Shown here piece after piece: positions 1 to 64,000 of a DNA stretch of 64,000 nucleotides. Numbering within the stretch: the first letter of the stretch is position 1; each line of letters opens with the position of its first letter. Source of the stretch: Pseudophaeomoniella oleicola (taxonomy: Eukaryota > Ascomycota > Eurotiomycetes > Phaeomoniellales > Phaeomoniellaceae); the NCBI GenBank assembly GCA_003868215.1, contig QWDQ01000025.1, positions 273,073-337,072 of the forward strand, in the 5' to 3' direction. The notes under the pieces were generated by a model. It saw only the letters and a list, made by a program, of their open reading frames with translations, made no database searches and was not told where the DNA came from. A program made the position numbers and the translations under genes.

Positions 1-775
1 ATGCATTCCCTAAAGTCAGACCCTCTGACTTCTCAGGTGTGAAGTACTTGCTCATTGGCGTCTCAAGAGTCTGGTTGGATGACCGGCTTGCTGGACCAAA
101 GGCGAACCTAGTATCATGAGAGTCATGAATAGCATTAACAGGATCAACTTTTGGGTTACTTCGTGAAGAGACCTTTGAAGATTGAGACGATGAGCGCGAA
201 CGATATGATAATTGGTCAGATTTGATAGTCTTGGTCACGGGTGTAACAGGTCTTGTCAAGTCTGGGCCATTGGACTCCTCCTCTTTCTCTGTCGCTGCTT
301 TTGGCGGACTCAAAGAGACTCGTTGCGCATTGGCTTTGTTCTTTGATGTAAGCTTTGAAAAAAGACCTCCCTTCGATTTTGAAGGGAAGAGAGGTTCTGG
401 AAGAGCTGATTTTCGTTCAAAGTCATAATTGTCTGGATCTGTGATGGACCTTTTGTCTAGTGAGTTCAGACTGTTAGGCTTGTTGGGACTCCGGCTCTTT
501 ACAACACATATGTCGCTTAGAAGATCACCTGTGAACATATCAAATGTCGTTGCAGTCGAATCGGCTGAATGGGGAAGACGTGTCGCTGATGTATGCTTTC
601 CGCGCTGATCACCTTGTGGATCTCGTGGTTGAGGGGGATATGATATAGTGCCATCCGCTGATGTACACGTTGAGAGTCGATCGAACTCAGAGCCTGCAAG
701 AGCTGCTTCCTTCTCTTTACGTTGGCGATCAAGGGCTTTTGCCTGCGCGAAGGCATTACCTGGTTTTGGGAACAT
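1..775 (-). CDS. Ser-rich hypothetical protein, truncated by the window edge
   Basis: An open frame starts at an ATG on the minus strand (bases 775-773, protein begins MFPKPGNAFAQAKALD) and stays open for 258 codons to the left edge with no stop, so only the N-terminal part is visible. The visible protein is low-complexity: a short basic, charged N-terminus (ALDRQRKEKEAAL), then long Ser/Thr/Pro/Lys-rich stretches with many SP and TP dipeptides, as in phosphorylated scaffold or cytoskeletal proteins. No catalytic motif or membrane segment is visible and I do not recognise the family. The open frame over 770 bases and the Ser/Thr-rich composition argue that it is real. The start could move if an upstream intron exists. 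The gene is transcribed leftwards, away from the ubiquitin protease gene that ends at 1577. Confidence 0.65.
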   Translation of the reverse strand, partial: MFPKPGNAFAQAKALDRQRKEKEAALAGSEFDRLSTCTSADGTISYPPQPRDPQGDQRGKHTSATRLPHSADSTATTFDMFTGDLLSDICVVKSRSPNKPNSLNSLDKRSITDPDNYDFERKSALPEPLFPSKSKGGLFSKLTSKNKANAQRVSLSPPKAATEKEEESNGPDLTRPVTPVTKTIKSDQLSYRSRSSSQSSKVSSRSNPKVDPVNAIHDSHDTRFAFGPASRSSNQTLETPMSKYFTPEKSEGLTLGNA

Positions 776-1576
776 GATGGCTGCTCAAGTCAACTGATAG
801 ATACTCGAGCGAAAGGGGAGATGGAGATAAATGGCTACAAGTAAGTGCAGTAAACGTGAGTAAAAAAGCACCGATCTCTGGACGTGAGGTGAAGTAAAAG
901 TGGACGTAAACAAACTTCTTTCGGACATCGCAAGCCTAGGTGAAGCCAACTAGCGCGTGGCATCAAGCTGAACCAGAATCTGTCTTCACAGGTCCGAGAC
1001 CGCGTGGGTTACTTATACGTACGCTCTTTGTACTCCTCACCAAGTTCACCAAGTTCATCAGCAAGGTAACTTAGCATGACCCTACCTCAACATCATCACG
1101 AGATCGAACTTCCAGCGTGTTTATCAAGTTACCTCGTACGTCTATGCTTTCCCATTGCTGTTGACCAAGCTTGTCACTTGATGCCTTGACAGCCTGAATA
1201 AACGAGATGAGGTTGTTCTACGTCGAATTATTCAGGGACATCGGATCGGAAGAACTCTTGGCATATGAACCGATCGTCCCGTGCCCGCAGGATATCCGAT
1301 GTGGAGTTTGCGCTCAAAGTTCAATACTGTGGTATCTCTTGGTCAACAGCGCACTACATCGTGCTTCTAACATTTATTGTTCTACGAATACCCGTCAAGA
1401 TGTGGTTGGTCTCCCTTGGTGACACCGGTAGAACATGCGGCTTTTCTGATCTTTCCAGCCATGGGAATCTTTTGTCTGAAACAGGCAATCAAAACTCAAC
1501 CAAAACCAACAGCCCGGTTTCCATTCTAGCGCAGAGGCTCGTGGGAGCATCGACACAGCGTATTTGATTTCACCAT
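776..1576. other. Intergenic, no gene seen
   Basis: About 800 bases between the start of the left-edge gene and the stop of the deubiquitinase gene. The frames in it are short and have no family signal, splice-linked continuation or compositional support. It should hold the promoter of the left-edge gene and the 3' end of the deubiquitinase transcript. Confidence 0.6.
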
Positions 1577-4500
1577 CTATTCGTCTTCGTCATTCCTGAG
1601 TTCAACAACAGGCAAGTCCTCGTCGTCGTCCTCATCAAAAGGTGGAGGCGCGCTCTCACGTGATTCTCTCTCTGAGCCAGCAAAGGGGATTGTTTCGATC
1701 TCATCGAATTGTCCCTCCCGATCACTGAGCTCGCCGATCGAGCTCCTACCAGCGCCTTCTGCACGTGTGCTTGCATCGTCCTCAGCAAAGAGATCTTCCT
1801 CTTGTTCATTGGTAAAACTAGACGGCGGCGCGGCCGTCACTTGGCTAACATTACGTCCACTCGAGAGCGCTCCGAAGCTCCACGATGGATCGTCTGAGTA
1901 AGGAGGTCCATACGGCGCTTCTTCTCCGAGACCTTCATCGAGATCCATTGCATCCGTTGACAGTTTTCTCTCACCCGCCTGTGGGTATGTTGAGTATTCT
2001 GGCAGTTCAGAGTCATTCATCTTCTCGTTCGACTTCCGTGGACTTCCGTCCTCTCGAAACACTTCTGCTGAAAGTTTCTGCGGCGCCGAGCCACCATCTC
2101 CCGCGCGGTGAGCTGCTCCGGCTACGGTTAATGCGCTCGACGACCCATTGCGGGAGGAGCCGCCGAGACGCCGGCCTTCCCCCGACTCGTTCGTGGGTGA
2201 TCCAGAGCGAGAGGGAGGGGGGGATTCTTCTTGACTAGTAGGTGGATTGTTCGCATCGTCTATGACCTTCTCGAGGGCAGGACCTCCTAGTGGACGCGAG
2301 GACCTTCTTCTGTAGAACAATAGATAAGCTGCTGGTGTCACTACTGCCTGTGGATCGGTTCTCTTGGATACATGCGAATCTAGGCTATGTTAGTAGAAAC
2401 TCGAGGGTTTCAGCCGGGTTTTCACTCTCACCATTATACTCGTACCAGTTACCATCATAGAAGTTCTTTGCGTAAGCGGTGTAGTGACCGCCGCCAAGAC
2501 CACCATAATGGTTGTCAACAGCAAAAAGGTCGTACACCATTGGCTTCCCTTCCTCCTTGATAAGAACACGGTCAGACATGTCGAGACCTTCGATGGGGTA
2601 ATCAACCATGATCTCTAGTTTATCACGGAAATTTCGATGCGAGCTGAAACGTTTTAGGTGCATCACGAGGATATCCGGGGTCTTCCAAAGCTCAAATTTC
2701 TTGCTCGCGCGACGATGCGCTTTACATCGTGGACAATACCAGGCATCATTTTCCGAAAGAATCTCTTCTTTCCCAAATTCATCCAAGCAGTCGTCAAGTG
2801 TGATGCCTTTGCGCCGGCGACTGTGGCGCATTGCACGTCTGTTCGTCAGCTCCTCATCATTATAGAGCTCCACATTGAGCCACGTAGGACTTCCCCGTAA
2901 ATCCTCTTTCTCAGACTCGCTACCCTCAAAGAGCGCGTCGTGAGCTTCTTCGGTCCAATCAAGGAGTATAGAATCCCCTGGGCCAAGTAAAGGACCGTCG
3001 TACTGAACAGTTGCTTCTTTTCCGACGGTCTTGCGCTCTGTTGATGAGTATGTCTTGGGTCTTTGAACGGGTCGAATCAAACTGTCAGGCGATGGAAGAT
3101 CATTGTCTGAGGAAGAATCCTCGTCCCTGGTGTCGATATCCGAAGCATAGCCAGATAGTTGCATTTTGTCGCTCGGCGACGGCTCATCATCGGCATCTTC
3201 ATCACTTGTGGCCGAGAGCTCACTAGAGTTGGCGTCACTTGATGCCTTAGACCGCCGGCTTATCGGTTTCGGCATCCGGGTTGAAATCGATGGCCAATCT
3301 CTAGATTCATCAAACCCACTGATGCCGGTGGGAAATAGCTCTCCAGTTCGAATGAGCTTGATGTCATACATCTTTTGGAGCATAGAAGAAATGGACTTGG
3401 CAGAACGGAGAGCCTTGAAAAATGACGAGGGAGTATCTGGGCTCACTCCTGGAGCAGAGGTCGCATCAGACATTGTGACATCAACAAGTCCGTCCTCTCC
3501 TTCGACTGACCTTGCATGCACTGCATTGGAGTCGGAGCTATTATCGTCATCGTTCATGACAATCGTGTCCGCATCTTCTGCTCCATCAGCGCCACTGTCC
3601 TTTGACTTAAGGACAGAGTTGGCTTCATTAAGTATATCTCTGGTCGTCAAAGTTGCTACCAACGCAAGCAGTTTCTTCTGGATGACGTTATAGTCCGTTG
3701 CTTCTTGACGCTTGACGGTGATGAACGATGGATTACCGAACAGCTGTTTTTGTTGGATTCGGGAGGCACCTGGCCTGATCAAGCGATGGAAGACAGGAAC
3801 CAGCAACGTATCTGCTGCAGGAGAATCGGCAGTAGGGATGTCCTCACGATAGGACTGGTAGCTGGCCCTTTTAACAGGCGGTTTATCCGCAACATAATTT
3901 GTGGGCACACTTTCCAATTCAAACATCGCCAGACTGTCACTAGCCTGTATATTGAAGTCCGAGATAGTCTGCGGATTCTCGAACAGCTTGTAAATCTTGC
4001 ACCTGTAAAGCTCCGCCATGATGATCTTTGAGGCGTCTGCGTGCATCCGCTTCCCAACATATTCTTTGAGCTGTTTGATGCTAGCATTCTTGTCTATGTC
4101 AACATCCACCCTTATTGGCTTCCCACGAAGCGGATAGTAGTAGATCTCCTTCGTCCAATTATCCTCAATGGGCAATTGAAGCGTTAAATTGTTGAAAGGA
4201 TCAAATATTATGCTGACTTTGCCGCACGCGGGACAATGAAGGGTCGACTTGTACATTCCGGCGAAGAGGTCAGTGATAACGGAGTCATTTCTGGCCTTGT
4301 ATATATCCCAGCACTTGTCTGCCATCTCTTTCAGGAGCTGCGGATTCTCGACCATTTCATCTGTGGAGTCCGGCTTCTCAATATAGGGCTTTTTTAGAAC
4401 ACGATTGAGATCCTCTTGTAAGCCATCCAAGAGAAAAAGAAGGAACTCTTGAGAGTCCTGCTGACCATAGCCAGAGAAACTCGGTCCGTACCTTCCGATG

Positions 4501-6270
4501 GTTTGCTTCATGTGTTTGGGGGCGAAAGAGGATTGACTGCTATCGCCATATATCTGAAGTAGAAAATTGGCATAAGCCTTAGCAACCTCTCCATTATGGG
4601 ACAAAGGATTGCTCGGGTTGAGGTCCTTCTTGTAAACATCATCTGGTTCGTGTCAGGATAGGTGGTTGTAGCATGGGTGACATGAACGACTTACTCAGAA
4701 AGTAGTGACTCAGCTCCTCAACACTACGGACGCATTGGAGAGCAGAATTCATGTAGCAAGTGTTGCCCAAATTACTAAGGCCCACAATACCTCTGGGCCG
4801 GCCGTCACGCCGTTGACGGCCTCTTGTCATCATTCCTGCAGCTGGGCTTGTTCTACCTGACACGGACGCTGACTTTCCCTTGGCTTTGTCGGATACGGAA
4901 GCTTTGGCAATACTGAGATTTGATGCTTTTGCCCCTTCTGATGCCCATTCACCTCCGCCTGGTCCGCCAACCTGCTCCTCGAGGAGCACAACATCATCTC
5001 TGCTTAGTCCAGCATGGTCCAAAGTCTGCGAGCCGTTGTATTTCTCGTTCCAGGTCTGGTCCTTAGCATCAACCAATTCCTTTTGGGTACCATCTTGCAG
5101 CGAGGTGAAAGTGGCAGCATCGAGCACGAGTTTATCACCAGCACTCGCCTTGATCTCACTTCCTGGTGCCGGGGAGGCGCTTCTCGAGCCGGCTGGGGTG
5201 GGACCGCCCGATTTGTTCGAACTTTTCAAACCACCCAGTATGCGCCAAACGCGAACTTTCGTTTTGGAATTTATTCCGGTGAGCACCTTGGCAACTCGCA
5301 GCCAATCGTTGAAAGATGTACTCCTACTAGCCATGTACCGAACTGGAGGAGTATCACTTTCTTTGAGAAAGCGTGACGAACTGCCTTGAGAAGGAAGCTT
5401 GAGTAGAGAAAATACTGGTGGTGATAGTTCAAATTGTATGTTATCCGCAAATTCGTTGACGCTCGTATTGTGCGCATAACGGGTGATGAGCGGAGACTTG
5501 GGTGAGAGGCCATACCAGGTGACTATCAGGTCCCAAGCTTCTTGCGGTAGTATCTGAAAGTCTTCACCAATCTGAAGCCCGGGTCTGATGAAGACGAACG
5601 ATTCGCCAGCCTCATCTTTCAAGTTTCCCGAGTCGTCTGTTACCATAACAATATCCGAATTATCAATCGGTCCGATCTCCCCTTCAGTAGCTGCTTTATC
5701 GACCTTTTCGCTCGCAATACCTTGAGAGCTTCTCGCAAGAACGCGGTTCAGCCATCTCTGCGACACAATATACCCCTTTTGCTTGTCTTTTGGCGGCTGT
5801 TGTGCCAGAGATGTGACTTTCTCTACCTGTTCATCGATTGGAGGGATGTCAGCTGAAGTAGTGGTAGCGCTCGTGATCGACGTTTGGGCCGTGGATGCAA
5901 TTGATTGATTCGTCAGAGTAGTGTTTGTTGTAGATGCTTCCGAAGGCGCCGTCTGCGCATGGCTCTTGGGATTACTCTCATGGACGTTACTATCATCTAC
6001 TGAGATTCGGGGCCCGCGATTTTGCTGCTTTGCTTTTGTTTGCTCATTGCCTCCGCTTGCATCTGACTGTGCCAGAGGACTTTCACCGGATTCCATGGTG
6101 ATGTCCTGTGTATGATCTTCCCTATCTTGCGCACCCATATCCGAAGCTGGCCGTTTCACAGCTGGTGATAATGATCTTAACGACCTCCTGTTTTCATCCT
6201 TCTTTCGGAATTGGAGACTTGGTGGATTTTGTTCTGGTGTAGGTCTGTCGCTGTTAGCGGAGTTTGTCAT
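1577..6270 (-). CDS. ubp12: Ubiquitin carboxyl-terminal hydrolase (USP/UBP12, USP4/11/15 type)
   Basis: Cysteine deubiquitinase of peptidase family C19, removing ubiquitin from cytosolic or nuclear substrates. Three exons: 6270-4695, 4642-2432 and 2379-1577, joined by two 52-nt introns (4643-4694, 2380-2431) that keep frame, giving about 1,529 aa. A DUSP-like region (VSQRWLNRVLARS) lies N-terminal. The Cys box GLSNLGNTCYMNSALQCV holds catalytic Cys about residue 505, interrupted shortly after by intron 1. Next come YGQQDSQEFLLFLLDGLQED, a CPAC/CPRC pair typical of the USP zinc ribbon, and the His box NHYGGLGGGHYTAYAKN (His about 1245). The C-terminal exon supplies the usual end of the catalytic domain (TPAAYLLFYRRRS) plus a disordered acidic tail ending NDEDE. 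The long catalytic-domain insert is Ser/Asp-rich. The start at 6270 (MTNSANSD) is the first in-frame ATG; a proline-rich open frame just upstream (6271-6550) may be a further exon. Confidence 0.9.
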
Positions 6271-6291
6271 GTAGTCGTTTTTCCACAGACA

Positions 6292-6318
6292 AAGCCGCAC
6301 AAGCCGCACAAGCCGCAC
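6292..6318. repeat. Three tandem copies of a 9-mer
   Basis: AAGCCGCAC is repeated exactly three times (6292-6300, 6301-6309, 6310-6318) immediately upstream of the proposed deubiquitinase start. Because the unit is a multiple of three it would be neutral to a reading frame, which matters if the true N-terminus lies further upstream. Confidence 0.8.
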
Positions 6319-7344
6319 GAGGTGAGGCAGGTACGTCTGTGTTCGCTTCGTGGCTCGTTGGGCGCTGTTGAGATGTAATTCGGGCTTGAGGAGAATCTTT
6401 GGTCTGAAGCTGCGGAGCGATGTACCCAGACGAATCTTGGGGAAGCAAGGCAGATTCCGCCGGTGGGGGAATGTGATGGTGATGTTGGGGTGTTTGACGT
6501 AACAGCGGAGTCGCCTGTTCTTTGAGTAGACCGGATACTTCTCTCACCAGCACCAGATGCTATAGGACTCTCCTTCTTCTTGGAAGACGTGATGTGAAAA
6601 CGAGCTGTCCACTTCCAGCGACAGCTCTACTGCAATGTCGAAAAGAAAATCAATGATGGTAATAGCGGCGGAGCGGAGAATGTTCCAACACAAATAACAA
6701 AGTGCGCCAGCGACAAGTTCAAGTCTGTATACGGAGTACAGGTATCTATGTTGCTGCACACATTCAGAGGCTGCTTTGGCAAAGTCAAGGACAACACAAC
6801 GACTAGTCGCCATCGGGATGCGTTTGTTATGCAGTTTGATCAAACTGTCGTATATTTTCGATATACTATGTAATGTAGTATTAGTATCTACGATATCCCA
6901 CTGCACAATATCTCCTCCCTATGCAGTTGAAGCCACCACCCCAATCAAAACGAAGAATTCCATTTACTATAAAATCCCTTTGGATGATTCGCCATTGACA
7001 AGGCACCAGTCCATGATCATACTCAAATCTTCAGGTTCTGCAGGTTTTCAATTGGTTGCTCTTCGATCACACACTTCTCGGCCATATATTAATTAGTTCG
7101 GGGGCCAATTGCAGTCCATCAAGAGGCTGCCAGCTACCGATACCTGATATCTTGGATCATAGAGCGGTAATTATCGGCTACGAACCTGTCAATCGCACGC
7201 TGTCCTGTTGACGCATGATTGGGAGCATCCATAGTCTCGGATTTTGCCCTGGCTCAGCACCATTGCGCCGCCATTGTGATGCTTATTATCTAGTTGACTA
7301 TGATACATATACCAAGATGAGCCCGTGTACTTATCCATTTTGAA
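6319..7344. other. Intergenic or unassigned N-terminal exon region
   Basis: Roughly 1 kb between the deubiquitinase start and the sorting-nexin stop. On the minus strand 6254-6550 is open and encodes a His/Pro/Gln-rich segment (LLRQTPQHHHHIPPP) that looks protein-like and may be an upstream exon of the deubiquitinase. No splice pair that I tried joined it in frame. The remainder, 6560-7344, shows no coding signal. Confidence 0.5.
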
Positions 7345-9488
7345 TCATCGAGCAACGATCTTATCTACTTCGTCTCGCGCTTCTGACCAAGTGTCTAAGT
7401 TCTTCTTTGCCCAATCGATATGGCATCGTGCATATGCGACCTGGATAACGGTTAGTTGCATCGTACATGTGAAGAATGAAGGAAAAGCGCCGGAAGGTAC
7501 ATACCATATAGCGTTGCAAATCTTTTTCCTTGTCCGCTTGGAATCGGCGCAGGTCTTTCAGTATACCCTGGCTAGCATCTTTGACATCCTTTTCAGATAC
7601 TTCCAACGCTTGCTCCAGCTACCACAGAGTCAGTAAACATCAATAATGGAGAATTTAATCTTACCTGCGAAAGATTCTCCTTGGTTTTTCCCATTTGGTC
7701 CCGGCGAGTTCGTTCTGGGTCAACGTCCACAAGACCGTGTACAGCATGACTGATGCGGCCAAAGATCTTATTTGTGACAAAATTCCCACTCTGGCGCTTA
7801 TGCGGCGAGGTTGGAGATGTGGGATTGTCTCTTTGATAATTGCCATCGGTTGTGTGAGGATGTTCACCATGGGTAGGCGGGAAGTCAGAGTCAATGGATT
7901 CCCTCTCTTCGCCAGATCCTCTTGCGGTACTTGATGTACTACGGGTCGAGGCGTCCGATATGGATCTCTTTGGTGGACTCTGCGGAGCAATACTACCACT
8001 CAGATAAGCATCCAGTCGTCTCGCCTCAAGCTCACTTTGCTCAAGCGAGGCAAGCAATGCCTTCTTCTTCTCCAGCTCTTCCCTTGTCATTTCCTGCTGC
8101 ACTCGCTTCAAGATCCTATACCTCAACACGTTGCGAACTACACTTGCAAATTGCGCACTTTCCCGCATCGGCTCCGCAAACGTTGCATTGAGGGCTGCAG
8201 AGAGCTCCTCGGTTTCGATATATGTGTTATCAACCGCTTGACCAACTCGTTCGATAGCCGATGCTACAGTGGCAGATTGTTCCGATAAGGAGAACCCATT
8301 GTATCTCGCGCCCAGCTCCATTAGATCTGCTGATAGTTTGGAAAAGTGCTCGAGAGTTCTTCGATTCACTTTCTCAACACTGCCCTGAAGCAACAGCTCA
8401 ACTTCTCTGGTAGAAGCTTCAAAGTTGATGAAGTATGGATCCAAATCCTGCTCGCTCAGATGCTGGGAAGGAGGTGGGAATCTGCCGAATATTTGAGGTC
8501 CAGGAATAGTATGTGCTGCAGATGATGCGAATGTACTGTGCTCTGGCGGGGATGACGGAGTTCCGCTCGAGGAGATGCTACCGCTTGACCTGAGCTTTGC
8601 TGACGTTGAAGGCACAGGAAGGAAGGCATGGCCTGGGGTGGGATTGGCTGGATCAAGCGGTGGAGCTTTCAGGTTATTCTTTGGAATAGAGGCGATGGGA
8701 TGTGAGTGCAGGACTTCGCTCTGGGGAGGAAAAGATTAGCCCTGTCAGTGACGGAAAATAGAGGACAAACCCAGCTAGAGTTAGGATCGAGAAACCTCCA
8801 CCAGACTCCATCCTCCAAGACATCCCTCATCCTCCTACACCGATTGAGAAAGACAGTGAGCATTCTCTTGCGCAGCTCTATGATGCCTGCATCCTCTTTC
8901 GCCTTGGTCGGTTTCGCTGCGTAATCTGCCATGGTATGCTTCTCCGGGATTGGTGGAATGATCAGCGTGGGATGAAGATTGACCAGCGCTGCGCGCAGTG
9001 AGTTGAATTCTGAATAACGTCGTCGCACTTCAATTTCCTGCTGCTGTTAGATATCTTCTCCTCGTCACCTGGCGCAATCTGCTTACTCCTGTCCTGATAG
9101 TATATACAATGAACCCTCCGCCGCCGTGATCCTTAGCCGCATCGGTTATTATGATCTCCAGGTCCGGATCCTCATACAGCAGCTGTTGTATTCTACTATC
9201 GTATCCATCTTTGCGACGAGGTTGTGAGTCTTTCTGTGCAGCTCTCTGAGAGTCATCTTCATCTTCGTCTTCATCACTGATATGGTCCGGTCGAGAGAGG
9301 AATTCTGGGGGTTCATCTGGGTCATGGGAGGATGTAGGTGTCCCTGGCTCATCATACTCTGTATGAAGTGTTAGCTTGTACATCGAAGGGACGTGATCTA
9401 ATCTAGGAAGCTACTAACGAGCTGGATTCAAGACAGGGTTAGGCTCGCCCTCAAAGGCGTAAGGATTGTTGTCTTCATCATTCCACAT
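7345..9488 (-). CDS. snx41: Sorting nexin Snx41/Atg20 (PX-BAR protein)
   Basis: PX-BAR sorting nexin that binds phosphatidylinositol 3-phosphate on endosomes or the pre-autophagosomal site, with roles in cargo retrieval and selective autophagy. Six exons: 9488-9419, 9358-9087, 9037-8771, 8720-7665, 7618-7505 and 7440-7345. All junctions keep frame and give 624 aa. The N-terminus MWNDEDNNPYAFEGEPNP is characteristic of fungal Snx41. The PX domain follows an acidic linker (FIVYTIRTGEIEVRRRYSEF, then the proline-rich LHPTLIIPPIPEKHT). The second half is helical and charged (LEKKKALLASLEQSELEARRL, then EKDVKDASQGILKDLRRFQADKEKDLQRYM), as expected for the BAR coiled coil. The last exon ends EVDKIVAR. 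A Ser/Thr-rich insert (APQSPPKRSISDASTRST) lies inside the BAR region, as in other fungal Snx41/Atg20 proteins. The alternative name is Atg20, since filamentous fungi often have one protein for both roles. Confidence 0.93.
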
Positions 9489-10142
9489 GGTGACTGGAGC
9501 GAAATGCCTTAAATGTGTCAGACGAGACCACTTGAGATCTGAAAATGTTGGTCAAAATGCAGGACGGCGCCAGTCAAGGTGAGGCTGTAGAATGTCTGCC
9601 GCCTGGTGTTGGCTGGAACAGAAGCTTGGAGCGATGATGATGCGCCGCGTAGTTACAATTGGGGCTTGGTCCGAGCACGGTCCGTCATTATCCTTTAGCG
9701 GCTTGCCCCTCTTAAAACCGTTCAATCGTCCCATTGACGGTTCACTTCAGTCTATTTACTACACTTGACACCCTCTGCATGTACACAAGAACTTCGACAG
9801 GTCACCATCTGTCCATCATTGAAGCTACTTCGCAATGCTAATGATTTAATGGCTGAGGATTATCACTTCAAGGATGTCGACATTGACTTCGTGTGACCTC
9901 AGGCCTGCTGCAACTCCAGATTCTATCCTCTACCGTCTCCCTTTCATGACTTTGGTCCTCGTTCCCTTGTCTTCCTGCATCCATTATGTACATTGTAGGA
10001 TGTCACGGCAGTGGTGTGCTGATGTCACTGTCTTTCTCATCTGATATGCCTGCTGCGATTGCCTTGCTGTCTTCATAATGGTGTTGCTCGGGTATGATGG
10101 GAGATAGCAACGTGCTTTTTGCTGCTGATAATGATGTGCAAT
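9489..10142. other. Intergenic, promoter of snx41
   Basis: About 650 bases upstream of the sorting nexin start and downstream of the small membrane-protein gene. Only short frames without family features; no RNA gene or repeat recognised. Confidence 0.6.
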
Positions 10143-10655
10143 TCAGGTATGGCCGGTATCGTCGCTTCCGTTGACCGTTATTGTGCTTTCCCTGTTCGTT
10201 GCATATTCTCCTTCATCCTCGTCATCGTGTCCATTTTCCGAGTGCCTCTCCGTCATTGCATGATATCTCAGCTCGTCCAAACCTGCAATAACTAATGCTC
10301 CCCTGCTGTGGGTTGTGTTATTGGCCCTTGGTCTACTTCGAATGTGACGTTGAGTTGCACGTTGATTGCTTTCATCGGCCACCAGCTTCAGATGTCGCTC
10401 CAAGGCTTCCTCTTTTCTCTGGAACTTTCGTTGTTTCCGAATTGTCAATACTGTCAGACAAACCATGAAGATCGCCAGACCAATGATGGCAATGACTACC
10501 AAGATCTTTTGCCCATGTGGCCAGGTGGACCAACCATATGTCGCGACCGATGACATCTTGCCTCTAAAAATTCCGATGCTGAGGTAGGAGAGGCTACAGA
10601 TCGACCAGATATAGAAGATGTTAAACAGAGTCTCATTCCAGATCTCAATTTCCAT
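10143..10655 (-). CDS. Small two-pass membrane protein, unknown function
   Basis: Single-exon frame of 170 codons from ATG at 10655 to the stop at 10143. Two hydrophobic segments are visible: residues about 7-30 (NETLFNIFYIWSICSLSYLS) and about 50-70 (ILVVIAIIGLAIFMVCLTVL). They are followed by a strongly basic stretch (RKQRKFQRKEEALERHLK) and a hydrophilic acidic C-terminal tail (NGHDDEDEGEYATNRES). The layout suggests a small integral membrane protein with a cytosolic tail. I do not recognise a family. The clear membrane-then-charged layout and low-complexity acidic tail support a real gene. Confidence 0.6.
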   Translation of the reverse strand: MEIEIWNETLFNIFYIWSICSLSYLSIGIFRGKMSSVATYGWSTWPHGQKILVVIAIIGLAIFMVCLTVLTIRKQRKFQRKEEALERHLKLVADESNQRATQRHIRSRPRANNTTHSRGALVIAGLDELRYHAMTERHSENGHDDEDEGEYATNRESTITVNGSDDTGHT

Positions 10656-11585
10656 TTATATGATCATATCTTTGCTTTGATTAAGCTAATCCTTCACCAC
10701 TAGAACCTTACAATAACACAGTGACAAAGGCACCCACTACTCAAGACATGGAATGATTATGGCTGATGTATATTTCTGGAGTATATGGACCTAGAATCCT
10801 TCCAGTTTTTATTACCAACGAGACGTCAAACAACAGACAGCACTAGGTGTGTAGCTATCTTACCTACATGTACCTTTCAACAATGCCGATACATTATTGC
10901 AGATACCCGATCCCAAATCCCTTTGACTTCTCCTTCTCTCATGTCTCCTTTCTTTCTCCTTTCGGCTTTGACGTTCTTACTGTCCTCTTCAGCACTTCCA
11001 GATGTCATCGTCTCTGCTGGGACTCAGCTGTGTATACACAGCAATGGTGATGATATTGACACAACTGTCCGCCGGACTGAACGTCCAAAGCCGTCGGTGT
11101 CTTTACGGCGTACAGTAACGGACTATATCCTAGCAAATTCCTCCCAGCTAGCATGTTGGCAACGAGTATCTGTGGCTCACTGTCTAAGTTTTGGAAAGGA
11201 CTCATCCTGGACTTGTAGAAAAAACATTCCAAAGCTTTTAAGCTGACGTCGGTTACGATTGACTGCCGCGGAGAGTTTTGGACGAGCGGTAGACCGTTTC
11301 TACGACGGTGGTGAACCTAGGAGGAAGCAGAACTGCACATAACTAGATAGGATAGTTTCTTATAGCAGGACTTTCTTCTCCGCCGTCTTTACTGAACAAG
11401 TCCAATAACTCCTGGCTCTCCTTCTTTGGATCGGAGTCCTCTCAAATGATAGAATGTATCACAACTGTCTCAATCTCGAATCGTTAATGGTCTCTCTTCT
11501 TCTGTGCTCGTTCAAGACTCCTGCGACCTCTCCAATTTGCCGTGAGAGGCACGATGTCGGTCAACATTTTCCCCTGGTAGAACAG
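10656..11585. other. Intergenic, nothing recognised
   Basis: About 930 bases. Open frames on both strands overlap one another and have no membrane segment, motif or splice-linked extension. No RNA gene seen. Confidence 0.5.
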
Positions 11586-11875
11586 TCATATCAGCCTTGC
11601 CAGCTCTTCCAAATTCGGAGAATCATCCTCTTCTTCCCGAGTCGTGATGTTCGTGGATTAGGTCGACAACGAGGTCGCTCTATACCAATAGATCTGGGGC
11701 TTCTTGTGTCTTCCGCTCGACGTTCGATGCCGCTATATGCGAAAGCGTTGCAGAGACGGAGCTCCACGACCTGAGCGATCTCGATGCAGGGATCATGTGG
11801 CGGAATGTCATACCATCTGCCAAAGTCGGTAGTGGTGACTAAGGCAAAGAAAGAGCAACGCTTTCGACGAGCCAT
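11586..11875 (-). CDS. Possible small hypothetical protein with one intron
   Basis: From ATG at 11875 (MARRKRCSFFALVTTTDFG) the minus frame continues to 11686. A GTATAG donor, a CCTAATC branch-like site and an AAG acceptor would remove 11633-11685 (53 nt). The frame then switches to an acidic end, EEDDSPNLEELARLI, stop at 11586, for a product of about 80 aa. The intron size matches neighbouring genes and the resulting tail looks protein-like, but there is no recognisable family. A plus-strand frame (11454-11774) overlaps and could be the real one instead. Confidence 0.35.
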
Positions 11876-12577
11876 GCAATTGCGCCATCACGTGAATCCA
11901 CGAGCAGCGACGATATATGATAGGACATGGGATTCAAGACCTCCAAGATGAGGATCCCGACTATATCAAAACACCAGCTTCTGTCGAACAGCGACTCCTT
12001 TCCGGAGTCTATATATCCATCTTATATACATTCCCATATACAAACGACACCTCATCACCTGAGGAAGACATAACTTCGATGGCACGCTTGGAATCCGAAG
12101 CAGGCAGAAGTCATAATCTCAATGATTCCACACCGACGGGTCCATCTGTGCCTTTTGAGGCTGGATCAGCACTAAATTGATTAGCCGCACTTTGGTATAT
12201 CGCATCCGAAATATAAGGAAAGTAAAAGGATCTTCGGTCTAGAAAGCCTGGGATATAGCTACGGCAAAGGTGTGCTCTTCGAAGCGTGCTTTCGGTTTAT
12301 CATAGTCATGGATACCCTTGGGTAATTGGATGTGGATCCATCAGACGCCAGGTTAGCCAGCGTCGAACGGAAATCTTGCGAATGCTTGGCGTCTTTTCAA
12401 GCGTGAACGCGGCCAGCCTGTTGGTCATTCAGATATTGCATTTGCTATTGGCTCACTATCTGGGAGATGTGATCGTAAAAGAGGAACTTGTATGTTCCCC
12501 TAATCAATGTATACGTGAGGAGGTAACCCATACTGCAAGCTCATGGAGAAGAGTCATTTCACCGTGCGCTCCGAGCC
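11876..12577. other. Intergenic, nothing recognised
   Basis: About 700 bases. A plus frame at 11917-12180 (87 codons) begins with ATG but lacks any family signal or splice continuation, and I do not call it. No RNA gene or repeat seen. Confidence 0.5.
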
Positions 12578-13743
12578 TCACATTCCGATACCCGAGTCTG
12601 TCTTCTCCATGGCAACCGAGCCGATTGCTTCTTTCACTTCGCAGGCAAGATCTACCATAGAGGCTTCAACGTGCTTCAATCCCAGTTCGGCAACAGTGCT
12701 TTCGAAGTCTGGTACATCAGTTTCCTCGGCAGTATCCTCCCACGTGATAACTTCCCGTTTAAGGGGTTCTAACCAAGCATGGAACATATGGTCGTCGGCT
12801 TCGCTCAATTGAAGTCTGCGAACGTTGAGCTCAAGTCTGCGTGTCTTGTTGTGCCAGTCAACAAGCGATTCTTTGGTAAGGTAATGTTTCTCAGCCTTGA
12901 CTTGGTTTTGATAATGGAAGAAAGCGGGTTCTGAATCTACTCATGGTCAGCTTGGCATCGGCCTTGATGGTATGGTACCTACAAGATGGTCGACGCGGCT
13001 TCTCGATATCGGTGTTGGAATCGTCCTGAGCCGGTGAACGGGTAGCGTTGGCGTTTGCCGCGGAGTACTTAGCAACTGCCTCTGGTAGAAGTCTCTCGAA
13101 GCGATCGGCTACCAAGTCCTCGAACCGCACCTTCGATGCAAAAACAATTGATGTTGCATCTTGGACGCTCTCGAGGGTATCCATGACATCTTTTGGAAGC
13201 AGGTCAGTGAGCTGTTTTGGTGGTTCAATGAGGTGAACAACAAATGATGGGTCATGATCGTGGCTCAGTTCAAGGTAGGCCATATGGCTGTGAGTTCGAG
13301 AATACATATTGGCCAATAGTGATGCAAGTCGCGTCAGGCAGGCAACAGAAAGTGTCTATCGAGGCAGGGGAGGGGAAGATGTTATGATCCTCGGGGTTGA
13401 GAATGAATGGGCGCGTGAGCCGCAACCTCGCTGGATGTGCAGTTTCTATCGTGCTCATCTGAAATTGATCGAGGATGAAATTGCAGCTGATACCGAGAAT
13501 TTCTGCCTACAAAGGCTTTGACGTCTTGCGAGGACGTTTGCGTCCTGGGGGGTGAAGTCAGTGTTTGTAAGGTAGCTGAGGTCTAGTTCCTCGGGGTTGG
13601 CAGATGCCCAGAATGGTGGTCGTACTGGACCTCGAGAGACTTCGTTCTCACCTGATCGTATGGTCTGATTGGCTCTTTCAGACTGATTGAATGCAGAGAA
13701 CAGGAATGTCGCGTTAAGAGATTGACAAAGCACCCGAGGGCAT
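12578..13743 (-). CDS. Hypothetical multi-exon protein, start uncertain
   Basis: A minus-strand gene reconstructed from in-frame joins: an exon ending at 13511, then 13458-13427, 13355-12983 and 12936-12578. The inferred introns are 13459-13510, 13356-13426 and 12937-12982. The joined product reads through YEHDRNCTSSETLSVACLTR into LASLLANMYSRTHSHMAYLEL, which gives a smooth helical segment where the unspliced frames break. It continues with PKQLTDLLPKDVMDTLESVQ, and the last exon (SEPAFFHYQNQVKAEKHYLT) ends TDSGIGM. The rest is helical and charged. I recognise no domain. The donor at 13426 (GTTGCG) is unusual. No convincing ATG was found: the first exon is open from about 13733 but begins without an in-frame ATG, so a short upstream exon is likely and the upper boundary is approximate. 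Confidence 0.5.
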
Positions 13744-14603
13744 AGCAGGTTGCACGTACAGAGTCAGATGTTAAGACGGAACTTGGCGAGATGGGATGCG
13801 ATGGGATGGTGAATGTGGACTCTACGCTGAGAAATTGATCAACGATTCAATCTCTCAGTCATCCGTTTTGTGGTGAGCGTAGATATTACAAGATGATTAT
13901 TAGAGGTTGAAGTTTATCCGGACAACAAGCATTTCTATGGTCTTCGTGTTTCGTGGTGTTGCAGCGGTCGATGGTGAAGTCGGGTGGGAGAAGTGGAAGG
14001 AAAACACTTCCTTGATATTACCTTCGTCTACCACCCACGAGAGCAATTTCTCGACATCAAACCTGATATCAGCCATTCCACAAATCAGTGCAGAGGTCAA
14101 GTAAAGGAAAGAGGTTGGAAAGTATTGTCTCTTTGAAAGTCATTGTCGGGAAGGTGTAGGATAGCGTTGGCTATGTACCTGTACCTGTACCTGTACCTGT
14201 ACCCTATGGCATGTCTAGGATCAGCCCTCTCTATAAGCCAGATAGTAGTATTCCGTCCTAGTGATTCCAAAATGCCTCATCGCATGTTTCCTAAGTAAGT
14301 GTAATTAAATAGGCAGTCTAAGAGCACTGCAGTCAAGCCCTTCCAGTCATCTGGATATTAGCAGTCCATCGTTGATTGATAAATGAGAGCGAACAAATCA
14401 GGTTGATGCAGCACACCCTTTTATACCGAAGTGCATGCCCATGCTCTCCCTTCCTCGCCTGCTATTGACGGAACTGAAGTGACCTTGTATACCCAAAAGC
14501 AATCGAGTAAATATCTCTCACTCACTTTGGTTCCTTTCCTTTCGTTTACTCACGTGGGATCCGGAGAAGTCCACATAGGCGTTGGCTCATTCGTCTCGCC
14601 ATG
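13744..14603. other. Intergenic, one hexamer repeat
   Basis: About 860 bases. It holds the GTACCT tandem repeat at 14175-14204. The short opposing frames at 13900-14104 lie on both strands of the same bases and are not supported. Confidence 0.55.
14175..14204. repeat. GTACCT hexamer microsatellite
   Basis: Four exact copies of GTACCT followed by GTACCC, in intergenic DNA. Confidence 0.9.
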
Positions 14604-15590
14604 TCAATCGCCATCCCAATTTATCACGTCTTCCCATGTCGACTCCAAGGGATCTGGACTGTTGGGCTGCAACATCGTATCACTCGGTTGACCGGCAGAA
14701 GTCGGATTGGCAGGTAACACCTCATCCAAGTGATTTCCCGTTTTCGAGTCAGCACTGGTGTCTGCAGTGGCATATGATTGGTCAAAGGTTGCTTTATCCT
14801 CGTCCAACCGCGCTGTATTCCCATCGATCTCTTCCACTTCTTCCGCCTCGCATCCTTGCACATCTCTGCTCATGAACCGTTGCCGAATTTGGGTGTTCAA
14901 TTCGGCATTTGTTTGCAATCCTTCGAGACAGGGAAGCTTGTACTGTTTGATTTGATCACGCATCCGGTGGAGTTTGGATGTAGTTACAAAAATTCGCCTC
15001 CGAATCTCCTGAGACATCGCTAGGAAGGTAGGTCCAGAATTGGCAAAAGCAATTGAGATATGCAGCCACCGAAGTACCTGGCGTAGCAGCACAGAACAAG
15101 CCTGAAATACCCCATATTTGAGGGAATTCAAGATACTGTCCAGGCGCACTATATATGAGCGCCACAGTGTTCCGTTAAATCGATCAAGCGATTCAAAGCA
15201 TTGTGCATAGACGGCCTCTTGACAGGAATTTTCTGCCAGCAAAAGGTGGAAATTGTCCAAGGCACTGCCGGCAAGATATTCGGCACCTTCCAGCATACTG
15301 AATACGCATGGTGGGAGAGGATTGAGATCAGTCGACTGCACCGCAGCAACAATCACACGGTCGATTTGAAGCTGGTCGGTCGCATCTGGACCTTCTGCGT
15401 TCTGTGTACTAGAGTTTGTGTATGGTCCTGTGTGAGTAATAGGATCGTTATTCATTTCAGTCGGGCCGTTGCTGTTGCTAGAGATCGGTTGGGGTATGTA
15501 ACTTGCTTCTGGGCTTGTTGTTACTGTTGAGGCAGACCCCATGGCAAGATACCCGTAGTTCTGGTTAGGCGAGAAGAATTCGTTGCTCAT
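14604..15590 (-). CDS. Hypothetical protein, 328 aa
   Basis: Single-exon frame from ATG at 15590 (MSNEFFSPNQNYGYLAMGS) to the stop at 14604 (end TWEDVINWDGD). The frame is open about 20 bases further upstream, but only from a TTG. The N-terminal 80 residues are Ser/Thr/Asn/Pro-rich and disordered. The middle, from about residue 80, is helical and rich in Leu and Cys (EYLAGSALDNFHLLLAENSC, then ACSVLLRQVLRWLHISIAFA). The C-terminus is acidic. The helical core and acidic tail resemble the regulatory C-terminal part of fungal zinc-cluster regulators such as AflR-type proteins, but no Cys6 cluster is present in this frame or just upstream. Function unknown. Confidence 0.6.
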   Translation of the reverse strand: MSNEFFSPNQNYGYLAMGSASTVTTSPEASYIPQPISSNSNGPTEMNNDPITHTGPYTNSSTQNAEGPDATDQLQIDRVIVAAVQSTDLNPLPPCVFSMLEGAEYLAGSALDNFHLLLAENSCQEAVYAQCFESLDRFNGTLWRSYIVRLDSILNSLKYGVFQACSVLLRQVLRWLHISIAFANSGPTFLAMSQEIRRRIFVTTSKLHRMRDQIKQYKLPCLEGLQTNAELNTQIRQRFMSRDVQGCEAEEVEEIDGNTARLDEDKATFDQSYATADTSADSKTGNHLDEVLPANPTSAGQPSDTMLQPNSPDPLESTWEDVINWDGD

Positions 15591-16155
15591 CTTGATACGA
15601 AGTATGTTCAAGGCTTGTTACGGATGTCTCGTGTGTGTGTATTTCGTGAAGGATAACAGTATTAGGCCTCAGGAGATACCCTTCTCTTTGATGTAAAAGA
15701 ATGGCAAAGAGCTGAGACTGTTCATTCACTTGTTGTCTTTGCTTTCCAATCAAATTAAGTCAATGACATGTACTTCCGGGTTAGATGAAGCAGGTGAGTG
15801 AAGGCACTTGAACGTGAGAGAGGTTTCTTGGACGAATTCAGTATCATTGCGCCATCAGCGAACGACGATGAGCAGACGAGGGTAAGAGGATAGATAACAA
15901 CAGCGCCCAGATGCTCAACAAGAGCGAACATATGAGTGCTTACTTTAAACATAAAGCCATTGAATTATACTCATGTACCCAATTCTTTTGGATACCAATA
16001 TCGGTATTGAGAGCTCTGAGGGAAGCATCACCGATGTTTTGACCTACTAACTCCCCATTGGTATCATTTTCTTGGCCAAAAAATCCGTCGCGCCTCCAGC
16101 TAACCTACCTACCAGTCCCATTTCCAGCTGTTTGTCTCAAAATGTGTATCACAGC
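15591..16155. other. Intergenic, nothing recognised
   Basis: About 565 bases between the hypothetical protein start and the stop of the prolyl isomerase gene. No coding or RNA signal seen. Confidence 0.55.
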
Positions 16156-16898
16156 TCACTGGACCCTGTACTCATTGTCAGATAAGGTGCCTTGGCTTTG
16201 ACGGCACCCAGACTCACCTCTGAATCAAATGGACGCCAGAAGCAGTCTGAACGATACCACTGATTTCGCCGGGCTTCAATGCAAACGCTGCCTCCTCAAA
16301 CTCCTTTTGCATTTCGCCTTTTCCAAAGAAGCCACTGCACTTACATCAGCCTTCGAATACGACCATGTCAGAATATACGTACAGGTCACCTCGCTTCCTT
16401 GCGCTGCTACAATCAGACTCTGACGCAGCAAGTTCCCCTAAACTAGCTTCGCCAGATCGAATTCTCGCCTCATAGCCTTTGATGATCTCGAGGGCTTCGT
16501 CCTTGGATCGTGTGATGTTATTCTCGCGCCAACTGCTAGGCCTTCGGCTATCCCTATGCTTCACAAGCAGATGGCTAGCACGAATACGGCCCTCGCCACC
16601 GTTTGGCGGATCTACCTTGGGCGCTGCTGTGCTGTGATGCTTTGCCATGTAGATGGTGAGCTTTTCGGTGTCGGCGCCATCGGGAGGATCCCACTGCGAT
16701 TCTTTGGTGGTAGTGTTGAAGTAGTAAGGCAAGTTTTTGGAGTTGGAATGCCTAACCTCCCAGTCCTTGGGTAGACCTAGACACTCCGGTCAGTAAGCGA
16801 CTGGGATGGAATAACCTCGTGATGATGTACCTGTATCCGCCTATGAACAAGTCAGTACCCGAACATTACGCTGTACAGTTCCCGGGAGGGCTTACCAT
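16156..16898 (-). CDS. ess1: Peptidyl-prolyl cis-trans isomerase Ess1/Pin1 (WW + parvulin)
   Basis: Phospho-Ser/Thr-Pro-specific prolyl isomerase acting on the RNA polymerase II C-terminal domain and mitotic phosphoproteins. Five exons: 16898-16896 (the ATG alone), 16840-16831 (10 nt), 16776-16383, 16334-16218 and 16165-16156. All phases agree and give 177 aa. The N-terminal WW domain reads [20 protein letters not shown] then SQWDPP. The parvulin domain has the phosphate-binding basic loop and core: [20 protein letters not shown], then [45 protein letters not shown] and [18 protein letters not shown]. Compared with human Pin1 (163 aa) the linker after the WW domain is short and polar. The family is certain. 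The exact first two exons rest on splice logic only, but they recreate a proper MADTGLPKDW start. Confidence 0.93.
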
Positions 16899-17324
16899 GA
16901 TGCGCCGATAGGATGATATAACTTTCAAATGATTAAAGAACTTGGGAAGGAGAGATTGCAAGGAAGATTTAACATGTTGACAATTGATCTTCTATCTGCT
17001 TCAGGAACAAGTAACGGGGCAACGTCAGTTGGACCGAGCGTCTTCATTCGAGGCTAGACCCCACATTCAGGGATCGAGATTGAGATTGGGGCAAAGGCGC
17101 CAGGCCTTGCCTTGTACATAGTAAAGTAATAAATTCAATCTCCAACCATTCGTGTTCGCCTCGCCATCCATCGAATCTATATCAATACAAGCAACACCGA
17201 GTCAGACTCGTCAACGACCTGATTCGAGACCGACAGCAGCTCTACAGCTTCCACTCAAACGACGCTCAACATCACATTCATCGTCTATCCAAGCCCTGCG
17301 ATCGAACATCACACATCAGCCGCT
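16899..17324. other. Divergent promoter region of ess1 and rpb9
   Basis: The 426 bases between the ess1 start (-) and the rpb9 start (+) must carry both promoters. No other gene is seen. Confidence 0.6.
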
Positions 17325-17990
17325 ATGTCAGCGCCAACCTCTCCCGCGGCCGATGGCGACTCCCAAGATCGCGACGTGCAATATCGATTCTGCCAAGATT
17401 GGTACGTTTTTCTATTCCAAGAAATGTCGCCGGCTGAAGACTAACAACTTCCCGTAGTGCCAACCTCCTCTATCCCAAAGAAGACAGACAGTCCAACCAG
17501 CTCTTTTTCAAGTGCAACGCCTGTGGGCGTATAGAAAGCCACAATGTATCCTGTACTTACAGGTTGCAAGTGAGCCATACCGCCGCACAGACTGCAGGTG
17601 TTACAACGGATGTTGCCAGTGATCCAACCGTGGGTGTTCCCGAATTTTGTACTCTTTGCGGAGATCAGTTGGTTTGCACAGCTTGTAGAGCAGATGCTCT
17701 TGATGACGCAGAGTCTTCTGTTCTTTCTTCAGAAGATGAAGCACTTCGTTGATCTTTACATCATTGAGCCTCTGGCTGACTGTACCCTGAATTTCACAGC
17801 TTCCTCGCACGAAACGAAAGTGTCCCCGATGCGATGAAGACGAGGCTGTCTACTTTCAGTCCCAGCAGCGTGCTAAGGAGACTGGCATGGTGGGTTTCTC
17901 ATCAACTCACTGGTTTTATATTGCGGCTCACTGACAGAAATGCAGAAACTTTACTATGTCTGCTACTACTGCGGACATACTTACACATGA
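17325..17990 (+). CDS. rpb9: DNA-directed RNA polymerase II subunit Rpb9
   Basis: Two-zinc-ribbon subunit of RNA polymerase II, needed for start-site selection, elongation and proofreading with TFIIS. Four exons: 17325-17401, 17458-17629, 17800-17889 and 17946-17990, all in phase, 127 aa (yeast Rpb9 is 122 aa). The N-terminal ribbon has FCQDCANLLYP then FKCNACGR. The C-terminal TFIIS-like ribbon has TKRKCPRCDEDEAVYFQSQQ, then MKLYYVCYYCGHTYT at the end, the conserved signature. Intron 2 (17630-17799) is about 170 nt, longer than usual here. The gene converges on the uL14m gene, with about 220 bases between the stops. Confidence 0.95.
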
Positions 17991-18211
17991 CGGCATTCTT
18001 TTTAGGCAATGGCCACGATATCATTTACGGTTCTCCTGCGATGATACCCAGCATATATTTGGAGTTAGATAGAGGTTTGACTGGGGGAAAAGGGAGTTTC
18101 AGGAGTTTTAATATGTTTGGCATTGTACAGAAAAGAACAAATAGTTGCGCTAAATCGGATACCTCCATGCGCCGTATCAAATGGTTAAAGATTACATTCC
18201 ACAGTCGACAT

Positions 18212-18791
18212 TTATACATGCATTGGTGCAAGTGACAAAATCTTCGACCACTTCTTCTCTCTGAGCTCAGCACCCACAACACCTGTAGACCTCTGTCAGT
18301 TTTGCCGCACATATATGTAACTTGAGCCGGGGTCGCCTACTTGTTAATCTTGTGCCGATAGGATCACCACTCTTATTTATGAGCACACAGGCATTATCAT
18401 CGAACCGTACTATGCTTCCGTCCTTCCTCTGTATTTCTTTCTTCGCTCTGACAACGACAGCATGCCGTATATCACCTCTTCGAACTTTGTTGGCGATACC
18501 TTGACCCTGCCCTGAGGCGGATTCTGGACCAAAATTTCGCTGTTTCTGAACGACGACGATAATGCGGTCCCCTGGAACACTGATGAGCACAGGCGTGATT
18601 TTTGCGCGACCGAGCATTGACCCTACCTATTCTTGCCCCTTGTATCTTCTTTCGCATGACCTGAACGCATTCGACAACGGCGGCACCGGAGTTGTCGATG
18701 CAATTAAGCATCGTCTAAAACAAGCAAGGTGTGTCAGAGATCCAAGCGCATCGGGGGTATTCTGGCTGTGTCATACCTTTAATTGAATCAT
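18212..18791 (-). CDS. MRPL38: Mitochondrial large-subunit ribosomal protein uL14m (MRPL38)
   Basis: Component of the mitochondrial 54S/large ribosomal subunit at the subunit interface. Four exons: 18791-18777 (MIQLK), 18714-18627, 18571-18341 and 18282-18212, in phase, 134 aa. Diagnostic uL14 segments: [73 protein letters not shown], and the mitochondrial fungal ending [19 protein letters not shown]. The acceptor for exon 3 is chosen so that the conserved GDRI directly follows ARI. The last intron (donor GTAGGC, acceptor ACAG) restores the conserved C-terminus, which the unspliced frame loses. A Ser/Gly/Gln insert after QRNF is typical of fungal mitochondrial members. Confidence 0.93.
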
Positions 18792-19911
18792 CTTGGTAGC
18801 ATACCACGAATGACAACCTCCTATTGCTGCTCAATCAAGGCTGCGAAAGAATCTGTAGTTGGGATGTTCCGTTTATGATTCGAGGCTTTGACGCTTTCTC
18901 CAATCGATCGACACTCTTCCCGCCGCGGAACACGATTTCGTGCTTTAAGTTGATGCCAAGCTTTCACACTTGGATCAGCGATGTGCTGCGCATATTCAAT
19001 GTATATTCACTTCAAGGTCCTGTCGGTTTATTTGAGTGTGTACAAGGCTATGGATGAAATGATCTACTACCTATTCGCAATAGAGCATAGTCTCGTCAAC
19101 TTGGACGCTTGTGGGCTGGAATCAGTAAGAGATTGTACGGTCGACCATTCCGGCTTCTCGTCTCTGAAGTCTATGAAGTCCATGAAAGCCATCAAGTCCA
19201 TCTGTCATAGCCTCGAGGCGCATTGGAGAGCACCCACCTTCGCCCTGAGAGAGATTCTTGCAATATAAGTCTCTGCATTGAAGAACACTCGCAAAGGACT
19301 GCCAGCGGACTATGGGTAACCTCCACTACAGCCACGTAGAAGGACTATAGTGCGGACCGTCAATGTATGATTTCAGTATAGGCCATGTCCATCCTGCTAT
19401 TCCGAGATTTCAAGACTTGAAGCAGCAATTGTAAACTGGCACTCGATGTGTCGATGATCCTACCTTCCTAATCGCTATGCGAATTGGATATCAGCATCCT
19501 TGTAGGAAGAGATAGCGCCTGTAAGTCATAATCCGAGTCGAATACATTCCCCCCAACGTCTTTATCACCATGTTTCGGACATGCAAGCAGACAGCTTAAC
19601 ATGATGATGCAAGTTCAAATGAAACTGGTATACTGGGAAATCCGATCGTGAGGTAAGAAATGAGGCAACATAGTTACAGTATCATTGAGCGTGTAGGAAG
19701 GGAGAGAACAAGGTTGATAACCACTAATGAATTAGATTATTTTTAAACTTGTCCCCCCAGTCCGTTGCCCTGAAGCGGACTCTAGTCACTGGTCGATTGG
19801 TTCTCCCCTCGTCCTCTTGATCGGCCTTTTCAGCTGAGAATCAACTTCACTCTTCACTTCTCAGCTGCAATTACTTTGGTGGGAATGGAAGTTGCATGCA
19901 CTGGATGTTCA

Positions 19912-19942
<31 letters not shown>

Positions 19943-20111
19943 TAGTCACGAAGAAATGCATTCCCTGACTTTTCGGCGCCTTCAATTCCAATCCCTTTGT
20001 TTCCCAGCCTCCTCCTTGCTATGACAGTCATTGCTTGTCAACACCACGGTCACTTGAGATTCGCACAACGTCGCTCCCTCTAGTCAGCACCATAAAAGAT
20101 TTACCGCCAAC
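18792..20111. other. Long intergenic region between MRPL38 and set9
   Basis: About 1.3 kb upstream of both genes. It holds a CT microsatellite (19912-19936) and a degenerate 9-nt repeat about 19160-19205 that makes a Met-Lys-Ser-like plus frame; I do not call that frame a gene. No RNA gene seen. Confidence 0.55.
19912..19936. repeat. CT dinucleotide microsatellite
   Basis: About 12 CT units followed by a short CA run, roughly 180 bases upstream of the set9 start. Pyrimidine tracts are common in fungal promoters. Confidence 0.95.
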
Positions 20112-22245
20112 ATGGTTCGCCGATCAGAGCCCGAATCGCCAGAAAAAAGGGAGAGATTAACCCTTTCGGCGCTTGCTAGTTACGACGATGTTCTCACAGA
20201 TGCGCTCATAGATTCGGTATTGCGATACGCTTCATAACAATACCCTCTTCTGACCGTATCTATAGGCTTTCTATTGGTCCACCATTCGAAAGAACAGAAC
20301 GAAATTCACCTCGGTTCGCGGTATTAGCGAAGATGAGATAACCAAGATCATTCTACACGATATCATTGTCGCTGGTGACGCGCAAAAGGCAGAACGATCG
20401 TTACTCAATCAGAAGGGCCTAAAGAAGTATGTGAGCACTCTTAGAACCGTCAGGGAGAAAGAATACTTCCGGCGACATCTACGAAAATACATAAATACGT
20501 ACATGTGTGACTGTCCATTCGAGGTCTCAAGTACCAATCGGTATACTATATATACCCAAGAGGCATGTGTCATGGCAAGACAAAGGATACGAAAAGGTGA
20601 GACGGTCAAGTACCTGAGCGGGACACTTGTACCGATCACCATCGAGGAAGAAAAGGACCTCGACCTTACCAAGCGCAATTTCAGCATTGTCATGTCGAGC
20701 CGGAAGAAGGCGCCATCAATATTCCTGGGTCCCGCGCGTTTTGCTAATCATGACTGCGATGCCAATGGAAGACTCGTCACCAGAGGTACAGACGGCATGG
20801 AGGTTGTGGCAGCCAGAAACATAGAGATTGGGGAAGAGATTACAGTATCTTACGGGGAGGGATACTTTGGTCCGAACAATGAAGAATGCCTTTGCCATAC
20901 TTGCGAATTGGCTGCTAGAAATGGATGGACATCAGCTGAAGCGTTCGGGATGCCTCAGAGTAACCGATCCACTCCGACATTGACTGATGATCTGAATGGA
21001 CTTGAGCCTTACTCTTTGAGGCAGAAAAGGAGGTACAATTCGGGAACAGAGTCTGAACCGCCACGCGATGGCCTTTCCCCGAGGAAGAAGCGCAAACTTA
21101 CCAGGACATCTTCTAGGCTAATGCAGGAGATGACACCACCGGAAAGTGTCGATGCTCAGCCTGTCGATATCCAGCTATCTCATACAGAATCCGTTGGTAG
21201 ATCAACTTGCAAGGCAAACGATCCAGACTCATCTGCAAGCCAGCACACTTCCACCGTGCCACCGATTACGGCGGCAGAAGCCCTATCTGCTACTGTCTCT
21301 GTTGCATCACCGCCACGCAAACGTGCAAGATTGGTCGATAGGCTGGAGCCATGCACATCCCAAGAAGTTGTTCTCCCAAGCACACCAGAGAAAAGGCCAT
21401 CAGGTTCCCCTAGTCCCGCTTCCACGCCTCATTCTAGGGGACATTCTCAGACTTCTACGCAAGAAACTGAGGCCACTTCAATTGGTCCGTTGGATGGGCC
21501 ACTCAAGCTAGAACCTCCAGAAACACCGCAGCAGGTGGATTTCGATAACACTATCGAGTTACGAGTAGAAACTCACGTTCCCGAAAGTGAAGCAACGATG
21601 TTATCTATTCCGATAATACCTTCTGAGCCCATGACTCAGTCAACAACACCACCTATGCCAGCGGTGATGCCATCGATAGAAGTTCCAGCATCTACTAATC
21701 CGGAAGACGCGCCCCTCTTGCCGTCCACTATTCGGATTCCTGGTGATTACACTCTAACATCTAAACTCATAGCTCAACCCTATGATCGGTGGGTAGATTG
21801 TAAAACGTGCTTGTCCGACTTCCTTCAATGCAACGGCTACCAAATCCGTCGGGAATGTCCCCGTTGCGAACGGCATAGCAAATTATATGGATTCCAATGG
21901 CCCAAGACTGAGAACACTCGTGCCGAGAACGAGGAGCGGGTGATGGATCACAGAACCGTACACCGTTTCCTCGGTCCAGAAGAAGAACGACAGGAACGAA
22001 AAGGCGTCCGAGGCAGAGGTGGAAGACTCGCACGTCTCCGGCTCGAAGGCAGTGAAAGTCTGAGAGCTACTTCATCGGCCACTCCCGAGCGCGATCTTTC
22101 GGAGCGAGCGACTCGCAGGTTCAGCTCCATCGCAAACGAGGAAGGTGGTGGTCGCAATGCTAGTAGAGAACAAGGTTCGGATTCCGAACAGATTGGAGGA
22201 AGGACATTGAGAAGGAGTTCCCGGAGCTGGCGAACGACGCTTTGA
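20112..22245 (+). CDS. set9: Histone H4 lysine-20 methyltransferase Set9 (KMT5)
   Basis: SET-domain enzyme of the Suv4-20/Set9 family that methylates histone H4 Lys20, linked to DNA-damage checkpoint signalling and heterochromatin. Two exons, 20112-20216 and 20266-22245, separated by a 49-nt intron, give 694 aa. The N-terminus LSALASYDDVLTDALIDSAF and the RKNRTKF segment are typical of the family. SET motifs: CDCPFEVSSTNRYTIYTQEA, RKGETVKYLSGTLVPIT, GPARFANHDCDANGR (NHxC, S-adenosylmethionine binding), GEEITVSYGEGYFG (catalytic Tyr), then the post-SET CLCHTC. After about residue 290 the protein is a long disordered Ser/Pro/Thr tail. A second Cys cluster sits at CKTCLSDFLQCNGYQIRREC followed by PRCERH, and the C-terminus is Arg/Ser-rich (RTLRRSSRSWRTTL). 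Confidence 0.95.
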
Positions 22246-22948
22246 GTGATATGAATTGCAAACGATGTACTACTAGTAAACAAGCAAAAGCAACGCACTT
22301 GTTGAGGGCGAGCGAGTCAAATGGACGGTTTGCGCAATTGGACGTGATGAAGCAGTTCTTATGATTTTTTCTTTGAGGGGGGACGATAACAGTCTTATTT
22401 AATACGAAGTAAGAGGGTATTTTATCACCTCATGGCCCATGGCATGTATAACTAGATAGATAGAAAGAATATCACCATCATCATCACCATCTTATCTTGA
22501 CTTGGGTAACTTTATCGAAGCAGAAAGAGCGCATACGGATGGGACGTAGCGAATGTAGGTTATGAGTGTGCATTTGTCCTACTTCTATGTAATACGTTAG
22601 GTAGTCACCAACCTATGAGATGGATAGGTAGGTGGGTAAGGTAGGTAGGTTAGGTAGAGAAAGAGAGACGGATTAGACAGATAAAGCATCATGTCTGACT
22701 GAATACGTGATTACCTAGGCAGGGAGGTAGGTAGGTAGGTAGCTAGTTACTGGCATCGAGCGAGCGAGCGAGCCTAACATCCATTCCATACACGCCACAG
22801 ACCGAACCTAAGAGCCTACCAACCAACCAATCATTCGGAATTGCACCAACGACTCATAGCCCCAAAACAAAACGATGCATTCGATTTGCCTTTCTCCGGT
22901 GGTTTGAGTAGGTACCTATGCTGTACCAATCCTTATCCGTTTCAGACT
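22246..22948. other. Intergenic with GGTA-type simple repeats
   Basis: Between the set9 stop and the stop of the Myb-like gene (convergent). It holds tetranucleotide-like repeats (about 22619-22775) and otherwise nothing recognisable. Confidence 0.6.
22619..22775. repeat. GGTA and GAGC tetranucleotide repeats
   Basis: Imperfect runs of GGTA (about 22626-22656 and 22725-22742) and a short GAGC run (about 22759-22773), all in the convergent intergenic spacer. Confidence 0.75.
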
Positions 22949-23791
22949 CTAGTCGGTGAACATCTGCTCGTCCGCTTGTTCGGACTTGATCGTAGGTACT
23001 GGTACCAAGTCTGGGAACTGGTAGGTGGAAGTGGGGGTAGGAGTGGGAGCAGCAGAGCGGGAGAGGACTGCTGTGGGGATTGGGGTTCGGTGTTGGAACG
23101 GCGCGTGATGCATGTCGGATGGGTGCATGGTACCTGTTATTGTGCTTGTGGCGGTGGCAGTGGCGGCACTAGGGTAGGTGTAGGGGTTGCTGAAGTTGCT
23201 GTATGGGTTGTAGGTTGGAGTGGCAGGGTAGGTGTGACGAGGGTATTGGTGAGGGGGAACGGCAGAGAGCATTGGAGTTGTCGAAGATGGGTCCGGCTTG
23301 AGGTATGCTGGGGAAGACGCCGTTGAGCCCTGATGATGAACGCCTGGACCATCATACATGGGATGGATTGTCGGTTCTGCTTTGATGAAAGGCGCGATGG
23401 CGTCGTTGCCGTCTTCAACCTTGACGATCTCTCGATCGGGTCTGATACTGATATCGAAGCCCATCATTTCCTTCTTGACTGGTAGAGCGTCATCGCTGTC
23501 ATCATCGTCCTCTGGATCTCTCATGTGCAGTTCTAGGCCTGGTTTGGGGGGTTTGGTCTTTGCCATTCTTCCTTCCTTGACTTTCTGGCCCTTTTGCTTG
23601 ACGCTCGGACCCTCAAATTGAGATTTCAACCGGCTGTAACGCATACGAGCCGCATGTCCGTTCTGGATTCCAATCTCGTTCGCAACATCTTGCCAGTCAA
23701 TTGCACGTAAGTCGAGCTGTTTGATAATCGCGTACAGAAATTTGGTGTGAGCATCGGGGTTGAACGATTTGGAACGGCGAAGGGATGCCAT
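22949..23791 (-). CDS. Myb-like DNA-binding domain protein
   Basis: Single-exon frame of 280 codons, ATG at 23791. Residues about 10-60 (NPDAHTKFLYAIIKQLDLRA then IDWQDVANEIGIQNGHAARM and RYSRLKSQFEG) form a Myb/SANT-like helix-turn-helix with a conserved Trp, the arrangement of many small fungal Myb-like regulators. A basic stretch follows (KQKGQKVKEGRMAKTKPPKP), then an acidic patch (DPEDDDDSDDALPVKKE). The C-terminal half is low-complexity, rich in Pro, Thr, Tyr and Ala, as in activation domains. It is inferred to be a nuclear transcription factor; the targets are unknown. It converges with set9. Confidence 0.75.
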   Translation of the reverse strand: MASLRRSKSFNPDAHTKFLYAIIKQLDLRAIDWQDVANEIGIQNGHAARMRYSRLKSQFEGPSVKQKGQKVKEGRMAKTKPPKPGLELHMRDPEDDDDSDDALPVKKEMMGFDISIRPDREIVKVEDGNDAIAPFIKAEPTIHPMYDGPGVHHQGSTASSPAYLKPDPSSTTPMLSAVPPHQYPRHTYPATPTYNPYSNFSNPYTYPSAATATATSTITGTMHPSDMHHAPFQHRTPIPTAVLSRSAAPTPTPTSTYQFPDLVPVPTIKSEQADEQMFTD

Positions 23792-24222
23792 TGTCAGAGT
23801 AGTGGTTTCTTGATACTAGCAGTCAGTATGGGGACGATGTAATAAGTACGGAGTACAGTGCTCTGAGTGGGGGACTTACTTCCTACTCTAGAGTGCACTT
23901 GAGTAGTATTTTGTGTTAATGCTGAACGTGAAATGAGGTTCATCACAGGCACCGTTGGGCCTCATATATTTTCCGGTGAGGAAGACAGCGAATGATTCAC
24001 CCGTTTGTTGTGACCCGCTGTTTGCTACGTTGATGCGAATACGTATACTATACTCTTTATGTGCAGCCCCGGCGACGTCGCCATTCATGCAAAAGACATC
24101 TTTGTCCCAAGAGAACACGCAAAACGTGGTTGACAATAGCTTTTTCTGCGGCATGCACTCACGGCTAGCGATGAGGCATAGAACATATGAGACCATCCGA
24201 CAGCTCCCAGGGCCTCCATTGT
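23792..24222. other. Intergenic, promoter of the Myb-like gene
   Basis: About 430 bases upstream of the Myb-like start and downstream of the pex8 stop. Small frames on both strands overlap and carry no signal. Confidence 0.55.
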
Positions 24223-26318
24223 TCAGAGTTTGCTGGCAACGTCCAAAGCACCTGACATTACATAGCGATCTTCCTGATCAGGAGAATCACCATACAGAAC
24301 CAGTTCCCTGCCTCCTCTTGATGTCCACCAGGCTACTGCAATCGTCGCTCTTTGGATGTCCATTTCGCCACTGCTCAGGACCTCCCAGAACCTTTGTCGG
24401 CAAGCTTTCAGCGATTTTGGCTCTGTGACTCTGTTTGTCAAAGATGCAGCCAAAGGCAGCCACTCCTCAAGGGTCTCTGGCGACAAGTGTGGCAATGCAT
24501 CTAACAAAGCCATGATCAAGACTGTTTGTTCTGAAGATGGAGAGCGAGGAGACTGGCCAGCAGCAGGAGGCAATTCCGGTAGTGGCGAGTGCTGAGCGTC
24601 CCATGCTCTGTCAAAAACCAGTTGTAAGAGAGTAGATGCGAGCAATGGATGCTCTCCTGCAAGAGTAGAGGGTGGAGATACAACGCCGACCAGAGTCCTG
24701 AAGGCAAAGCGGAACTGCCGTTCTGAAAGGTTCAAAGGGAACGCTTTGAACAATATATCGATATAGAAGGGCAAATGACGAACTGTGAGCTGTGCATTGT
24801 GTGGCACTGCAAAAACAGCCAAAGTCAGGCTGTGCGCGGCTTCAAATATTTCGAGAAGTATATTGTTACCACCAACAACCAGGTAGGGAGATGCTGCACT
24901 AAGCAGCATCTCGTCGCAAATCTGGGAAGGCAGAGAGAGCGTAAAGTGTTCGGCAGTGTTCAGGAAGAAGAGATCCAAGCAGCGATCAAGGGGATGTTCT
25001 GGAATAGTGCCAACGGAGGTAGGGCGAATGGCACGTAAGAAACCTTGGGCGGGTATGGGGTGAGAATTCAATATGTCGACCGCAGTAAAGGTTACAAAGT
25101 TGTACTGGGCGGTAGCTGTCTGTCCAAGTCGCGTGGATATGAAGTACGTATTTCGCATTGAATGCAGACTCTGGGTGGCTACCTGGACCGCCCTGTTTTC
25201 TGTGGCAAGCAGAGGGTCATTAAGAACTCTTCCTAGAGCTGCACGGAGAACGATTATGACTGCGTACAGCGAGGATCGGAGTGCCTGCCAAAGTACTGGT
25301 AGCGATACCTGGATGGTAGCTGGATCCAAATACGTCGCTTCTTCGCTCGCATCGATTTCAGAGAGTTTGTTCTGACGCCACTGGATGGAAAGAACCCGCG
25401 TAAAGTCCATCACTCGCCCAACTGCATCAACAGCAAGGTTCTCATCTCGGACATTCTCTAGGGCGTGTGCCGCCAAACGCGACAGTGGCCCAAGCGCAGA
25501 GGTGAGAGGTTTCGCAAGCAAAGAACGCAGGTGATTACAAGTAGATGACTGAGGGGACCACTGAAACTTTCTCCCGGGTACCTCTTGCACGTCTTGGTCG
25601 ATAAGGCTGAGAAATGTCCCATGTTCCAGGCCCTCTCTTGATATAAAGATAGCTTCTAAAAGTACGGGTAACAGACGATCGTAATCTAACCTCGTCCGTT
25701 CAACATCGGATAACATGTCGAAAGTATGATTCAGCACTAGAACGATGCTCAATTGGCCGAGTTTGTCAGAGAGAGCAGTCGTCTCTAAGGCAAGGTTTGT
25801 CGCTGTGACTAGGGCAGACTCGAGTCTTCGTCGCAAAGCATGGGAAGCACTTTGACCCTGATCTCGACCGAGACTCAAAAGGATTCCTCCCAGAAGCAGA
25901 AGATGCCGCCATCTTGGGGATTTCTCGTTCGCACCTTGTACGACAGCTTTGGTCCAATCCTCAACTTTCAGCTTTCGCAGGGGGATCGGCCCGTGATACG
26001 AGACCTGGGGTTCACGGGTCTGTGTGACACTTGTCGCAGCCGTATAAAAACTGCCAAACAGTTGTCGAGTGAATGAGAGGCCATTTGCCGCCTTCCATAA
26101 GGCGGGCGCTGACAGCAACTGGGTCGACAAGGTCTCGAGATTCTGAGGGTTGTTCAGGTTTGCCAGGAGACCTGTTGCGGATGGGAGGAGGCTATCGACA
26201 CTTTTCATTAGCATTTGATTTGTTTTGCAGGAGCTGGGATGTCTACGTACCGCGAAGCATCTTCATGTGTTGTGGAAGTCTGCAGCGACCTTAAGAAGGT
26301 CGCCAATGACCGGTCCAT
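24223..26318 (-). CDS. pex8: Peroxin Pex8 (intraperoxisomal import factor, PTS1 SKL)
   Basis: Pex8 is a peroxisomal matrix-side import factor that links docking and RING complexes and helps release cargo from Pex5. Two exons: 26318-26251 (MDRSLATFLRSLQTSTTHED) and 26191-24223, joined by a 59-nt intron, give 678 aa. The acceptor at 26192 is chosen because it gives DASRLLPSATGLLANLNNP, which matches the fungal Pex8 N-terminus better than the alternative AAAAG acceptor. The protein is almost wholly alpha-helical with Leu-rich repeats of helices, lacks a clear transmembrane segment, and ends in Ser-Lys-Leu, the PTS1 signal expected of Pex8. Characteristic regions include SLPVLWQALRSSLYAVIIVL and RHLPFYIDILFKAFPLNLSE. 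I am fairly sure of the family from the overall pattern and the SKL end. Confidence 0.85.
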
Positions 26319-27539
26319 GGCTCATGGTGCATCTACTTGCCAAATAGCTGCGTACGCCATCTGCAGTTGCGAGGACGTCCAAGCTCTTGGGTTGGAGCTT
26401 GATTGTAATTATATAACTGCCTCGGTTCACCGCTTCGGGCCCTTGCCAAGGAAAATCAGTCTTATATAATTAATTACTGTAATTAATACACCTTATACCG
26501 AAACTGTCTACCTGCCCGAATTCCAGTTATCAGCACTTAGTACGAGGTAGACATCACTTACTACAAGGTAGACGTCCAACATCACCTTTGTTGTCTCCTG
26601 CTCAGCTGTAAGTTACCCAGTCATTCAACTCCATTAGCCAGCGTGGGTTTGCTTGCCAGCAGATGCATGAGTTACATTAGCAGTACACATACGTATTTGG
26701 CTACCAGATAACTTGCAAGCTGATGAATCATTGTCGTTACTTGACTTGCTAGCATGTCATGAGTGTGTAATTGATCATATCGGCTGGCGAACATCTGATC
26801 TGGACCTTCCTGGCTGTGCTCTTCACATCAATCATATACTCTCTTTCTGAGTGCTCTAAATGTCAAGCTCGTCATATTGTACTACCTTGTTATTGTATGT
26901 TGCATCTGCGTGCGTGTGTTGCTTTCGACGATGTCTGGAATCGAACGAACTTGCGAGTCGAGTATAATATTTATCGAGTTGATGGCCTATCATTTCGCCG
27001 TAACATTACTATTGAACTCCATAGCCTCTCTCAACCGGCGCCCATGAGCTCTTGAATCTCACCAGAAGAGAGGCAGATATAATTCAACATGAATATGCTC
27101 TCAATGTGTAAACGAGAGAGTCCAGTTTAATGTTGAAGTCCAAGCAGATTAACATAGCATATTGTGGTAGACATCCAATGTTTGTTATTAATTACTACAT
27201 CGCGGAAAAGTGCTACCACATCTCGTTTTTATTCATAATTCGGAGCAAATTCCGCCCAGATCTCGACTTCACAACATCCATGAATCAACTATTCTTTAAA
27301 AGAGTTCCACCATCGATAGCAGGAGCAGGAAGACGTGTGAAGTCGCTCAGGGACAGCAGCAAACCACCCCTCACCTTTGATCTGTGCACGCTGAAATGAT
27401 GTAACATCGACCCGCTGGTCTCCCGGAAGCCCTCAATAACCTGGCTGTCCGGAAACTGAAAGATTTCAATCACTGTTCACATCAGAACCACCAGCCTGCG
27501 GGTCTCCAGTCAACGGAAGTGACAAACATCCCCAGCAGC
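26319..27539. other. Divergent intergenic region pex8 / TMEM170-like
   Basis: About 1.2 kb between two divergent genes. AT-rich around 26460-26500 and 26990-27300. The frames present are short and unsupported. A short near-repeat (ACGAGGTAGAC / ACAAGGTAGAC, about 26540-26575) occurs. No RNA gene seen. Confidence 0.55.
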
Positions 27540-28274
27540 ATGGCAACGACGCCCGAAGTCCCGATAACTTACTCTATCCCTCCATTCCCGTCGCTTTACT
27601 GGCCTATAAACACACCTGCCGGTTCGGCCAAGTACCTCTACTATCAATCCGATATCTGGCGTTTCACGCTGTACTGGACGCTAATTATCTACGGAGCTGT
27701 GCACCTGTCGACCAGCCTCTGGGCCGTTCTCGTGCTGGCCAGGCAAGAAGACCAATTCGTTGCCAAAGGGGGGAATTGTGCCGCTGTATCACAGGGAGGC
27801 GAGCGAGATGCGGAGGATGTATTCGAAATGCGATCGCTACGAGGGGAAAGGAGTGGGAGCAGAGAACGAGTGAGGCCAGAGCGAAAGTTAAAGAGAGGTG
27901 AAGGGAGGAGGATGCATGGGGGGCAATGGCTCAAGAAATTAAGATGGGCTTGGTTGATCCCGTTGGTTTACTGTGTTATCGGATCAATCCAGGCCTTGAT
28001 GGCGGGAACTATTGTGGGATTCATGTAAGTGCACTCGAATTTCTCTCATCAAACGCCCCAATTCGCCTCTAGACTTGAGAGCCGAGCCATACACCCGTGG
28101 GTGATGTCTTGAGCGGACCCCTATTTTGTATTTTGGATCTAACGAATCCACAGACTGGGCACCGTCTATCGAGCAGGCTATTTCAGGATGTCGACTTGGA
28201 CGCCACTGGTCTGGTCTTTGATCAATGTCGTTACTCTCATCATCTCCAGCTTCTCAATCCAAGGAGGTCTATGA
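27540..28274 (+). CDS. TMEM170-type integral membrane protein
   Basis: Two exons, 27540-28024 and 28154-28274, split by a 129-nt intron with a GTAAGT donor and a CCACAG acceptor; 201 aa. Membrane segments: RFTLYWTLIIYGAVHLSTSL (about 43-68), LRWAWLIPLVYCVIGSIQAL with GTIVGFMLGTVYRAGYF, and TPLVWSLINVVTLIISSFSI near the C-terminus, ending QGGL. A cytosolic Arg/Glu/Ser-rich loop separates the first and second segments. The pattern, with GTVYRAGYFRMSTWTPLVWS, is that of the fungal branch of the TMEM170 family, implicated in ER and nuclear-envelope shape in animals; the fungal role is not established. Confidence 0.82.
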
Positions 28275-28697
28275 AGCATGTACAGCTAGTAGCAGCTGCA
28301 ATATCACCGTTGCATTAATGCATCTCAATACCCTGTTGGCATGATGACTTCACTTTGCAAACTTTTATTGACGTCCTCGAGAACTGTATCTATGCGCCTC
28401 AAACCCCGAGTAGGGAGTATATGTACAGCGGTCAACGCTCGCACAACAGCAAAAACAAACATCAGACTCCTATCACACCGCTTGAAGCTCGTATATATTC
28501 GCATTAGTCGGCCCCAGGGTCATGGCGAACCGAGAGATGAAATGAACGCAAAAGACAGAAAGACCTCCCAACGCCTGATGGGACCGGCAAAACTCCCCAA
28601 CATAACGGTCATACACATGAAACGAAAAAAATAAAGGACGAGGCACATGCCATCATCGAGTCGTGAGTCAGTGATGCATGTAGGCCTTTGATTGGAA
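28275..28697. other. Convergent intergenic spacer
   Basis: About 420 bases between the stops of the TMEM170-type gene and bud4. Nothing recognised beyond 3' flanks. Confidence 0.6.
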
Positions 28698-31600
28698 TTA
28701 GGCGAATCGTAGGTCGTTCATGTCTGCCATGCTGCGGGCTTTCTGGTGTCTGGGCCTCATATCCTTGACAGGGCTCCCGGTTGGAATGCCTTGATGGCTC
28801 TCCGTCCTTGCATGTCCTGGCCTCTGTGCTTGATGATGCCTTGGTTGCTGCAGATAAGAAACCTGTGGCTGTGCAATGAATGGATTCTTTGCTGATTGAG
28901 CGTACGCCTGTTCTTGAGGACCGGACTTGGAGGATTTACGAGGGCTAACCTCTGGATGAGCGGACTTGGTCATTCCCTTTTTGACACTATGTGCTTGCTC
29001 TTGCTTTAGCACAAGCTCGGTCCATGCCTTGACGTGACCGGAAGCGCCGTTTCTGCCCACACTCTCCGATAGAGCCTTCATCCAGCCGTCTTTGTCAGCC
29101 TGACTGTCAGCGTAGAAGTCGATGACCTCGCCGTTGGCGAAACGGATTCGGAAACCTTCTTCAACGAACATATACCCTTCCTCCTCTTCCGCAAAGCCTG
29201 ATTTACGTCGACCGCCACCTCTGGTGGAAGTCTCCTTTTTGGTAAGTGACGACTTGTCATCGATGACCTTGACAGCTTTTGAAAGGTTTATGTTGGCACG
29301 AGGCTGTAGAGTGGATTCGTGAAAGGCAGTAAGCTTTGTCCCATTCAACCTGAAGAAACGTCGTCGCCAATACTGAGATGAAGTCAGATCCAGTGCTTCC
29401 ACAATCAATACATTACAATGACTTACAGGGCAATCGCCGCCTTGTTGGCTAAGGAAACCTTCCCACTGAGTGGTCGCGCTTGTCTCCGCCTCCCTCATCT
29501 CGCGAATGCAGGCATTCATGCTCTTCGGCATATCTTCGTCTCTGGCACCCTTCGGTTTAGGAACGTACAACATCTGAAGCTCGAGTTTCCCAATCTTGTA
29601 AGGTGGTCGTCGCTGCATTCCTAGGCCCTTCTTGCTTCTGTTTGAACCATTGGTGGCCTCTTCCATAGCCCACTCGTTGAAACAAGTGATATCGACAGTG
29701 TAAGGGCGACCGAAACATCGCTTCTCATGCTCACTGAGAGAAACATAGGCACGCGCGAAGCTGCCGTCTCTAGCGGCAATTCCGTCGACCATGTCATATA
29801 ACGTCGGTTGCTGTGGTCTGACTGGGGATTTGGATCGCTGCGATTCCATTTGCTTCTGCTCGAGTTCCTTTCTCTTTTTTGGGGAGCCAAAAACGCGACT
29901 AAACGTCGATGGTTTTTTCGGAGAAGAGGGCGCTTTTACGGGTGATGAGAGGGTTTCACGTCTTGGTTCTTCCAATTTAACCTGGAGTGTTAGCTGGAAT
30001 TCAAGCTCTGTGAGTACCACCAGCTCAAATTCTTGTCCGATTGGTGCTGTCCTTCCTAGCTCTAGCCAGGTAGTTGTAACACAATGGAGGCCATTATCGA
30101 GAGTTAGGGCAAAGTATGAACGTTCACCTAACATCAGAAGTCAGTGGTGCAGACAAGACCATAATTGCACGAAATACCTCGTGGGAGCGCAAGATCCAGG
30201 TCCTTCACGCCAACAACCTTCACAAAGAGACGACCGCGCTCGGCGTCTCCAGATTCATCATCTTCTTGCACTGCTTGCAACTCGTCGACGCTGTCTAGAG
30301 CTTCATTGGCGCTCGCTTGACCGGGTAAAGGTGGCACTGGACCATCGGCTGGGCGCTTGCGTGGAGAACCACCTGCCATTTTGATGCTTCGTCGTCTTGA
30401 CTTGGAATTCCACGGCTCGGTGGTCCAGGTCTGCTGGCTAGGCTTGCGAGGTGACGTCGATGTGGGTGGGACATTCTCGTCATTTTGGACAGATTGGGTC
30501 TCTGCAAATTCTTCGGGACGATTACTGGCAACAACAATTTTCGTGTTTTGTCGCATCAAGTAACCACGCTGTCTCAGAGCACTTTTGTTAGCAACACGGT
30601 TCGTATGGGGTACGAAGTTCTGTCCTGCGATATACTCAGCTCCGGGAAGAGCATGAGCCCTGGAAGGCCTGGCGCCATCGCTGACTTGCTTGAGATATGC
30701 GGAAGATGGAACTCGTCCATGGGAGGGGGTATATATCTGGGAAAGGGAAAGTTCAAACTCAACCTTTTGGGCTTCGATCACTCGATCAAATTCCTTATCA
30801 AGACCAAGGCTGAGGTCCAGGTCATCGTCATGCTTCGGTATTTCGAGCTGGACAAGGCTGCTGACTCGTTTTCCTGGCGAAGCATTGTTGTCGGCATCCG
30901 CTGGGGATCCTCTCTGCGACGGTAGATTGCCAATCTCTCCAAGCGTGTCTCTACTACTACCATTCTCCATGTGGTCATCTAGGATTTCAGACTGACCACT
31001 TACTCTTCGTCTTGTGGCCGCCATAGACTCCGAGTCCGCAGGGCTAATCGATGGTCGAGTCTTTAGATGACTACCAGGCGCCTTGACCGTAGCTTCTGGC
31101 TCTTCAATCGACGCAGAGTCGTCGCTGTCAGCGTCCGCCAAAGAGTGATGAATTACCGAATCAGGTGTGCGTGGCTCATCCTCCTCACTTGCTGAATGAA
31201 CCTGTAGCTCCGGGGTTGATGGACAATCAGGTGCCTCTCGTTGAAGCTGCGGTGGTGATGGAGCTTTCTTGGCCTGATCCGAAGACTGAGGGGGTGGTGA
31301 AGGAGTCATGTACGAGCGTAGACCCAGGCCGAAGTCAGTTCCTAGATTCAGGTTCGCAAACGCTGGTAAATCCATGTCGTTCACATTGGCAATTGGCAGC
31401 GCACCATCAGCTCTTTCGGGACTGTTAGCTCTTGGGGTGTCTTGGCCATCATCGTTATCATGGTGCGCAAACTCATTCGAGAACATAGGTTCGTTGATGT
31501 ACGATGGCTGAGAATATAGGCTTGCATCGTCATCCAGATCATTAACCTCATCATCCTGACCAGCGCGGCTGTACAAGTCAGGAATAGAATAAATATCTGT

Positions 31601-33482
31601 TTCTTCCGCTTCCTCTTTGACGATAGCCCGATCTGGCCACTCGGCCTGCGCGTCGTTCTCTAATGAAGGTATTGCAACGTCAGGATCAGGAAGTGCTCTT
31701 TCTGGGCTGGAACTTGGCGGCAAGGATGCGTTGTCAGAGTTGTCATCGTCGTAATCAAATTCTGCATCCCCACGGATCTTGGCAAGAATCGACTCCCTGG
31801 ATATTCTTGGGGGAGGAGCGGCTAGGCCATCCTCGAATTCTTCACTCTGTGATCTATCTTGAGGTCCAAGATCAACGCCTAGACCTTTGTTATCCGCCTC
31901 AGGAGCTGGACTACGCTCTTTTGAGTTGGCACGTCTCATGCGTCGTTCACGTTGCTTTTCAGCCTCGGTCTTTTCGTCGCTATGGTCCTGGGACATCATC
32001 AGGCGAAGTCTGTCCTCCAAATTCATGGAATCACGGCCCATTCCTCTGAGATCTGATTTCGTAAATGGGGCTGGAAGTGGAGGAGAGGGGAGGGACCTCT
32101 GAGCACTGCTGACCCTCTCAACTGTGCCTGAAAGACGATTACTGGCCTCCGCTGAAGTATCTTTAGGAGGAGAAAACCCAGGCAACGGAGGAAGAGGTCG
32201 TGCTTGGCCGTTCGAGTCAACCGAGGCCACGCTGGTCTGATGCGGCCGGTTGTCGATCTTCATTCCTGGCTGAGCTGTTGGCTCTGGGCTTCCGTACTCG
32301 CCATCGAAAGGATCCTCTTCGTTCTTGACCAACTCATCATTGGCTCTGTCTGGGCTCATGAACCGCCAATCCTCAGGGAGGACCACTGGGGTCTTGTCGG
32401 TATCCTCGAGGGAAGCATCAAAACTATCCTCGTGGTCGAGAGAAGAGCCTCGGTCATAATCCATATCATCATCAAAGTCCTCATTAGAGTCATAACTTCC
32501 TTCCCGTGAACCCGAAGCAATGGACGATGGATCAGGTGTAGTCATCTCGTACTCGTTGATCTGTGGTGGAGCTTGGTCGAATGTAACGCTCTTGGCATGT
32601 CGATGTCTATATGGTCCCTCAGGAAGCTCCTTTTCCTCTTGATCCTCAGACCAAATCCCGTTTTCCGGATCGAAGCCCATGTGTCTTGCCATCATACCAG
32701 TCTTCTTGGATAAGGAGGATTTCATTGGGGACGACTGATTTCTGCTTGGAGACAACGGCGCAATAGTGTCAGATCCCGTTGAAGACGAAGGGTTGAAGTT
32801 GGTAGTATCCGAATTTTGGGGTGGCGAGGCCTCATCAGTCTGTGTCTTGCGCCAACCGTCCAAACCTCGCGCACTATACGCATTGCCCTGGAACTGCATA
32901 CTTAGTGGACGACCAGATGCAAGAGGTCTATCGAGGTATGTTACACGCGAGGGGTCATATTCATTCTTATGCTCTCGTTCGAACATGGTACTGTTCTTCA
33001 CCCTTGATGCCTTCTTCAGATTCTCAATTGATGATTGCTTTGCACACACTGGTGGCGTATTTTCTCGCTCGAAAAACAATCTGTTCTCCGCGCTCAATCT
33101 CCCAGGGGATGTTGTAGATTCGCGGCCTCTCCAAAACAAACGAGGCGAAGTCGTAATATTGCCGAACGGCGAAGAGTCGAATGGAGACGAATCACCCTTA
33201 GAAATAGTGCTCTAAATGGCATTGTCAGCGGCTATTTTGACTAAGTTACTGCATGTTGCTCATTGTTTACCTTGTCGCCTTGAGGAAAGCTGGGGGAGTT
33301 CCTTCGAATACCGCTCGGACTCAATTCAGACAGAGGTCTGTTTGTTGCAATGGGCATCTTAGTTGGTGATGAACCTGGTGTTGATTTCTGGATGCGCAAA
33401 GGCGCAACCTGTTAATTCAAGTTGTTAGCCACATGCTTGTGTCTCTGCAGGTATGGGCATGTCTCACCGGGTCAGAACTCAT
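28698..33482 (-). CDS. bud4: Bud4/anillin-like septum-site protein with PH domain
   Basis: Anillin-homology scaffold that marks the septation or bud site and organises septins. Five exons: 33482-33468, 33408-33271, 33211-30178, 30127-29427 and 29372-28698. All lengths keep phase; 1,520 aa. The N-terminal two thirds is disordered, acidic and Ser/Pro-rich with many SP sites. The anillin-type domain begins near LFVKVVGVKDLDLALPRGER and continues SYFALTLDNGLHCVTTTWLE, the C2-like fold typical of Bud4/Mid2, through YTVDITCFNEWAMEE and PYKIGKLELQMLYVPKPKG. The PH domain follows (GFLSQQGGDCPYWRRRFFRL, ANINLSKAVKVIDD, EGFRIRFANGEVIDFYADSQ, KDGWMKALSESV). The tail is basic and disordered, ending MNDLRFA. 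The length agrees with filamentous-fungal Bud4 (about 1,300-1,550 aa). Confidence 0.92.
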
Positions 33483-34125
33483 ATTTGCAGCAAGGTGACG
33501 AACAATGGATCGAGTTCTCAGCTCATCAAGCAATCAGAGGCCTCTAATCTGTCGTTCTTTGTCACTCTGGGTTGTGCTATCTCCACAGCTTGAATGCCTG
33601 AAGTCAGGTGTGGAATGTTGGCCAAAGATAAGATAGTCTCGTGCGCAACTTCAAATAACGAGTGCCTATAGATTCAATGACCGTATTGTCGTAGAGCAGA
33701 TCACGCCTCTCAAAGTGCGATGCTCGCCGACCAACGAAGATTTCTAAGTAAGGAAGGTAATTGAAAGTTGATAATCTTAGTGGGAGGAAGAAGGTGTTGA
33801 TGGGTGAAGTAGATGAAGATGCATTTGGATTGGTTATTAGGCGCGGCCTGAGATCACCTGCGGACGCACTCAAAACAATAAACTCCCAAAAGGATCAAGT
33901 GGTGACGGTTGGCTAAGCAACGCGGACCCCAGTACATTTAAACAGCTAAACAGCAAGTTTGGGTCAATGAGATGATTCCCCACCAGAACAATCGTCCCAC
34001 ATTTCTTCGGTAAAGCTAAGGTAAGGCAACTCTAAATTTTCATTTGAGGATGCGACTTTACGTCTTGTTGCGATAGGAGAGGCAAGACAACAGGGACAAG
34101 GCTGTTGTCCTATACAATCAGTTCA
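33483..34125. other. Divergent promoter region bud4 / mrh4
   Basis: About 640 bases. Small minus frames at 33604-33873 have no features. Presumed promoters of both genes. Confidence 0.55.
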
Positions 34126-36042
34126 ATGCTCTCCCGACCTTCTTTGTGCCTGCGGTGCCAATTCGAAGCATTTGTGTCTTCGTGGCGGTCTAAACAAACA
34201 TCAATTCAGCCATGGAATCAGCGACGTTCTATGGCAATGGCGCAACGCCAGCGTCGAACCCCTTCTCGTATGACACTGACAGATGATGTTTCTAAGTCGC
34301 CTCAGCAGGTTCGCGACGCAGCGCGCCGCAAGAAGGCACAGCCTGGTCCATTTGCTGGTATGAACAGAGTAGAGGCCAACCTGACTGGTAAATACGTGCA
34401 ACGCTCTGCAGCTGAGCTCAAACGTTCCACCAGTGGAAAAGAGCCCGTCAAGGAAGAAAGGAAAAGGGACAGACCAGCATTTCATGCGCTAAAAATGCAG
34501 TCAACCTTAACACCTATATCCTACAACCAGCGGAATAAGATTAAGGAAAAGCTGGAAGAAGTCGAGAACTTTGAACAGTTCGATTTGCTCCCGGACGTCG
34601 GTGCTGCTATATATTCTCAAGCACTGCCAGATATGGTTGACATCGTCCCAACGCCTGCACAGAAGCTACTGATACCCGCGATGCTCGATAGTGCTCGGAA
34701 GCCGCCGCCGAAAGCGAAGAAAGACGGTTCTCCAATTTTCGATCAGTTTTTACTTGCTGCAGAGACGGGATCGGGCAAAACTCTAGCATACGCCATTCCA
34801 GTCGTCGATGCACTGAAGAGAGCTGAGGTCATTGAGGAGGCGGACGAAGCAGAAGCTGCAGCCGAGAAAGAGGCAAAGAGGCGCAAGAACGAACTAGATC
34901 CAACCGACGCTGACGGCCCACCGGCGCATCGCACGATGGGCCGACCTAAAGTTATAGTATTGGTGCCTTCGGCAGAGCTGGTCACGCAGATTGGTGGACT
35001 TATGAAAAAGCTTGCGCACAAAGTCAAGTATCGATCCGCTGCCATATCAGCGAAGCATACACCGAGATTTATTACGAACAATCTTTTCAATCCTCGTGGT
35101 ATCGACGTTGTCGTAACTACACCTCATCTGATCTCAAGCATTGCAAAGAACGAACCGAACGTGTTTAGCCGCGTGAGTCACCTTGTGATCGACGAAGCAG
35201 ACTCTTTGCTGGATCGTTCGTTCTCCAAGACCACCTTGGAAATTATTGACAGAGTCACACCCACACTTAAACAGCTAGTCTTGTGTTCTGCGACAGTCCC
35301 CAAAAGTCTGAATAATCTTCTAGACCAGCGGTTTCCGAATATACGTCGTCTGGTCACCCCCAAATTGCACTCGATTCCTCGTCGCGTCCAGCTTGGAGTG
35401 GTGGACGTCGATCGTGGTGGCTTGTACCGTGGCAATAAGAACATAGCATGCGCAGATATCATATGGTCCATCGGCAAAGCTGTCCATGAGGACAAGGAAT
35501 CGCGGCATACCCTAAAAACCATGATTGTCTTCGTCAACGAACGTGAAAAGGCCGAAGAAGTCGCTTCATTCCTTGGGTCAAAAGGCATCGATGCCGCAGC
35601 GTTGACCCGCGACACCACCGAAGAACGGCAATCCGAATTGCTCACCCAGTTTACCGCTCCAACGAAACAAGAAGGTGAACTCAAGAAGAAAACAACATCC
35701 AATAACCCATTTGACCCTTTCGAAGAAGATGCCCTCACACAGACCTCGAGATCTTCGCCCAGCCTGAACTCATCTACTGGAGCAGGGTCTACCAAACATT
35801 TACCGAACGTCAAGGTCCTTGTAACAACCGACATTGCCTCCCGGGGCATTGACACCCTAGCCGTTCGCACGGTGATACTGTACGATGTCCCCCACACTAC
35901 GATTGATTTTATTCATCGACTCGGAAGGCTTGGGCGTATGGGTAGAAGGGGCCGAGGTATCGTGCTTGTAGGGAAGAATGACAGGAAAGATGTCGTCAGA
36001 GAAGTGCAGGATGGGATGTTCAAGGGACAGGCTCTCATTTGA
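34126..36042 (+). CDS. mrh4: Mitochondrial DEAD-box RNA helicase Mrh4
   Basis: ATP-dependent RNA helicase of mitochondria, needed for large ribosomal subunit assembly. Single exon, 638 aa; the ATG at 34126 (MLSRPSLCLRCQFEAF) is used because the longer open frame starts with TTG. The N-terminus is rich in Arg and Ser without acidic residues, as in a mitochondrial presequence. Helicase motifs: a Q-motif-like region (VDIVPTPAQKLLIPA), motif I AETGSGKT (residues about 212-219), motif Ia PSAELV, motif II DEAD (356-359, VIDEADSLLDRS), motif III SAT (LCSATVPKS), motif V TTDIASRGID, motif VI HRLGRLGRMGRRGRG. A charged insert rich in Ala/Glu/Lys (EEADEAEAAAEKEAKRRKN) between motifs I and Ia is typical of Mrh4. 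The end is DGMFKGQALI. Confidence 0.93.
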   Translation: MLSRPSLCLRCQFEAFVSSWRSKQTSIQPWNQRRSMAMAQRQRRTPSRMTLTDDVSKSPQQVRDAARRKKAQPGPFAGMNRVEANLTGKYVQRSAAELKRSTSGKEPVKEERKRDRPAFHALKMQSTLTPISYNQRNKIKEKLEEVENFEQFDLLPDVGAAIYSQALPDMVDIVPTPAQKLLIPAMLDSARKPPPKAKKDGSPIFDQFLLAAETGSGKTLAYAIPVVDALKRAEVIEEADEAEAAAEKEAKRRKNELDPTDADGPPAHRTMGRPKVIVLVPSAELVTQIGGLMKKLAHKVKYRSAAISAKHTPRFITNNLFNPRGIDVVVTTPHLISSIAKNEPNVFSRVSHLVIDEADSLLDRSFSKTTLEIIDRVTPTLKQLVLCSATVPKSLNNLLDQRFPNIRRLVTPKLHSIPRRVQLGVVDVDRGGLYRGNKNIACADIIWSIGKAVHEDKESRHTLKTMIVFVNEREKAEEVASFLGSKGIDAAALTRDTTEERQSELLTQFTAPTKQEGELKKKTTSNNPFDPFEEDALTQTSRSSPSLNSSTGAGSTKHLPNVKVLVTTDIASRGIDTLAVRTVILYDVPHTTIDFIHRLGRLGRMGRRGRGIVLVGKNDRKDVVREVQDGMFKGQALI

Positions 36043-36172
36043 AAGTGGATGGTGGCTGCGAAGGGTGCATGTATCATAAACACATTATTTCCTGGATGGA
36101 GAGCAATATGCCTGGCAATCCGTATGTACAATCAGCCTCGGGGCAATATAATTACTTCTGACACCCCCTTAC

Positions 36173-37264
36173 TCATACCACTATGCGCTCTGCAGGTGGA
36201 GTATTTTGAAGCCAGCCTTCTACATTTTCCTTCGTCATCCGTTGTAAGCCGTCCGTGGTGGCTTTGCTGCACCAAGCTACGTGGGGACTCACAATCAAGG
36301 ATAACGTTTTGCTCAGTCCATTGTCCGCCAGCGCCGTCAGAAGTACAGAGTTCTCTGCTCCAGCGGGCTCGTTAGCAAAAACGTCAGTGGCAGCCCCCGC
36401 AATCGCTCCAGTCCTGAGAGCTTCCAACAAGCCTGTTTCATCAACAATGCCGCCACGGCTGACGTTGATGAAGATAGCGGAAGTCTGCATCTTCAAGAAC
36501 TGGGCCATTGAAAACAACCCGAGAGTATCGGGGTTGCGTGGCAGACAGAGGAAGATGACAGTAGCGCGGCCCAGTACTTCCTCGAATGGTGTTCTCTGCT
36601 GGTCTACTGTAGATGTATGTGACGGTCGTAAGCGATCCGCAATCAGGACCCTCATCCCAAGCGTACTACAAATCGAGGTTATCTGCTGACCTGCATGTTT
36701 CGTATCAGTTCAGCTGCCATGGGCGGTGGCTATCACTGATAATTTCAACGTACCTACTGCACCATAGCCAAATAGACCTACCACTTCGTCTTGCCATGAT
36801 AAAGGGGCTTGTCCGCTTTGATTGTCCAGTGTTTTGATGAGAGTTCCTTGTTGTAGCCATCGTCCCTGTATGGTGGCATGGTGCAATTGTATGAGCTTCC
36901 GCCTCGACGCAAAATACAGCGTCATCGCATGTTGAGCCACGGCGTCCTTGTTAACGCCCGGGCAATTAAGGACCCGAATTCCTCGCTTCCTGCATGCGGC
37001 AGTGTCAATGCAATCAGTACCTACCGACATTACCACAATGAGACGCAGCGCAGGTGTGACTTCTGCCGACAGGGAAGTCGCATCCAGAGGATATGTGGTG
37101 ATGAGTATTATATCGGCATTGTGAACGCGCTGGTGAAGCAGGTCTGGGTTGCCCTTGGGTGTAGAATGGTACTTGTCAAGTTTGTAGGATCCTTCCGGTA
37201 GGTCAAACTCGGGTATAGGACAGAAGAATTCTTCCAATGCGACAATCTTCCACTGACGCTCCAT
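36173..37264 (-). CDS. D-isomer-specific 2-hydroxyacid dehydrogenase
   Basis: NAD(P)-dependent oxidoreductase that interconverts a 2-hydroxyacid and a 2-oxoacid (glycerate/hydroxypyruvate-type family). Two exons, 37264-36754 and 36690-36173, with a 63-nt intron; 342 aa, the usual family length. Substrate-domain landmark: VMSVGTDCIDTAACRKRGIR with VLNCPGVNKDAVAQHAM. The nucleotide-binding Gly motif is VGLFGYGAVGQQ; the intron cuts its last Gly codon. Catalytic region: FINVSRGGIVDETGLLEAL (Arg), DVFANEPAGAE (Glu), IVSPHVAWCSKATTDG (His). All three catalytic residues are present. It is the first gene of the accessory segment and faces the NCS1 permease divergently, with a 783-base spacer. Its role there, possibly reducing a 2-oxoacid from ring cleavage, is inference. 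Confidence 0.88.
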
Positions 37265-38047
37265 GATGAGCCATTCACAATACTTACAAGTACCAGAAAG
37301 AAGATCAAATCTCTTACCATGTCATACCTATTCAACGGATTTTGGCTTACCGAAGGCTTGGACGGAGGAAGACGCAAAGTGGATCTCGAACCTGGACACC
37401 ATCGATTGGGGACGTTGAGGCACCTTTCAGGACAGATGGCCAGTCGCTCACATGGGATATCATGATGGCATCACTGAAGCTGCATCCAATGTTGCTGATG
37501 GTTTCTCATATGAAGTAATTTATGGGACTGGATTCTCGCTATTGTAAGCCCTTGAAATGTGATCGGATGTACGCATTTGATGAAATTATTGTGCTGATAC
37601 TGCCAGAAATAGATTGATGAACGATTCGACGCCGATATCTGAGAAGCCATACCTCTCGAGTTGGAAATACAGTAACTACCATTACCGTGGATCAGCGACA
37701 AGGCCGGCAGTTCATGATAATGCCTGTCGATGTTGGTGAACCCATTGGACCATGTCGCCGAAATCATGATTATGTGGACTCTTTCTTATAACATTGAGAC
37801 TATCATGAAGCGATGATGGATCACACAACATTGAGCGCCTACCTCCGACCCCCCATGTCTGAACCTCCCTTTTGCGAAGAGTGGACCAGAGCTCTGGCCA
37901 AAGCTCATGCCGAGAAGGCTCCTGTAGGCATATATTAGTATTGCAAGGTGCTGGTGATTCTCCTGGTCCGCGGAACCCGGATTGACTAAATAGATTCACC
38001 TAACAGACGAGAGGACATCATCTTGAGGAGTGTTCCCGACTGCCAAT
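37265..38047. other. Divergent promoter region, dehydrogenase / NCS1 permease
   Basis: About 780 bases between two divergent starts. CCGCGGAAC at 37968-37976, containing the palindrome CCGCGG, lies about 70 bases before the permease start; such CCG/CGG half-site pairs are typical targets of Zn2Cys6 proteins. Short minus frames within it carry no signal. Confidence 0.5.
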
Positions 38048-39963
38048 ATGGAAGACCAGGAGAAGAACGGCGAGATCATAGACACCTCGCCCACCCGATA
38101 TGCTGTCGAACAAGGGACCATGGAGGAGCTTGCGACCGCGACTCCTGCAACAAACATGCTGCAGAGGTTTGCGAATCGGCTGGACAGCCTCGCCGGCGTT
38201 GAGGCTCGAGGTATCGAGCGCGTTCCCGCAGAAATGCGGCATCGAAAAATGGCCATGAAGGATTATTTCGGAATGGGTGTGATGTGGTTCAGTATCAAGT
38301 ATGTCGAAGGCCTCGTCAACGACGAACCTATCCGCTGATATGATGCCTTCAGTTGTACGGCCAACCAGATGAGTCTGGGTATCTTAGGGCCAATCGCCTA
38401 TAACTTGGGTTTCGTGGACAGTGTGCTGTAAGCGAGACGATGTGAAGCACAATCCGCACGACCAGTGGCTGACAAGGCTCTGAGGGCAGACTGTGTATGT
38501 TCGGAACCATTCTTGGCGCGATATGTGCTGGTTATCTTGCAAGTTTTGGTCCAATCTCTGGTAATCGAACGCTCGTCATTGCTGTCTGTACAGGTCTTCT
38601 CCTATACGATGTATGTCAATGCTGATGAGTCACAGAGGTATTCGATGGGCTGGTGGCCGTCAAAGCTCTGTGTAATCCTCAACTGGGTCATCGAGATCGG
38701 CTACGGTCTAGTCGACTGCCTGATTGCTGGGCTTCTCCTTTCTGCAGTTAATGGACAGGGCATGTCAGTCATCGTCGGCATTGTCATATCCGCGATCATC
38801 ACGGTAAGATCATCTGAACTTACCCTCCAGGTGGCCATCTAACTGTCATAGTGGGTAGTGGCGACATTTGGCATCAAATGGTTCCATGCATTCGAGAGGT
38901 ACGTAGTATTCCACGATCTGCAGTATACATCTAGGCTGACCGTTATATCTTGAAGATGGGTTGCTATCCCGACGATATTGATCCTTTTTATTTTCATTGG
39001 ATGCGCTGCTCCGTACTTCGATACCCACACTCCCAGCTCAGGCAGTGGTGCTACCCTTGCAGGAAATCGTGTCAGCTACTTTTTCCTCACCATGTCAGGT
39101 CCACTGGGTTGGGTGCCAGCAGCGGCTGACTTCTTCGTCTACTATCCGGAGAACACATCTCGAAAATGGACGTGTTTTATGACTGCTTCCGGAATCACTT
39201 TGGGGAAGCTCCTCATCGAATTCCTTGGAATCGGACTGGGCTCTGGCCTCATGATGAACTCTTCCTGGTCCACAGCATACGAGGGCTCTGGAGTAGGTGC
39301 GCTCATCGTTGCTGGCTTTGCACCCTTACAGGCATTCGGCAAATTTTGTGCTGTCGTCCTTGCGCTGGCTGTTGCCGCGAACAACATCCCGGGGACATAC
39401 GCTGCAGTATGTATTATAACCTCGAGTTATTTCGGTTGCTGATCAGCTTCAGGCTTTGAACTTCCAACAGCTCTTCAGTGTCCTCGCCAAGATCCCGCGC
39501 CCTATATGGAGCACTGTGGCCACAGTCATCTACCTGGTGTGTGCGATTGCGGGCCGACGACATCTTCTCACGATCTTCCAAAACTTCCTTGCTCTGATTG
39601 GGTATTGGGTTATGATCTGGGTAGCTATAGCTGTTGAAGAGGAATTCATATTCCGTCGCAAGAAGGGATTCAACTGGAATGACTGGAACGATAAGACCAA
39701 GCTCCCTGTCGGTATTGCCGCCTTTATCAGTTTCCTCGTCGGCTGGGCTGGCGCCATTGTCTGTATGGGTGAGACATATTATTACGGGCCAATCGCTAGC
39801 ATGGTAGGAGAGGCCGGTGCGGATGTAAGTTGTGCTGCCGAGAGACCTCATAGGGAACGTTTTGCTAATCTGTGAACAGCTCGGTCTTCCTGTTGGGTTT
39901 GCATGGGCAGCAATCGTCTTCCTTCCACTCCGTTACCTCGAGTTGAAGTATGTCGGTCGCTAG
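38048..39963 (+). CDS. NCS1-family nucleobase/vitamin permease
   Basis: Sodium- or proton-coupled transporter of the NCS1 (cytosine-purine-allantoin-vitamin, Fcy2/Tpn1-like) family in the plasma membrane. Eight exons: 38048-38298, 38353-38427, 38490-38583, 38636-38803, 38852-38898, 38956-39406, 39453-39824 and 39880-39963. All phases agree; 513 aa. The N-terminus ends GIERVPAEMRHRKMAMKDYF, the family lead-in. TM1 reads GMGVMWFSINCTANQMSLGI. Then come LGFVDSVLLCMFGTILGA, ISGNRTLVIARYSMGWWPSK (the RYSMGWWPSK motif between early helices), VNGQGMSVIVGIVISAIITW, NRVSYFFLTMSGPLGWVPAA, ANNIPGTYAAALNFQQL, and the C-terminal helices ending LPLRYLELKYVGR. About 12 hydrophobic segments are present. The sequence is closer in motif style to the Fcy2-like purine-cytosine/B6 permeases than to the uracil/allantoin Fur type, so the substrate could be a nucleobase, vitamin or related heterocycle. 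The intron after NRTLVIA uses a GTCTGT donor. Confidence 0.9.
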
Positions 39964-40710
39964 TAATGGACAAGGGATTACAGGCCGTCCCGTTTACCAC
40001 ATTAATTAACACGTTAGAGACAATACATTTCAAAGACGATGTAGAGCAGCATCTGGTAGAAATCAATATACAGAATACCACTTGTTTTTACCATCTGTCA
40101 TAGGTATTCAGTAATTAGTAATTATTCAGTATTTATGAAATCACGGGACTTCAGCCGAGACGGTTCCCACCAATAAATATTACTTTGTAATTTCATTCAA
40201 GTATCAAGTATTGAGACCACCAACCATCCTTCTTTGGACGAAGAGTGCCAATACCTTCGCCCAGATCAGACAGTATTACTTAGGCTGGATCAGATATACT
40301 CTACATGTTACTGCAAAGCGACACGACGGTATCAGCCGAGGTTCCTTATCTCTTGTATCCTTTCGGGGTGGACCTCCGCCTGATGTGGGTAACTTATCCT
40401 GAGCCTGCCGGGCCTCAACAAGGAGCCAATGGAGTCGCTCGACTTAGTGTTCCTTGTTGCTGGCTCGTGGAAATCCATGGTACTATGTAGTACTACGTAG
40501 TACTATGTAGCACAGATTTAGTTCGTCCATGGATCTGACGAAGAGAAGCCATCGCGGGACCCTTCACGGAGCACCGCGCTCAGCGGGCAGTGTGCGCCGG
40601 CTGGCAACAGTAATATCAATGAGAAGTTTCCTTTCGACTTCCAAGATGCACAGCTTCAGGATACCTATTTGACTCAGTTAGAGCTCGATTTACCGAGCAT
40701 TTTCTGTACC
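39964..40710. other. Promoter region of the FAD monooxygenase
   Basis: About 750 bases after the permease. The three 10-bp repeats at 40481-40510 lie about 200 bases before the monooxygenase start. No coding signal in the remaining sequence. Confidence 0.55.
40481..40510. promoter_or_regulatory. Triple 10-bp repeat TACTA(T/C)GTAG, palindromic core
   Basis: TACTATGTAG, TACTACGTAG and TACTATGTAG occur head to tail without spacing at 40481, 40491 and 40501. Bases 40488-40505 form a perfect 18-bp palindrome (TAGTACTACGTAGTACTA). A 10-bp period places identical bases on the same helix face, as expected of a cooperative regulator site, and it sits about 200 bases upstream of the monooxygenase ATG. 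The binding protein is unknown, and a chance simple repeat remains possible. Confidence 0.5.
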
Positions 40711-42066
40711 ATGGCTTTTGCAGACAAGAGAATAGCCATCGTGGGCGGCGGCCTGGGAGGCATGTCCTTTGCCAATGCCGCCATCTATGCCGGGCTGACC
40801 AACATAAATGTCTACGAGCAGGCTCCTGAGTTTACAGAGGTCGGTGCTGGTGTCAATATCACGAGAAATGCAAACCGCATCCTCGATGCCTACGGATTGA
40901 AGGATGCTATGCTGGAGAAGTCTTCACACAACCCGCCTAGTTACATGGACTACTACAACTATAAAACAGGAGAGTTCGTCGGAAGGATCGAGGAGTTTGG
41001 AGAACCTCGGTCCCGACAGATACATCGAGCTCATCTGCTAGATGTTCTCAGACAGCGTGTGCCGACGTCAGCTCTCCATACCGGCAAGCGCCTGAGATCG
41101 ATCCAACACGACGGCTCGGAGTACGTCCTTACATTTGAAGACGATACTACAGCCTCAGCAGATATTGTCGTGGGGTGTGACGGCATCAAATCGGTGGTCA
41201 GAAAGCACCTAGGGATAACAGACCACCCGATATATTCTGGTCAGATGGTCTACCGGGGCTACGTTTCATATGACGACCTGTCTCCCGAGACGGCGGCATT
41301 ATTTAGGAAAACCGTTGTCTTCCGTGGGAAGCAAAAACATATCCTCACTCTCCCGATTGGCAATGACGAGTTCAAAAACAGCAGAGTCGGCGTCATCGCC
41401 TTCGTCACGGAGTCACTGGACTCCTGGAACTCCGAAAGCTGGTTAGGAAAGACAACGATTGACAGTCTTCACAAGCACGTCGAGGACTGGGCGCCGCCTT
41501 GTCAGGAGCTCATCGAGGGTTTGCGGAAATACTACCCGGATGGCTTGATGTTGAAGCAAACGCTGTACGTGAGGGAGCCGGTGGACAAATGGTTTGAGGT
41601 CGACAGCTCGCGGCCGGATCAAGGCATCATACTTGTCGGTGACTCTGTACACTCGACACTTCCCCATCAAGGTGAGCTGCATGTAGACTTCCTCTCATGA
41701 CTCGTACTGATTTCGACAGGTCAAGGAACAGGCATGGCCATCGAATCAGGTTTCGCCCTAGCCACGATCCTCCGCAACTGGAAGTCCGACGACCTCTCCT
41801 CCGCTCTACAACTGTACCAGCAGATCAGAAAGCCGCGCACAGACAAAGTCACCAGAACAAGCGCGGAGGCCGGCAAGTTGGCCTCTGCGGATGTGCCGGA
41901 GCAGAACGTAACGGCTGCATTCAACCCGCAGGCGCTACGGGAGAGGATGAAGTGGATCATGGAGGGAGATATATTAAAAGACGTTTACGATAGAGGCGCT
42001 CCGTTCTTTGTGTCGCAGAGTGATGGGATTGCAAGCTCGGCGGGCCAGGTACAATCTAGTTTATAA
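40711..42066 (+). CDS. FAD-dependent aromatic monooxygenase (salicylate hydroxylase-like)
   Basis: Class A flavoprotein monooxygenase that would hydroxylate an aromatic or heteroaromatic ring with NAD(P)H and O2. Two exons, 40711-41671 and 41720-42066, in phase; 435 aa. The dinucleotide-binding motif IVGGGLGGMSFANA is at residues 10-23. The mid-protein DG motif VVGCDGIKSVVRK (Asp157-Gly158) contacts FAD and NAD(P)H, and the second FAD-binding GD motif is ILVGDSVHSTLPHQGQGTGM (Asp311), where the intron cuts the Gly codon after HQ. VYEQAPEFTEVGAGVNITRN and RQIHRAHLLDVL are typical of the salicylate 1-hydroxylase and 6-hydroxynicotinate 3-monooxygenase group, in which hydroxylation may be decarboxylative. 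In many members GD is followed by A-H; here it is S-V-H. The C-terminal half is helical with an ending unlike typical members. It lies downstream of the permease in the same direction. Confidence 0.9.
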
Positions 42067-42324
42067 AGGAATTGTCGATGTGGGAGCGTTGATAGTGTAG
42101 GGTGACTGCTGAATATAATATCATAGAGATGCGGTTTAAGAAACAAGAAACAAGCCCCCTTCCAATACACTACGGAGTCCATTGAGGGTCCTTATGATAC
42201 TGTACCCTATCATATTCTAGTCATAATATACTGCACTCGATGCCAGATGGCCATGGTAGGTAGAGGAGTAGTTATGAGTCTATTGTGGAATCCAGTGCCT
42301 CCTTCCCATGGCCATCTCCTCTTT

Positions 42325-43427
42325 CTACGTAAGTTTCCGTTCGAACTCCTGCGACTCGGATAACTGCTTCTCGATCGCGTCGGCAACCGCACCCTGCAAG
42401 GTGGTCATCTTACCCCGCGCCTGCCCCATATCGATCACATCGTTATCCGTCTGCTCATACACCGTCCCTCCTTCTGCCCAGATCCTCCTCAAGGTGATCA
42501 GAGTGGCCAAAGGGTTCCCCGAGTCCCACGCTTCCTTTTCTAGCTGTCTGAGCTCGTCGAGAGATGTATAGGAGACTTTCCATGGTTGGCCGCCGGTCTG
42601 GGTTTCGAACTCGGAGAGGAGTTCCCGATCGGTCGTGTAGAATGAATTGACCTTCAAGGCGCGGTTGCGAGATTGGTCGGGGTGTAAGAGGGCGGCGAGA
42701 ACGAGATTCCCTACGCTGTGGGAACTGTCAGCTAGCTACTCCTTTTCCCCCTGTTCACTTGCCGGAGAGGAAGAGGAACTCACTCCTTCATCATGGTCAA
42801 TCCGATCTTGAGATTTCCATCTCCAAGCAATACCGCACTCTTGTTCTTCACATCAAAACTCCCCGTCCTTGTTGCACCAAGGTTCGAACTGAGATACAGA
42901 CCGGCATCCCCATCCCCATACGGTCCAGTCACCACGTAGGTATAATCCATCAACCCGGAAACCTCCCCGATCGTCTTGCGCACCTTGAGCTTTCTCTGGT
43001 GCGGGACTTCTGTAGCCGAACCAGGCCCATACTCTACGTCCGTCCCATATTCGGATGGAAAGAACCATTTCCTCATCTCTGTTTTCGTTTCGCCAGCTGC
43101 CGCGTGGGGTTTAGGAGCATTGGCGAAGTGTTGGATGAGTCTCGTCTGCTCCGCGATCATGTTCCTGCCCAGACACGAGATTACCGTATCAATGCCCACG
43201 TACGCGTTCTTGACGTCGTCGTCATTCTGTAAATCGCCTATGATTACCTTAACCCCCTCCGCTTTTAGAGAGTCGATATCAGCCCCCTTCCGAGTCACCG
43301 TGTCGGCTGATGTGAAGATGGTGATTTGCTTAAAATGGTGCTTGCCCTGAACGAGAGCACGGGTGATGTGTCGTCCTATGAGACCCGTAGCACCGAAGAT
43401 GAGGATATTCTGAGCACAGGGAGCCAT
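42325..43427 (-). CDS. NmrA-like / isoflavone-reductase-type NAD(P)-binding protein
   Basis: Atypical short-chain dehydrogenase of the NmrA-like family (PCBER/isoflavone reductase group): either a reductase of aromatic-type substrates or a redox-sensing regulator. Two exons, 43427-42784 and 42715-42325, in phase; 344 aa. The Rossmann start ILIFGATGLIGRHITRALV carries the GATGxxGR pattern typical of NADP binding. Next are VKVIIGDLQNDDDVKNAYVG and DTVISCLGRNMIAEQTRLIQ, then KWFFPSEYGTDVEYGP, which places a Phe/Pro-Ser-Glu-Tyr-Gly-like motif where the substrate-facing loop is. The C-terminal exon is helical and charged. The gene reads towards the FAD monooxygenase (stops 260 bases apart). Catalytic activity is not certain, because some relatives act as negative regulators. 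Confidence 0.85.
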
Positions 43428-44016
43428 GATGCTCTCGTAGCTCGTCTAAGTGTTTGATGGTGGCTGATATTGGTAGGAAGCGCTCAAGGAATACTACCTC
43501 TAAGGCACCTAGGTAGGCGGATATAAAAACAGTAAATATGGTATAATGGCTTTCTTGAAGGGTATATTCAGATTCAGTTTCACGTGCATATGGAATCTAG
43601 GAGTATATTTCTCATTCACTCCCCTTGAAGCTCATGATGGCCTATGAACTAATTTGTTGGGTACAATGTTGTGCCATACTCCTTCCTTTCGGACTGTTGC
43701 CAAGTGTATGGGAGTGTGCGCTTACCTCCGAATGATCATGCAAGACCACGCCCAAGGCCGAAATTGTTGCAATGAATACTCCACTGATCCACCATGTCCC
43801 ATAAGTGGCACGATCTAGTCCGCCGAAGATGATAAGGAACTCACCCTTCTCATGTAATTACGCTGGCCGCGGAACAGTCGAGACCTTGTCTTGGTATAGT
43901 GTCGGAACGGGTTGGATATCAGAGTGCAGTGACAATTCTATATGGCAAGAGTGTCGGATGAGCCGAGGGAAGTCGCAGAGTCGTAATGACTGAGGGTCAG
44001 ACATCAGAATGGTTGT
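43428..44016. other. Intergenic between NmrA-like gene and regulator 1
   Basis: About 590 bases, upstream of the NmrA-like start and downstream of the regulator stop. It contains CCGCGGAAC at 43867-43875, the same nine bases as in front of the permease. Nothing else recognised. Confidence 0.5.
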
Positions 44017-46147
44017 TCAAAAACTGGCATGCTGCTCAAAATTAATCGCATAATCATCTTGCAGTATGGAATGGTCTGCCTTGTCCCAAGTCCATTCGTA
44101 ATTGTCCGTAGATTCGAACATGTTGGAGAATGCATCGTCCCAAGTCACAATTTCAGTGTCGAGTGCCTCAACGGATGTAGTAATGTTGGATTGATTACCG
44201 AACTGCAGGTAGTCCAAGTGAGCTGGCCCAGGATAGAGGTACCGACTGAGCTCCGCATCATACTCCGGAGGATATATGATGGCCGAAGAGTGAGCACCTT
44301 GCAACAAGGCATCCAGTAACGGCGCCAGCAGCCTCTCAAACCGTGCAGCGAACTTTGTGATCTCTGACCATCCCTGCCCAGAAATGTGCAGAAGGTTCGT
44401 CGTGAACGACTTCATCATCTCAAAGATGTCTGCGACAGAAAAACGTTCGACAATGTGCTCGAAGATCGTACGGAGGCTGAAAAGGGCGACCATTGCAGAC
44501 TCAGCGGTGTGATGTGCTGCCAACCAAGGCCGCCTGACAAACCCATATAGAATTTTCTCACGGTATATCCGAGCAGAATCACAAGCAGCTTCGAACGCGA
44601 TCACCAAGCTCGCCACCGATGGGTTAGACATTCGAGGGGAAGGTCGATGGAGACTGATGAGCCCATGGACCAAACCGAACTCGGCCTGAGCCTCATTTAC
44701 CGAGCGGCATTCTTTGTACCATTTGCGGAGCGACTGTTCGGTTTCTACGAGCCAATCGTCCCATTCCTGGCCATCGCCAAGGGTCTTACCTTGGAAGTGG
44801 ACCTCAGTTATGATTGACTGCAGCCGACAATATCGTATCAGGTGGAGTCCAGGGCTGCTCCCGATGGTCATCGATGGCACATTGTTCCCCGTCACAGGAT
44901 CTCTGGGATCGAGGAACGGGTATTGCGTGTTGATTGCCGGATCAGGAATAGACAATGGTCTCTGTAGGGCCGAACATATGGTCCGATCGACGCAGTAAGC
45001 CATCCAAAAGATTCGCCGTCTGAGATCAAGGGACGTTGTATCCGGATGGATTGCCTTTCTGGTTGGTTCTCGATGGAGGCCAAGTTCCAGACATGAACGC
45101 ATTGCAGCTCCGCTCAATACCCAGACATTGGCGCATTTGGGATTTATTTCAGCATATTGAAAGATCAACAATGTTGCTTGAACGCCAGCTAGGTCATTAG
45201 GGAATGGCGCTTTGTTGCATAGATGTTGGATACCCTCCTTGAAAAGGATTTCCGAGAACGCCATACACCTCGACTCGTGTCGGCTCTTAGCACAGCCAAG
45301 CGTTGCGGATATTGCTAGGACAGTATAGACGACCAAGTGCTCGTATGTTGGCTCGATCCGGTGCACAGACTTGGGCATTGACTGATCGATATCGTTGCCT
45401 ACAGATGCAAGCACTTTGTCCACCTGATCCCAGAGAACAGATTCGACAATGAATGGCATCGTCGGAAGCAGCCGCTGCACGTACTTCCTGACGAGGATGA
45501 TTACAACGTGCGACGGCAGGCTCGCTAGAGCACTACACTCGACGAGCACACTGTCGGTACTGGGCGGGATGGCAGAAGCTGTCCTAGGAGAAGCACCTGC
45601 TTTGTACACTGGCAATATGAATGACGGAGTGAGTCCCATCCTGACCCTGGCTACCAGATCGATCGGGGTTGGTCCAGTGGGCATTGTCGCGCTAATCATC
45701 TGCTGTAGCTCGGACCGTTCAATGATCTCCTCAACAGCAGAGTCAAATCCTTGCTCTGCATAAGCATCGTGAGCTCCGAGTAACTGGGCGGCCTCTGTCA
45801 ACGCAGAAAGGCCGCCTTGCGCATGGTTGTCGGTGTGGACATGATGAGGAGGATGTTGCTGTAGCTCCTTATTCGTCACTTGCTGTTCTTCAAGACGAGC
45901 AATTTCCGCTTCCAGATAGGCGATGATGGACCGTGGTACCTCGACACCATCTATCGAGTTATGGCCAACACACTGCACGCCTGCAGCGGAGCACTGCGAG
46001 CAGCTAGGTGTTTTGCGATCACACTGTTACCATCCGTCAACTGCAACGTACCAGAGCCATGTATGGGAGAGACCGTACTTTTATCTTTCGCTTGCGACAC
46101 CTTGCACAAGATACTACCCTACGATGGCAATCTGTCCCCGGATCCAT
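44017..46147 (-). CDS. Zn2Cys6 transcription factor, cluster regulator candidate 1
   Basis: Fungal binuclear-zinc-cluster regulator. Exon 1 (46147-46079, MDPGTDCHRRVVSCARCRKR) and exon 2 (46023-44017) are separated by a 55-nt intron inside the zinc cluster. The joined motif reads C14-x2-C17-x6-C24-x6-C-x2-C-x6-C (CARCRKRKIKCDRKTPSCSQ then CSAAGVQC). Total 691 aa. After the cluster comes a short linker-dimer helix (RSIIAYLEAEIARLEEQQVT). The middle homology (fungal-specific TF) domain contains LTYE-like RIEPTYEHLVVYTVLAISAT, VWVLSGAAMRSCLELGLHRE and RRRIFWMAYCVDRTICSALQ with RPLSIPD. The C-terminal tail is acidic. It shares about 300 bases of divergent promoter with the M20 amidohydrolase gene, which points to it as a pathway-specific regulator. 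Confidence 0.92.
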
Positions 46148-46448
46148 TGATTGCCATTGTTCTGCATCTCCATAGATGATGAAGATGAAATGGGAGGAGA
46201 AATGGATGAGGAGTGATAGTGACTGGACTCGGCGATAGTAACGTAGTATGAGTATGATACAGCAGTGGACGGTGGGGAAGTGTGCGCGCAGCTCCGGCGG
46301 CGTAGGTTCCTGAGGTGCCTTTCCCTGAACACGTACATTATCATCAACCGAGGAATACTTAGACCAATGATTCCGTTGATGATGCTCTGTCCAGTACTTT
46401 TCAAATTTCGTCCTTGTGACACAGTTGGTGACGACAGTCGATTCGACA
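46148..46448. promoter_or_regulatory. Divergent promoter, regulator 1 / M20 amidohydrolase
   Basis: The 301 bases separate the ATG codons of two divergent genes. A GC-rich CTCCGGCGGCG block at about 46291-46301 contains CCG and CGG half-sites of the kind bound by Zn2Cys6 factors, so auto-regulation and joint induction are plausible; binding is not shown. Confidence 0.55.
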
Positions 46449-48019
46449 ATGGGTCTCAAGAACACTGTGCTGCCGCTGAATGCGACCTATGCCAAACTCA
46501 GGACCAATGCCTCGCGCATGAATACTACGCTCCAGGATTCCTGTCAATGGGGAAGGTGAGTGCTCAGATCTAAGACACTTGTTCATGAAGCTAACAGTGT
46601 ATCCCAGCACATCTGATGGGGGAATGAGTTCGGATACCTATTGAAGACGTCTGAAGAACATCCGCTAACATATTCAGATCGTCTGGCGTCGAATGATGAT
46701 GACAAAAGAGTCCGAGACTGGTTCATCGAAGTGACCAAGGAATGTGGCTGTTTTCACAAGGTGAGCAAGTAACATGAACCTCATACCCTCCAACGATGAA
46801 TGCTAATAACAAATTCTGCAGATAGACCAAATGGGCAATATATTCGCCATCAGACCCGGTCAGAACAACGATCTGCCACCGATAGCGATTGGCTCCCATT
46901 TAGACACCCAGCCGACTGGAGGAAAATATGACGGCATCCTAGGTAAGGTAACAACCCATTCTTAGGGGACGAGCTGCTTACGACCTTGCTAGGTGTTCTG
47001 TGTGGCATTGAAACCTTGCGAGTACTACATGAGAACAATGTAACCACCTATGCTCCATATGCCGTGGTCAATTGGACCAATGAAGAAGGTGCCCGGTTTC
47101 CACCAGCGATGCTGGCTTCTGGAGTATGGGCTGAGGAGTTCACAACTGAGTATGGGCAATCTCGGAGTGATCTGGCAGGGATTACGCTGGGAGACGAGCT
47201 TAGGCGGATCGGCTATCTGGGTCCTGAGCCTTGCTCATACAAAGCCGTGCCTCTGCTGGCGCATTTTGAATGCCACATCGAACAAGGAACCATACTTGAG
47301 GAAAACAACCTTCCCGTGGGTGCAGTGAGGGGGGTTCAGTCCATCGGCTGGTACAACATCGACGTGGTCGGAAAGGAGTCTCATTGCGGATCAACGCCAA
47401 TGAACCGCCGAAACGATGGCCTATTAGCGGCGGCGAAGATAATTGTGGCCGTCAACCGTCTAGCTGCCGAGGGCGAATATTTTGAAAAGGGTTCTCGGGC
47501 AACGATTGCCGTTATCAACTCAGAACCTCAAAGTATCAATACTGTAAGCTCTTGGCTATCGACGAACTGTTTCCCAGTACTAACATGTTGCAACAGATAG
47601 CAGGCAAAGTTTCCATGTCCCTCGACGTCCGATGTGTCACAGACGAGGACCTAAGGAGTCTAGAGTGCTTGATCAGAGAAGCGCTGGAGAAGATCGCCAA
47701 GGAACACGGTGTGAGCGTGAACCTGAAGAACTTTTGGACTTCTCCAGGGATCGACTTCGACGATCTGATGGTCCAATGCATGCAGGTCTCGGCGGCCAGC
47801 GTAGGGTGTCACAAAACCTTAGTTAGTAGCGTTGGGCACGACAGTGTCTATACCTCGAAGCGAGTACCAACAGCTATGGCGTTCACGAGGTGTAAAGATG
47901 GTATCAGCCATAATCCAGCAGAGTATTCTACACCGGAGGATTGTGCGGTAAGTGCAGAAGTTATGCTTGGGGCCTATCTTAGATATGACGACCTCGTACG
48001 GGACAGTTATGGAGCATAG
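46449..48019 (+). CDS. M20 amidohydrolase (N-carbamoyl-amino-acid / beta-ureidopropionase type)
   Basis: Zn-dependent amidohydrolase of the M20/ArgE family that hydrolyses a C-N bond in N-carbamoyl or ureido acids. The closest known fungal relative in type is the yeast PYD3-like beta-ureidopropionase; allantoate amidohydrolases are also related. Six exons: 46449-46555, 46608-46627 (20 nt), 46678-46760, 46822-46942, 46993-47543 and 47597-48019. All phases agree; 434 aa, the usual size. Metal and catalytic motifs: GSHLDTQPTGGKYDGILGVL (His, Asp), NWTNEEGARFPPAMLASGVW (Glu-Glu), HFECHIEQG (His), GKESHCGSTPMNRRNDGLLA (dimer-interface/substrate region), SSVGHDSVYTSKRVPTAMAF and KDGISHNPAEYS (C-terminal His). 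The micro-exon restores TSDGGMNRLASNDDDKRVRD, matching the family pattern. All metal ligands appear intact, so an active enzyme is expected. It faces regulator 1. Confidence 0.9.
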
Positions 48020-48467
48020 GACGGTCATTATGTTTCACAGCAACAGACTCATGAGTAAGCTGCTGTCGACATATATGCATATATACCGACTTCCCTACCC
48101 TGATATTGTCTCATAACAAGATTCATGTATACATTGTGAGCTGGTTAGCACCAATGCATCTAACCCGTCTCTATCCCAGACGGGATTGTCTTATCGACCC
48201 CAGAATTAATCAAATAGTGATTGGAATCAGCACCCGTGGCTGTATAGGTGGTCTCGCCGCTCTTCGTGGCCGAGCGATAAGAGCGATGCTGGAAGAACTG
48301 GTTCGGAGGAGGGCGCTCACCTTAGTGAATGGACTTGCCTCATCTTGTACACAGAGCGATCCCTCCTCGATACGTCCGTCGTCCTTGGACATAGAAAACA
48401 TAAAATATATTAAACACAGCAACAGCCATAGATCCATTCCTGTGTATAGAATATCAAATCATCCGAA
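48020..48467. other. Intergenic, promoter of the aldolase-like gene
   Basis: About 450 bases between the M20 stop and the aldolase start. Nothing recognised. Confidence 0.55.
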
Positions 48468-49491
48468 ATGTCGCCGGCAGCCATCACCAAATATGAGGAG
48501 GCTCCAAGTGGAAATCCTGACTTGGCCTTCCCTCAAGACGATGTGATGTCGCCACCAGCGTTCAAAGACAAGTACGAAGAACGCAGATATCTCAAGCACA
48601 GACTCGTTCTGGCTTTCCGAGTCTTCGCTCAATTCGGTTTCGCCGAGGGTGTGGCTGGCCATATCACTCTGAGAGACCCCGTTGACCCCGAATGCTTCTG
48701 GGTTAACGCGTTCGGTAGCAGACACAGTCTTCTTGACAAGCATATATGCTGACTTTTGCTCAGGTCAACACTTTTCCTGCATCACGGATGACGATCTCAT
48801 TCTGGTGACTTCGCAGGGCGAGGTGATCGACGGTGGAAAGAACAGAAGGCTCAACTACGCGGCGTTTGCGATACACTCCGAGATCCATGCTGCTCGTCCA
48901 GATGCCGTCTGTGCGGCACACTCCCACAGTACCTACGGAAGAGCCTTCTGCGCAACTGGACGTGAATTAGACATGCTGACGCAGGACTCTTGTGTTTTCT
49001 ACAACGACCATGTTCTATACGAGTAAGACTTTCGGACTGAATGGATCGTCAGAAGGCTAAATATTTTCAAGCAACTTCGCTGGACTGGTCCTCTCCTCCG
49101 AAGAGGGCAAGCATATCGCCAAAATTTTGGGAGGGAAGAAAGCGGCATTGCTCGGCAACCATGGCCTCCTGACCGTCGGGCGCACCATCGAAGAAGTGAC
49201 GGCCTGGTTCGTCCTTCTAGACAAATGTTGCAAGGTTCAACTTCTTGCCGATGCTTCCAGTGCCGGCAGCGGTAGACCTCTAGTCAAGATCGGAGAAGCA
49301 GAATCCCAGACAACCTGGACTGCGCTTGACGGCAATGGTAGAGGTGGCTACTGTAAGTTCACGTTCACGAATTTTATGACACCGCGACGATCTAACAAAT
49401 ATATTCAGTTATGGGTCTGCCTTTGTTCCAGGTCGCAGAAAAGGAATTGGGGGAGAGCACTTTCCTGGGCCGGGGGATTGAGCCACTATAG
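48468..49491 (+). CDS. Class II aldolase/adducin-domain protein (Mug14-like)
   Basis: Zn-dependent aldolase-type fold (class II aldolase/adducin family), which in microbes cleaves or epimerises sugar phosphates or oxo-acids; the fungal group is often called Mug14-like. Four exons: 48468-48714, 48764-49022, 49072-49352 and 49409-49491; all in phase, 289 aa. Motifs: KHRLVLAFRVFAQFGFAEGV, AGHITLRDPVDPECFWVN, FGQHFSCITDDDLILVTSQ, and the metal-binding pair in AAHSHSTYGRAFCATG (HxH). The third His region reads GNHGLLTVGRTIEEVTAWF. The His ligands look intact. The C-terminal MGLPLFQVAEKELGES and the terminal GRGIEPL resemble other fungal Mug14-type proteins. It lies between the amidohydrolase and the extradiol dioxygenase in the same direction; a role in splitting a ring-cleavage product is inference. 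Confidence 0.88.
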
Positions 49492-50294
49492 ATCTCGCCA
49501 TAGCTTTTATGTTTTTTTACATAGTTGGGTTCTGGAGGCAGGCAGACCATCGGACTCTTTATTTATATGTACATATAATTTCAGGCATTCACCCCTATAG
49601 TTTGCCTTCAACAAACAACCACCTCGATGATTTAGCTCCAAAGCTGTCTATAGACGAATGTGATACCAAGATCCTTGTTCTATTCGTGGCATTACTCTAT
49701 GTTTGGAAATTACAACATATCTATTTCAAGAGCTGGTCAAGACCCTTTCAGTAAGGCGTAGGCTCGTGGGATTGTTAACGGAATAGCAAGCGGGGTAACA
49801 AGATGATCGTAGACTCATCGTTGGGTCACAGTCAAGTCGTGCTAGATTTGTCCATGGATTCTCCAGTGACGGTGTCACTTACCTTAGTACTCAGCGGGAC
49901 CAATAGAGACTCACTGGACGTAATATTATCTTCTGTTTGTTGGTGGCGACGACTTGGATGCTGCGGAGGCCCTTTCAAGGATGTGCCCGCCCCCACCGAA
50001 CGCGCAACGCCGAATGTTGCTCCTTGAGGTCAAGTCCGCCGCTTGGTTCTTATCCGTACTCGATGCGACCATTGGACGGGCTCACCAACAGTCGAGGTCT
50101 GGTCTGCGGATAGATGCGATGCGAGTCCTGGAGCCATTGATAAGGAGCCATTTGCTCTATGGGATTGTGGGAGATGCCAGCACAACTTCATACCTTTGAC
50201 AATCATCTTCGAAATACATTTAGTATCGATTGTCCTCGCCAATCTATATCTCTACACTGAATCAACTGTCCGCGTCCGTTGCAGCGTATCCAGC
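49492..50294. other. Intergenic, promoter of the LigB-type dioxygenase
   Basis: About 800 bases. A frame open from 50043 continues into the dioxygenase, but without a splice or family reason to extend the protein; I start at the ATG at 50295. Otherwise nothing recognised. Confidence 0.55.
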
Positions 50295-51323
50295 ATGGGC
50301 AAAGTCGTCGCCGCTGTTGGCTTGTCCCATGCGCCAGGGGCTTTGGCATTCCCAGAGACTGCAAAGCCAGAACATCGTACAGGTACCGAGGCTGCGACCC
50401 GTGCATTGGGGTTTCGACTTGAATCGGCAAAGCCCAATGTCATCTTTGCTTTCCTCGATGATCACTTCGAGAACTTCTTCCGCAACCTGTGCCCCAGTGT
50501 CACCATGGGTATCGCAGAATCACATGTCGGCCCGGCAGACCAGTGGATGGAGACTTTACGGATCAAGGAGAAGACGGTATTCCCCGGTGCACCAGAAATA
50601 GCAGAGAAAGTCCTCGCCTCGATGGTCGCTCAGGGCTTCGATATTGCTCGTGCTGGACCATGCGAGTATGGAAACAACCTTCTCATGCCTTGGAAGTTGA
50701 TGGGCGTTGAGGAGTCACTCAGTGATGTTCCAATTGTCCCGATATTCATCAACGTCTTCACGCCACCATTGATCCCATACGCCCGCGCGTACGCGCTTGG
50801 TGCAGCTGTGCGACATGCCGTTGATACTGTGCTCCCAGACACCACGCGCGCGGCATTCATATGTACCGGCGGTCTCTCTCACTGGCCGCCCTATTGGAAC
50901 CCTGTTCAGGGCGGTGATCCACCATCTGACCCATTCCTTCAACGTATCAAGCGCTATCAGACCGAGGGCAAATCGTATCTGAAGCAAGACCCTAAACTCT
51001 TTGTCGACTTTGATGACTACGAAGTCGAAATGGCGGCCAAGAACGAGTACCCTCTGAATTCCAAGCACCCTCTCGTGAATGACGCCTGGGACCGAAAATT
51101 CATGGAACATTACAGCAATGGAGACAGCGAATGGATGAAAAATTTGACGTATGAAGAGGTCGAAGAGGAGGCGGGTCACGGCGGCCACGAAGTGTTGAAC
51201 TGGGTCGCCATGCTGGGTGCCATGAAAGGCGCCAAAAGTAGAATGCTCCTATATGAACCCGTCATTGAATGGATTTGCGGAATGGTTTACCAGGATTTTG
51301 AAGTTGAGGGCTTGCCGAACTAG
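50295..51323 (+). CDS. LigB-type extradiol ring-cleavage dioxygenase
   Basis: Type III (LigB/protocatechuate 4,5-dioxygenase beta-chain) Fe(II) dioxygenase that opens an aromatic diol ring next to the hydroxyls. Single exon, 342 aa. Expected iron and acid/base residues are in place: His12 in VGLSHAPG; His57 in FAFLDDHFENFF; the catalytic-type His196 in CTGGLSHWPPYW; Glu299 in GHGGHEVLNWVAMLGA. In Sphingomonas LigB the iron ligands are His12, His61 and Glu242, with His195 acting as acid/base, so His12 and His196 sit at matching positions while Glu299 lies after a 50-residue insertion (GKSYLKQDPKLFVDFDDYEV and following). No separate LigA-like chain is nearby; the C-terminal part may supply the equivalent function. 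Substrate unknown: catechol-, gallate- or dihydroxypyridine-type all fit. Confidence 0.88.
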   Translation: MGKVVAAVGLSHAPGALAFPETAKPEHRTGTEAATRALGFRLESAKPNVIFAFLDDHFENFFRNLCPSVTMGIAESHVGPADQWMETLRIKEKTVFPGAPEIAEKVLASMVAQGFDIARAGPCEYGNNLLMPWKLMGVEESLSDVPIVPIFINVFTPPLIPYARAYALGAAVRHAVDTVLPDTTRAAFICTGGLSHWPPYWNPVQGGDPPSDPFLQRIKRYQTEGKSYLKQDPKLFVDFDDYEVEMAAKNEYPLNSKHPLVNDAWDRKFMEHYSNGDSEWMKNLTYEEVEEEAGHGGHEVLNWVAMLGAMKGAKSRMLLYEPVIEWICGMVYQDFEVEGLPN

Positions 51324-52124
51324 GTGTGTATGTACAGGAATGGTCATTGTTGATTGGGTGGCGTCTATGGTCTGTGTTTGCCTAGGTAGTTTTGTCAATT
51401 CACGATTCGCAGACATTATGATCACAGGAATATGTACAAGCCAGTAAAATCTTGATGTGACATCAGGCGTAAGAGCATTGCAAAGTTGTCACTGTCGCGT
51501 TTGATGGATTATGTGTTCTCGCTCCTGATGAGCTGCTTGAAGGACATGTTCTAGCTATGGCTGATACAGCTTGTTGCCATATGCAGAAGAGGGAAGATAT
51601 CACGAACCTATCGTTTAGCTATGGCGGCAGCGCGATACTCACAGTATACTATTGTTTCTGAAACCACACATATTCTCGTCTACTCTATGGAAAGGTTTAA
51701 TAATTGATGTTTATGTTTTTGAGGATCTCCTTCTGTCAAACATTCTCTTATGCCAGCATCAATCACGCACTCAGTCAATGGAAACCTCAAGACACACACC
51801 TATAGCTGTAGGAGGCAACTCGTGACAGAAACCCTTTCCTGGGAGCTAATCTCGGCGACGACTTTCGGACTTGTTGGTTGCTGTGGGTAAGACGACGAGT
51901 TACAGACAAAGGCATCCACCACCGAAGTCTCCGCTTTGCGCGTTCCTCCGCTCCTTCACTTTTCTTGGTCATCCATGATCGCGACAGTCTATATGGTTCT
52001 GTGTATCATCGCGACCATGCGCAGCAAGGCGAGTATACAGCGCAGGTATCGAGACACAGTTGCGCTGGTCTCCATGTCGGGTCTGCTGCTGCTGTTGATG
52101 ACCACAGATCCTTGATTGGAAACC
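51324..52124. other. Intergenic, promoter of regulator 2
   Basis: About 800 bases between the dioxygenase stop and the second regulator. Small frames on both strands without features. Confidence 0.55.
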
Positions 52125-54120
52125 ATGTCGGAATTGTCACAACAATCACCAACACCAGATCCAGGATTACTAACACAAACTTTGTCCGACTCCCCAACCC
52201 CGCGAGCAGAGGTATCCGGGGAGCAGACTATTGTTCAGGCTGCACTCAAGCTATTGCCTGCATGCCAGAGGTGTCGAAGGTTGCGACGAAAATGTGACCC
52301 TTCGCTGCCTACCTGCAGGCAGTGCCTGAAAAGCGGCTCCGAATGCTGCTTCTACGACCATTCACTGCAGCAGATATTACCACGTAGGTCAGTATTGGCC
52401 CTCGTGGGATGAACAATGCACAGTCGCTCACGTGGAGAAATGCAGTTATGTCAAGTCACTCATAGATCGGCTCCATCTGTTGAAGCAAGGGAAGCCCCAG
52501 GATTCCGTCGGTACTGCAACTTCGGAAGAGAAGCCATCTGCATTGCGTCCTGCAGAAACCTCTAAAGCTATAGAAGTCTCGCCGGATGAATCTCCCAAAA
52601 CTCAAGGGGTGTTGAAGCACTTGAGGGACGACCATTATCTGATTCCGACAGCATCTGGACTCAAGACCAGATATTTTGGCCGCAGCTCTGTCTTCTCTCT
52701 TACCGTCGAGGTTCTTGCACGCGCGCAGTCCGAGTACCCTACTGCAGAGGCATCGATCGATGCAAATCTGGCTATGACCTGGGGCCCTCGAGAGTTCCAC
52801 GACGGTTTCAACTGTACGATCACGGAAGATCTCATTCGTTCCTCGACCGTCCTCTACATGTCATCCATCAATACACTGTATCCCTTCTTGGATGCAGTGG
52901 TCGTTCAAGACAGCATGGAGACTTACAGGCAACTACAGCATGCGGGACGCGACCCGGCAACGCGAGACGAGGCATTCGAGTTCTTCCGGATCTCAATCAT
53001 AATGGCAGTGGCATTTGCTAGCCGATCTCGTCACAATCCGAGCTGGATTGTGTACGACAATGCATGTTACCTGCAAGCGGCTCGGTTCATTGAGACCGTC
53101 ACCTCGGAGATCTCTGTCCAGTCTCTGCAAGCGCTGATGTTGCTCATCATATACTGCCTTTTTCGACCAAGGAAAGGAGATATTTGGAAACTGCTAGATT
53201 ATGCTTGCCGCTTGAGCATCGAATTGGGTTTCCATGCGGAGCATCCAAATCCCGAAGACGGTAGTGGTGTCCAGGAGACCCGGAGGAGTACCTTCTGGTC
53301 ACTCTACACCATTGAGAGAATTGTTGGTCAGATATTCGGCCGACCTTCAGACCTGCCGGAAACAATCTTTACGACCAAGTATCCCGACGTCGCCGGTGCA
53401 ACCGAGCTGGAAGGTGAGGATATGGCGCAGAGATTCTCTGCTGCTCACCATTATCGCCTAGTATATTTACGCTCTGAAATATATAAGGAGATGTACCTTC
53501 CAAGTACCCCTCCACAGCATCCACTCGAGTGGTACGAGACGCGTCTGGTACCGATTCTGGAGTGGTATCGGAGAACAAAGACGACTAAGCCGGAGGTTCA
53601 CCTAGAAGGTGTTGGAACCGTAACCTGCAGTGTCGCTTTCCATTCGACAGTCATCTTCATCTTCCAACCCATCATGCTCCACCTGCTGCAGGCGACTCGG
53701 GACAAGCAAGATTTAATCAAGACTTTTGAACATGTCCCAGAGGATAGCTTCTATTCTGCATGCCGTTTGATACAAGTCTATGATAAGGTGGTCCGTTCAA
53801 GAGAAGAATCCGTTCTGGGAACGTATCCGATGACCTTCATGAGCGCTCACTACTGCTGGATCGCTGCAATGACCATCATGGCACATTGTTTGCTCCTCTT
53901 GGATGGAAGAGTGACACCGAAGAGACTAGTCACAGATCCACGGCTTCTAGAGGAGACCGATAATATCAGTATCTCTAACATTTTTGAGATATCCAGCTCG
54001 TGCCTTACCTTACTCATGTTCTGTGCTGAGCAATGGCCTGGCATGATGGGCATGGTGGATGTATACAAAAGGCTTTCCTCTCGTATCCTTCCTGGCATTG
54101 TCAAGAAAGGCATCATCTGA
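52125..54120 (+). CDS. Zn2Cys6 transcription factor, cluster regulator candidate 2
   Basis: Second fungal zinc-cluster regulator. Exons 52125-52387 and 52446-54120 (58-nt intron), 645 aa. The ATG at 52125 (MSELSQQSPTPDPG) is used because the open frame 9 bases upstream starts with TTG. The cluster is C47-x2-C50-x6-C-x6-C-x2-C-x6-C (ACQRCRRLRRKCDPSLPTCR then QCLKSGSECC), and the intron lies shortly after it. The middle homology domain includes FRISIIMAVAFASRSRHNPS, LLDYACRLSIELGFHAEHPN and ETRRSTFWSLYTIERIVGQI then FGRPSDLPE. The cluster pattern and the fungal-TF domain are complete. It follows the dioxygenase in the same direction and could regulate the cluster or the neighbouring pectinase; which is not shown. 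Confidence 0.92.
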
Positions 54121-55602
54121 GAGTATTTACCTTGCTACGAAATGGACTACCGATCGAGACGACCTCTCCCCTTAGCTATCATGTCGGTGCATGTCGGTGC
54201 GATTAACAGCATCACTAAACAATCTGCCAAGTTCCTGACTGGTTATAAGATTTGGACATCAATCCTGATGTCTCTTTTCGACTGGCCTCTGAGATCCCTT
54301 GCCGCTGCAAGTCTGTTCACACTATACTTCACATAGGATGACTTCATACCTTAAAGCGCATATGGAAATGTGTGGCGCTGACATGGTTTAAGAGAGGTCA
54401 TTTCGCTGGCATGGAGTTTGTTAGCATGGGACTGGATGCTTGCTGTGGTTGAGAGAGGCTCCGTCGCCTACATGCAAGAGCAACAACATCCTCCGAGGTC
54501 TTGCCTCTAAGATCATCGCCTACCAAGGAGTTCCTAACCAATCCTTGAACTAGCCATCTTGACAAAAAGATTGGGAGCATATATCCAGTCGGAAGGAATG
54601 TGGAAAAAGCTTGACTTTTCACACCAATTGTGTTCACCATTCCAGCCTTTAGAGACCCCATCCCAAGAGGTATCTTGGTGACAGTTTTGACACCATTCCG
54701 AACTGAGAGATCCAGTCCTCGAGTCAATTTCCCTCCAATCCACACCCTTCCACGCATTATATTACAAGAAGCGGTCTTTTCAAACCTGTTTATCGTCTGT
54801 AGCGTCATATGCCTATGGGTGAGTGAGACATCTGGTGAGCTGCAAGCCATTCGAGACAAGTTTGAGCCTATCAGGATACTATTGGATTGCTGCTCAGCCG
54901 AGGCATTGCTAGGAGGTTTGTGCCTAGATGGATCCCTTTGATCAGTCAGTAAATTAACATTACTGCTCGTTTATCTTGTTCATGCTTAATGTTTTGAAAC
55001 ATTGAAACACGCAATGGCATTTACTTGAAACGAAAAAGGGGCCGTCATAATCTCTTATCTTGGTTTAGGCTCTCTTGGCTCTACTTGGCATGTCTTATTG
55101 GCAGTGCCTGATGGTTCCTCACGAGAAAGTAACTCTCTGGAATCATGTAAGGACAACGAGATGCAAAATGATCGATAGACGTCATATAATCAGTTGACCA
55201 TGGTCCGAAAAGATTGTTCTTGCTTTCAGTATCATTATTGGGGCCACATGTGCGCAAACTGCCCATCTTGGTCCAGCATCGCTTCCTAATCCGACCAGGA
55301 GTGGTGGATAAATAATGAATCCATGCAACAACCATGACAGTAGTCTATCAGAAACACCTTTTGGTTGTTTTGACAATATTCCGAACCCTTCAACTTTTAT
55401 CTCCTAACCTACCAGTGGATAGGTGGTTACGATGTGTCTGATTTCTCCGCACAGCTCTGATGCTGGTCTTCCGGACTGATTTAATCCGCTTGAGTACAGA
55501 AGATGAACCGGCCATAACCTGTTGTCCTCCTCCCTATACTGTTTCCTTTGCTTCAAGTCATTCGTTTATGCATTTCGTTCAGTGATTCTCATTCTTCTCA
55601 AC
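54121..55602. other. Intergenic, one doubtful minus frame
   Basis: About 1.5 kb before the pectinase gene. Apart from the doubtful frame listed at 54398-54850 nothing is recognised. It should contain the pectinase promoter. Confidence 0.55.
54398..54850 (-). CDS. Doubtful hypothetical protein, 150 aa
   Basis: Minus frame from the ATG at 54850 (MACSSPDVSLTHRHMTLQTI) to the stop at 54398. It has a mildly hydrophobic patch (YMLPIFLSRWLVQGLV) and a basic Ser-rich end, with no known motif and no paired splice signals. An overlapping plus frame (54630-54941) is equally open. Either or both may be chance. Confidence 0.25.
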   Translation of the reverse strand: MACSSPDVSLTHRHMTLQTINRFEKTASCNIMRGRVWIGGKLTRGLDLSVRNGVKTVTKIPLGMGSLKAGMVNTIGVKSQAFSTFLPTGYMLPIFLSRWLVQGLVRNSLVGDDLRGKTSEDVVALACRRRSLSQPQQASSPMLTNSMPAK

Positions 55603-57941
55603 ATGCGTTCTTTTCTCTTCGCATACGCTTTTGCTGGGCTGGTCCCATTTATTGCAGCCGCCCCTACAAATGGCATTGGCGGCTTCAATGGCGGCTCTTC
55701 CCACCAAACGCTTCATGAATCTGCACACGACAAGAGGATGCTTGCTAAGCGCGCCAGCCGTACAAGTGCTCCCTCCGGTTGTCTTACAGTCGGCCCTCAT
55801 GCTACCCATACCACGATCTCTAGTGCCCTCACTGCTTTGGGACATTCCACGGACGCAGCATGCATCTTCGTCAGCAGTGGTACCTACCACGAGCAATTGA
55901 CAATTTCATATGGAGGTCATTTGACACTGTATGGGGAAACTTCTGATACTTCCACCTACGAGTCCAACACGGTATTGATCACACACACCATCACTTCCTC
56001 CGCAGCAGGACAACTTGACCTGAGTTCAACCGTCGACGTCACCGCCGCAAACTTCAGAATGTACAATATCAACGTTGAAAACGGCTATGGGGAGGGGTCG
56101 CAGGCGGTCGCTTTGACTGCAAATGCCGACAGCCTTGGTTTTTATGGTTGTCAATTCATCGGATACCAAGATACCCTTTATGCCAAAGCCGGTACCCACT
56201 ATTATTCCGGATGTCTGATCAAAGGTGCTGTTGACTACATCTTTGGCGATGCGTCGGCTTGGTTCACTGGATGCACCATTATGTCAACTGGTGGTGGCTC
56301 CATTACTGCAATGCGCCGGGAGACCACTAGTGAGAATACGTGGTATGTGTTCGACAGCGTGACCGTCACTTCCAACCGCACCGACCTTAGAGGCCAGGTT
56401 TACTTAGGCCGACCATGGAGAGGTGATGCCAGGGTCACGTTCCAAAACTCCGAACTGTCGAATGTCATCAATGCGGCGGGATGGACGACCATGGCTGACA
56501 ATGCGACCCCGTTTTACTACGAATATAACAATTCTGGAGCTGGAGCGAGCACCTCTGGACGTAGATACGAAACCAGAGCCACCTCAGCAACTACCATTCA
56601 GATTATTCTAGGCAGTGGCTATACCTCATGGGTGGATCATACTGGAACTGGAGCTTCCAGCGCCTCCAGTTCCGCGGAAGTCTCGGCTAAATCATCCGTC
56701 GCTTCAAATGTCTCGGATACAACTGCTGTTGCTGAGGTAGCTTCGCCCGCAGCGGCAGCAGCAGCTACCTGCACTCCTACTGCCGGAGGGTCTGCCAACA
56801 CCGACGATACTCCCGCAATCCACGCTGCCATCCAGTCGTGTGGTAACGGAGGCACTATCGTTATCCCCGCTCGCACCACCTATCATCTTAGAAGCGTCCT
56901 CAACTTTACTGGATGTTCCGGATGCCAGTTCCAACTGGAAGGCACACTACAAGCTTCCAATGACCTCACCTATTGGGAAGGGTTGACGGCCATTATGGAC
57001 ATCAGAGATATTACTGGGCTAACATTCAGCGGAAGTGGGACAATTGATGGCAATGGTCAAGCGGCTTGGGACAGATTTGCCACCGACACTTCGTACAGGC
57101 GACCAACACTTTTCTACATCGATGGTGGCAGCCATATAACAGTTGATGGCTTCACCATGATCAACCCTCCTAACGTCTTCCACTCTGTCAGGGGAGGCGC
57201 CACTAACGTTGCATACTCTAATCTTGTCATGACTGCCCGATCTACCTCGCAGAATGACGCCAGAAACACTGACGGTAAGCCGTACCCTATCTGAACATTT
57301 ATTCTAATAATTCCGATGTGTTCTCGCTAACAATAAGTACAGGCTTCGACATTGGTGCTGCCACCCATGTAACCCTCACCAACGCCAGAATAGTGAACGA
57401 CGACGACTGTATAGCTTTCAAACCCGGTGCGAATTACGTCACAGTCACCGACGTTTCCTGCACAGGCTCGCACGGCCTTTCAGTCGGCTCTCTCGGTAAA
57501 TCAAGTGCCGACACCGTTTCCAACATCTACGTCAACAACGCCACCATGATTTCGTCCACAAAGGCTGTCGGTATTAAAACGTACCCGAGCGGTGGAACTC
57601 ACGGAATCTCAACTGTCCACAATGTCACATTTTCTGATATTGTGGTGCAGGACTGTGGCTACGCAATCCAGATCCAAAGCTGCTATGACGAAGATGCCTC
57701 TTATTGTGCTGCTCATCCCGGAAATTCCGTCTTGACTGATATCAGATTCGAACACTTCTCGGGGTCAACAAGCAGTTCGTACGCCCCTGCTACAGCAAAT
57801 CTGAACTGTGGCGCTGATGGGACTTGCGGTGTCACCATTTCCAACTATGACGTCAGTACTACATCTGGAAGAGCCGAGGTCTTGTGTGCTCATACACCAA
57901 GTACCTTGGGCGTCAGTTGCACAAGCGGGGCTTCTGGATAG
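55603..57941 (+). CDS. Secreted pectinesterase-polygalacturonase fusion (CE8 + GH28)
   Basis: Two pectin-degrading domains in one secreted protein. Two exons, 55603-57274 and 57343-57941, with a 68-nt intron in the second domain; 756 aa. The signal peptide is MRSFLFAYAFAGLVPFIAAA; the longer frame upstream starts with TTG. Residues about 55-365 are a family CE8 pectin methylesterase: SGTYHEQLTISYGGHLTLYG, GYQDTLYAKAGTHYYSGC (Gln189, Asp190), KGAVDYIFGDASAWF (Asp211) and YLGRPWRGDARVTF (Arg270). These are the residues known to act in CE8. A Ser/Ala/Val-rich linker runs from about 365 to 388. From about 389 a GH28 parallel beta-helix follows: ADDT-like NTDDTPAIHAAIQSC, GSGTIDGNGQAAWD, NTDGFDIGAA (Asp557), NDDDCIAFKPGANYV (Asp578, Asp579), GSHGLSVGSLG (His601). 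The usual GH28 Arg-Ile-Lys site reads GIKT here (634-637). No frame break. The combination would de-esterify and hydrolyse homogalacturonan. Confidence 0.9.
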
Positions 57942-60399
57942 AAAGATAGGGATTCCTGTTGGAAGTAAGTCTATGTAGGGAGAGGGACTATGTTCTGTTG
58001 TAAATATTCCACTTTCAGGTGCAACCCTTTCCACTATTCAATATAGGATATTAATTGAAAGTTTCAGCCAAAAGAAATGTACTTGCCCATTGTATGATGT
58101 AGCAAGCGCTCTATCTTGTCAGTGTGGAACTAGCATTGTGAGTCCACGGCAACATATCGCGGACTATGGAGCATGATAAGCAGCAATGCGGGGTTACTGC
58201 CTTTATAGACATCAGCCTTGTCTGATATGACGGAGATGACTTGATTGACCATCAGCGACTTGTTGATCTGCAGCGAGGCGTCCCGGTCATCAGCAGCAAT
58301 TTGCGCGGACAAGGCATCGCGAATAACAGGATAGCCGGTAATGATCACCCCCCTTCCACATATTCAGTCAGGTGATCCGAGAGCAGTCATGAAATGCATT
58401 ATTTTGCACATGAAGGACTTGAATATGAACTAAACTGATGCTGTCAGCACATTGGTTGAGAACTTAAGATCAGTTGATGAAAGGGTTGGCGGTGTTGATA
58501 TAATTGTCTCAAGACTCACACATAACAATGCCTAGCATCACTGCAGAAGCCGACTTTCTACTTTAATTAGATCAGACTGTTTTGGACCCAGGAATCTTTA
58601 GTGACCGCGTTGTCGGTAAAACCCTGCTACGGGAAGGATCAATAGCCTGTTTGTTTAATTATACTTATGGCCTTAGCTGTCAAATACGCCGTGGTGACGG
58701 GAATAAGAACCAGACTTTGACCGATCAGGAAGTACTAGTTCATTAGCATAAACGGTCACTCAGACTATCTTAATGACTGCATTGGAGATATGCTGTGCCG
58801 TCAGTGGTAGTAGGGAACATTGCAAAATGATATACAGAGTAGGCACTAAAAGGGATGGCGGTTTCTCACTCACGATGGCGATCAAGAGAACTTCCTCTGA
58901 GATACGTACATACGGTGGCGAATTCAGCGATGGGGCACGCTCATAAAGACCAAGACATTTATTGCAGCTGTCGGAAAGACATGATCAAATTGTCTTGGCC
59001 GACGGATCGACTTGCGGCAATGCGAGGAAGATTATGGAAGGAGAGTCAGGAATGTCGCATACGTGGCGACGAGATTGTGTATGAGGGAAGGTTAGATGTA
59101 ATGTAATAGTGGTTAGGTTGGTTGTATCTTAATTTATGTCCGAGGTGCTTAGAAGAGGTCGACACAAATCTACTTCTGTAGGACAGTTATCTGTGCTGTG
59201 ATTTCTCTAACCATTGGACGAGTACTTCCAGTGTTATCTTTATCTCCCCGCACACAAAGAGGTGGTCTCGATCGCCTCTCGACCGAAGTGTCAAACGCCA
59301 CTGTTAACGGTGTCCCGAGAGAGTTGCATCGGCCAAGTATTCCGGCCATTTATCGATCAGCTATCGGATTGCCACATCTAGGAGCCGAGAAGCGATAGTG
59401 ATGTTTCGAGATCCATGATGGGAGATAACAATCAAACCAATGTAAGTGCGCTTATCGATGGAGATCATGCCATCGTACGTGGAGTAGTCATAAATACGTG
59501 CTCAAAATTCTAGCAGCGAGTCACGCTGATACCTCTTGAAACGAATGACCGCGGAAAATGGAGTTTTGACTGAGATGGCCTCATACCAATACCACACCTA
59601 GCATCATTAGGTAGTATTCTGTAGACTTTATAGAGTCGTGGTGGATTCTTTATGAAGATACCGTCTAATATACACTAAGGAGCTGGGCGAACCTTGGCGG
59701 AACCGACCGTCGATTGGGGATTCAACTCAATCACGGATTTCGTCGCGACGCCTCTGTCTCAGATAGGTAGGTGCTTTTGCAAGTCAACTTTATCAGCTCA
59801 TGTGCTGTATGGCTTCATGTCTTCGATCACACAAGCCACGTCACCGATACTGCGGACTACTGTCTAAGCTGCAGTGCACTGTGGTTGACGATAACGAACC
59901 TTGGGGATATGATCTTGGCCCGGGACGCGGCACTTGGCGGAGCGGACACTTATGGATCGCACGATGCCTGACGGGGATCATTGTCCAACTGCCAAAATAA
60001 CAATAGCATGCTTTACGCCTCGATGCTGAGCCTTCAGAGCTGAGTTAGGCAGATAGGCCAGCTCCACTTGGACTCGGTTCACTCTCCTGTACCATAGTAG
60101 CCTCGGAACACGGTCACATCAGCATGCGTCAGTTATCTGGTAAGTAATATAGGGAAGGTGTTGAAACCCATCAGCGATAAGGACTGACCCGCCAAGCTTC
60201 CATTGTAACCACCCTTCGTGGTTACCCTCAGTCTAGATCATTGGCATGTGTAACCCAAGGCCGGTCTGGGGATGTCTAGATATGGCCGCCCATTGCCACC
60301 CCGCAGCTATATCAAAAGGCATTCCGTTCATTCCTTTCTCGTCAAGCTCCAGCTTGTTTCCCATTCAGCGTTGCCATTTAGACGAGACTGTTGTTAGCA
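57942..60399. other. Long gene-poor stretch between pectinase and OPT genes
   Basis: About 2.4 kb. Only frames under 90 codons, such as 58855-59106 (+, MAVSHSRWRSRELPLRYVHT), none with a family signal or splice support. No transposon ends, target-site duplications, tRNA or rRNA were recognised. The composition is mixed with AT-rich patches. Confidence 0.6.
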
Positions 60400-63300
60400 A
60401 TGTCTCAGATTTCGGAGAAGGGAAACATTGGCAGCATGAATGCGACGGAGGAGCCGGCGAGGAACCTCAGAGATGAAAAGGTCCTAGATGTATGCCATCC
60501 ACGGTTATTCCGACAGTGGGAAGCATGATCACTAATGAAAGCGCCAGCCCGCATACGAGTCTTTGGACGAAATATCCCTCAATCAGGTCGAAGCGTACGT
60601 ACTCCAGTGAACGTGAGGATACACCGACTAACCACGGTATAGGAATCTTCATGTCACCGAAAATGATTTGCTTCAGGCCAAGGAACTCGCCAGCAATTGG
60701 AGTCTTCAGGACGTTGAATCGGTAAGACCCCCTTGGGATGAATGATTGGTCTCTACGAAAGAACTGAGTATTCCCCTCAGATGATGAGCAAGGTTCTCAA
60801 GGTCCACGAAAAAGACCCAAACTTTCCAGTCACCATCGTCGAAAAGATCAAGGCCTTTCTTCACAATGCCGATGTCTTCGAGCATCCTGAGAAGCACGCA
60901 GACCTGATTCACGAGATGAAGATGGAAGCAGCTTTGATCACTAACAATAGTCCTTACGCTGAGGTACGAGCTGTTGTCGACAATATTGACGACGTCACAA
61001 TGCCGAGTTCGACGATTCGTGTCTGGGTCATCGGTCTGCTCTTTGTCCTTGGTATATCTTTTGTCAACCAGCTATTCAGCATTCGACAACCGAGTATCAC
61101 AATTCAGGCCAATGTAGCCCAGTTGCTCTGTTATCCGGTCGGCAAGGCCGCTGAGGCCTTCCTTCCAGACTGGGGGTTCACTCTTTTCGGAGTACGCCAC
61201 AGCCTGAACCCCGGAAAGTTCTCTCGCAAAGAGCACATGCTGATTACCATCATGGCCAACGTCGGTGCAAGTACACCTTATACAGACAACATTATCTGGA
61301 CTCAGTATCTGCCTCAGTACTTCAATCAAAGCTACTCCGGTCGGTTCAGTTATCAGATCCTCATTGCCCTTGGTACAAACTTCGTCGGCTACGGAATTGC
61401 TGGCCTCTGTCGACGATTCTTGGTCTATCCTTCGTATTGTGTATGGCCTGCATCGTTGGTCACCATCGCCCTCAATGCTTCCTTCCATACAGATACAAAT
61501 CTTGCCGTCACTGGGCCTCTCCACTCAATCTTCCGGGTTTCACGACTCAGGTTCTTCTTGTATGCCTTTGTCGCCATGTTCATCTACTTTTGGTTCCCCG
61601 ATTTCATCTTTCAGGCCTTGTCCTACTTCAACTGGATGACATGGATTGCTCCGAACAATGTCAACTTGAGTACCATCACAGGCTCGGTGAATGGCCTCGG
61701 TGTTAACCCAATCCCAACGTTCGATTGGAACATTCTGCTCTTCGACAATCAAGATCCATTAATGGTTCCTTTCTTCAATACCGTCAACAAGTTTTTCGGC
61801 ATGTTTGCCTCCATGTTCGTCTTGATCGGGATGTGGTACACCAACGCGTACAATACTGCTTATCTCCCTATCAACTCCAACAGAGCTTACGACCGATTTG
61901 GACAAGCTTACAATGTCTCACGAGCCATCAACGAGAAGGGGCTGTTCGATCAGGCGAAGTACGAGGCCTATTCCCCTGCCTATCTGGCTGCCGGTAACCT
62001 GGCGGTCTATCTTTTGTTCTTTGCAATCTATGCGGCCACCATATCATATGCATTCTTGTACCACCGACATGAGATCATGATGGGCTTCCGCAATCTGTTC
62101 AACAGCTTCCGTAAAAACCAGGAAGGTGACGAGTTTCAATATAAAGATGTGCATAACAGACTGATGTCTCACTACCCTGAAGGTTAGTCATTTCCCACTT
62201 GGAAGAGATTGAGATCGAAACTAATGTTATGTGCACAATAGTTCCTGAATGGTGCTACTTAATCTGCCTGTTGGTTGCTGTCGCTTTCGGTATTGCTGGC
62301 ATCGCAGGCTGGCAAACGTACACCACGCCTGGTGTCGTCTTCTACGGTATCGCATTATGCCTAGTTTTCGTTATCCCCATTGGAATCATCAGAGCCATCA
62401 CTGGTATCGAAGTCACTTTGAACGTGCTAGCTGAATTCATCGGTGGTTCTTGGGTTGCCGGTAACGCCTTGGCCATGAATTTCTTCAAATCATTCGGGTA
62501 AGTGCTTTTTGTCCAATCAACATTGACATCTTCCTGCCCCTTCTTCTTTTTTAGGTCATCTCAGCTAATTTTGACCGTTCTCTTGTATCAACAGCTACGT
62601 GACATGCGCCCACGCCCTTGCCTTCTCCAACGACCTCAAACTCGCCCACTACGTCAAAATCCCACCCCGACACACCTTCTGGGCTCAAATAGTTGCCACA
62701 CTAGTCTCGACCTTCGTCTGCACCGGCGTACTCAATTTCCAAATGAACAAAATCCCCGACGTCTGCACGACCGAGCAAGCCAGCCACTTCACCTGCCCCG
62801 GTATCAACACTTTCTTCACCGCCGCCGTCCTCTGGGGAACTTTGGGTCCTCACAAGATGTTTGGCAAGGGCGGCCAGTACACCGCATTGCTCGTCGGTTT
62901 CCCAATAGGTCTGATCCTTCCCGTCATCTTCTGGTTTCTGCAGAAGAAGTACCCAAAGAAGACGTGGTTGAGACAAGCCCACCCTGTCATCATGTTGTAC
63001 GGCTGCTTGAGTTGGGCGCCCTATAATCTGAGTTACCTCTGGCCCGGCGTGCCGATCGGATGGTTCAGCATGGTTTATTTGAAGAAGAGGTATCTCGGTC
63101 TATGGTCAAAGGTATGTTCTATATCAATTTCCTCGCATCCCCTTCCTCTTTTCCTCATTATCAACTGTTCCAATCATTCAATGTGAATACTAAACAGAAT
63201 TCTTTCCAAAACAGTATAATTTCGTCCTCTCCGCCTCCCTTTCCTCCGCAATCGCCATCGCTGGCATTGTCATCTTCTTTGCTCTGCAGTGGACAAGCGT

Positions 63301-63418
63301 CAGTCTTGACTGGTGGGGAAACACCGTTAGTTATCAAGGCTGTGAAGGTGAGGCATGTACAAGGCTGGTTTTGGGAGACGGTGCATCTTTTGGTCCTGGG
63401 ATTGGTGAATTCCACTAG
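60400..63418 (+). CDS. OPT-family small oligopeptide transporter
   Basis: Proton-coupled plasma-membrane transporter of the OPT family (tetra/pentapeptides, glutathione or metal chelates). Seven exons: 60400-60489, 60548-60594, 60643-60721, 60781-62182, 62242-62497, 62595-63111 and 63215-63418. Every junction keeps frame; 864 aa, the usual size. The cytosolic N-terminus (MSQISEKGNIGSMNATEEPA) is followed by MTSTTIR-like VTMPSSTIRVWVIGLLFVLG. The OPT signature region reads NPGKFSRKEHMLITIMANVG with YTDNIIWTQYLPQYFNQSY. Later family blocks: HRDTNLAVTG-like FHTDTNLAVTGPLHSIFRVS, TPGVVFYGIALCLVFVIPIG, AEFIGGSWVAGNALAMNFFK, PPRHTFWAQIVATLVSTFVC, PHKMFGKGGQYTALLVGFPI, PVIMLYGCLSWAPYNLSYLW with PGVPIGWFSMVYL, ending YNFVLSASLSSAIAIAGIVI then DGASFGPGIGEFH. 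It is the last gene before the telomere, about 0.5 kb away. Confidence 0.94.
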
Positions 63419-63926
63419 TTCCTACTTAGAACCATTGGTTTGTCAGGTCTTTTTTATGTCTCTTGTATTGTGGGAGATAGGAAGGAATGGAGAGGGGCTG
63501 GTAGAGAGTGATATATAATGTTTTTAATGTTCATGATTATGTTGTTCAGTTTATAATACATAAATGATACTAAGTCTATACTTTATAATGTTCTATATAT
63601 TTAATATATATCGCTTATATTTAAGTTAATATTTTACTCTACCTAACCCTACCTACCTATATGCACCTTGCAGTTTAGTATGGCATCAGCATGGTGATGG
63701 GAATTTTGGGTAGTCTAATAGTGGAAGGTTGATGGCCCTGTAAAAACCCTAATTCGGAAGATCTCCGAAACGCTATCACGACGACGACGCCAACGTGAGG
63801 GACGGCGGTAATATTAAATAAGTATTAGAAAAGCCATACATTACCCCCTAAAATGAAGGAATGAGTGCCTCCTCCCTTCTTCCCAATACCCGTCTTCTCA
63901 GAGTCCGACGGAGACAGAGTCTAAGT
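63419..63926. other. Short subtelomeric spacer
   Basis: 508 bases between the last stop codon and the telomere repeats. It is AT-rich in the middle (63530-63640) with TATA/ATAT runs, then more mixed, with a short ACCT/CCTA-rich patch (about 63636-63668). No helicase gene, X/Y'-like repeat, second telomere tract or transposon is seen. Confidence 0.7.
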
Positions 63927-64000
63927 TAGGGTTAGGGTTAGGGTTAGGGTTAGGGTTAGGGTTAGGGTTAGGGTTAGGGTTAGGGTTAGGGTTAGGGTTA
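63927..64000. repeat. Telomere, about 12 copies of TTAGGG
   Basis: An essentially uninterrupted run of TTAGGG up to the last base. The G-rich strand reads 5' to 3' towards the end, the correct orientation for a right chromosome terminus. About 74 bases is shorter than typical fungal telomeres (100-200 bp), so the assembly probably stops inside the tract. Confidence 0.97.

What the first reader, a model, noticed from the sequence alone, without database searches (positions are those of the whole stretch)
38048..51323. Possible catabolic cluster for a nitrogen-containing aromatic or heterocycle
Within 13 kb lie an NCS1 permease, a class A FAD ring hydroxylase, an NmrA-like reductase, a zinc-cluster regulator, an M20 C-N hydrolase, a class II aldolase-type protein and a LigB extradiol dioxygenase; a 2-hydroxyacid dehydrogenase and a second regulator flank them. 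The gene models look intact. The set forms a plausible route: import, hydroxylation, extradiol ring opening, amide/ureido hydrolysis, then aldol cleavage and oxo-acid reduction. The combination of extradiol cleavage with a C-N amidohydrolase suggests a ring nitrogen. I know no fungal cluster with this exact make-up; the nicotinate (hxn) and uracil pathways use other enzymes. Substrate and order are inference.
Basis: partly seen in the sequence, partly recalled or inferred. Interest (0 to 1): 0.8.

Follow-up and report, generated by a model that had tools for sequence, protein, structure and literature searches.

The report
Fungal pyridine-ring degradation gene cluster
This stretch of fungal DNA holds a conserved set of genes that looks like a fungal version of a bacterial pathway for breaking open nitrogen-containing pyridine rings, with the ring-opening gene probably descended from a bacterial one.

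Summary
In detail: nine intact genes lie at the stated places. Part of the set is conserved. Of 23 named fungal LigB hits, 13 list an M20 and/or FAD homologue on the same contig, 7 list both; locus tags are 1-12 apart in four. A Diplodia gene model fuses the aldolase-fold protein to LigB. In print, Ophiostoma piceae has an M20, Gal4-type regulator, class II aldolase and isoflavone-reductase (NmrA-type) cluster strongly induced on pine sawdust; no LigB is listed there.

The LigB is about 50% identical to bacterial PydA-type enzymes (3,4-dihydroxypyridine dioxygenase, mimosine pathway), has its catalytic residues, and the fungal proteins form one branch among bacterial ones. In bacterial loci an alpha/beta hydrolase follows; here an M20 amidohydrolase seems to replace it, as fits an N-formyl amide. 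NCS1 permease plus PF01494 hydroxylase resemble the Arthrobacter 4-hydroxypyridine cluster.

Best reading: import, 3-hydroxylation, extradiol pyridine cleavage, deformylation. Substrate and every reaction are inferred. NCS1, the dehydrogenase and regulator 2 are untested in relatives. New variant of a known kind.

The parts
36173..37264 (-). D-2-hydroxyacid dehydrogenase, 342 aa, exons 36754-37264 and 36173-36690; flanking, membership of the cluster unproven
   Evidence: PF00389, PF02826
38048..39963 (+). NCS1 permease (PF02133), 513 aa, 8 exons; proposed importer
   Evidence: (TIGR00800 150.7 bits, below its cut-off 353)
40711..42066 (+). Class A FAD monooxygenase (PF01494), 435 aa, 2 exons; proposed ring 3-hydroxylase
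42325..43427 (-). NmrA-like NAD(P)-binding protein, 344 aa, 2 exons; role unknown; an isoflavone-reductase-type gene is co-induced with M20 in Ophiostoma piceae
44017..46147 (-). Zn2Cys6 regulator 1, 691 aa, 2 exons; 301-bp divergent promoter shared with M20
46449..48019 (+). M20 hydantoinase/carbamoylase-type amidohydrolase, 434 aa, 6 exons; proposed deformylase of the ring-opened product
   Evidence: (TIGR01879 350.6 over cut-off 204; NF006769 453.7 over 452)
48468..49491 (+). Class II aldolase/adducin-fold protein of the PRK06208 subfamily, 289 aa, 4 exons
   Evidence: (NF004855 316.4 over cut-off 255)
50295..51323 (+). LigB extradiol dioxygenase of the PydA/PRK13373 clade, 342 aa, single exon; His12, His57, His196 and Glu299 at the catalytic positions
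52125..54120 (+). Zn2Cys6 regulator 2, 645 aa, 2 exons; flanking

Best explanation
A fungal catabolic cluster for a 4-hydroxypyridine-type heterocycle. Proposed route: the NCS1 permease imports the compound. The FAD monooxygenase hydroxylates it at C3, giving a 3,4-dihydroxypyridine; being salicylate-hydroxylase-like it could also do this by replacing a carboxylate, for instance on 4-hydroxynicotinate. The PydA-type LigB enzyme cleaves the ring next to the diol, as proposed in bacteria between C2 and C3, giving an N-formyl enamine keto acid. The M20 amidohydrolase removes the formyl group, the job of an alpha/beta hydrolase in bacteria. The remaining amino-oxobutenoate loses ammonia to 3-formylpyruvate, which the class II aldolase-fold protein and the dehydrogenases carry into central metabolism. 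Shown: the genes, their families, catalytic residues, linkage of LigB, FAD and M20 in other fungi, and the bacterial kinship of LigB. Inferred: every reaction, the substrate and the order.
For: LigB is 49-52% identical over 92-98% of its length to the six best plasmid hits, five of them from rhizobia; the next hit is 32%. In the four annotated ones I fetched of these six, the gene is followed by an alpha/beta hydrolase, ABC transporter, FAH-family hydrolase, RidA and pyruvate carboxylase, including a Leucaena isolate. PydA primers were built on DDHFENH and EWICGM (PMC3637104, passages); the window has DDHFENF and EWICGM. Iron-ligand and acid/base positions are kept (roles recalled). The model (pLDDT 90) matches MhpB, DesB, LigAB. 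M20 and/or FAD share contigs with LigB in 13 of 23 named fungal rows; unnamed rows repeat it: LigB, M20 and FAD all list a 27,111-base contig, LigB and FAD a 5,469-base one. Of 18 bacterial loci with this LigB, two have a PF01494 monooxygenase directly downstream (L010, L012) and one 9 kb away (L006). The Arthrobacter 4-hydroxypyridine cluster pairs a permease of the cytosine/purine family with a PF01494 3-monooxygenase (PMC7356986, passages). M20, regulator, class II aldolase and isoflavone reductase genes are co-induced in Ophiostoma piceae, log2 fold 9.85, 6.74, 9.97 and 6.49 (PMC3680317, section 9).
Against: The Ophiostoma cluster lists no LigB, and none of the 120 listed LigB rows is from Ophiostoma piceae or Grosmannia, though both list M20 and FAD on one contig: the core may work without this ring opener, and sawdust does not point to pyridines. 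The fungal LigB branch is sister to an alphaproteobacterial PRK13373-type protein of unknown substrate (99/98), not nested in the rhizobial PydA branch; it misses the PRK13373 cut-off (412 against 462), as does the CB3060 protein (427.7). The 8.5-kb locus L007 near that sister has Rieske subunits and no FAD or M20 hit. In Phaeomoniella chlamydospora, the closest relative, the best FAD hit (71%) is on another contig than LigB and M20. Ten of 23 LigB rows show no listed partner on their contig. The FAD enzyme is only 26-29% identical to the bacterial ones near LigB, less than to a paralogue in its own genome (34%).
Confidence: 0.45

Rival explanations
1. The ring cleaved is carbocyclic, for example a wood aromatic. 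The M20 enzyme acts first, releasing an aromatic acid from an N-acyl or amino-acid conjugate; the FAD enzyme, as a salicylate hydroxylase, makes a catechol that LigB opens.
For: The FAD enzyme is closest in the PDB to salicylate hydroxylases (6bz5, 5evy), and many fungal homologues are named salicylate hydroxylase. LigB matches MhpB, gallate and protocatechuate dioxygenases by fold. A related M20-aldolase-reductase cluster is induced on pine sawdust.
Against: LigB is twice as similar to PydA-type proteins (about 50%) as to E. coli MhpB (25.9%). TIGR03219 salicylate monooxygenase scores 185 against a cut-off of 446. No alpha/beta or FAH-type hydrolase for a carbocyclic meta-cleavage product is among the nine genes. 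The M20 is of the carbamoylase subfamily.
Confidence: 0.25
2. The pathway handles a substituted or carboxylated pyridine (a hydroxypyridine carboxylate, a B6-like or NAD-derived 4-pyridone); the class II aldolase-fold protein is a decarboxylase rather than an aldolase.
For: The aldolase-fold protein matches NovR (215 bits) and TqaM (177 bits) and, weakly, 2z7b Mlr6791 (58 bits), recalled as a pyridine-dicarboxylate decarboxylase of vitamin B6 breakdown; NF053537 3,4-dihydroxyphthalate decarboxylase matches at 42 bits (cut-off 200). Salicylate-type hydroxylases decarboxylate ortho-hydroxy acids (recalled).
Against: Its best PDB match is a protein named fuculose-1-phosphate aldolase (238 bits). 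The ring-decarboxylase matches are weak. Class II aldolase-fold copies of 61% and 46% lie elsewhere in this genome, so the family is broad.
Confidence: 0.2
3. The working unit is FAD, M20, aldolase-fold protein, NmrA and regulator 1, opening a ring by another enzyme; LigB joins it only in some fungi, and NCS1, the dehydrogenase and regulator 2 are unrelated neighbours.
For: M20, regulator, aldolase and isoflavone reductase form a co-induced cluster without a listed LigB in Ophiostoma piceae. FAD and M20 lie two or three gene numbers apart in Exophiala spinifera, Verruconis and Meristemomyces, none of which has a listed LigB row. NCS1, dehydrogenase and regulator 2 are untested.
Against: LigB is linked to M20 and/or FAD in 13 of 23 named rows. 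The LigB list shows the best 120 of 428 hits, clustered at 90%, so a missing row does not show a missing gene.
Confidence: 0.25

Closest known systems
pyd genes of mimosine-degrading rhizobia (PydA 3-hydroxy-4-pyridone dioxygenase, PydB hydrolase)
   Same: LigB-family dioxygenase about 50% identical to the copies in rhizobial pyd-like operons, same catalytic positions and closing motif EWICGM; a hydrolase gene linked to it
   Different: M20 amidohydrolase instead of the alpha/beta hydrolase; NCS1 instead of ABC transport; no FAH, RidA or pyruvate carboxylase among the nine genes; fungal regulators
kpi cluster of Arthrobacter sp. IN13 (4-hydroxypyridine)
   Same: permease of the cytosine/purine family plus PF01494 FAD monooxygenase plus ring-opening enzyme plus hydrolase
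   Different: ring opener KpiC is an amidohydrolase-1 protein, not LigB; hydrolase KpiB is alpha/beta; FAH-type KpiD has no counterpart among the nine genes
Ophiostoma piceae sawdust-induced gene cluster 6 (PMC3680317, Table 4)
   Same: M20 N-carbamoyl amino acid hydrolase, Gal4-type regulator, class II aldolase, isoflavone-reductase-type protein side by side and co-induced
   Different: no LigB, FAD or permease listed in that cluster (an O. piceae FAD homologue is on the same contig as its M20); the paper assigns no pathway
hxn nicotinate pathway of Aspergillus nidulans
   Same: fungal cluster for a pyridine with FAD hydroxylase and C-N hydrolases
   Different: ring is partly reduced and opened hydrolytically by the cyclic imidase HxnM; no dioxygenase ring cleavage (PMC9304392, passages)
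NCBIfam PRK13373 (NF009913) putative dioxygenase
   Same: best family model for the fungal LigB over its whole length
   Different: score 412 is below the cut-off 462; function of the family not stated
NovR / TqaM class II aldolase-fold proteins
   Same: 177-215 bits to PDB chains; histidines aligned
   Different: NovR acts in antibiotic synthesis (PMC13111500, passages); TqaM's role is recalled; activity of the present protein untested

Membership tests
PydA, 3,4-dihydroxypyridine 2,3-dioxygenase | LigB (PF02900) fold with class III extradiol iron ligands and acid/base His | tested here: met
   (His12, His57, Glu299, His196; roles recalled)
PydA, 3,4-dihydroxypyridine 2,3-dioxygenase | Conserved motifs DDHFENH and EWICGM used to define PydA primers | tested here: inconclusive
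   EWICGM present; first motif reads DDHFENF (motifs from PMC3637104)
PydA, 3,4-dihydroxypyridine 2,3-dioxygenase | Groups with the dioxygenases of rhizobial mimosine-type operons in a tree | tested here: inconclusive
   same large clade, but the fungal branch is sister to an alphaproteobacterial PRK13373-type protein
PydA, 3,4-dihydroxypyridine 2,3-dioxygenase | Partner PydB alpha/beta hydrolase next door | tested here: not met
   an M20 amidohydrolase is there instead
PydA, 3,4-dihydroxypyridine 2,3-dioxygenase | Cleaves 3,4-dihydroxypyridine | not testable with these tools
   needs enzyme assay
kpi-type 4-hydroxypyridine cluster | Cytosine/purine-family permease plus PF01494 monooxygenase | tested here: met
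   kpi description in PMC7356986
kpi-type 4-hydroxypyridine cluster | KpiC ring opener of amidohydrolase-1 family (PF01979) | tested here: not met
   no such domain reported in the nine genes
hxn nicotinate cluster | Molybdenum nicotinate hydroxylase HxnS and cyclic imidase HxnM | tested here: not met
   no such domains reported in the nine genes
PRK13373 equivalog NF009913 | Score at or above 462 bits | tested here: not met
   412 bits
Salicylate 1-monooxygenase TIGR03219 | Score at or above 446 bits | tested here: not met
   185 bits
Hydantoinase/carbamoylase amidases TIGR01879 | Score at or above 204 bits | tested here: met
   350.6 bits
Class II aldolase/adducin subfamily PRK06208 (NF004855) | Score at or above 255 bits | tested here: met
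   316.4 bits

The most novel reading that the evidence does not exclude
A pathway in ascomycetes that opens a pyridine ring with oxygen, through a LigB-type dioxygenase taken once from bacteria, and in which a carbamoylase-type M20 amidohydrolase replaced the bacterial alpha/beta hydrolase for the N-formyl step. As far as my ten literature searches show, no such pathway has been described in a eukaryote.
Probability: 0.36. Interest if true: 0.75.

Novelty: new variant of a known kind. Interest (0 to 1): 0.6.

Why it matters
The known fungal nicotinate route (hxn) opens the ring by hydrolysis (PMC9304392, passages). A 2021 paper on Aspergillus niger states that in fungi only intradiol cleavage had been described, though it also cites older hints of an extradiol gallate route in A. 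flavus (PMC10512348, passages); a 2025 review calls extradiol enzymes less common in fungi (PMC12388069, one passage). Some eukaryotic extradiol-type enzymes are known outside LigB (recalled: homogentisate and 3-hydroxyanthranilate dioxygenases). A conserved LigB-type pyridine pathway in ascomycetes would add a second chemistry for breaking N-heteroaromatics in eukaryotes, give a case of a bacterial catabolic enzyme built into a fungal cluster, offer a function for an unexplained sawdust-induced cluster of Ophiostoma, and name a substrate class (4-pyridones, hydroxypyridones) on which fungi can be tested at once.

Tried and rejected
Gallate or tannin pathway: a search for A. niger ggaA papers found none; LigB scores 412 bits to PRK13373 but 75 to gallate dioxygenase. 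Nicotinate hxn: different enzymes. Salicylate clusters of A. nidulans and A. terreus (PMC7842363): the words extradiol, aldolase and carbamoyl do not occur in its main text. Shared promoter element: a crude dyad and k-mer scan over seven intergenic regions gave only one 10-mer, in three of seven; no shuffled control was run, so this shows only the lack of an obvious motif. Phage homologues of P0056: none. First genome-contig scan with the fungal protein alone: none; the second, with alignment A2, gave 16 loci.

Literature: ten searches of the CC-licensed PMC library. That its genes OPP_01495 and P0165 are one is inferred from the name and species. No other listed title or abstract described the cluster; subscription papers are not held, so absence from print is not shown. 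The original pyd paper is not held and is cited through two others. Seen: section 9 of PMC3680317; passages of PMC7356986, PMC3637104, PMC10512348, PMC9304392, PMC12388069, PMC7842363, PMC13111500; other papers only as listings.

Rows dropped: the tree used 19 of 23 named fungal rows (without P0020, a fused model, P0027, P0036, P0037), 6 of 7 named bacterial rows (without P0105) and 8 proteins from the 18 bacterial loci with this LigB. One intended outgroup (Novosphingobium HR1a) joined a bacterial row inside the tree, and three long branches make the root unsure. L022 (26% identity) was left out of the 18. Alignment A3 holds the window protein and 41 of the 120 listed hits. The listings show the best 120 of 428, 7964 and 269 hits, clustered at 90%, so co-occurrence counts are lower bounds; 'same contig' means the same listed longest-contig length.

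Full report
Setting. The window is part of a 26-Mb, 112-contig genome. The closest named relative of its LigB (91%) and M20 (85% over 91% of the length) proteins is the ascomycete Phaeomoniella chlamydospora, so the source is a fungus near that genus.

The genes. I rebuilt all nine genes with GT-AG introns. Every model is open and full length, with Pfam support and, for seven, NCBIfam comparisons. The order is: dehydrogenase (-), NCS1 (+), FAD monooxygenase (+), NmrA (-), Zn2Cys6 regulator (-), M20 (+), class II aldolase-fold (+), LigB (+), second regulator (+). LigB has one exon while NCS1 has eight and M20 six. To the right lies a pectinase gene; to the left an ORF that by eye is a DEAD-box helicase.

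A printed relative. [quoted passage not shown] That is the M20, regulator, aldolase and NmrA set of this window, co-induced. Ophiostoma's M20 and FAD homologues share a contig (P0165, P0283). No LigB is listed in that cluster, and no listed LigB row is from Ophiostoma. Exophiala spinifera, Verruconis and Meristemomyces also have FAD and M20 two or three gene numbers apart with no listed LigB. So either LigB is an optional part, or it was missed by the capped, clustered list.

What the LigB is. By profile it is best matched by PRK13373, under the cut-off. In plasmids the six best hits (49-52% identity) are one Novosphingobium and five rhizobia, from Leucaena, Acaciella, Desmanthus, Vachellia and Phaseolus; then identity drops to 32%. 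Four annotated loci I fetched of these six share one gene order: dioxygenase, alpha/beta hydrolase, ABC transporter, FAH-family hydrolase, RidA, pyruvate carboxylase. In CB3060 a PatB-type C-S lyase lies 15 kb downstream on the same strand, which fits mimosine breakdown; that this strain degrades mimosine is inferred, not shown by a call. [quoted passage not shown] The window protein carries the PydA closing motif EWICGM and DDHFENF in place of DDHFENH. Catalytic positions are His12, His57, His196 and Glu299 (roles recalled). The predicted structure (mean pLDDT 90) matches MhpB, DesB and LigAB.

Bacterial loci. Of 18 bacterial loci with this LigB held, none has a tblastn hit to the fungal M20, NCS1, NmrA or aldolase at E 1e-5 within the flanks held; three have a PF01494 monooxygenase hit, directly downstream in L010 and L012, 9 kb off in L006; L010 also has a weak dehydrogenase hit. 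In five of nine loci whose ORFs I listed, a hydrolase with the HGSGPGA motif is present (L006, L007, L008, L012, L020). L007 encodes an 87% relative of P0056, the bacterial sister of the fungal branch; its neighbours are Rieske alpha and beta subunits and the alpha/beta hydrolase.

Origin. In a 37-row tree all 20 fungal rows form one branch (100/100), sister to the alphaproteobacterial P0056 (99/98), with the other bacterial proteins outside. With the single exon this fits one transfer from bacteria to fungi. Long outgroup branches, one of which falls among the bacteria, leave the root unsure.

Mechanism. Cleavage of 3,4-dihydroxypyridine is thought to give 3-(N-formyl)-formiminopyruvate, on which a hydrolase, probably a deformylase, then acts (PMC7356986, passages). 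In the fungal set the hydrolase is an M20 enzyme of the carbamoylase family, whose kin hydrolyse linear N-acyl or N-carbamoyl acids (recalled); its metal and arginine positions are present (roles recalled). A C-N hydrolase makes most sense if the ring-opened product carries an amide, that is, if nitrogen was in the ring or attached to it. The NCS1 permease and PF01494 hydroxylase match the kpi cluster for 4-hydroxypyridine, where the permease is of the cytosine/purine family. The FAD enzyme's salicylate-hydroxylase character leaves open decarboxylating hydroxylation of an ortho-hydroxy pyridine acid. The last steps are the weakest: the aldolase-fold protein's best PDB match is named an aldolase, followed by NovR, an unnamed protein and TqaM; NovR/CloR is a three-His iron oxygenase that decarboxylates a 2-oxo acid (PMC13111500, passages), so an oxidative step on 3-formylpyruvate is possible.

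Verdict. The cluster and the ring-nitrogen idea stand up in part; the likely ring is of 3,4-dihydroxypyridine type, with a carbocyclic wood aromatic as the main alternative. I rate it a new variant of a known kind.

Noticed in passing
window 55507-57941 (+): One reading frame holds a pectinesterase domain followed by the start of a GH28 polygalacturonase domain that continues in the next frame: a putative fused pectinesterase-polygalacturonase.
   Followed up: partly
window 60742-63186 (+): An OPT oligopeptide transporter: PF03169 matched in the ORF 60742-62184; the ORF at 62575-63186 looks like its continuation by eye.
   Followed up: no
window 20266-22242 (+): A SET-domain protein.
   Followed up: no
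fungal proteins (Exophiala spinifera PV08_03970/03973, Verruconis gallopava PV09_08203/08205, Meristemomyces LTR85_006104/006106): FAD monooxygenase and M20 hydrolase genes lie two or three gene numbers apart in fungi with no listed LigB of this clade, so the pair may work with another ring-opening enzyme there.
   Followed up: partly
L007 1-8464: An alphaproteobacterial PRK13373-type dioxygenase locus with Rieske oxygenase alpha and beta subunits, an alpha/beta hydrolase and an arylmalonate-decarboxylase-like protein; substrate unknown.
   Followed up: partly
P0109 (Aspergillus insuetus): This LigB relative lacks the first His motif and the GGLSH motif, which may be a gene-model error or decay.
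   Followed up: no
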